A DNA stretch of 36,755 bases. Origin: Fidelibacterota bacterium (GTDB lineage Bacteria; Fidelibacterota; UBA8477). Below are positions 1 to 36,755 of the stretch, piece after piece; within the stretch, counting starts at the first letter, position 1, and the number at the start of each line of letters is the position of its first letter. The notes under the pieces are model-generated. The model saw only the letters and a program-made list of their open reading frames with translations. It had not been told where the DNA came from and did not search any database. The position numbers and the translations under genes were made by a program. The DNA lies in assembly GCA_021734045.1 (NCBI GenBank), contig JAIPJR010000020.1, forward strand, positions 1-36,755, given 5' to 3'.

Positions 1-74
1 AGGATGAACCATATTAATAGGAACAGGCCAACCGCAATTAATATCCCCCTGATTGTGTAATGCGGAATCTCCAT
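1..74 (-). CDS. Possible N-terminal end of a membrane protein truncated by the window edge (reads MEIPHYTIRGILIAVGLFLLIWFI...)
   Basis: Minus-strand ATG at 74 followed by an open frame to the window edge with a hydrophobic transmembrane-like segment; same orientation as the downstream-reading cytochrome locus. Only about 24 codons visible. Confidence 0.35.
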   Translation of the reverse strand, partial: MEIPHYTIRGILIAVGLFLLIWFI

Positions 75-205
75 TTCCCGGTCACCAATTATTACACGTC
101 TGATACCCAGAACACATCTCCTTCATAAACTGCCCGAATATAGGGTATGGATGTCCGGTTTTCATGTTTAATCGGGGAAAGTTTTAGGAAGGAGGGGGAG
201 AAAGC

Positions 206-1858
206 TCAGCGGAAACGATAAGCACCGTCAATCATGAACTGACTGATGGTTTCGCCGGCCTCCATTTCGGCCGAATAGGAGCCGCTCAGGTAGAAATTTT
301 TCATAAACCGCCAGTAGATGTCCACCTGCGGCGTTTGGCGCAAATGGGCGTCCAGTTGGGTTTTATACATATATCCATAGAGATTGTATCCCAGCGAGAG
401 GGTGAGGTCTGCATTCACATTCCAATCGGCACGGGGTTGGGCGCGTAGTGCCCGAACAAAGAGATTATCGAAATATTGGAGATTCAGATTCATGGGGCCG
501 TTGAGGCCGGGCAGTTGATTATAGCGGAAATTCACACCTGCGATATACATGCGATTTCCCTCGCCATCATTGGTGATATTGCCATTCAATCCGAAGGAAA
601 TTGGTCCGGGCGGCCGAAACATCACCGTCCCGTAAAAACCCTGGCGGAAAGCCTTGTCAAAAAGGGAGTCCGGCGTATCAGACTGGGTGATGAGGAGCTT
701 GATATTCTGGCGTTGGGTGTAACGCGTGACGATGTGAATCCCCCGAACCGGTGTTATGCGTCCGGAGAGGTAAATGGCGGTTAAATTCGCTGTTCCCCGC
801 GTCGTGGTCTCTCCAGACAGATCCAGATCCAGTTCAGCACTCCCATTTAATCTGAGCCAGCGCCATTTACTGAAATCGGAACTGAGGTAAAGGTATTGAC
901 GATCGGTACCACCATTTTTGTTCTCAGTTATTAGTGCGGCTGTGGCACGGTAGTCCCGGCTGGTGGGGGTAAAACTACCTGAGAATCCCCACTTGAAGGA
1001 TTCTGTATCGATTTTCAACGAATCATAGACGGGTACAAATCCCAAAATGGCACCCACTTGCATGGCATGCCACCGATAACTTGCACCGATGCCATCCACC
1101 GTACCCACGCCACCCAACATGGGATGATAAATTCGTCCAAAGGAGCCCCACAAGGGCGAATTATCCTGCTGCCAGGTCACACCGGCACTGTAGAGCCGGG
1201 TTTGGTGCTCAGTGGCGTCCTGGGTGCTGCGGCTCCGTCCCCGTACCAGCACATTGCTGTGGAAACTGGAACCAGCTATGTTGTTTACATTCAGGTTCAG
1301 GTACAGTGAGGGCTGGTTGAAATTGGCCGATTGATTATTAGAGACTGCCACACCCAGATACCGGGTGGAAATTTTTCCAAACCAGCGAGTTTCCCGGGGA
1401 CGAACCTCCACCACATTGCGATTTTTGCCCGGTGTAACCACATTTTTATACCGACCCAGGGTGTCTGGGCTGACGATGACACTGGAATCTGGCGGCAGTA
1501 AAACTGAATCCATTGCTGCTACCACATCAGAAGATTTATCCGGGTAAAATCTGACCTTATCCTTGATCTTCCAGGATTCGAATTCAGCCCGGTTAATGCC
1601 GAAACAGCTGGCGGTTTGGCTGGCAGCCTGGCGCACCACTGCCATACCCTGCTGTTCCTGATCATCCCAGATTTCCACCGTATCGTTGATTGCCAAACCA
1701 TCATCCGTACCCAGATCGATGTAAATCAACTCCTGGCTTTTGTAGGTAATGGTCCCTTCGACAAAATGCTGGCCGTTAAGCATTCCCGTAAGAATGATGA
1801 ATGGGAACAGTATGCGAGAGGTGAGGAAAATTCTCATTTTAAAATGGTGTTTGTTCAT
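206..1858 (-). CDS. Predicted outer-membrane beta-barrel protein with small N-terminal beta domain
   Basis: 550-aa ORF; signal-peptide-like N-terminus (RIFLTSRILFPFIILTGMLNGQ); N-terminal GTITYKSQELIYIDLGTDDGLAINDTVEIW; many alternating amphipathic strands; C-terminus ends in aromatic-rich MIDGAYRFR typical of OM barrels. No CxxCH. Confidence 0.7.
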   Translation of the reverse strand: MNKHHFKMRIFLTSRILFPFIILTGMLNGQHFVEGTITYKSQELIYIDLGTDDGLAINDTVEIWDDQEQQGMAVVRQAASQTASCFGINRAEFESWKIKDKVRFYPDKSSDVVAAMDSVLLPPDSSVIVSPDTLGRYKNVVTPGKNRNVVEVRPRETRWFGKISTRYLGVAVSNNQSANFNQPSLYLNLNVNNIAGSSFHSNVLVRGRSRSTQDATEHQTRLYSAGVTWQQDNSPLWGSFGRIYHPMLGGVGTVDGIGASYRWHAMQVGAILGFVPVYDSLKIDTESFKWGFSGSFTPTSRDYRATAALITENKNGGTDRQYLYLSSDFSKWRWLRLNGSAELDLDLSGETTTRGTANLTAIYLSGRITPVRGIHIVTRYTQRQNIKLLITQSDTPDSLFDKAFRQGFYGTVMFRPPGPISFGLNGNITNDGEGNRMYIAGVNFRYNQLPGLNGPMNLNLQYFDNLFVRALRAQPRADWNVNADLTLSLGYNLYGYMYKTQLDAHLRQTPQVDIYWRFMKNFYLSGSYSAEMEAGETISQFMIDGAYRFR

Positions 1859-1869
1859 TTCAATCCGGA

Positions 1870-2733
1870 TTAATCACCACAGAAATTTTCGTTTCCCCGG
1901 GGATGACAGAAATAGCAATCCTCCGGCTGCACATTAGTGACGGGATAGGTCCGCCCGTTACAATTTTCACAATCATTCCCCTCGCAGTGCTCCGCATTCA
2001 TGCTGGTCACATTATGACAGCCACTGCCAAAGCAGGTGAATTCCTGATAAACACCGGCGGTGGGATGGCAACTGTTACAGCTACTCCATACACCGGCATG
2101 TTCTCCGGAGTTAATCGGGAAAAATTGGTCGTGATTCAGGGCCATAATATCCTGCCAATTGGTGGGACCGTGACACAAAGAGCAATCAGCCTGCCGTGTG
2201 AATCCGGCATGACTGGCTACGGTGAGATCGAAGTCCGCGGCATGACAATTGGCGCAGGCCGGGTCGATGCGGTAATTCCCCTCCCCATGACACGCTTCGC
2301 AGGCGAGTCCCCGATGGGCGCCCACCAATGGAAACAGCGTTTCCATATGCCGATCCGCCCAGTAGCTCATATCCCAGGTGTCGTCACGGTGACACTGTTC
2401 ACAGTTAACCCCGTAGCGTCCACCATGCAGATCGGCATGGCAGCCCGCGCAAGCGGTGGGAGCTCGCTGAAAATCGTGGATTGACCTCACATCGTTCCCC
2501 AGATGACAGCCCCGGCAAGCGGTCTGCCGGTGGGCGCCCGTGAGAACGAAGTTCGTCTGGGTGTCGTGATCGAATGTCATTGGCGCCGCCAACGGTGTCC
2601 AACCAGATGCTGCGTGGCAATCCTGACATTCCCATTTCAAGGTTATTTCCTGCTGGGAAAACAAATTACCCGTGAAGACAAGCAGCATGGTGAGTATCGC
2701 CATGAGGAGAATGTGAGACCGTCTATTCGGCAT
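1870..2733 (-). CDS. Exported decaheme-type c cytochrome (9 CxxCH + 1 CX4CH)
   Basis: Signal peptide MPNRRSHILLMAILTMLLVFTGNLFSQ; CQDCH, CRGCH, CAGCH, CEQCH, CEACH, CANCH, CSLCH, CNSCH, CFGSGCH, CYFCH. The ORF track start (2820) is too long; the ATG at 2733 overlaps the upstream stop by 11 bp (ATGCCGAATAG). Confidence 0.9.
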   Translation of the reverse strand: MPNRRSHILLMAILTMLLVFTGNLFSQQEITLKWECQDCHAASGWTPLAAPMTFDHDTQTNFVLTGAHRQTACRGCHLGNDVRSIHDFQRAPTACAGCHADLHGGRYGVNCEQCHRDDTWDMSYWADRHMETLFPLVGAHRGLACEACHGEGNYRIDPACANCHAADFDLTVASHAGFTRQADCSLCHGPTNWQDIMALNHDQFFPINSGEHAGVWSSCNSCHPTAGVYQEFTCFGSGCHNVTSMNAEHCEGNDCENCNGRTYPVTNVQPEDCYFCHPRGNENFCGD

Positions 2734-5700
2734 TTCGCCAATCCAAATCCCTGGGATCCTGGAAGAACGGCGGACGCCGCAGATCATCATCACCGCCCTC
2801 GCAATCATCTCCACTGCCATTGGGATGACAGAACAGACAATCGGCCGCTGTTACACCGGTACTTGGGTAAGTGAATCCATTACAGCTTTCACATCCGTCC
2901 TCACAGTGTTCCTGATTCATCTCCGCTACACTGTGGCACCCGGCCCCGAAACAGGTGAAGTCCGCATAATTGCTGGTATTGGTATGACAATCACTACATT
3001 CATCCCATTCGTTGCGGTGCTCACCAGAATAAATGGGAAAATACATGCCATCATGGTCAAAATCGGCACCTTCCCATTGGGCGGTGCTATGGCAGCTCTC
3101 GCAGTCCAGGGGAAAATCCGAGTTGGCATGGTTGGGATTGGTGGTGGCGTTGTAATCTGCAAGATGACAATCCGCGTCGGCGCAACTTCTGGGTGTGGGT
3201 GGTGGATCATACCCATCGGCATGACAACTTGTGCAATCCGTATTTTGGTGTGCGCCGGTCAGTGCGAAACCCGTTTGCGTTTCCGAATGGTCAAAGTCAG
3301 CCGGAGACCAGGAATTGGTGGCGTGACACTGGGCGCAATCATCGGGAAAATCAGCATGGGGCGGATCCTGTGCAGCGGCTTTATCCGCGGTATGGCACGG
3401 CATGCAAGTGGTCACATTAGCGTGAGACCAGACCGAAGGTGTCCAGGCAATAGGCGAGTGACAAACTTCGCAATCTTCTGCATTCCAAACCTGGTCAGAA
3501 TGAACCGGTTGACTTGTCTCGCCATAGGTGGATGCGTGACAATTCGACCCAAAACAATCCTGCGAAATGCCAGCCCACTGGTTGTCGATATGACACAAAT
3601 TGCAGTTGGTGAAGGTGTTGTCATAATGTTGGCCAACCAGCGCAAACCCGGTGAGTTCTTCACTGTGGTTAAAGTGGGAGGGTGTCCACTGCACGGTGTT
3701 ATGACAGACATTGCATGTTTCTGGAAAACCTGAGTGATCCGGCGCAGTGGGAATGTCATTGGAATGACACACGGAGCAGCTTTCGGTCAGGTTTTCGTGG
3801 GTGAATATGCTGGGTTCCCAATCCACCGGTGTGTGGCAGAGTGCGCAGTCTTCCGGACGAAAACCTTCTGCCTGGTGGTCCGGATCGTCAGTTTCATTGA
3901 AATCGGTGAGGTGACACTGGGCGTCCCAGCAATTTACCGGTGTACCGGCATAGACATCATTCACATGACAAGCAGTGCAGTCCGTATCCTGGTGCTCACC
4001 AATCAGAGGAAAACCGGTTTCGTCATGGTTAAGAATATCCGGTGACCAGGCGTTGGTGGTATGACAGACCTGACATTGGGTGCTGAAGTTATTGGCTGAA
4101 TGGTCGGGATTATCGGTGTTATCATAATCAAACTGGTGACAAGTCACGCAGGCTGCGGAGGTATTGTTATGCAGGAAAATGCTGGGTTCAAAACCCGATT
4201 CATCGTGACAAATAGTGCAATCCTCCGGTGGATAACCCCGCTCTGCGTGATTGGGGTCGGTCGTAGCGTTGTAATCCTGGGCATGACATTGGGCGGAAAA
4301 GCAGTCGTGTGGTGTGCCAGCCCATTGATTGTTCACATGACAACTGGTGCAGTTGTCGGGTACTAATTCAGCATGGGCACCGACCAGAGGAAAGCCGGTA
4401 TTGGCTTCACTATGATCAAAAAATGCCGGCGTCCATACCTGGGTGGAGTGACAAACCTGGCATTCGGTGCTAAACCCTGACGCCACATGATCCGGTACCG
4501 TGCCGGAACCGGCAGTTTGGGCATAATCGTAAGCGTGACAGTCATTACACCCGCTGGAAATTCCCGTGTGTGTAAAACTGATGGGCGTCCAGCCAAACTC
4601 GGAATGGCATTCGTCGCAATTATCCGGATAATTGCGGATTTCGTGATTCCATTCAGTCGCATCTGCCGATGTATGACAGCCTTCGCAGTTCAGCGGTAAG
4701 TCATATCCGTCGTCATGACAGGCCATACAATCGGTGGTGCGGTGGCGTCCTACTAGCGGAAAAGCTGTGAGATCGTGATCGATGATGAGCGTCGCCCAAC
4801 CAGTTGTAGAATGACATTCAGCACAATTGGTGGGGAATCCGGCATTCAGATGCTCAGGGTCTTCTGCGGTCTCATAGTCTGCCTGATGACAGGTGTAACA
4901 ATCGTTGGTTAAATCCTGAAATACGCCATCACCATGACAATCACCACAGGTTGCGCTTACATGGGCGCCGGTGAGCGGGTAGTCGGTCTGGATATTATGC
5001 TCGTAATTGGTATTGGCCCAGTTAAATACGGTATGGCATTGATCACAGCTAGGACCGAATTCAGCCAATTCATGAGAAAAATCGGGAATTTCGGTCAAAT
5101 CCTCCGCGTGACAACTCACACAAGTGCCGCTCTGGATCTGAAAATTCTGATTCGCATGGCAATTGTCGCAGGTCAGGGGTGCGTGACCCCCCACCAGCGC
5201 AAATCCCAGCAGGTTATGATCGAAAGTAGCCGATTCCCAATCCTGAGTGTTATGACACAAGGAACAATCTTCCGGATAGGCATCCGTGGCGTGTGGTGGG
5301 TCGGTGGTTGTGGCATATTCGGACTGGTGGCAGGCCCAACAATCCTGTGGTGTGCTGGTAGTCTGGCCAGTGTGACAGCTCTGACAATCGGTCGTGGCAT
5401 GAACACCCGTGAGCTCAAATCCGGTCCGATCAAGCGTGTGCTCAAAGGTTGATGTTTCCCAGAAGAGCGCTGAGATGCGATGACATTCAAGACAATTGGT
5501 ACTCAATCCACTGGCCGCATGGGCTGGATCCACCGTCTGCTGCCAGGTGTCCAGATGACAGCCGGCACAGTCCAGCGGTAATCCCTGATATTCATCTCGT
5601 CCCGCTGCGCTGTGGCAAGCATCGCAGGCTACCCGGGAATGGGCTCCCAGCAGCGGGAATCGGGTGGTATTATGGTCAAATGTCTCTGAACGGGGCTGCC

Positions 5701-6067
5701 AGGTTCTTTCTGTATGACAGCGTTGACAATTATCGCCTAACTGTCCCTGGTGGGGATCATTGTGGCAGCTGGCACATTCAGCACGGGCACGGTCAAATTG
5801 GTGAATTGTTGCCAAAGATGTGCCGGTATGGCATTGGATACAATCGGCATTCCGGTGCTGACCCTCCAGCGGAAACAGCGTCTGATTGTGATCAAAGCTA
5901 CTGGGTTGAATAATATCCCACTGGTTGGCAATATGACACACCTGGCAGGGAAGATCGGTTTTGATTTGCAGCGTGTCCTCGTCCTGCAACGCCATTCCCG
6001 GAGAAACAGATAGCATCAAAATCACCAGCCCCGCCATATAGTGACGATGGTTATTCATGGCATTCAT
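2723..6067 (-). CDS. Giant exported multiheme c-type cytochrome (37 CxxCH + 5 CX4CH)
   Basis: 1114 aa with signal peptide (HYMAGLVILMLSVSPGMALQ); dense CxxCH motifs and recurring W..xFDH..T.FPL.G.H....C..CH modules. Confidence 0.95.
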   Translation of the reverse strand: MNAMNNHRHYMAGLVILMLSVSPGMALQDEDTLQIKTDLPCQVCHIANQWDIIQPSSFDHNQTLFPLEGQHRNADCIQCHTGTSLATIHQFDRARAECASCHNDPHQGQLGDNCQRCHTERTWQPRSETFDHNTTRFPLLGAHSRVACDACHSAAGRDEYQGLPLDCAGCHLDTWQQTVDPAHAASGLSTNCLECHRISALFWETSTFEHTLDRTGFELTGVHATTDCQSCHTGQTTSTPQDCWACHQSEYATTTDPPHATDAYPEDCSLCHNTQDWESATFDHNLLGFALVGGHAPLTCDNCHANQNFQIQSGTCVSCHAEDLTEIPDFSHELAEFGPSCDQCHTVFNWANTNYEHNIQTDYPLTGAHVSATCGDCHGDGVFQDLTNDCYTCHQADYETAEDPEHLNAGFPTNCAECHSTTGWATLIIDHDLTAFPLVGRHRTTDCMACHDDGYDLPLNCEGCHTSADATEWNHEIRNYPDNCDECHSEFGWTPISFTHTGISSGCNDCHAYDYAQTAGSGTVPDHVASGFSTECQVCHSTQVWTPAFFDHSEANTGFPLVGAHAELVPDNCTSCHVNNQWAGTPHDCFSAQCHAQDYNATTDPNHAERGYPPEDCTICHDESGFEPSIFLHNNTSAACVTCHQFDYDNTDNPDHSANNFSTQCQVCHTTNAWSPDILNHDETGFPLIGEHQDTDCTACHVNDVYAGTPVNCWDAQCHLTDFNETDDPDHQAEGFRPEDCALCHTPVDWEPSIFTHENLTESCSVCHSNDIPTAPDHSGFPETCNVCHNTVQWTPSHFNHSEELTGFALVGQHYDNTFTNCNLCHIDNQWAGISQDCFGSNCHASTYGETSQPVHSDQVWNAEDCEVCHSPIAWTPSVWSHANVTTCMPCHTADKAAAQDPPHADFPDDCAQCHATNSWSPADFDHSETQTGFALTGAHQNTDCTSCHADGYDPPPTPRSCADADCHLADYNATTNPNHANSDFPLDCESCHSTAQWEGADFDHDGMYFPIYSGEHRNEWDECSDCHTNTSNYADFTCFGAGCHSVAEMNQEHCEDGCESCNGFTYPSTGVTAADCLFCHPNGSGDDCEGGDDDLRRPPFFQDPRDLDWRNAE
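3350..4837 (-). repeat. Tandem ~120-129-aa pentaheme super-repeats within the giant cytochrome (residues ~411-906, four copies, plus a partial fifth after)
   Basis: Copies begin GFPTNCAECH, GFSTECQVCH, FSTQCQVCH, FPETCNVCH (then FPDDCAQCH); each carries five heme motifs, the third being CX4CH in copies 2-4. Confidence 0.8.
4838..5506 (-). repeat. Tandem ~73-76-aa triheme repeats within the giant cytochrome (residues ~188-410, three copies)
   Basis: Copies begin LSTNCLECH, YPEDCSLCH, FGPSCDQCH; each has three CxxCH. Confidence 0.75.
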
Positions 6068-6108
6068 GATTCAAACCTCATCTGACTATCCGTATGCATT
6101 CCAGCTCC

Positions 6109-7806
6109 TCAACGCCCCAATTTGTGGCAATCCTGACAATCATGCGCGATGGGGGTGAAGCGCACTGTTGCCCGCCCCATTCCATCACGTCGTTCCCGAA
6201 AGTGGCATTTCTCACAGACTACATTTTCATGCTGACCCGACAGCGGAAACCGGGTAAGCTCGTCATGGTTAAAATCATTAATCTGCCAATTCTCAAAACC
6301 GTGGCATCTTTGACAGGGATTCACGCCATCCAGAAGTTTGAATTGTCCATCATGGATGTCGGAATGACAGCTTTCACAATCTGTGGAAATCCCTGTGTAT
6401 TGCACAACTGCTCCTTGCGTCGTATGGCATTCCCCGCAGGTAATTCGCCCATGCCGTCCCATCAATGGGAAGTTTGTTGAAGCGTGATCAAAAATGAGTT
6501 TGCGCCAGCCATCGGTGGTATGACACGACTCACACCAATTTATGGCTTTCTCATAACGACTGAACTGTGTGCCGTGAGGGTTCTCGTGACAGGTCTGGCA
6601 GGTGATTGTCTCCCAGAAATAGAGCGATTTGCCCTCATCATTCTGATGACACTGAATACAGGGCAATGCCAGATGAGCACCGGTTAGCGGAAAGCGCGTC
6701 TCTTGATGCTGTTGCAGTGTGTATCGCGGTGGGGCAAACCCCAATTCCGAATGACATTCTTCGCACTGGAATCCCTGTACCCGGTTCTGAAACGCTCCGG
6801 CATGATAGTCCTCATGACAATCAGTGCAAAATTCAAATTGCAGTGGTCTGGCATTATCCCCCGATTGGTGGCACGCAAGACACGCCACGGTTTGGTGTTT
6901 CCCCACCAGCGGGAAGCGGGTTTTACTATGATCCACCACACCGGCTTTGGGTGATTTGAACGAATCCATGGTATGACATTGAAGACAGTTGTCGTCGAAT
7001 TGACCATGGTGATAATCCTCGTGGCAGTCCAGACACGAATCAAATGTCAATCCCCCAAATTTCTGCACCTGTTTACCTTCAACCGGTGGCTGTTTCCAGG
7101 TATGGCACTGTTCACAATCAACACTCTGATGAGCGCCTACCAACGGATATTGCGTTTGGGTGGAGTGATTGAATGTGGTTCGAACGGCTGCCCAATCAGC
7201 TGTGCTATGACAATTGTCGCAGGTTTGATTTGGAAACTCGCCGCGATGAACATCGGTGTGACAGTCACCGCATGCGGTGGGTAATCCAAGAAATGTGGAG
7301 GACAGAAAATCTGCGTCGGGATGTTGTTCAGCATATTCCAGAATGTCTGGTATATTTACATGTTTGGACTGATGGCACGCCTCGCATGCTAAGGATTCGT
7401 GTTTGCCGGTGAGCACATAACCGGCGAGGTCGTGATCAAAGGACTCCTGATTCGGTTCCCACTGAATTAGCTGATAGTTTTTTCCAGCGTGCTCCAGGTG
7501 GCATTTGCTACAGGATTTGTCCTCCAGCAAGCCATGATAGCCTTGTTTATCATCGATCCTGGCCTGAATCGGGGTATGACATTCCAAACAATTGGGCGCC
7601 AGATCATTGGAGCCGAAGGTGTGACAGGAAAGACATTTGGTAATGCCCTCCAGATGGGCGTGCGGTGTGGACAATGGACCCGGAGAGAATTGTGCCAGAG
7701 TGGATGTTGTGAACAGTGCCATCAACACCAAAACCTTCACTACAGGAAGGAGAGGAATGAACCGTCGAATATTAGTCCTGAAATTCTGCATACGATTGTC
7801 CATCAT
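6109..7806 (-). CDS. Exported 20-heme c-type cytochrome
   Basis: 565 aa; signal peptide (VVKVLVLMALFTTSTLAQ); 20 CxxCH motifs counted by hand; same FDH/FPLxGxH module as the neighbouring cytochromes. Confidence 0.93.
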   Translation of the reverse strand: MMDNRMQNFRTNIRRFIPLLPVVKVLVLMALFTTSTLAQFSPGPLSTPHAHLEGITKCLSCHTFGSNDLAPNCLECHTPIQARIDDKQGYHGLLEDKSCSKCHLEHAGKNYQLIQWEPNQESFDHDLAGYVLTGKHESLACEACHQSKHVNIPDILEYAEQHPDADFLSSTFLGLPTACGDCHTDVHRGEFPNQTCDNCHSTADWAAVRTTFNHSTQTQYPLVGAHQSVDCEQCHTWKQPPVEGKQVQKFGGLTFDSCLDCHEDYHHGQFDDNCLQCHTMDSFKSPKAGVVDHSKTRFPLVGKHQTVACLACHQSGDNARPLQFEFCTDCHEDYHAGAFQNRVQGFQCEECHSELGFAPPRYTLQQHQETRFPLTGAHLALPCIQCHQNDEGKSLYFWETITCQTCHENPHGTQFSRYEKAINWCESCHTTDGWRKLIFDHASTNFPLMGRHGRITCGECHTTQGAVVQYTGISTDCESCHSDIHDGQFKLLDGVNPCQRCHGFENWQINDFNHDELTRFPLSGQHENVVCEKCHFRERRDGMGRATVRFTPIAHDCQDCHKLGR

Positions 7807-7995
7807 AAGAGGACCCTGTAAATCCGGCGCCCTGCGGATTCTATACAGACGATTCAGAAGGGCTTTTTTAAACCTGTGGGGTAGGGTTTTTTTAAACCTG
7901 CTGATTGTTGCGTGAGCAGGATGGACAGGCCAGCCTGCCCTTGCAACACAAAATGAATGCTCCCCCAGTTTACAAATACCTGTCCCGGGTAGCGA

Positions 7996-8682
7996 TTACA
8001 GCTGTTTCAGGCTTTCCGCAGCCCGCTGGGATTCGGGATCGTCGGGATATTGACTCACCAGCGTTTCCCAAACTTTGCGAGCTTCTTCCCGGTTGCCCAT
8101 TGAGGCCAGGATGGCGCCTTTGTTGTACATCGCTTCCGTATCGTCTGAATTTATTCCCAGCATTTGATCGCACGCGTCAAGTGCGGTTTGAAATTTTCCC
8201 AACTGAAAGGCACTATGCATAACCTGAGTCCAGGCTTCCGGTGAGGCGGTATTTGCCCGGGCGGCCCCACTGTAATATCCCAATGCCTGCTCAAAACGCC
8301 CGATCTGGAAGTAGAGGTCACCCAGTCGCATAAAGGCCGGCGCATCGGTAGAATCTTTCGCCACCCGCTCTTTTAATGCTGCTAACTCCCGCATAATACC
8401 GCCCATTGCACCCTGACTGGGATCACCACTGGCCTGGCCACCCATACCCTGCATATTCATTCCTGCATGAGGATCTGTGGCTGTCTCAGGTCCGGAGGAG
8501 ACACTGTAAATAATGATGGCGGCTGCTACAACCACCAGCGCGCTTACAATGTAGAGCCATTGCTGTCTTTTAGGCTGTGATTGTCTGGTAGGTGCATCAC
8601 CACCCACCGGAGCGCCACAGCTCACACAGAATTTTGCGTTTTGCGGTATGTCGGTTCCACATTCGGTACATTTCATGCTCAT
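7996..8682 (-). CDS. Zinc-ribbon, single-TM, TPR-repeat protein (NrfG/CcmI-like TPR region)
   Basis: 228 aa; MSMKCTECGTDIPQNAKFCVSCGAPVG zinc ribbon; TM WLYIVSALVVVAAAIIIYSV; C-terminal TPRs (RLGDLYFQIGRFEQALGYYSGA..., MYNKGAILASMGNREEARKVWETLV). Confidence 0.75.
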   Translation of the reverse strand: MSMKCTECGTDIPQNAKFCVSCGAPVGGDAPTRQSQPKRQQWLYIVSALVVVAAAIIIYSVSSGPETATDPHAGMNMQGMGGQASGDPSQGAMGGIMRELAALKERVAKDSTDAPAFMRLGDLYFQIGRFEQALGYYSGAARANTASPEAWTQVMHSAFQLGKFQTALDACDQMLGINSDDTEAMYNKGAILASMGNREEARKVWETLVSQYPDDPESQRAAESLKQL

Positions 8683-8729
8683 TTATCTGTCCCTTCGTCG
8701 TGTTACGGGTTCACCATTGATTATTTGAA

Positions 8730-10031
8730 TCAGGCAGCAACCTGCCCGAACTGAATACCTATTTCTTTCAGGAGCGGAAAAGGTACGAGACCACCAGCGA
8801 ATACAAATACATAATCATTGTCTAATGTGATGGTATCATCATGCTGTGTTAAAATGACCTTGTTATCCTGAATCTCCTGCACATTGGATTCGAAAATAAC
8901 ATGAACGAGCTGATCTTTCACCAATTTATCCAGCCGCTCCTGATTTTTGGACTTGAGGCGGAAAAATTCGGATTTACGGTAGGATAGGGTCACCCGGTTG
9001 CCCGGTTGCTGAGCCAGACCAATGGCCGCTTCAATGGCTGAATCACCTCCACCGACCACCAGCAGGTCCATATTCTGGTAACTCTCCGTATCTATCAATT
9101 TATACATCACCTTTGGGCGCTCTTCACCGGGGACCCCCAGTTTCCGCGGCGTACCCCGCCGACCCAGTGCCAGGACAACCCGGCCGGCTGTAAAGTCACC
9201 CTTATTGGTGTGGACCGTAAAATAGTCTCCATCCACTGTTACACCCGTCATGCGATGATGGCTCTTGTACTGTAAATTCTTTTGCCGGAGGATTTCCTGC
9301 CAGATTTCCAATAACTCTTCTTTGCTGTACTCAAGGTTTTTAAGCGTTCCATAATGGGGTAGAGTCACGGGCTGAACCATCACCAATTTACGACGCGGAT
9401 ATTGTAAAATTGTCCCACCCGGTTCGTCCTGATCCAGCATGACCACATTAAGATCGGTGTCTTCCAGTTCCAGCGCAGTGCTCATTCCTGCGGGTCCGGC
9501 ACCCACCACAATCACATCAAAATCCACATCCTCACGCTGAACATAGCCCCGTTTTATCGCCTGTCCCACGCTGGACCCCTGGTTGATAGCGTTTCGTATC
9601 AACGCCAGGCCGCCCAACTCCCCCACGATGTAGATGCCCGGGATATTAGACTCGTAATTCTCTTTCAGGTAGGGGATATCCTGACGGGACGAAATATCAC
9701 CCAATCCCACCTCGATGCCACCCACCGGGCAGTTGTCTTTACACAATTCATGTCCCACGCATTTGGCACCGTTAATCAAAACCGCTTTTCCGGAGATGAG
9801 CCCTAAGACTTCACCCTCCGGGCAGACCCGTACGCAAATGCCACATCCAATGCAGGTGGACAGGTCAATAATCGGATGCTGCATTAAGGCTTTATCCAAT
9901 CCTTTGGATTGTGCTTCTTCCAGTTTTTGTTGGGTACGCTCGTCCCGCCTTCTCCAGTTCCGCAAATAGGGTATGACAAAAACCAAAATGATGGCAATGC
10001 CCAGAACCCAGGAAAGTGTCGTTTCTGTCAT
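8730..10031 (-). CDS. Membrane-anchored 2x[4Fe-4S] ferredoxin-domain FAD/NAD(P)-dependent oxidoreductase (thioredoxin-reductase-like fold)
   Basis: 433 aa; N-terminal TM; CIGCGICVRVCP and CVGHELCKDNCP; FAD motif VIVVGAGPAGMSTALELE; NAD(P) motif LLVVGGGDSAIEAAIGLA; C-terminal DYVFVFAGGLVPF. Confidence 0.9.
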   Translation of the reverse strand: MTETTLSWVLGIAIILVFVIPYLRNWRRRDERTQQKLEEAQSKGLDKALMQHPIIDLSTCIGCGICVRVCPEGEVLGLISGKAVLINGAKCVGHELCKDNCPVGGIEVGLGDISSRQDIPYLKENYESNIPGIYIVGELGGLALIRNAINQGSSVGQAIKRGYVQREDVDFDVIVVGAGPAGMSTALELEDTDLNVVMLDQDEPGGTILQYPRRKLVMVQPVTLPHYGTLKNLEYSKEELLEIWQEILRQKNLQYKSHHRMTGVTVDGDYFTVHTNKGDFTAGRVVLALGRRGTPRKLGVPGEERPKVMYKLIDTESYQNMDLLVVGGGDSAIEAAIGLAQQPGNRVTLSYRKSEFFRLKSKNQERLDKLVKDQLVHVIFESNVQEIQDNKVILTQHDDTITLDNDYVFVFAGGLVPFPLLKEIGIQFGQVAA

Positions 10032-10032
10032 C

Positions 10033-10911
10033 TTAAAAAATCCAGGTGTAGCCGAAACTGACCGTTATGGCGACATGCAGCACAAGTATTACCAGAACGG
10101 TATAGGCAAAGGGCTTGTGAATCACATGCCACCAGTGAAAAATTTTATGAATCGTGTCAAAAAAAGCGATTCGCTGCATAATGAGCCGCTGGCGGGCAAT
10201 AGCGCGGGTCAGATAGCGTACCTCCCGCGTAGGCAATCCATATTTGTGCTGAAAGTATCGCGCCAACCGGCGTGCCTGGAAACGACGAATCACATCTTCG
10301 AAGAGAATCCGGAACAGATTAAGGATGCCCCAGCGCTCAATCTCTTTTGGAGTGCTAAAGGCTACCAGTTGCTGAATGTCATCCCCTTTTAATCCGAATT
10401 CAAACTCCAGACGTCGTAGTGTCTCCGCACGATCCAGGTGAATTTGTTTTAATGTCAATTCTTCACCTGATTTCCGGCGGGGAATGTGACCATAGAGATA
10501 GCGACCCACGAAGCCACTCAGAGCAACGGCCACCATGGAAAAATAGCCTACGCTAATTAATCCCTGGAATTTGAATGCTGAGTGCAGGGTGGCCAAAATT
10601 GGGGCTGAAATACCCATGAAGATATGATATCGCAGCCAGATACTTAGTTTACCCCAGCTACGCATGAACCGAAGCCGCTTCCGAAATACGTACAAAAACA
10701 GTCCCAGAAAAAATATACCTGCCAAAATGCCCAGTCCGTGTCCCACCAGACCGGCTGACCCGTAGGTCGCGTGGGCGGCCTCATTCTCCTGAGCCCGGCG
10801 TATTTCCGGAGGGAGTTGGTAATATGACCACCCATCGTACACTGTGGATGCGACAATGACCACCATTCCCAAAATGAGCAGGGTCATCATGATTCTGTGG
10901 AAAGTTTTCAT
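10033..10911 (-). CDS. Integral membrane cytochrome-b-like / ferric-reductase-like transmembrane protein
   Basis: Multiple TM segments with paired conserved His (GLVGHGLGILAG, LRYHIFMGISAPILATLHSAF, FHWWHVIHKPFAYTVLVILVLHVAI). ATG at 10911 preferred over the upstream TTG at 10920. Only 1 bp from the downstream oxidoreductase. Confidence 0.75.
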   Translation of the reverse strand: MKTFHRIMMTLLILGMVVIVASTVYDGWSYYQLPPEIRRAQENEAAHATYGSAGLVGHGLGILAGIFFLGLFLYVFRKRLRFMRSWGKLSIWLRYHIFMGISAPILATLHSAFKFQGLISVGYFSMVAVALSGFVGRYLYGHIPRRKSGEELTLKQIHLDRAETLRRLEFEFGLKGDDIQQLVAFSTPKEIERWGILNLFRILFEDVIRRFQARRLARYFQHKYGLPTREVRYLTRAIARQRLIMQRIAFFDTIHKIFHWWHVIHKPFAYTVLVILVLHVAITVSFGYTWIF

Positions 10912-10919
10912 TGGCAACA

Positions 10920-10948
10920 ATTATAGGAATCAAATGCACGCTGGACAA
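10920..10948 (-). promoter_or_regulatory. Sigma70-like promoter for the cytochrome/electron-conduit locus
   Basis: Minus strand TTGTCC - 17 nt - TATAAT; the -10 ends 8 nt before the ATG at 10911. Confidence 0.5.
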
Positions 10949-11084
10949 TTAGCAAGCGGTAAGTAAATGTAAATATTTCAGCACTGTTAGTTGTTATTCC
11001 GCAATTAAAAACAAGGTTTTTCCCAGCTCGGGGCTACTGTAACTCTCCATTGTAGAAATTCCCAAGTTGGTGTATGTTTGCGCC

Positions 11085-11633
11085 ATGCGACGCACAATTG
11101 CAGAGTTGACGGTGATTGCCAGCCTGGTAATTGTAGCCGCTGTGGTCAGTCAGTTGTTCTTCCCGAACCGCATTCCCTTTTTCACCCGTTTCACTACCAT
11201 TCAGGCAGATAACGGTCCGGTAAAAATTCCAGCGTTGCTGGTGAATTCCGTGGATAAGTCAGGAGCGAACGATTCAGCTTCGCTGGCTGAAGAGAATCCC
11301 GCAGCTATCAGCACCGACGAAACCTATGCGGCATTTATTGAAAAACGTGGGATCTTGATTGATGCGCGGGATTCAGAAGAGTATGGCAGAGGTCATATTC
11401 AGGGTGCCTGGAATATTCCCTACACGGATTTGCTGAATCATGCTGAAGTGCTGGATACGCTGCCGTCGGATACACTGATGATTGTCTATTGTGATGGTGA
11501 GGAATGTCTGGCTTCCATGGAACTTGCCAATCAATTAGTGGCCATGGGATTCAGTCGGGTACGGTACTTTTTTGGTGGCTGGAACTCCTGGCAAAATAAC
11601 CAATACCCAATCAGCCGGACAGGTGAGCCATGA
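11085..11633 (+). CDS. Membrane-anchored rhodanese-like domain protein
   Basis: N-terminal TM; rhodanese core ILIDARDSEEYGRGHIQGAWNIPYTDL...DTLMIVYCDGEECLASMELANQLVAMGFSRVRYFFGGWNSW. Confidence 0.85.
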   Translation: MRRTIAELTVIASLVIVAAVVSQLFFPNRIPFFTRFTTIQADNGPVKIPALLVNSVDKSGANDSASLAEENPAAISTDETYAAFIEKRGILIDARDSEEYGRGHIQGAWNIPYTDLLNHAEVLDTLPSDTLMIVYCDGEECLASMELANQLVAMGFSRVRYFFGGWNSWQNNQYPISRTGEP

Positions 11634-12088
11634 GGCTGAATCCCGTCATTCGTCACATTTTGCGCATCCTGTTGGGCGGTCTCTTTATCTATGCCAGCCT
11701 GGACAGCTTGTGGCGTCCGGCGCTTTTTACCCGAGCCATTTATAATTACCACCTGCTCCCGGATATTTTTTTGCACCCTGCGGCCATTCTCTTACCCTGG
11801 GTGGAGATGATTACCGGCATTATGCTCATCGCCAATATCTTTCCCCGCACCAATGCCGGAATTCAGGCGGTGCTGTTAATGGTGTTTACTATTGCGGTAA
11901 GTATTGCGGTTGCTCGTGGTCTGGATATTAATTGCGGTTGTTTCTCCCTGGATGAGAATGGCACTCGCACCACGGTATGGAAAATTGGCGAGAATTTGTT
12001 GATGATAGTCCTGGCTGTGGTTGTTTTTTACACCACTCCCACCACCGGCTCTGGCTTATCTCAATCAAAATTACAGGAGCACCGATAG
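11630..12088 (+). CDS. MauE/DoxX-family redox-associated membrane protein
   Basis: Four TM segments, LLGGLFIYASLDSLWRP and DINCGCFSLDENG motif; ATGA 4-bp overlap with the rhodanese gene. Confidence 0.8.
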   Translation: MRLNPVIRHILRILLGGLFIYASLDSLWRPALFTRAIYNYHLLPDIFLHPAAILLPWVEMITGIMLIANIFPRTNAGIQAVLLMVFTIAVSIAVARGLDINCGCFSLDENGTRTTVWKIGENLLMIVLAVVVFYTTPTTGSGLSQSKLQEHR

Positions 12089-12098
12089 GGTTCAGTTC

Positions 12099-13277
12099 AT
12101 GTCATTACCTCCACTTGTATCCGCAACCCGGCAATTTTTCAAAGACACATACGGTGTTCCCCCGGTGATTATGGGGCAGGCTCCGGGTCGTCTGAACATT
12201 TGTGGTGAGCATACCGACTATAATGGTGGTCTGGCGTTGCCTATGGCCATTGATCGACATGCTGTGGTGGCGGTAAAGCCTGCTGATTCTGGTCGCATTC
12301 GCGCCTATGCCATGGCATTTGATGAGCAATTCGAGTGGCTGCCGGGGCACGCGCCGGAAGGATTACCGCCCTGGGCCAATTATATTGATGGCGCTGTCCT
12401 GCAATTCCGGGATGATTTCGGATTGCCGGGCGGAATTGATATTGTGGTAAATAGCGATTTATCCATCGGTTCTGGTTTGGGCTCCTCTGCTGCCTTTGGT
12501 GTAAGCATCGCACTGGCGTTACAGATTCTCTCACCCCGGAAGATTAAATTAGCGGAGTTACCGACCTATTGCCAGCAAATGGAAAACAGCTACATGATGG
12601 TGGAAACCGGTGTCCTGGACCAAACCATAGCGCTTTTTGCCCGGAAGAACTATGCTTTGCGAATCGATTTCACCTCCGGAACCCGCGCCCTGGAGCCCTT
12701 ACGTTGTAAGAATTGTCAGTTTATCGTCATGGAAAGCACTGAACCCCGCCAGCTGGCTACTTCCGGCTATAATGAACGGGTTGCCTGGTGCCAGAGTGCG
12801 TTAATTAAGTCCCGAAAACTTCTGGGCGACCAGCTGAAAAACCTATCAGATATCAGCCGCGGGCAATTACCCCAACTAAAAGCTGGATTAAATCCCCACG
12901 AATTGAGCATGGTTCGTCATGTGGTCACTGAAAATGAGCGAGTGGACATTTGTGCTCGGGCCCTGGTGAAAGGTGATATGGTTACGCTGGGCAGCGCACT
13001 GAACGCGGCCCACGCTAGCATGCGTGACGATCTGGAAGCCAGCACCGAGCGGTTAGACTACCTGGTGGAAACCGCTCAATCACAGGTCGGTTGTCTGGGC
13101 GCCCGGCTGGTGGGGGGTGGTTTCGGGGGTTCGTGTTTTGCCCTGTTGGAGCGTGATCGGGTGGAATCATTTATCAGCGCCATGAGCGATTCTTATAAGA
13201 AAAAATTTGCTACCGAACTCCCCATTTACCCGGTGACATCGGATGATGCCGCATCGGTATGGCGGGTGTATGATTAG
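12099..13277 (+). CDS. galK: Galactokinase (GHMP kinase)
   Basis: GQAPGRLNICGEHTDYNGGLALPMAID signature; GSGLGSSAAFGVSIAL ATP motif; ARLVGGGFGGSCFALL C-terminal motif. The ATG at 12099 fits better than the track start at 12021. Confidence 0.9.
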   Translation: MSLPPLVSATRQFFKDTYGVPPVIMGQAPGRLNICGEHTDYNGGLALPMAIDRHAVVAVKPADSGRIRAYAMAFDEQFEWLPGHAPEGLPPWANYIDGAVLQFRDDFGLPGGIDIVVNSDLSIGSGLGSSAAFGVSIALALQILSPRKIKLAELPTYCQQMENSYMMVETGVLDQTIALFARKNYALRIDFTSGTRALEPLRCKNCQFIVMESTEPRQLATSGYNERVAWCQSALIKSRKLLGDQLKNLSDISRGQLPQLKAGLNPHELSMVRHVVTENERVDICARALVKGDMVTLGSALNAAHASMRDDLEASTERLDYLVETAQSQVGCLGARLVGGGFGGSCFALLERDRVESFISAMSDSYKKKFATELPIYPVTSDDAASVWRVYD

Positions 13278-13396
13278 CAGAAAGCTTGGCTGAGAAAAAC
13301 GGGATTGGTTGCCCGTCACATTTGGGCGATACCGGGCCATCTCTGCCTGTGTATCTGTAACCGGCAACACCATCCGACAGGAGGAAAGGGGTTTTC

Positions 13397-14794
13397 ATGA
13401 ATCCTTGGGATCTTCAAGCAAATCTGAAATCGGTGATACTGGATTTGATGTACCTGAGCAGTTTTATCCTGATTGGTACCTGGCTGCGTCGTTATGTGAA
13501 ATTTTTCCAGAAATTTCTCATCCCCAATAATCTAATCGGTGGTTTCATCGCGTTGCTGGTGAGCACACAAGGTTTTGGTTGGATTGATTTACCATCGGAG
13601 CGTCTGGGGCTGTATGTATATCATTTCTTAGCGCTCACATTCATTGCGTTGGGATTGCGACAGCAGAAAAGCGGCTGGGGTAAAGGTCCGCTGAGTAAAG
13701 CTCTGGGAACGCTATCCACCTATTTGTTACAAGCCCTTATCGGATTGGGTGTGGCTTTTGTGCTGTTCTACACCATCATGCCGGATTTATTCATCGGCAT
13801 GGGCCTGCTGTTGCCACTGGGCTTCGGAATGGGACCCGGACTGGCATACGCCATGGGAAAGTCCTGGGAGCAATGGGGCTTTGTGGGTGGCGGGCAGGTA
13901 GGGCTTACTTTTGCCGCAATTGGGTACCTCTATGCCTTTTTTGTCGGAATGGCGATTATTCAATGGGGTATTCGTAACGGTAAAGCCGCGCTGATTAAAA
14001 GTACGGATCACATCACTTCAGATATGCGGACCGGTGTGAATAAAAGCGGAGATTATCCCATTGCCGGTCATCTGACGTTGAGCACGGAGGCTATTGAACC
14101 CATGGCGTTTCAACTGGGCCTCATGGGTTTTTGTTACCTGATTACCTATTGGATTGTAGATGTGATGGCCAGCGGACTGGCATCAGCCGGGTTGAATGAT
14201 TTCGTGGCGACGCTGTGGTCTTTTCACTTTGTGGTAGCGCTACTAGTGGCCTTGGTTGTCCGGAAGGTCATGGATATGACGGGCCGGAGTTATGTGATTG
14301 ACGCCGGTCTGATGACTCGCGCAATGGGTGTCTTTTTGGATTACCTGGTGGTTGGCGCGGTGGCCGCTATCAGCTTTGTGATTGTCGGGAAGTACTGGCT
14401 GCCAATTCTAATCATGTCATTACTGACCGGCCCTGCCACTTACGCCTTACTGAAATGGATTTCCTGGCGTGCCTTTGACAACTTCCATTTTGAGCGTTTC
14501 GTAGAAATTTTCGGAGAAATGACCGGCACCATTAATTCTGCGCTGGTATTGCTGCGGGTGACCGACCCGGAATTCAAAACACCAGTGGCGGAAGACGCGG
14601 TTTACGGCAGTGGCATCGCCTTGTTCATCGGGCTGCCTTTGCTGGTCGCACTGAACATTCCGTTCGCATTTTTTAAAGGGGAACTCATCGGATATTGGGT
14701 TACGGCCGGCGTGCTTGTGGGATATTGGATTTTACTCACCATCGTGTGGCGCGCCATCGGATATATCCATTTTCGACGACAGACGACAAATTGA
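13397..14794 (+). CDS. Sodium:glutamate symporter (GltS)-like membrane transporter
   Basis: 465 aa, many TM segments; IPNNLIGGFIALL, GGGQVGLTFAAIGYLYAFFVGMAI, glycine-rich reentrant-like segments characteristic of GltS. Confidence 0.75.
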   Translation: MNPWDLQANLKSVILDLMYLSSFILIGTWLRRYVKFFQKFLIPNNLIGGFIALLVSTQGFGWIDLPSERLGLYVYHFLALTFIALGLRQQKSGWGKGPLSKALGTLSTYLLQALIGLGVAFVLFYTIMPDLFIGMGLLLPLGFGMGPGLAYAMGKSWEQWGFVGGGQVGLTFAAIGYLYAFFVGMAIIQWGIRNGKAALIKSTDHITSDMRTGVNKSGDYPIAGHLTLSTEAIEPMAFQLGLMGFCYLITYWIVDVMASGLASAGLNDFVATLWSFHFVVALLVALVVRKVMDMTGRSYVIDAGLMTRAMGVFLDYLVVGAVAAISFVIVGKYWLPILIMSLLTGPATYALLKWISWRAFDNFHFERFVEIFGEMTGTINSALVLLRVTDPEFKTPVAEDAVYGSGIALFIGLPLLVALNIPFAFFKGELIGYWVTAGVLVGYWILLTIVWRAIGYIHFRRQTTN

Positions 14795-14811
14795 ACCCAT
14801 AAAATTAATAT

Positions 14812-15639
14812 TTAACTGGAAGGAACTTTCGTGTCCTCGGGTACCTGTTCCAATGCCCGGGGACGCGCCAGCCGGCGCATGAGACTACGGGCCAGTTTCC
14901 CGGCGTGCCCGCCATCCAGAATACGGTGATCAAACGTGCCCGTGAGGGGGAGCATGGTTCGGATGACAATTTCACCATCCCGTACCACCGCTTTTTCCTC
15001 AATGCGACCCATGACGATTACACCCGGGAGTTTTGCGGCCGGTAGAAGCGCAGCAAACCCGGTGGTGAGTCCGTGGGTTCCGATATTGGAAAGCATCATG
15101 GAGCCGAAAGAATTATCTGTGAGGCCTAAAAATTTCAGGTTGATTCCCAACTCGTTCACAACCCAGCGGATGAGTTTGAATGTCCAGCGGCGAAATGGCC
15201 AGGGTATTTTTCCCACAATCCCCTTATTTTGCATGGATTTGGACTCTTCACCACCTCGGTGTGCCAGAGCCCGTTGACGAATTTCTTCGGCGATTTCTGA
15301 CACGGCTTTTTTGTGTGCTTCTCTGATTTTGACTGCGCTCATCTCCTGTCCACGGTTCATGATGACTGAAACAGTGATATCAACGGTCTCGCGGGGAATA
15401 ATTTTACCACGGCGAACAAAGCAGTTGAGTTCAGGTACATCAAAGGCCAGTGCCCGGGCCAGGGCTGCGGTGACCAAATGGGTCATGGTCAATCGCACGC
15501 CGGCCTCTCGTTGTTCCATGATGTAGTTCTGTGCGTCCGTAACATCAAAATCCATGGTCCCATAAATACGGGCGTCCTGAGGAGCAGTGTAGATAGCTGT
15601 GGCGAGTTTTCGCCAAGGGGTGTTGTACAATTCATCCAT
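14812..15639 (-). CDS. Stand-alone 2-oxoacid dehydrogenase E2-type acyltransferase catalytic domain protein
   Basis: 275 aa; C-terminal active-site motif TGTFDHRILDGGHAGKLARSLMRRL; no lipoyl domain or peripheral-subunit-binding domain. Confidence 0.8.
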   Translation of the reverse strand: MDELYNTPWRKLATAIYTAPQDARIYGTMDFDVTDAQNYIMEQREAGVRLTMTHLVTAALARALAFDVPELNCFVRRGKIIPRETVDITVSVIMNRGQEMSAVKIREAHKKAVSEIAEEIRQRALAHRGGEESKSMQNKGIVGKIPWPFRRWTFKLIRWVVNELGINLKFLGLTDNSFGSMMLSNIGTHGLTTGFAALLPAAKLPGVIVMGRIEEKAVVRDGEIVIRTMLPLTGTFDHRILDGGHAGKLARSLMRRLARPRALEQVPEDTKVPSS

Positions 15640-15852
15640 AGTAATCGGAATATAGGTCTTTTCCCGGAAAGGTGAATGAAAATTCTCACTGCCCGGTGAT
15701 GTTGAATTTCGTGGTGAAAAAGTCGAGCAGAAAATTGCCTCGGATTCAGGTGCGCCAATGAGATTTCACTGGTATTTAAAAAAATTCTTACCTAATATTA
15801 TTCGTTAACGAGAATAACGCATCAACGAATGATCGTGATCCGGAGGGATGAG

Positions 15853-17082
15853 ATGTCGGCATTTAATCGTATATCAATCGTCTTAGTATTTCTTTTATTG
15901 ACCAACCGGGTATGGAGCCAGGAAACCAAGACATTTGAGTTAAAAACCGGCGAAAAGATCATGGGAACAGTGGTGGGAACCGATGAAGAAACCGGTATTC
16001 TGACGGTAGAAACAGCGTATGGTTTGGTCACCATTTCCCCTGAAACACTGGTAGTCGACTCGGTGGCGGTTTTGCTAAAAAGTGGTGAAATCCTGCGCGG
16101 CAGTTTGTTGCACCAGAATCCGGAGCGAATGATCATCCAATCGAAATTGGGTGTGTTGACCCTGGATCGTCAGAACATTGAGCGGGTGGACTACGAAAAT
16201 GTATCGCCTAACCAGCCTGCAGTTAAGCAATTAGGTGGGGCTTCTGAAAAATTCAGTTTCGCAAATGAGCGCCAGATTGATGTGTTCTACGATCCCACCG
16301 GGAATGTCCTGGGGCAGAATGTGGTTTATGTAAGCGGGCTGAGCTGGGGGGTTGGTGCCACGGAAAAATTGCAGATTACCAGCCGATGGGCGGATTACAT
16401 CCTGGGTGATTTTAATTTCCGGCCGAAAGTTCAGATTCATAAATCGGGAAATGTGGATTTGGAGCGATCACTGGCCATCGGTTTTGATATGCACGCCCGC
16501 TGGGATTCACGCAGGTACAAGTGGCATGAATATCAGATGACGGCGCGAGAAATTACCACACCAGGCGTTACGACCGGCAGAACAAAAACTGTTTATTATT
16601 ATGATTTTGCACCAGTGGGTACGGATATCGTCCTGCCTAATCCAATCTACTATTATACTACCGGTGATATTTACAATAACGATGTGGTCCATGTGGATCC
16701 CCCGCGTACCCGGTATTATGAGGTTTTTGCAGCCTACACGCTTTCGAAAATGCGTTCTGAAATGAAAGGTCATGCCGCCCATACCATCGGTGTTTCCATT
16801 GGCAAATCGGAAACCGCACCTGACCTTATGCCACGGATTTATTATGCCGTGGGATTGGATGTTCGACCCAACCTCATCGTAAATTTTGAGGTGTTCTGGG
16901 ATGAATATTACCAGGAATCCTGGTGGGATGATGAGTATGGCGAAAACAGGATTGTGACCACCGAACCAGAAAAACCGTTCCCGTTACATTTCGATCTGGG
17001 ATTTATTCTGGCCACAGATGATAATTTTCGAGTTGGTCTCCATTACCAACCGCTTTGGCTTGCTATTTACCTGAAATACTGA
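15853..17082 (+). CDS. Exported hypothetical protein with two N-terminal Sm-like beta repeats and a beta-rich (OM barrel-like) C-terminus
   Basis: Signal peptide MSAFNRISIVLVFLLLTNRVWSQ; GEKIMGTVVGTDEETGILTVETAYGLVTI and GEILRGSLLHQNPERMIIQSKLGVLTL repeats; GGAGG Shine-Dalgarno upstream. Confidence 0.6.
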   Translation: MSAFNRISIVLVFLLLTNRVWSQETKTFELKTGEKIMGTVVGTDEETGILTVETAYGLVTISPETLVVDSVAVLLKSGEILRGSLLHQNPERMIIQSKLGVLTLDRQNIERVDYENVSPNQPAVKQLGGASEKFSFANERQIDVFYDPTGNVLGQNVVYVSGLSWGVGATEKLQITSRWADYILGDFNFRPKVQIHKSGNVDLERSLAIGFDMHARWDSRRYKWHEYQMTAREITTPGVTTGRTKTVYYYDFAPVGTDIVLPNPIYYYTTGDIYNNDVVHVDPPRTRYYEVFAAYTLSKMRSEMKGHAAHTIGVSIGKSETAPDLMPRIYYAVGLDVRPNLIVNFEVFWDEYYQESWWDDEYGENRIVTTEPEKPFPLHFDLGFILATDDNFRVGLHYQPLWLAIYLKY

Positions 17083-17153
17083 GTTGAAAAGGTCACCGAT
17101 TCGCCAGAAAGTCAATTTCATTTCAGGGGTTGTCATGATACTTTTTCGGCATC

Positions 17154-18194
17154 ATGCCTGAACCCGTTAATCACGATTATCGTCACCGCAAATATTTGTC
17201 TGCCATTGAAGCGGCGCTCTTTTTAGGAGTGCGTGTACAGGATATTCACGCCTGGGTGAAATCGGGTCAGCTCCCGACCTACACAGCGGCCAGCGGGCAG
17301 CAGCGCTTCAAGCTTACCGATCTGCAAAAATTCCGTGGCGGAAATGACACCGCCCTCTTCCAGCAATCAGAAACATCCCTGATAACCGATCAACTTCACT
17401 ATCACTGCGCCGACGCACGGAGAATGCAGACCATTCCGGATCATTCGGTCCATCTCATGGTTACATCCCCGCCATATTTTGATGCCAAAATGTATTCGGA
17501 AAGCGCAAATGCCGATCTGGGAAATATTCATGACCTGGACCGGTGGTTTGTAGAGATGAATGCAGTTTGGCGGGAGGTGCTGCGGGTGCTTGCACCGGGC
17601 CGGAAAGCATTTGTGAATATCATGAATCTGCCGGTTCGAAATGGAAACGGTGGTTATCGCACCCTGAATTTGGTAGGGCGTACCATCGACGAAATGGAGA
17701 GCCTGGGGTTTGTCTTCAAACGGGATATTGTGTGGCATAAAACCAATGGGGTTCGCGCCCATTTTGGTACCTACCCGAATCCCGGTGGCATTCTCATCAA
17801 TAACATGCACGAATTTATTCTGGAGTTTGATACGCCCGGCGGACGCGGAGCCAAATATGCCCATGTGAGTGTGGAAGATCGCCAGGCATCGAAACTGGAT
17901 AAGGACTTCTGGTTGTCACTGAAAAATTCGGACGTGTGGCTCATGAAGCCGGAAAAAAGTGGCGGCAGACGCACCCATGCGGCACCATTTCCATTGGAGC
18001 TGCCTGCGCGACTGATCCGGGCATTCAGCTATCAGAATGAATGGGTGCTGGACCCGTTTGCCGGGAGCGGCACGACACTGCTGGCAGCGCTGAATTGGCA
18101 TCGTAAAGCCATTGGGTATGAGGTGAATCCGGCCATCGCCGCCGAAGCGGTGAAACGGCTGCAGGGGGTTTTGAAAGCTGTGGACGAACCATGA
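17154..18194 (+). CDS. DNA methyltransferase (beta-class, N4-C/N6-A type) with N-terminal excisionase/MerR-like HTH
   Basis: Motif IV VTSPPYFDAKMYS followed later by motif I VLDPFAGSGTTLLAAL; N-terminal YLSAIEAALFLGVRVQDIHAWVKSGQLPTYTAASGQQRFKLTDLQKF. Confidence 0.88.
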   Translation: MPEPVNHDYRHRKYLSAIEAALFLGVRVQDIHAWVKSGQLPTYTAASGQQRFKLTDLQKFRGGNDTALFQQSETSLITDQLHYHCADARRMQTIPDHSVHLMVTSPPYFDAKMYSESANADLGNIHDLDRWFVEMNAVWREVLRVLAPGRKAFVNIMNLPVRNGNGGYRTLNLVGRTIDEMESLGFVFKRDIVWHKTNGVRAHFGTYPNPGGILINNMHEFILEFDTPGGRGAKYAHVSVEDRQASKLDKDFWLSLKNSDVWLMKPEKSGGRRTHAAPFPLELPARLIRAFSYQNEWVLDPFAGSGTTLLAALNWHRKAIGYEVNPAIAAEAVKRLQGVLKAVDEP

Positions 18195-21184
18195 CAAAGT
18201 TAGCCCGGGTCGCTGCACTTTTTTTATTGGGATTATTGCTATTGGCCGGTTGTGGTACCCGGGATCCGGAATCTCCGGCGAAGCCTTTCAAATTACCGCA
18301 AGGGTCTGAACGGGAGGTGGTTTATACCGATAAGGGGGATGCCTTTTGGATGACCCGTACCGGCGGATTCCAGGACAGTCCCTGGCATGGGTTACGTGTT
18401 GCCAAACGCCCCTATTTCCGGGATTTCATTATTTTTGCAAACGGGAATCTTCTGGATCGCCAGCAGGCGGTGGTGCGTGTTACGCCAGATCGTTTAATCC
18501 GCTATTACCCTGCGCAAAAAGTTACCGTTACCTGGACGCTATTGGACACAAGTCGGGCTCTGGCAGTCACCATCGAAGCACAGCGGGAGACTGAATTTCA
18601 AATTGTTCCGATTCTGGAGGGGGGCAATACCCTATCCGATCTGCGACCGGTCATCTCCACACCCATGGCGAGGATGTATGAGATTAAGGCTTACACAAAT
18701 CTGCCCGCAAGTTATCCCTATGTGAAACTGGCATTCTCCGAATCATTCACTACCGGGGACAGCGTGAAAAAGCTTCCGGGAAGAGCCGGCGGTATCGTGG
18801 TGGGGAATTTTCATTTCCCGTCTTCTACACATCTTACCGTCTGGGTGCAGGTGGCGGATCGTCCGTCTGCATTCGATTTGCCTGACGAGAGGACCGTGGC
18901 TGCGCGGACATTCCAGCGGAAGAATCGCATCCAGAGACGTCTGCAGCGTACAGCTGTCCAAACGAATAATCCCGAGTTGGATCAGGCAATTGCCTGGGCT
19001 CATGCTTCACTGGATGCTTTACTTATGAATCAGATGGGACTCGGGATTTACGCCGGGCTGCCGTGGTTTGATGAATTCTGGGGTCGGGATCTGTTCATCA
19101 CCTTTCCAGGAGCTGTGCTGGTAAGTGGAGATTTCCAGTCGGCCAGGCAGATTTTATCGGAATTCGCCCGCTATCAGGATCAACAGCCTGCCAGCCCAAC
19201 CTACGGACGAATTCCGAATCGTGCCCAGCCTACAGACATTATTTATAACACAACAGATGGAACACCCTGGTTCATTCGGGAAATGTGGGATTATTACCGC
19301 TACACCGGTGACGAGGATTTTTTAATTCAAATGTATCCCGTGATCAAGCGAGCGGCTCTGGGGGGAATGAAGAATTGGCTGGATGAAAACGGTTTACTGT
19401 CCCACGAGGATGCCGATACCTGGATGGATGCTCGCGGTCCGGAGGGCCCCTGGTCACCACGGGGCGATCGTGCGGTGGAGATTCAGCAGCTTTGGTTGAT
19501 GCAACTGGCGATTACCAGCCGGGTGGCAAGGTTGACCGGCGATGACGATTTTGCGATGCGGGTTGAAGGTATCAGCGAGCGGGCGTATGAAGCCTATGAA
19601 AAACTTTTTCGTGATCCGGAATCTGCTCGGTTATACGACCATATTAATGCCGATGGTACACCGGATCTGCAAATCCGCCCAAATGCTCTTCTAGTACCAC
19701 CCTTATTGCCGAGTCAAACATTTGATTGGAGGACCTTTCGGGAGACAGCACCTGAGTTGGTCACGTCTTCGGGAATATTATCATTGGCGCAATCGGATCC
19801 GAATTTTCATCCCTTCCACCAGGCGCCAGGTCTGTATGTGAAAGATGCTGCTTACCATAATGGTATTATCTGGATGTGGAATGCGGGGCCCTGGATGTCG
19901 GCGGCACTGGACTTTGGACAATTTGAAATGGCTGATAGATTGTTTACCAGCCTGACAAATCAACTGTTACACCGTGGCGCTGTGGGTACCATCGCAGAAG
20001 TCTCTGATGCCTGGCCGCAAGCAGACGGGGAAGTCCGCTTGTCTGGTACCATTTCCCAAGCCTGGAGTCTGGGTGAGTATTTGCGGGTTTTCTACCAGGA
20101 TATCCTGGGATTTCGTCCCGGATTTAATGCCGAGGGGCAACCGGTCATTACGCTCCGCCCACGACTCCTCAAGGGGCTGAATGATGTGTCATTCACCGCG
20201 TATGCTTTTCAGGATTCATTTAAGGTGGCGTATTCACATGAGGCGGATGCTGAAATTATCCATGTGGAACGCCAGAATGACCGGGCGATTCAACTGGCGG
20301 TGAATTTATTGGCAGATGGAATGATATACCAAATTTCCGGTGATTGGCATTCGCGGGAGCTGTCGGTTCGTTTTGAGAAAAACATGCGGCAGTGGACGGT
20401 GCCGGACGCATTCAGCGACCAGGTGATAACTGCTACTGAATTTCAATATGCTGATTCCAGCGTGGCCATTTGTAGCGTAGATACAACATTACCTGTGTCG
20501 GTTCTGGCGGGACCCGGTCACCGTCTGCTAAATCAGCTGGAGGTTGTTCCGACGGCTGATACAGGAAAATTACTTGTGGATGAGATGGATCCTGTGGGCG
20601 ACGATGGTGGTCCCCGCGGGGTTTTTACCTATCCTCGAAACCAGCAATTTCAGGCCGGGATTGCCGATATCACCCGCATGCGAATTTGGGAAAAGGAGCA
20701 GTTACTTACCTTTGAGCTCACCTTTCATAATCTGGTAGACCCGGGCTGGCATCCTGAATACGGGTATCAGTTAACCTATGCTACTATTGGTCTGGATGCT
20801 GGAGCCGGTGGACTGCAGCAGGTAGGAAAGAATGCTGGTTGTGAATTCCGCGGTGCATTCAAGGCGAATCGTGTCCTTTATATAAGTGGTGGTATCCAGA
20901 TTGTGGATGGGAGCGGTACACTTTTGGCTGAATACATGCCACGGGATGCGTCGGGTGCAATCGGGAATGTGGAAGAAAAAACGGTGCGGTTTTGCATTCC
21001 CCGGTCGTTATTTCCGCATAATCTGAGTCGTGCAAAATGGCAGGTGGCGGTGGGATTGCAAGATGATCATGGGGGCGCCGGATTAGGGGATTTTCGTGCG
21101 GTGGAGACTTTGGCCGCCGAATGGTCTGGGGGCGGTAAAAAAGATGCGTCGGACGGCAATGTGTACGATTGGCTGATTCCCTGA
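18191..21184 (+). CDS. Secreted lipoprotein: amylo-alpha-1,6-glucosidase / glycogen-debranching-like catalytic domain plus C-terminal glucodextranase-type domain
   Basis: Lipobox LLLLAGC; GDE-like core LPWFDEFWGRDLFITFPGAVLVSG, DADTWMDARGPEGPWSPRGDRAVEIQQLW, YHNGIIWMWNAGPWMSAAL; C-terminal DPVGDDGGPRGVFTYPRNQQFQAGIADITRMRIWE resembles the glucodextranase C-terminal domain. Confidence 0.82.
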   Translation: MTKLARVAALFLLGLLLLAGCGTRDPESPAKPFKLPQGSEREVVYTDKGDAFWMTRTGGFQDSPWHGLRVAKRPYFRDFIIFANGNLLDRQQAVVRVTPDRLIRYYPAQKVTVTWTLLDTSRALAVTIEAQRETEFQIVPILEGGNTLSDLRPVISTPMARMYEIKAYTNLPASYPYVKLAFSESFTTGDSVKKLPGRAGGIVVGNFHFPSSTHLTVWVQVADRPSAFDLPDERTVAARTFQRKNRIQRRLQRTAVQTNNPELDQAIAWAHASLDALLMNQMGLGIYAGLPWFDEFWGRDLFITFPGAVLVSGDFQSARQILSEFARYQDQQPASPTYGRIPNRAQPTDIIYNTTDGTPWFIREMWDYYRYTGDEDFLIQMYPVIKRAALGGMKNWLDENGLLSHEDADTWMDARGPEGPWSPRGDRAVEIQQLWLMQLAITSRVARLTGDDDFAMRVEGISERAYEAYEKLFRDPESARLYDHINADGTPDLQIRPNALLVPPLLPSQTFDWRTFRETAPELVTSSGILSLAQSDPNFHPFHQAPGLYVKDAAYHNGIIWMWNAGPWMSAALDFGQFEMADRLFTSLTNQLLHRGAVGTIAEVSDAWPQADGEVRLSGTISQAWSLGEYLRVFYQDILGFRPGFNAEGQPVITLRPRLLKGLNDVSFTAYAFQDSFKVAYSHEADAEIIHVERQNDRAIQLAVNLLADGMIYQISGDWHSRELSVRFEKNMRQWTVPDAFSDQVITATEFQYADSSVAICSVDTTLPVSVLAGPGHRLLNQLEVVPTADTGKLLVDEMDPVGDDGGPRGVFTYPRNQQFQAGIADITRMRIWEKEQLLTFELTFHNLVDPGWHPEYGYQLTYATIGLDAGAGGLQQVGKNAGCEFRGAFKANRVLYISGGIQIVDGSGTLLAEYMPRDASGAIGNVEEKTVRFCIPRSLFPHNLSRAKWQVAVGLQDDHGGAGLGDFRAVETLAAEWSGGGKKDASDGNVYDWLIP

Positions 21185-21303
21185 CCTTGTTTAGATGGGC
21201 AGCTGGTTTTTCACAAACCAGATACCATTTTCAGACATTTCCTGCCTGCAATTGTAATGGGATTTTTCTATTTTAGCCGCTGACCGAATGAAGGAGTTCA
21301 ACC

Positions 21304-21789
21304 ATGATTTTAGATAAAATGGCCAAAAACCACACCCTGCGTTTATTGCACTACAATGTGGTGATTGTGACCACAGGTACTGGTGAGGAAACCATGGGTG
21401 CTACGGTGACATTTTTCATCCAATCCAGTTTTGATCCACCGCTGATTACCATGGCGATAAAAGCCGATAGCCGGTTGTATGAGACGATTCGCGCGACCCG
21501 GTATTTTGTGGCCAATATTGTGGAACGGGGCAACCATGACCTGGCAAAGGCATTTTTTAAACCACTCTATCTAAAAAACAATGCTTTTGGCGGGATTCCT
21601 GCAGCACCTCATGAAGCTGGTGGCGCCATTATTGAAGCGGCTCCGGCATGGCTGGGCTGCAAAGTGATTAATATTGTGGAAGAAGGTGACCACCACCTGG
21701 TGATTGGTGAGATTGATACTGCTGGTGTGACGGATGAAGGTGCTGAGGCCTTGTGCTTGTCTGAGACCGGTTGGCATTATGGTGGCTGA
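21304..21789 (+). CDS. Flavin reductase-like domain protein
   Basis: 161 aa; VVIVTTGTGEETMGATVTFFIQSSFDPPLITMAIKADSRLYETI...YFVANIVER; AAGGAG Shine-Dalgarno. Confidence 0.82.
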   Translation: MILDKMAKNHTLRLLHYNVVIVTTGTGEETMGATVTFFIQSSFDPPLITMAIKADSRLYETIRATRYFVANIVERGNHDLAKAFFKPLYLKNNAFGGIPAAPHEAGGAIIEAAPAWLGCKVINIVEEGDHHLVIGEIDTAGVTDEGAEALCLSETGWHYGG

Positions 21790-21841
21790 TTACCGGTGGC
21801 GTTGCGCCCCTAAGCACTAAGTACAGACAGAAAGGACTGCT

Positions 21842-23845
21842 ATGAATCCCACGGATGTAACCCGCGAACTGGCTTGGAATATTCCCGGATGGTATATCGC
21901 CCTCATGTATTTCTTTCTCATCCTGGCTTTGGGTGGGTTTTACAGCGGCTTTCGGCGTAAATGGGACATGTACAGGCAGGGGCAGCCGGATCGGACCCGC
22001 ACCGATGAGGTTTTAAAACGACTTTGGCGAACGATTGTGGACGGTGTTTTCCAGCGTCGGCTGATGCGTCGTAAACGAGCCGGTTGGTGGCATGGTTTCA
22101 TTTTCTGGGGATTCCTGATGCTCTGGATTGCCACGGATCTGGTTGCTTTACAGATGGATACGCCGCTGGACTTTTTTTATGGCCCGGTTTACCTCACGGT
22201 CTCTTTTCTCGCTGATATTGCCGGCATTATTCTGCTCGTGGGGATTGGGATTGCTCTCTGGCGACGGTATGTGGAAAAACCTGAGCGAATCCGTGAAACC
22301 CACTACGGCAGCTGGTATATGCATGCCATGCTCATCGGTTTGGTGGTTATTGGTTTTGTCATTGAGGGTCTCCGTATTTCAGCGGTCCCCAATCCTTTTG
22401 AGGTCTGGTCTCCGGTAGGCTGGACGCTGGCGCATGTTTTTAATGGCATGGCCGACATGACCAAAGCAACCTGGCACCACTCCCTGTGGATGCTGCATAT
22501 GGTCATGACGATGGCTTTTGTTGCTTCCATACCATTCAGCAAATTCTCCCACATTTTCATGGGACCGGTGAACATTTTTCTGGGGCGTGAACAGTCCAGC
22601 CGAACCCTGCGATCCATGGATTTAGAAGATGAAAATGCGGAAACTTTCGGCGTTTCCAAGCTGGATGAATTCACCTGGAAGCAGCGCATGAACTTTGATG
22701 TCTGCGTGGAGTGCGGTCGCTGCGAGATTGCCTGTCCGGCATTCTTGACCGGGAAACCGTTGAATCCAAAACATGTGATTAATTCCCTGGGAGCCCAGAT
22801 GCGGGCAGAATACGATGGTTCAGATGTTCAAACCGTCTATGAGTATGGACAGATTACTGACGATATTCTGTATAGCTGTACCACCTGCAAGGCGTGTGAG
22901 GAGCAATGTCCGGTTTTCATTGACATTGTGGATTCTATCGTAGATATGCGGCGGAATCTGGTACTTATGGAGAGCCAATTTCCGGAACAGGTGACCGGGT
23001 TGTTTAAGAAATTGGAAGTGAATGGCAATCCGTGGGGAATGTCTGCCCAGGACCGGGAGCAGTGGACGGAAGGACTGGATGTACCCTTAATGCGTAAGCA
23101 GAACCCCGATGACTTGGAGTACCTGTACTGGGTCGGGTGTGCCGGTGCCTATGATGCCCGGGGCAAGGAGGTTTCCAAATCCATGGTAACCTTATTGAAT
23201 AAAGCGGGTGTGAAATACGCCATTTTAGGGAATGAGGAGACCTGTACAGGCGATTCAGCACGCCGGATTGGGAATGAATATCTATACCAGATGCTAGCCA
23301 GTCAAAATGTGGAGACACTGAACAATTACAAGGTCAAAAAAATCGTGACCCAGTGCCCGCATTGTTTTAACACGCTTAAAAATGAATATCCCCAATTAGG
23401 TGGTGAGTATGAGGTGGTACACCATTCTCAGCTGTTAAATGAACTGGTGAGCTCAGGCCGGCTTAAGCCCGAAAAGTCGCTGGACGCCACCCTAACCTAT
23501 CACGATTCCTGCTATCTGGGTCGTCACAATGATGAATACGACGCACCGCGGGAGGTGCTGAAATCTATTCCTGGCGTCACCTTGAAAGAGATGCCGCGTT
23601 CGAAGAACACCGGTTTGTGTTGCGGTGCCGGCGGCGGACGCATGTGGATGGAAGAGACACTGGGGCACACGAAAGTGAATGACGAACGCATGAAGGATGT
23701 GAAGGCCGTAAAACCGGACGAATTGGCTTCCGCGTGTCCTTTTTGCGCAACGATGTTGAATGACGGACTCACAGCGGAAGAACTTTCCACCTCGGTTCGG
23801 TCTCAGGATATTGCCCAATATCTGGTCACCGCATTGGCGGATTGA
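21842..23845 (+). CDS. Membrane Fe-S oxidoreductase: NarI-like TM domain + 2x[4Fe-4S] + two CCG domains (HdrD/GlcF-like)
   Basis: CVECGRCEIACPAF; CTTCKACEEQCPVF; CCG-type YWVGCAGAYDARGKEV...ETCTGDSARRIGNE and DSCYLGRHNDEY...LCCGAGGGRMWMEE. Confidence 0.9.
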   Translation: MNPTDVTRELAWNIPGWYIALMYFFLILALGGFYSGFRRKWDMYRQGQPDRTRTDEVLKRLWRTIVDGVFQRRLMRRKRAGWWHGFIFWGFLMLWIATDLVALQMDTPLDFFYGPVYLTVSFLADIAGIILLVGIGIALWRRYVEKPERIRETHYGSWYMHAMLIGLVVIGFVIEGLRISAVPNPFEVWSPVGWTLAHVFNGMADMTKATWHHSLWMLHMVMTMAFVASIPFSKFSHIFMGPVNIFLGREQSSRTLRSMDLEDENAETFGVSKLDEFTWKQRMNFDVCVECGRCEIACPAFLTGKPLNPKHVINSLGAQMRAEYDGSDVQTVYEYGQITDDILYSCTTCKACEEQCPVFIDIVDSIVDMRRNLVLMESQFPEQVTGLFKKLEVNGNPWGMSAQDREQWTEGLDVPLMRKQNPDDLEYLYWVGCAGAYDARGKEVSKSMVTLLNKAGVKYAILGNEETCTGDSARRIGNEYLYQMLASQNVETLNNYKVKKIVTQCPHCFNTLKNEYPQLGGEYEVVHHSQLLNELVSSGRLKPEKSLDATLTYHDSCYLGRHNDEYDAPREVLKSIPGVTLKEMPRSKNTGLCCGAGGGRMWMEETLGHTKVNDERMKDVKAVKPDELASACPFCATMLNDGLTAEELSTSVRSQDIAQYLVTALAD

Positions 23846-23866
23846 TATCGTAGCACTACGACGCTT

Positions 23867-25021
23867 TTGACAAACCAGCGCACCAACCGTCAGCGGGAAA
23901 ACCCACTGCTTGCTCAGTCATTACCGGAATGGCACGACTGGCGCTGGCAGCTTTCACACGCCATATCCAATCTGACAGACCTTAACACCATCCCTGCTGC
24001 CGGTATGTGGCTGGCAGACCTGGGTGAAGATGAACGGTCCAGGTTAGATCGTGTCATGGACGGCTACCGAATGGGTATCACGCCCTATTACCTCAACCTG
24101 ATCCGTACATTTGACTCCAGCGATCCCATCTTCGCCCAAATCATTCCCAGCAAAGCAGAAGCAAGCCTTTCACCCGACGAACTTGAAGATCCCATCGGGG
24201 ATGACAATCCGGACTTAAATACACATCCGGTGCGTGTCATTACCCACCGTTATCCTGATCGTGTGCTGTTTTATCCCACACCCATGTGTGCGGTCTATTG
24301 TCGGTATTGTTTCCGGAAGCGGATGGTGGGACAGGCAGCCTACGCACCCAATCCGACGGAGATTGCCGAGGGGATGGCGTATATCACCGCGCATCCGGAG
24401 ATACGGGAAGTCATTTTTACCGGTGGTGATCCGTTGATGTTGCCGGATGATCGACTTATTAAAATCATGCGTGAGGCAGCCACCATTAAACATATCCGGT
24501 TTCTCAGAATTCACAGCCGGCTGCCGGTGGTGAATCCCTTTCGATTAACCGATAGACTGGCTGACAAATTGGCTTCATTGGGAAAAAGCGTGCGTATCGT
24601 TACCCATTTTAATCATGCGGTTGAAGTGACAGAAACCGCCATTCAATGGATTAACCGTTTGCTGGAACACAAGATTTCAGTGCTGAATCAATCGGTTTTG
24701 CTCAATGGTGTAAATGCGGATCCGAAACTGCTGGAAACGCTGCTACTCAAATTGGCAGAGCATGGTATTCAGCCCTACTATCTCCACCACCCGGACAAGG
24801 TGAAGGGAACCGGTCATTTTAGGATTACCATTGCCCGGGGGCGGGAAATCTACAGAGAATTAATCCAGCGTTTACCGGGGTATGCCGTACCAAGGTATGT
24901 CCTGGATATACCAGGTGGCTATGGCAAAATTCCAGTGGACAATGACCATGTAATTCCGGTGGCGGCAGGTAAATATCGTCTTATTAGCCCCGTGGGAATC
25001 GAGCGCGAATACGCAGATTAG
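23867..25021 (+). CDS. KamA-family radical SAM protein (lysine 2,3-aminomutase-like); TTG start
   Basis: Radical SAM motif CAVYCRYCFRKR; EVIFTGGDPLMLPD; PYYLHHPDKVKGTGHFR; PLP-Lys motif LDIPGGYGK. Confidence 0.88.
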   Translation: MTNQRTNRQRENPLLAQSLPEWHDWRWQLSHAISNLTDLNTIPAAGMWLADLGEDERSRLDRVMDGYRMGITPYYLNLIRTFDSSDPIFAQIIPSKAEASLSPDELEDPIGDDNPDLNTHPVRVITHRYPDRVLFYPTPMCAVYCRYCFRKRMVGQAAYAPNPTEIAEGMAYITAHPEIREVIFTGGDPLMLPDDRLIKIMREAATIKHIRFLRIHSRLPVVNPFRLTDRLADKLASLGKSVRIVTHFNHAVEVTETAIQWINRLLEHKISVLNQSVLLNGVNADPKLLETLLLKLAEHGIQPYYLHHPDKVKGTGHFRITIARGREIYRELIQRLPGYAVPRYVLDIPGGYGKIPVDNDHVIPVAAGKYRLISPVGIEREYAD

Positions 25022-25178
25022 GTGCTTATCGGCGAAAAGTTACGGATGAAATATCTTTGTGAATTATCCTTAAGTGTAATGCATATTTTGACATCCCATG
25101 ACATAAAACAAAGCACGCAGCACCATGATTCAGTATGTTATGCCGAAAACGAGTGAACTCATCCGATAAGGTATCGAA

Positions 25179-27779
25179 TTGACCGGAGCACCCACAAACC
25201 AACACCTGCAACCTTTCGACGGATTAACCCGGTCGGAAGCCCGTATGCTGGCAGGCGTGGTATTAGCCGCCTCCGTGGCCCAAGGGCTGGTGCTGGGAGG
25301 AACGGTCTGGGTCCGGGGATCTCTGGTGGAATCGAGGGGTGATGATGCGTCATTCGTTCCTTTCGCCACCTATCCTCACACCCCGGGGAGTCTTCCCGTG
25401 TTGGATTTGAGTGACACTTCTGTGCGTGAAGCGCTTTTCTCGGAAAATAATCTTCTGCAATATGAAACCACCCTTAGCCAGGGTATGATTCCCGGGGCTT
25501 GTGAAACCTGTTCGCGCACGTTTCAGGCTTATGTAACGAAAGATGCTTTCCTCACGCTGTATGTCCATGACAATGACGACAGCGCCGCGGCGACATCGCA
25601 GGTCTTTACGAATTATGTAGCACAATTAGTGACCTACTGCCTGGTAAGCACTCAAAATGCGGACCAGAACATGAACGCGAATGCGCCCGTTCTTCCTGTT
25701 TTTCAAGAGTTAATGAAGCTCCGCGCCAAAATTGATTACTCCGTTCTTCAGCGCCGCTACCTGAAACGAAGTCAGTCTCTCATTGCCGGTGTATTACAGG
25801 CATTGTCTAATCCCTTTTATGTTTTCGATGCGGAAAGATTTGAAATTATCATCTCCAACACGCAAGAAGATACCCATACTTACATACCCGGATTCGCCCA
25901 AAAACCGGCTCTAAGCCAGGAGCGAAGTGCGGAAATCGCTACCCTGACGGAATTTTTACAGACCGTAAAATCCAGTGGAATACCCCGCAGCCGGGAGCAA
26001 ACACTTGCCAACGGTCAGGTATTGGATATTCATGGCTATCCTGTTTTTGATGAACGCCAGAATGTGAAACAAATTATCGTCTATTCCTGGGACATAACCG
26101 ATCGCAAACGATTGGAGGAAGAGCAGGAAAGAATATTTAAACTGCACCTGGCAATCTCACACGCAGTCACCCATCTGATGCAATCATCATCCCTGCAGGA
26201 GGGTATCAACCACGCGCTGGATGACTTGGGCAATGGTTTAGATGTGGAAAAAATTCTCTATTGTGAGTATGACGCTGCAACAGATAAAACCCATGCGGTT
26301 CATCAGTGGACGCCGGAAAATGCCGGAAATTCACCCGAGAAAACGGACCAGATCATTCAGCCGATTCCCCCGTGGCTCCAACCGTTGAAAGCAGGGGAGG
26401 CGATAGTAAAAAACCGGATATCTGATGAGGAACGGTTAGCGCCATGTTTTTTTGAAATTGATATCTATGCGGTCATGGCCTTCCCTCATCTGCAGAATGG
26501 TATTCTCACCGGAATTCTCATGATTTTATCGAATCAACCCCACCGAGCGTGGCATCAAACTGAGGTTGAGCTGGCAAAAATCGCAGCAGGGAATTTATTT
26601 AATTTTCGTGGGAAGATGGAAACGCTGGAAGCCCTTCAATCTGAAGTGGAACAGCGGAAACGATTGGAGACGGAGCTACGGAAAGCGAATGAAAATTTAG
26701 AGGATACCATCGCGAAACGCACGGCCCGGATTCAGGCTTCCGAAAGGCGCTATGCGGATCTGTTTAATTTTGCCATGGACGCCATCTTCGTCATGTCTGA
26801 TACGGGGGAAATTCTATCCTCTAATCTGGCTGCTGAGACACTGACCGGATACAAAAAATCTGAATTGGTGGGTATGCAAATTCAAAAGCTCTTCTCGGAG
26901 GTGGAATTTCAAAAAATGCTTCCCGGTATTGAAAAGCTCATGGAGACCGGCAGTCTGTCTCTGGAGACAACATTCCGGTGCAAATCAGGCGATATTCTCC
27001 CGGTGGAAATAACTGCCCGTATCATGGAAATTGATGACGACCGGCTGATTCAAGCCTTTGCTCGTGACATCAGCGAGCGTAAACAAAGTGATGTGTTGAA
27101 AGACGAATTTGTAAGTAATGTGTCTCACGAATTACGATCACCTATCACCTCATTCCTCAGTTCGGCCCAAATTCTCAAATATTATTGGGACCGGTTGGAC
27201 GAACCGGAGAAGCTGAGTAAAATAGACGAAATCATCCAGGGCGGGAAAAATTTTGGCTCACTGGTGGAAAATCTCCTGGCGCTTTCCAGAATTGATAAAA
27301 AAACGCTGCAGATACGCCGCGAAGAGCAAGACCTGAACGTGTTGTTAATAGATGGTCCCGATCTGGTACAGGGTGGGCGCCAAAGGATTCGGGTGGCGCT
27401 AGCAGAGGGCTTGCCCCAGGTGAGTATCGACCAGGAATTAATCCGGGTGGTGGTGGTTAATCTTTTGGAAAATGCGCTGAAATTCAGTCCGGAAGACACA
27501 TCCGTTGAGCTGAGCAGCGGTTATGATAAATCGTCAGGGATGGTATGGTTCGCCGTGGTGGATGAGGGAATTGGCATTGCGGAAGAAAATCTGGATAGAA
27601 TTTTTGACCGGTTTTTCCGGGTGGAAACAGCGTCCCACTCCATTTCAGGAACGGGATTGGGTTTGTCTATCGTGAAAAAATATGTGGAATTACATGCGGG
27701 TCATATCCAGGTAGAGAGCTCACCGGGCAAAGGGACCCGATGCGTGGTTTCTCTGCCGGTTCAGACCAATGGGGATTAA
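25179..27779 (+). CDS. Sensor histidine kinase with N-terminal uncharacterised sensory region, PAS, GAF-like, PAS, HisKA, HATPase_c
   Basis: VSNVSHELRSPITSF (H box); ENALKFSPEDTSVEL (N box); DEGIGIAEENLDRIFDRFFRVE; GTGLGLSIVKKYVELHAG; PAS-like YADLFNFAMDAIFVMSDTGEILSSN. TTG start. Confidence 0.88.
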   Translation: MTGAPTNQHLQPFDGLTRSEARMLAGVVLAASVAQGLVLGGTVWVRGSLVESRGDDASFVPFATYPHTPGSLPVLDLSDTSVREALFSENNLLQYETTLSQGMIPGACETCSRTFQAYVTKDAFLTLYVHDNDDSAAATSQVFTNYVAQLVTYCLVSTQNADQNMNANAPVLPVFQELMKLRAKIDYSVLQRRYLKRSQSLIAGVLQALSNPFYVFDAERFEIIISNTQEDTHTYIPGFAQKPALSQERSAEIATLTEFLQTVKSSGIPRSREQTLANGQVLDIHGYPVFDERQNVKQIIVYSWDITDRKRLEEEQERIFKLHLAISHAVTHLMQSSSLQEGINHALDDLGNGLDVEKILYCEYDAATDKTHAVHQWTPENAGNSPEKTDQIIQPIPPWLQPLKAGEAIVKNRISDEERLAPCFFEIDIYAVMAFPHLQNGILTGILMILSNQPHRAWHQTEVELAKIAAGNLFNFRGKMETLEALQSEVEQRKRLETELRKANENLEDTIAKRTARIQASERRYADLFNFAMDAIFVMSDTGEILSSNLAAETLTGYKKSELVGMQIQKLFSEVEFQKMLPGIEKLMETGSLSLETTFRCKSGDILPVEITARIMEIDDDRLIQAFARDISERKQSDVLKDEFVSNVSHELRSPITSFLSSAQILKYYWDRLDEPEKLSKIDEIIQGGKNFGSLVENLLALSRIDKKTLQIRREEQDLNVLLIDGPDLVQGGRQRIRVALAEGLPQVSIDQELIRVVVVNLLENALKFSPEDTSVELSSGYDKSSGMVWFAVVDEGIGIAEENLDRIFDRFFRVETASHSISGTGLGLSIVKKYVELHAGHIQVESSPGKGTRCVVSLPVQTNGD

Positions 27780-27811
27780 TTGACCGTATTTGAAACTGAG
27801 AATGAATTGAC

Positions 27812-28948
27812 ATGAAAAAGAATGAGAATGAAATGAAAAACCGTTCCCGGGGCAGGATTTTAGTCGTTGAAGATATGGCCATCCAACGCGACAACCTGAA
27901 GCAAATTCTTCAGCTGGAGGGCTACACAGTTGAAATTGGTGAAAATGGATTGGATGCGCTGGAGGTTTTACGGCAGGGGTACACGCCGGAGTTGGTAATC
28001 TGTGATATCATGATGCCGGAGATGGATGGGTATCAATTGCGGGAGGCCATGCGAGAGAATCCGGAGTGGCGGGGGATGGGATTCATCTTCTTATCCGCCA
28101 AAGCCAGTAAGGAAGATATTCAGGCGGGAAAATCGTATGGTGTGGAGGAATACCTTACGAAGCCGGTGGAAATTCCGGCGCTGTTGCAGGCGGTGGCGGT
28201 TAGTCTCAGGCGGCTGGAGGAAATCCGGGAGTCGGAAAAGCGACGCAATGAAGAGCTATTCCGGGAATTATTCACCCGGGTTTCTCATGAGATGCGCACC
28301 CCGCTGAGCATTATTACCAGCGGGCTTTCGTTATTTGAACTGGAATCCGCCACCTCACCAGAGATCAAGGAATATTTGAATTATATCATTAACGGGCACG
28401 ATCGGATTTTGGCGTTGGTGGAAAAGGTGAAACACATGGAAGAGGCTCGGGAAGCGCCTGCTGAATATGTGAGTTCTCCCACCATTGCAGTACGGGAAAT
28501 CCGGCAGTTGTTCGAGAATATTTTTGAGAAGCGCACTTTTTTTGGACGATTTACTGCCAAGGACGTGGAATTCGAACTGGATTTGACCGAAGAGGATGAG
28601 AATCTGAGGGTAAATGTTACTGAATTGGAGATGATTCTGGAGGAGCTTTTAGAGAATGCCATTAAATTTTCCGTAGCCCCCCGCCATGTAACAGTTTTGG
28701 GTAAACTGGAAGACGCCGGCTACGAAGTCAGTATCGAGGATTCTGGGTCGGGATTTCCATTGGACGCGGAGGAAGACATTTTCAAACCGTTTTACCAACA
28801 TGAGCGGGAAATTCAGGAACAGCAGGGAATGGGTATCGGGTTAGCCGTGGTGAAATCGCTGGCGTTAAAAAACAACATTGACATCCGACTGGAAAACAGC
28901 CCGGCGAAACACGGCATTTTAACCCTGACCATACCTTTGGCGGAATAA
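27812..28948 (+). CDS. Response-regulator receiver domain fused to histidine kinase (REC-HisKA-HATPase)
   Basis: REC: RILVVEDMAIQRDNL, ELVICDIMMPEMDGYQ, YLTKPVE; HisKA: FTRVSHEMRTPLSIITSG; HATPase: ENAIKFSVAPRHV, GMGIGLAVVKSLAL. Confidence 0.88.
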   Translation: MKKNENEMKNRSRGRILVVEDMAIQRDNLKQILQLEGYTVEIGENGLDALEVLRQGYTPELVICDIMMPEMDGYQLREAMRENPEWRGMGFIFLSAKASKEDIQAGKSYGVEEYLTKPVEIPALLQAVAVSLRRLEEIRESEKRRNEELFRELFTRVSHEMRTPLSIITSGLSLFELESATSPEIKEYLNYIINGHDRILALVEKVKHMEEAREAPAEYVSSPTIAVREIRQLFENIFEKRTFFGRFTAKDVEFELDLTEEDENLRVNVTELEMILEELLENAIKFSVAPRHVTVLGKLEDAGYEVSIEDSGSGFPLDAEEDIFKPFYQHEREIQEQQGMGIGLAVVKSLALKNNIDIRLENSPAKHGILTLTIPLAE

Positions 28949-29029
28949 TCCAAACTTGGTTTAAGGCTGGGGCAGGATTAGATTCGGGCGTTCAATCAAA
29001 TCATGAGGAGTGGAAAGGGAGACGATAAA

Positions 29030-30040
29030 ATGATGAAACGAATCGCATATTTAGGATTACTGAGCATCACGAGTTTATGGATATTTCAGGCTTGTGAAAC
29101 GGAAACCACGGAACCGGATACCACACCACCGGCAATGGTGGCAGGTTTTGAAGTTGATTTTAATGCTACCACTGATGGTGAAGTGAGTTTGTACTGGACG
29201 GCCAATACAGAGAATGATTTAGCTGGATATAAGCTGTTCCGCGACGCAGGTCCGGGAACCGAGTATGACTCCATCGCCACTACCACTCAAACCAGTTATC
29301 TGGATGTGGGATTGGATTATGACACAGAATATTCCTACAAAATTCAGACTTATGATAAATCCGGAAATCAGAGTGATTTTACCATGTTGGAAGAGCGGGT
29401 AGCACCCATCAATCAAAATCCACCGGCAACACCGGCCAACCTGACGATTTATGCTCACAACCTCACCATTCTGGACCAGCTGGATGTACAATTGAATTGG
29501 TCGCCCAATTCGGAGTCAGACTGGTCGCATTTCAAACTGTACCGCGCCAACACAGGCGTTTTCCAGGCCAACGAAACGACGCTGTTAGATTGCCTCACCA
29601 CGAATAGCTACATAGACACGGGCGTGGAAGTCAATGTGCATTATTACTATAAAATCGTGTCGTTTGACAAAGGGGGAATGAATAGCAGTCCTTCTATGGT
29701 GGTGGATGATATACCGCTACCCGAACCCACATTGCTTTCGCCGGTGGGCGGTGAAACAGCGGCAAGTAGTCGGCCCACCTTTACCTGGCAGCGTGTGTCG
29801 GGTGCTGAAGGGTATGAAATCTCTCTGAAGGAATCGGTTTTATCCGCACCGATTTGGACGGCGAAAATACTTCAACCTGCATCAGGAAATCCGGAGATTA
29901 CCTATCCAACATCCGCACTTTCTCTCAGCAGTGCGGGTACCTATTATTGGCAAGTGGGAACCTTCTCCATTGGCGAATCGATAGAGGAGATGGACGAAGT
30001 GAATTCATACAGCGCCAATACTTCCTTTGTAGCGCCCTAA
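29030..30040 (+). CDS. Lipoprotein with two fibronectin type III domains plus a third beta domain
   Basis: Lipobox SLWIFQAC; tandem Fn3: SLYWTANTENDLAGYKLFRD...TEYSYKIQTYDKSGNQSDF and QLNWSPNSESDWSHFKLYRA...YYYKIVSFDKGG. Confidence 0.75.
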   Translation: MMKRIAYLGLLSITSLWIFQACETETTEPDTTPPAMVAGFEVDFNATTDGEVSLYWTANTENDLAGYKLFRDAGPGTEYDSIATTTQTSYLDVGLDYDTEYSYKIQTYDKSGNQSDFTMLEERVAPINQNPPATPANLTIYAHNLTILDQLDVQLNWSPNSESDWSHFKLYRANTGVFQANETTLLDCLTTNSYIDTGVEVNVHYYYKIVSFDKGGMNSSPSMVVDDIPLPEPTLLSPVGGETAASSRPTFTWQRVSGAEGYEISLKESVLSAPIWTAKILQPASGNPEITYPTSALSLSSAGTYYWQVGTFSIGESIEEMDEVNSYSANTSFVAP

Positions 30041-30070
30041 TTCCCATTAAGAATCTATCCGAATAAAATC

Positions 30071-30103
30071 AAATGGCCTCTCATCGCAGAGGCCATTTTT
30101 TCT
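30071..30103 (+). terminator. Rho-independent terminator
   Basis: AAATGGCCTCT-CATCGC-AGAGGCCATTTTTT; 11-bp stem and T-run downstream of the Fn3 lipoprotein; located between convergent genes. Confidence 0.85.
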
Positions 30104-31091
30104 ATTTGAACTGCTTTACCAGTGCTTCGAATCGATCATGGTAGATTCCGGATAGCCTGGTTCTAATTTCCGGGTCAAGGGCCGGTGCTGACGCGGCGCG
30201 TGCATTAGTCCGGGCCTGGGCTCCAGTACGGATGCCGGGAATAGTGGTGTGAATGGCCGGATGAGAAATGTCAAACTGCAGTGCAAAGTCGAGCCAATTC
30301 CCGTCATACTGTTCTACATATGGTTCAAAAGCGACCATTGCTTCAAGCAGTTTGTTCAGCATATCAGGTGGCATTCTGAAGCTACGATGATCATCCGGGG
30401 AAAATCGTGTGTCGGCATGGAATTTCCCGGTGAGCAAACCAAACTGGAGTGGCATCCTGGCGATGATACCATATCCGGATTGTGCAGCCCGGCGAATGAA
30501 GTCATCAGCCTGTTGATTAATGGCGTTAAAAACCACCTGAAAATGCTCACCCAGTCCATTCTCCAGCAACCAATCGCCCACAACCCACGGTTGTTGAGTC
30601 GCGAGAGAAACACCCCAGTGTTTGATTTTTCCCACACGCTTCAGCTCATCCAACACCGGGATGCACTCCCCCTGCTGCAGAACTTCCAATTGAGGGCCAT
30701 GGAGTTGGTATAAATCGATACTTTCTTTGCCAAGGCGTCCGAGACTTTTGTCAATGGCAGACAGTATGTGCTGCTTGCTGAAATCTTGCCCGGGTTTACC
30801 ATCCACAATCGTGTTTCCCACTTTCGTAGCCACAACAATCTCCGGTCGGCGGGATTTGAGCCATTGACCAATGATCTCTTCACTGTGTCCCAAACCGTAA
30901 AAATCGGCTGTATCCAGAAAATTGATGCCCGCCTCATAAGCCGCGTCCAGGGCCGACAGTGATTCATTGTCGTCGGTCTCTCCCCAGCCAATGGGCACAC
31001 CACCCACATTGGCCGGCCCCCCAATCGCCCAGGCACCAAATCCAACGGCTGACACCTCTAATCCGGTATTTCCAAAAGTATTGTAAATCAT
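30102..31091 (-). CDS. Aldo/keto reductase
   Basis: MIYNTFGNTGLEVSAVGFGAWAIGG; catalytic pattern FLDTADFYGLGHSE, VATKVGN, LYQLHGP; C-terminal TTIPGIRTGAQARTNA. Confidence 0.9.
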   Translation of the reverse strand: MIYNTFGNTGLEVSAVGFGAWAIGGPANVGGVPIGWGETDDNESLSALDAAYEAGINFLDTADFYGLGHSEEIIGQWLKSRRPEIVVATKVGNTIVDGKPGQDFSKQHILSAIDKSLGRLGKESIDLYQLHGPQLEVLQQGECIPVLDELKRVGKIKHWGVSLATQQPWVVGDWLLENGLGEHFQVVFNAINQQADDFIRRAAQSGYGIIARMPLQFGLLTGKFHADTRFSPDDHRSFRMPPDMLNKLLEAMVAFEPYVEQYDGNWLDFALQFDISHPAIHTTIPGIRTGAQARTNARAASAPALDPEIRTRLSGIYHDRFEALVKQFK

Positions 31092-31117
31092 ACCCCCGCC
31101 TTTCCTGAATAAATCAT

Positions 31118-31303
31118 TTACCGATCTGCTAATAAGGTGCCGCCCTTGGCCCAATTCTCCCGGGATACCTCCTCGATTACTACCAAGGTTGCTTCCGGTG
31201 GTTTATTGGCAATCCGTTCCAGCAGAGCCGTGACTTCTCGCGCGATTTGTACTTTTTGCTCTTTGGTCAGTGTACCTGCCACGCGGATATTCACAAAGGG
31301 CAT
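31118..31303 (-). CDS. 4-oxalocrotonate tautomerase family protein
   Basis: 61 aa beginning M-P (catalytic Pro1): MPFVNIRVAGTLTKEQKVQIAREVTALLERIANKPPEATLVVIEEVSRENWAKGG. Confidence 0.85.
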   Translation of the reverse strand: MPFVNIRVAGTLTKEQKVQIAREVTALLERIANKPPEATLVVIEEVSRENWAKGGTLLADR

Positions 31304-31344
31304 CGCATTCTCCTTTTAAGTTTTAGTTGTGATTGTTATGAATG

Positions 31345-31926
31345 TCAATTGAGTAATGCGCTCACCGTCTGTTTGAAGGTTCCATCATCGAAAAGGCGTT
31401 GGATATCCCGGCCTGGACAGACGGTTTCAGCCGGGACCCAGTCGTGATGACTGCGGATATTTTCAAGTGGTACCGCATAGTGTTTGGCGCGATTCACGGT
31501 TAAATGCACCAGTGCATCGTACTGCTTCTCATTCAATGTCTGTTCTTCGTAATTTCCCAAAACACAGATAATTAGATGTCCCTTAACATCATAGGAAGTA
31601 TTGGTATCACCTGCCAGTCGGGCATCCCGGCCTTCATAGATTTTGCCATCCAGATCAATGAGATAATGGTAGGGAATGTCAATCCACTGTTTTTCTGTCC
31701 GTGACCAATTCTGCAGGTTCTGGAGATAGGTAAGTGGGTCTTTACCAGACTCAAATACCACACCGGAATGGTGAATGGTGATGAATTCGATGGATTGGAC
31801 AGAGTCCACCCTTGCCGGTGTTCCGCCCCATTCCGCCTGGCGGATAATATTATTTTGCGACATAATAGCACAGGCTGCCAGCAGTATGCTAAATGCTGCA
31901 CCTACGAAAATTCTCAATCGATTCAC
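31345..31926 (-). CDS. N-acetylmuramoyl-L-alanine amidase / PGRP-like (Amidase_2) exported protein
   Basis: ITIHHSGV, PYHYLIDLDGKIYEGRD, GHLIICVLGNYE, SHHDWVPAETVCPGRDIQ; N-terminal signal sequence with a possible lipobox (ILLAAC). Confidence 0.85.
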   Translation of the reverse strand: MNRLRIFVGAAFSILLAACAIMSQNNIIRQAEWGGTPARVDSVQSIEFITIHHSGVVFESGKDPLTYLQNLQNWSRTEKQWIDIPYHYLIDLDGKIYEGRDARLAGDTNTSYDVKGHLIICVLGNYEEQTLNEKQYDALVHLTVNRAKHYAVPLENIRSHHDWVPAETVCPGRDIQRLFDDGTFKQTVSALLN

Positions 31927-32095
31927 AATTCAGCCCTTCCGGTTCATTGTTCATTTGTGTTTCAATTTAGCCGACTGGTGCCGTGGGGTAAACCTTAAAG
32001 ATAGGTTTGTGTTTGCCAATGTTAGCCCTTGCTGCAAATCGCCGATGCCAGTAGATTTTCCACGAACCAGCATTAGAAAAATTGGGGAGAACATC

Positions 32096-33361
32096 ATGGC
32101 GAAACAGAGCGCCCGCACAAGCAATTTACTGAAGAGCATCGGTCCCGGTTTGATTTGGGCTGGAGCGGCAATTGGTGTATCACATTTGGTACAATCCACG
32201 CGCGCCGGCGCTTTATATGGGTTCGGTTTGATTTGGGTTTTGGTCGTTGCAAATCTCTTCAAATATCCTGCGTTTGAATTCGGGCCGCGGTATGCGGCTG
32301 CCACGGGTGAAAGCCTGTTGGAGGGCTATCAGCGTCTGGGGAAATGGGCCATGATTGTATTCATCATCATGACTTTTGGCACCATGTTCAGCATTCAGGC
32401 TGCGGTAACAGTGGTGGCAGCCGGTTTAGCCGGACAACTGTTCGGGCTTGGCCTGACGCCAGCCGTCTGGAGTGCCATTCTCATTGGTATCTGCATGGTA
32501 GTGCTCCTTGTTGGCCGTTACCCACTGCTGGACATGCTCACCAAGATTATCATCATCACGCTGTCAATCTCAACCATTATCGCGGTCATTATCGCTCTGA
32601 CACACGGACGCCAGATGGAACCGGGGTTTCAATCACCGCCTGTGTGGACCATTTCAGGTGTGGCATTTTTAGTGGCTGTTATGGGGTGGATGCCATCGGC
32701 CATCGATATTTCGGTGTGGAATTCCCTCTGGACATTAGAACGCCGCAAGCAAACTGGTCATGTACCCAGCGTGCGAGAAGCTGTCATCGACTTTAACATC
32801 GGCTATCTGGGAGCGGCTCTCCTGTCCCTTGGGTTTCTCTCGCTGGGCGCGCTGGTCATGTATGGAACCGGTGAGCAATTTTCTGCAAAAGGTGTCACCT
32901 TCGCCGGTCAATTGGTGGGGCTATACACCAAAAGCCTGGGGGAGTGGAGTCGTCCTATTATTTTGATTGCCGGATTCACCACGATGTTTTCAACGGTCCT
33001 GGCCGTGACTGATGCATTCCCGCGGGTGCTGAGACGGTTCACCGAATTGGTCATCCCCACCATTAAAACCAAAGTTACAGATGACCGTTTGTACTGGATT
33101 TTTATGTTTTTCGTAGCCGGTGGCGCTTTAATCCTCATCAGTTGGCTTTCCGGTAGTATGACGCTGATGGTGGATTTAGCCACGACCCTGTCATTTCTCA
33201 CCGCACCGATTCTGGCCTACATGAACCACCGGGTGATTACCAGTTCCCATGTACCACCGGAAGCGCGACCGCCCCGTTGGCTACGAATTCTGAGTCTGGC
33301 AGGTATTACCTTCCTGACCAGCTTTAGTCTGCTGTTTTTAATCTGGCGTTTTATGCTATAA
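32096..33361 (+). CDS. Nramp-family-like divalent metal transporter (divergent subfamily)
   Basis: Multi-TM; KSIGPGLIWAGAAIGVSHLVQSTRAGALYGFGLIW; GWMPSAIDISVWNSLW. ATG at 32096 with GGGGAG Shine-Dalgarno; track start 31775 is too far upstream. Confidence 0.8.
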   Translation: MAKQSARTSNLLKSIGPGLIWAGAAIGVSHLVQSTRAGALYGFGLIWVLVVANLFKYPAFEFGPRYAAATGESLLEGYQRLGKWAMIVFIIMTFGTMFSIQAAVTVVAAGLAGQLFGLGLTPAVWSAILIGICMVVLLVGRYPLLDMLTKIIIITLSISTIIAVIIALTHGRQMEPGFQSPPVWTISGVAFLVAVMGWMPSAIDISVWNSLWTLERRKQTGHVPSVREAVIDFNIGYLGAALLSLGFLSLGALVMYGTGEQFSAKGVTFAGQLVGLYTKSLGEWSRPIILIAGFTTMFSTVLAVTDAFPRVLRRFTELVIPTIKTKVTDDRLYWIFMFFVAGGALILISWLSGSMTLMVDLATTLSFLTAPILAYMNHRVITSSHVPPEARPPRWLRILSLAGITFLTSFSLLFLIWRFML

Positions 33362-33389
33362 AAGCAGGAAAAACCTGAGTATTGAGTCC

Positions 33390-34046
33390 TTAGGGCTTTT
33401 TCTTTCGGAAAATCATGGCTTTTTCAAATCGGTTTTCCGTACCTGCCAGAATGCGACCCACATTGCTGCGGTGGGTGAAAATGATGAAGAGGGGGATTAA
33501 CAGGGAGAAAATCATCAGGGTTTGTGAAACTGAATACCCGGCCAAAAAAATCATTAAAATTAATACAATAGGTAGCGTCAAGGCTGCCAGCATGCTCCCC
33601 AAGGAAACCATACCGCTGAACAGGAGCGTGAGAATGAAAACGGCCAGGCAGATGGGCAATGCCACAGGAAATAACGCGATCAACATCCCCGCAGCGGTGC
33701 CAACACCTTTTCCACCTTTAAAGCGGGCAAAAACGGTATAAGTATGTCCCAGTACCGCAGCGAATCCCGCCATGATCATGAGCGCATCCACATTCCCCGA
33801 AAGAGCGATGCCCTCAATAGTGTGAGTCCCTACATACCACGCCGGGAACCAGCCCTTTAAAACATCAACAAGCATGACCGTCAGTGCGGGTTTCCATCCG
33901 AATGTGCGGAAGACATTGGTTGCGCCGGCGTTTTTCGAGCCGTATTCCCGAATGTCCGTATGGTAAAAAAGCCGGGAGACGATGATACTGGTGGGGATGG
34001 AACCGATGATGTAGCTCAGGAACAAAACAACTATCAGGATGAGCAT
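33390..34046 (-). CDS. plsY: Acyl-phosphate:glycerol-3-phosphate acyltransferase PlsY
   Basis: YIIGSIPTSIIVSRLF, YGSKNAGATNVFRTFGW, GHTYTVFARFKGGKGVGTAAG. Confidence 0.95.
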   Translation of the reverse strand: MLILIVVLFLSYIIGSIPTSIIVSRLFYHTDIREYGSKNAGATNVFRTFGWKPALTVMLVDVLKGWFPAWYVGTHTIEGIALSGNVDALMIMAGFAAVLGHTYTVFARFKGGKGVGTAAGMLIALFPVALPICLAVFILTLLFSGMVSLGSMLAALTLPIVLILMIFLAGYSVSQTLMIFSLLIPLFIIFTHRSNVGRILAGTENRFEKAMIFRKKKP

Positions 34047-34098
34047 GATTTCTCCTTATTAATCTTATATAGTCGATCGCGTATTGGATGGATTCAGT

Positions 34099-35886
34099 CT
34101 AAGCAAACTGCACCGCAATGCCTATCGCTTTCCGGCCGGCATGTACCCCCAGAGCCGGACCGACGGTGGATTGATAGATACTAACATTTTGGAAATGGGA
34201 CTTGAGTGTCTCGACCGCAACCTGAGCCGCCTCCGGATTAACCGCGTGCACCACGCCAATTCGCTTCACCGCCCGGTTACCGATTTTCTTTAAAACGAAC
34301 CGGGTGAATTTTTCAAATTTATTCCGCCGCCCGAAGGTGACACCGGCGGATTCCACAAAGCCATTCTTATTCATGGTGAGAATCGGATTCAAGTGTAAGG
34401 CTTCCACCAGCTTTTTCTTCTTATCAGAGACACGTCCGCCACGAAAAACCGCATCCATAGAATCAAGTCCAATAAAAACCTCTGTGTTTTGAACCGCATT
34501 TTCAACACGCCGGACCACATTTTCGAAGGAATCTCCAGCTTCGATGGCTGCACCGGCTTCAATTACAATCAGCCCCGTTCCGATGGACAGACTGAATCCA
34601 TCAAATACGGCTTTGTTCTTGAATTCTACCTCTTTCAAGCCTGCTTCAATGCCCTGCAGGGTACCGGAAGAATTTCGGGGTACATGGATTGAAATGAGAT
34701 TACTGTAGTGACTTGATAGAAATTTAAATATGCGTCGCACATCACCCAGGGGGGGCTGGGATGTTTTTGGATGATGCTTATCTGTGAGTAACCGCTGATA
34801 GAATTCGTCGCCGGAAATGGTGATTTTGTCGATGAATTCATCGTCTCCAAAATTCAGCCGTACGGGGATGGTGTGAATTTGAAAACGGTCAAACAGCTCG
34901 TCCGGTAGATCGCATGTAGAATCCACCACCAGGGCAATGGCATTGGGATCAGCCGCCGCTTTTTTTTGAATACGCATATCATCAACTTTTTGCTGACTGA
35001 GTTGTCCCAGACTGCGCAGGTGATTAAAGACCTTTCCCGGCTCCAGTGTGTGGAGGTGGACTTTCATGTGTTGAGGTGACCCCGCCACCACGACGCTATC
35101 CCCGTGTTGCTCCAATTCTGCCAAAATCGCCTGACGATTAAACCCTTCTCCTGTGAGAACGCATTCGGTGCAAAATGGAAAATCCAGATTCAGGTCATCC
35201 GGATGGACATCCTCCTGTTCCAAAGCATCCACCAGTGACAACTCCAGCTTTTGTGTATGGCGTAGGTTCCCAGAGCGGATAAAATGGAGCATTCCCTCCA
35301 GAATATCCACAAACCCCTGTCCTGCAGCGTCAACTACACCGGCTTTTTTCAGGACAGCCAGTTGTTCCGGGGTTCGGCGTAATGCCTCCTGAGCCTCCGC
35401 TAAGGATGCCTCCATGAGTGTGAGATAATCACGGTAATGATGCGCTTTATCCTTCAAACACGCTGCCCAGGTCTTGATTACGGATAGTATCGTGCCTTCC
35501 CGGGGATGGGAGAGCGCCTGGTAAGCACTTTGGCTGGCCAGGGAGACTGCTTCAGCGAACTGGGTGGTTGATAATTTTGCTTTTCCCATTACAGCTTCGG
35601 CGAAGCCCTGGAAAAACTGGGCTAAAATCGCACCTGAATTCCCCCGGGCATTATCAATGGCGGCATTGGCCACTTCCTGACTCAGGTCCCCCAGTGGCAG
35701 GCTCAGGTGGGTGCGCATTCTCTCCGCAATTCCCATGAGCGTATAGGCCATATTCGTACCGGTATCGCCGTCGGGCACCGGAAAGACATTGATTTTATTC
35801 AGGTAATCCTGACGATCCATGATGTTCTGTATCCCGGCGTACAGTACGCGGTAGAGTCGTCGTCCGTCCAGATAAGCTATTTTCAT
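34099..35886 (-). CDS. DAK2 (FakA-like fatty acid kinase) - DegV (FakB-like) fusion protein
   Basis: N-terminal INVFPVPDGDTGTNMAYTLMGIAE and NARGNSGAILAQFFQGFAE (DAK2); C-terminal IALVVDSTCDLPDELFDRFQIHTIPVRLNFGDDEFID (DegV). ATG at 35886 preferred. Confidence 0.9.
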   Translation of the reverse strand: MKIAYLDGRRLYRVLYAGIQNIMDRQDYLNKINVFPVPDGDTGTNMAYTLMGIAERMRTHLSLPLGDLSQEVANAAIDNARGNSGAILAQFFQGFAEAVMGKAKLSTTQFAEAVSLASQSAYQALSHPREGTILSVIKTWAACLKDKAHHYRDYLTLMEASLAEAQEALRRTPEQLAVLKKAGVVDAAGQGFVDILEGMLHFIRSGNLRHTQKLELSLVDALEQEDVHPDDLNLDFPFCTECVLTGEGFNRQAILAELEQHGDSVVVAGSPQHMKVHLHTLEPGKVFNHLRSLGQLSQQKVDDMRIQKKAAADPNAIALVVDSTCDLPDELFDRFQIHTIPVRLNFGDDEFIDKITISGDEFYQRLLTDKHHPKTSQPPLGDVRRIFKFLSSHYSNLISIHVPRNSSGTLQGIEAGLKEVEFKNKAVFDGFSLSIGTGLIVIEAGAAIEAGDSFENVVRRVENAVQNTEVFIGLDSMDAVFRGGRVSDKKKKLVEALHLNPILTMNKNGFVESAGVTFGRRNKFEKFTRFVLKKIGNRAVKRIGVVHAVNPEAAQVAVETLKSHFQNVSIYQSTVGPALGVHAGRKAIGIAVQFA

Positions 35887-36091
35887 GTATTGCTCCGTGT
35901 GGGGCCTAAAATAAACCATCGTTCCCACGAGCGAAATAGTATTCACCCCTGCCCACAATCACATTTCCCAAAATTCATAGCCAGCCGCATTTTTTTCTCT
36001 ATATTCCGCGTCGATGAGAGATTGCGGTACACTTTTTGATAAACATTTAGCTGACAGCTCGAAGGCGAGTTGTCGGGTTGTTGAAAACTGA

Positions 36092-36370
<279 letters not shown>

Positions 36371-36401
36371 GCCACTTCAGATATAATCTCGATTTATTAA
36401 A

Positions 36402-36437
36402 CAAAAGCCCTGGTAATTTCTATTACCGGGGCTTTTG
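36402..36437 (+). terminator. Rho-independent terminator downstream of ferredoxin
   Basis: CAAAAGCCCTGGTAAT-TTCT-ATTACCGGGGCTTTTG, 16-bp stem with one G-U; symmetrical A/T flanks. Confidence 0.88.
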
Positions 36438-36755
36438 CTTATTGGGAAGCGTGATGGTTATCAGGGCAACGGTTGCGTTTTAAGCGATTTTACAAAAGAA
36501 TTAAACTTACTGCTGTTGGAATTGCTGCCGTTCATCGAGCGGATAGGGGCTGGGATAGGGCAACCACCCCCGCTCTGGAATTCTCAAAGACGGGAGTCGA
36601 TTTTAATATTTGACAACACTACTGTCCCGTTAGAAGTCCCATAATAACAATTGGTTAGAGTCAGCCTGCTCAACAAAGCGGGAGTTGGATTCTGTAAGTA
36701 GTTGATTTAACGGGACTTTCTCGAAAAGCGAGACACTTAAAATCTGTAGAATTGT

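Follow-up and report, generated by a model that had tools for sequence, protein, structure and literature searches.

A conserved multiheme cytochrome and outer-membrane barrel gene set in Fidelibacterota and other phyla as a probable NAD(P)H-linked electron conduit

We propose that seven neighbouring genes in the MAG of an uncultured, marine-type Fidelibacterota (Marinimicrobia) bacterium probably encode a single trans-envelope electron conduit leading from NAD(P)H to the cell exterior, although no biochemistry, expression data or culture stands behind this proposal. The window analysed here, 36,755 nucleotides long, is an entire contig of this genome (2.54 Mb, 92% complete), whose named relatives are Candidatus Marinimicrobia/Neomarinimicrobiota; Fidelibacterota is the name used in our tree labels. 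On our best reading, the locus is a porin-cytochrome conduit of independent evolutionary origin, equipped with an inner-membrane module of its own that is linked to NAD(P)H and may bypass quinones. A more far-reaching version is plausible but held only tentatively: that this is an independently evolved class of conduits, found in at least eight phyla, which carries electrons from NADPH to the exterior without quinones by way of a distinctive flavoprotein in which one Fe-S motif includes a His, a new cytochrome b with two hemes, a periplasmic ruler cytochrome of 20 hemes and a barrel of 22 strands.

All seven collinear minus-strand genes of the original prediction were recovered by ORF calling (206-10911 or 10920, Table 1), with junctions of the sizes it had given (from the barrel side to the cytochrome b: 11 bp, an 11-bp overlap, 41, 189, 47 and 1 bp). 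The upper end of its span, 206-10948, lies about 30 bp beyond the coding part. Its count of 72 heme motifs is reached only if six CX4CH motifs are added to the 66 of the CXXCH form. For c1, a conserved start at 2733, which yields the overlap with c2, is preferred to that of the longest ORF at 2820. Sec-like signals are present on all four of c1, c2, c3 and the barrel protein, and CcmF/CcmC-type cytochrome c assembly proteins, the maturation genes for which the host was to be checked, are encoded in the genome.

Table 1. Genes of the putative conduit, with positions in the window
Feature	Position	Strand	Evidence or remark
Outer-membrane beta-barrel, 550 aa	206..1858	-	Signal peptide, AF2 model, Foldseek
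c1, 10-heme cytochrome (9 CXXCH + 1 CX4CH)	1870..2733	-	Sec signal; adjoins barrel gene
c2, 42-motif multiheme cytochrome (37 CXXCH + 5 CX4CH)	2723..6067	-	Sec signal
c3, predicted 20-heme c7-type polymer cytochrome (20 CXXCH)	6109..7806	-	Sec signal
TPR protein, 228 aa, zinc ribbon and single TM	7996..8682	-	Zn_Ribbon_1 and TPR matches
FeS/FAD/NAD(P) oxidoreductase, 433 aa	8730..10031	-	Domain and motif evidence
b-type cytochrome, 292 aa (ATG 10911) or 295 aa (TTG 10920)	10033..10911 or 10920	-	

Relatives of the gene set were found well beyond the window's genus. A flavoprotein search was positive in 19 of 60 relatives, and a genome scan with a cytochrome b profile returned 80 loci from Fidelibacterota, Calditrichota, KSB1, Zixibacteria, Krumholzibacteriota, Latescibacterota, Eisenbacteria and Acidobacteriota, as well as one record labelled Fibrobacter; judged from these homologues, the set is spread over at least eight phyla, most of them uncultured. 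In wide regions on contigs that were long enough, the order is cytochrome b, FAD flavoprotein, (TPR), 20-heme cytochrome, c2, 10-heme cytochrome and barrel. Three gene orders were distinguished overall (cytb-FAD-c3-c2-c1-barrel, FAD-cytb-c3-c2-barrel and cytb-c3-c2-(c1)-barrel-FAD), so that the flavoprotein gene shifts between first, second and last position, yet is retained. Several phyla lack c1 and have c2 alone instead.

The operon census was confined to the 39 cytochrome b loci that have 8 kb or more of downstream sequence. A 14-23-heme cytochrome was found in 37 of these, the barrel in 37 and the FAD flavoprotein in 36; two multiheme cytochromes occur together with the barrel in 36, and 35 have the flavoprotein in addition and are complete, a pattern that extends over Fidelibacterota, Calditrichota, Zixibacteria, KSB1 and others. 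Among 245 Fidelibacterota genomes the barrel is encoded in 36, the cytochrome b in 37 and both in 32 (hypergeometric P value = 1.8e-30, inflated by the relatedness of the MAGs). In 23 of the 32 the two genes share a contig at a distance of 6.5-9.8 kb, and in the remaining nine they are split between contigs of draft MAGs. Co-occurrence of the barrel and the cytochromes, whose absence would have refuted the original prediction, is borne out. The distance matrices of four of the protein families correlate pairwise (r 0.67-0.92), and Fidelibacterota form one side of a branch among the labelled entries of the cytochrome b tree, but two of these entries (L059 and L029) stand beside the other phyla; support from the short search was moderate. 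Based on gene content and order, we conclude that the set without the TPR protein is a conserved operon. The TPR protein was considered as a core component and rejected, as it is present only in the window's genus (L020, L021) and is a genus-level addition. One Calditrichota locus (L095) has a cytochrome b homologue beside an 11-motif cytochrome, without the barrel or the 20-heme protein, possibly a paralogous use of the cytochrome b module.

The inner module is, as had been predicted, a b-type cytochrome with an FeS-flavoprotein rather than CymA/NapC. Five TM helices are predicted for the cytochrome b, along with a long helical insert (about residues 145-253) that the charge distribution places in the cytoplasm. 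Seven His are conserved in 66 homologues, and two His pairs, 99/113 and 268/282, each with a spacing of 14, lie in helices 92-113 and 254-288; from these motifs the pairs are expected to carry two b hemes. The AF2 model has a pLDDT of 90.9; Foldseek found no match for it at E<=0.001, and quinol use can therefore not be excluded. A functional analogue is the membrane unit of NADPH oxidases and ferric reductases, which likewise has two His pairs about 14 apart on two helices and an adjoining cytoplasmic FAD/NAD(P)H module, although the FAD domain here is YpdA-like and accompanied by Fe-S clusters; the ferric reductase/NOX membrane domain itself gave no Foldseek match, and Ferric_reduct matched only weakly, in 26 of the 66 homologues.

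The flavoprotein begins with a TM anchor followed by basic residues, which places its catalytic part in the cytoplasm. Its FAD and NAD(P) domains resemble those of YpdA and thioredoxin reductase but lack the redox-active CxxC; they match YpdA (bacillithiol disulfide reductase Bdr, 7a7b) at E 3.7e-47, while the scores lie far under the family cut-off for YpdA (162.5 against 339.9 bits) and under that for thioredoxin reductase (75 against 343 bits), and the TM anchor and Fe-S clusters are additions relative to Bdr. Binding of FAD and NADPH is read from motifs, with the SYRK...R stretch after GGGDSA suggesting, by inference, NADPH. The only seven Cys all fall in two Fe-S motifs (residues 60-101). 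In the second of these, CxxHxxCxxxCP, H94 takes the place where the second Cys would be expected and is kept in 40 of 41 homologues, whereas C63 of the first motif is lost in 11 of 41; a His-ligated Fe-S cluster is a prediction only.

The strongest rival as regards the electron donor is a quinol-linked porin-cytochrome system, in which menaquinol would be oxidised by the cytochrome b and the flavoprotein would have a side role. Quinol is what the known systems CymA, ImcH and CbcL use (PMC12133095), the cytochrome b homologues have weak Pfam matches to cytochrome b561 and DUF4405 alongside Ferric_reduct, and the flavoprotein is missing near a few loci (L080, L101). However, the operon includes the flavoprotein in 36 of the 39 census loci in spite of its shifting position, the flavoprotein evolves with the set (r 0.67-0.75), and we consider quinol feeding unlikely, though still a serious contender.

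In c2, 37 CXXCH motifs are observed where about 0.5 would be expected from its Cys and His content, and heme-motif spacings repeat with a period of three (lag-3 spacing correlation 0.52-0.68), which together exclude a chance origin of the motifs. Triheme repeats of c7 type with bis-His ligation are indicated by PF14522 matches, by TIGR04257 in relatives, by the dodecaheme GSU1996 (3ov0) as top match, by the lag-3 spacing and by the paired His; on this sequence evidence we classify the cytochromes as c7-type triheme polymers. GSU1996 is the closest solved structure in profile searches with c3 (E 2.5e-11) and c1 (E 2.5e-7), with MtrA (6r2q_A) ranking lower for c3 (8.4e-7); a single-sequence phmmer search of c3 against the PDB gave no match, and the profile search did better. 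GSU1996 has 12 hemes compared with the conserved 20 of c3 and, to our knowledge, does not belong to a barrel operon. The prediction that the modules differ in design from MtrA agrees with scores of 71 and 49 bits, far under the 192-bit cut-off of TIGR03508 (MtrA/DmsE-type). With its 10 hemes c1 was also tried as an MtrA orthologue; this was rejected, given its c7-like character, the cap that it has in common with c2 and GSU1996 as top solved match.

Across 48 homologues of c3, the conserved His other than the 20 proximal ones number exactly 20 (85-100%), and across 20 homologues of c1 there are 10 distal His for 10 proximal ones, likewise conserved. Conservation of both ligands at every heme leaves no substrate site, and as far as sequences can tell c3 and c1 are wires, not enzymes. 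Among complete c3 homologues, 42 carry 20 hemes, 10 carry 17, 2 carry 14 and 1 carries 23, with three odd counts, so that gains and losses are mostly by threes; the 17-heme form would fit the deletion of a single stretch that holds three hemes and three His (positions 481-535, each 85% conserved). Homologues of c2, on the other hand, vary in length and carry anywhere from 10 to 67 hemes. The fixed number in c3 against this free variation suggests that c3 is a measurable ruler of periplasm length. The largest c2 homologue, with 67 CXXCH in 1716 aa, adjoins the same barrel family (L110, 6407-11557). Alignment further revealed a common C-terminal cap in c1 and c2 that carries a CX4CH motif, and close homologues of c1 have its CX4CH in the identical position. 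Since c2 adjoins the barrel in loci without c1, this cap is the likeliest barrel-docking part, an inference without a docking model.

Modelling as a non-porin would have spoken against the conduit, but the AF2 model (44 homologues, pLDDT 86.0) is an outer-membrane beta-barrel of 22 strands (158-549). It is preceded by a signal peptide, a small periplasmic beta domain (33-104), FlgT_C-like in 24 homologues, and a low-confidence linker. The Foldseek matches of the model were porins and ushers, with E values down to 1e-8 but modest TM-scores, for which reason we call the protein a barrel on the strength of its model and claim no specific porin family. The last residue of most homologues is aromatic or Leu, and identity to the window's copy is only 21-25% outside the genus. 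No useful porin family was found in Pfam or NCBIfam: MtrB_PioB (PF11854) matched none of the 44 homologues at E 0.1 and nothing in 40 genomes including the host, and the barrel profile hit no PDB chain at E<=1, although the PDB includes the Mtr complex (6r2q).

Taken together, we infer the following path for the NAD(P)H-linked conduit. Cytoplasmic NAD(P)H would reduce the FAD of the membrane-anchored flavoprotein, whose Fe-S clusters may split the electron pair into single electrons, to be received by the cytochrome b at its heme on the cytoplasmic side; its other b heme would then reduce c3 at the periplasmic face, and c3 would act as a wire spanning the periplasm. From there electrons could cross the outer membrane through c1 (or c2), which its C-terminal cap would hold in or on the barrel, and c2 with its many triheme modules may distribute or store them on the outside, where Fe(III)/Mn(IV) minerals, humics or partner cells would take them up. 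The placement of any one cytochrome in the barrel or outside has no lipobox or docking model behind it. The originally predicted pathway, NAD(P)H to exterior or the reverse, is supported in its gene set, barrel, cytochromes and inner module but not in its TPR protein, while direction, substrate and the choice between NADPH and NADH are still inference. As the path has no ion pump and moves negative charge outward, it would dissipate rather than build proton-motive force; we infer a redox-balancing sink, not an energy-coupling site.

Multiheme conduits are reversible, and flow through this one could be too. The strongest rival on direction is the same conduit in reverse, with electrons passing from Fe(II), minerals or partner cells through c2/c1, c3 and the cytochrome b to NAD(P)H or a cbb3-type oxidase. 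A heme-copper oxidase, of cbb3 type when read by eye, is indeed encoded by the host, and isolate names suggest that several relatives came from vent dives or from waters that are anoxic or have redox gradients. Nevertheless, the partner conserved on the cytoplasmic side is a flavoprotein of NAD(P) type, and the formation of NAD(P)H from Fe(II) runs uphill in an operon without an energy-input module, which leaves reverse flow rather improbable. The idea that the locus is the electron-transfer part of a catalytic complex (nitrite, sulfur, selenite or DMSO reductase), an outcome that would have refuted the prediction, draws only on weak NCBIfam matches to DmsE, ExtN/ExtO and HmcA with scores far under the cut-offs, and was rejected as very improbable given the complete bis-His ligation in both c3 and c1 and the absence of any molybdoenzyme or other catalytic gene seen travelling with the set.

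The outward conduit that we favour follows the design principle of MtrCAB, PioAB and MtoAB, namely a barrel, periplasmic and putative outer multiheme cytochromes and an inner-membrane donor. It meets the broad porin-cytochrome criterion in that an outer-membrane beta-barrel is encoded and conserved together with multiheme cytochromes, electron exchange with the outside being inferred. The design is that of porin-cytochrome conduits, yet the set does not pass the tests for MtrB and MtrA membership. The barrel has 22 modelled strands against the 26 of MtrB (PMC12133095), the cytochromes are c7-type polymers with 10, 20 or as many as 67 hemes, and a cytochrome b and FeS-flavoprotein stand where MtrCAB has CymA. 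The Pcc/Ext conduits of Geobacter type, reported also in Ignavibacteria (PMC7399161), similarly combine a porin and large multiheme cytochromes in one cluster; the present set differs in having a flavoprotein/cytochrome b module of its own. Against the NCBIfam Ext models, in libraries for which no OmbB or ExtB/E porin model was confirmed, barrel relatives gave no meaningful match, only ExtJ at 0.07. Mtr, Omc and Pcc likewise have no relationship to one another according to PMC12133095, and in our searches the parts of this set are not detectably related to known bacterial electron conduits.

We found no published description of this gene set, in a literature coverage whose incompleteness limits any claim of novelty; papers on Caldithrix abyssi, vents, bioanodes and Effluviviacota, as far as their accessible parts go, deal with other systems. 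From a conserved operon of this kind one would expect Fidelibacterota, Calditrichota, Zixibacteria and further uncultured groups to exchange electrons with minerals or partners. Its protein profiles allow the conduit to be found elsewhere, and quinone-independent electron export from NAD(P)H becomes directly testable.

Further genes were noted in the host and the window. The cbb3-type oxidase genes lie on another host contig (L131, C29, 443-5290), where a 733-aa ORF resembles a CcoN-CcoO fusion. A separate cluster (L130, C5, 828-5751) encodes a 4-motif cytochrome, an Fe-S protein with a twin-arginine-like start, a membrane protein and 13- and 12-motif cytochromes; by eye it resembles a periplasmic complex linked to quinol, possibly a second feeder. 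Within the window, an HdrD-like protein with a NarI-like membrane part (21842-23845; CCG, Nitrate_red_gam and Fer4), possibly an ETF-quinone type oxidoreductase, adjoins a flavin reductase. Two long ORFs (13397-14794, 465 aa, and 15829-17082, 417 aa) have no Pfam match, and a DNA methylase gene (17154-18194; N6_N4_Mtase with HTH) directly precedes that of a 997-aa amylo-alpha-1,6-glucosidase with a glucodextranase C-terminal module (18191-21184).
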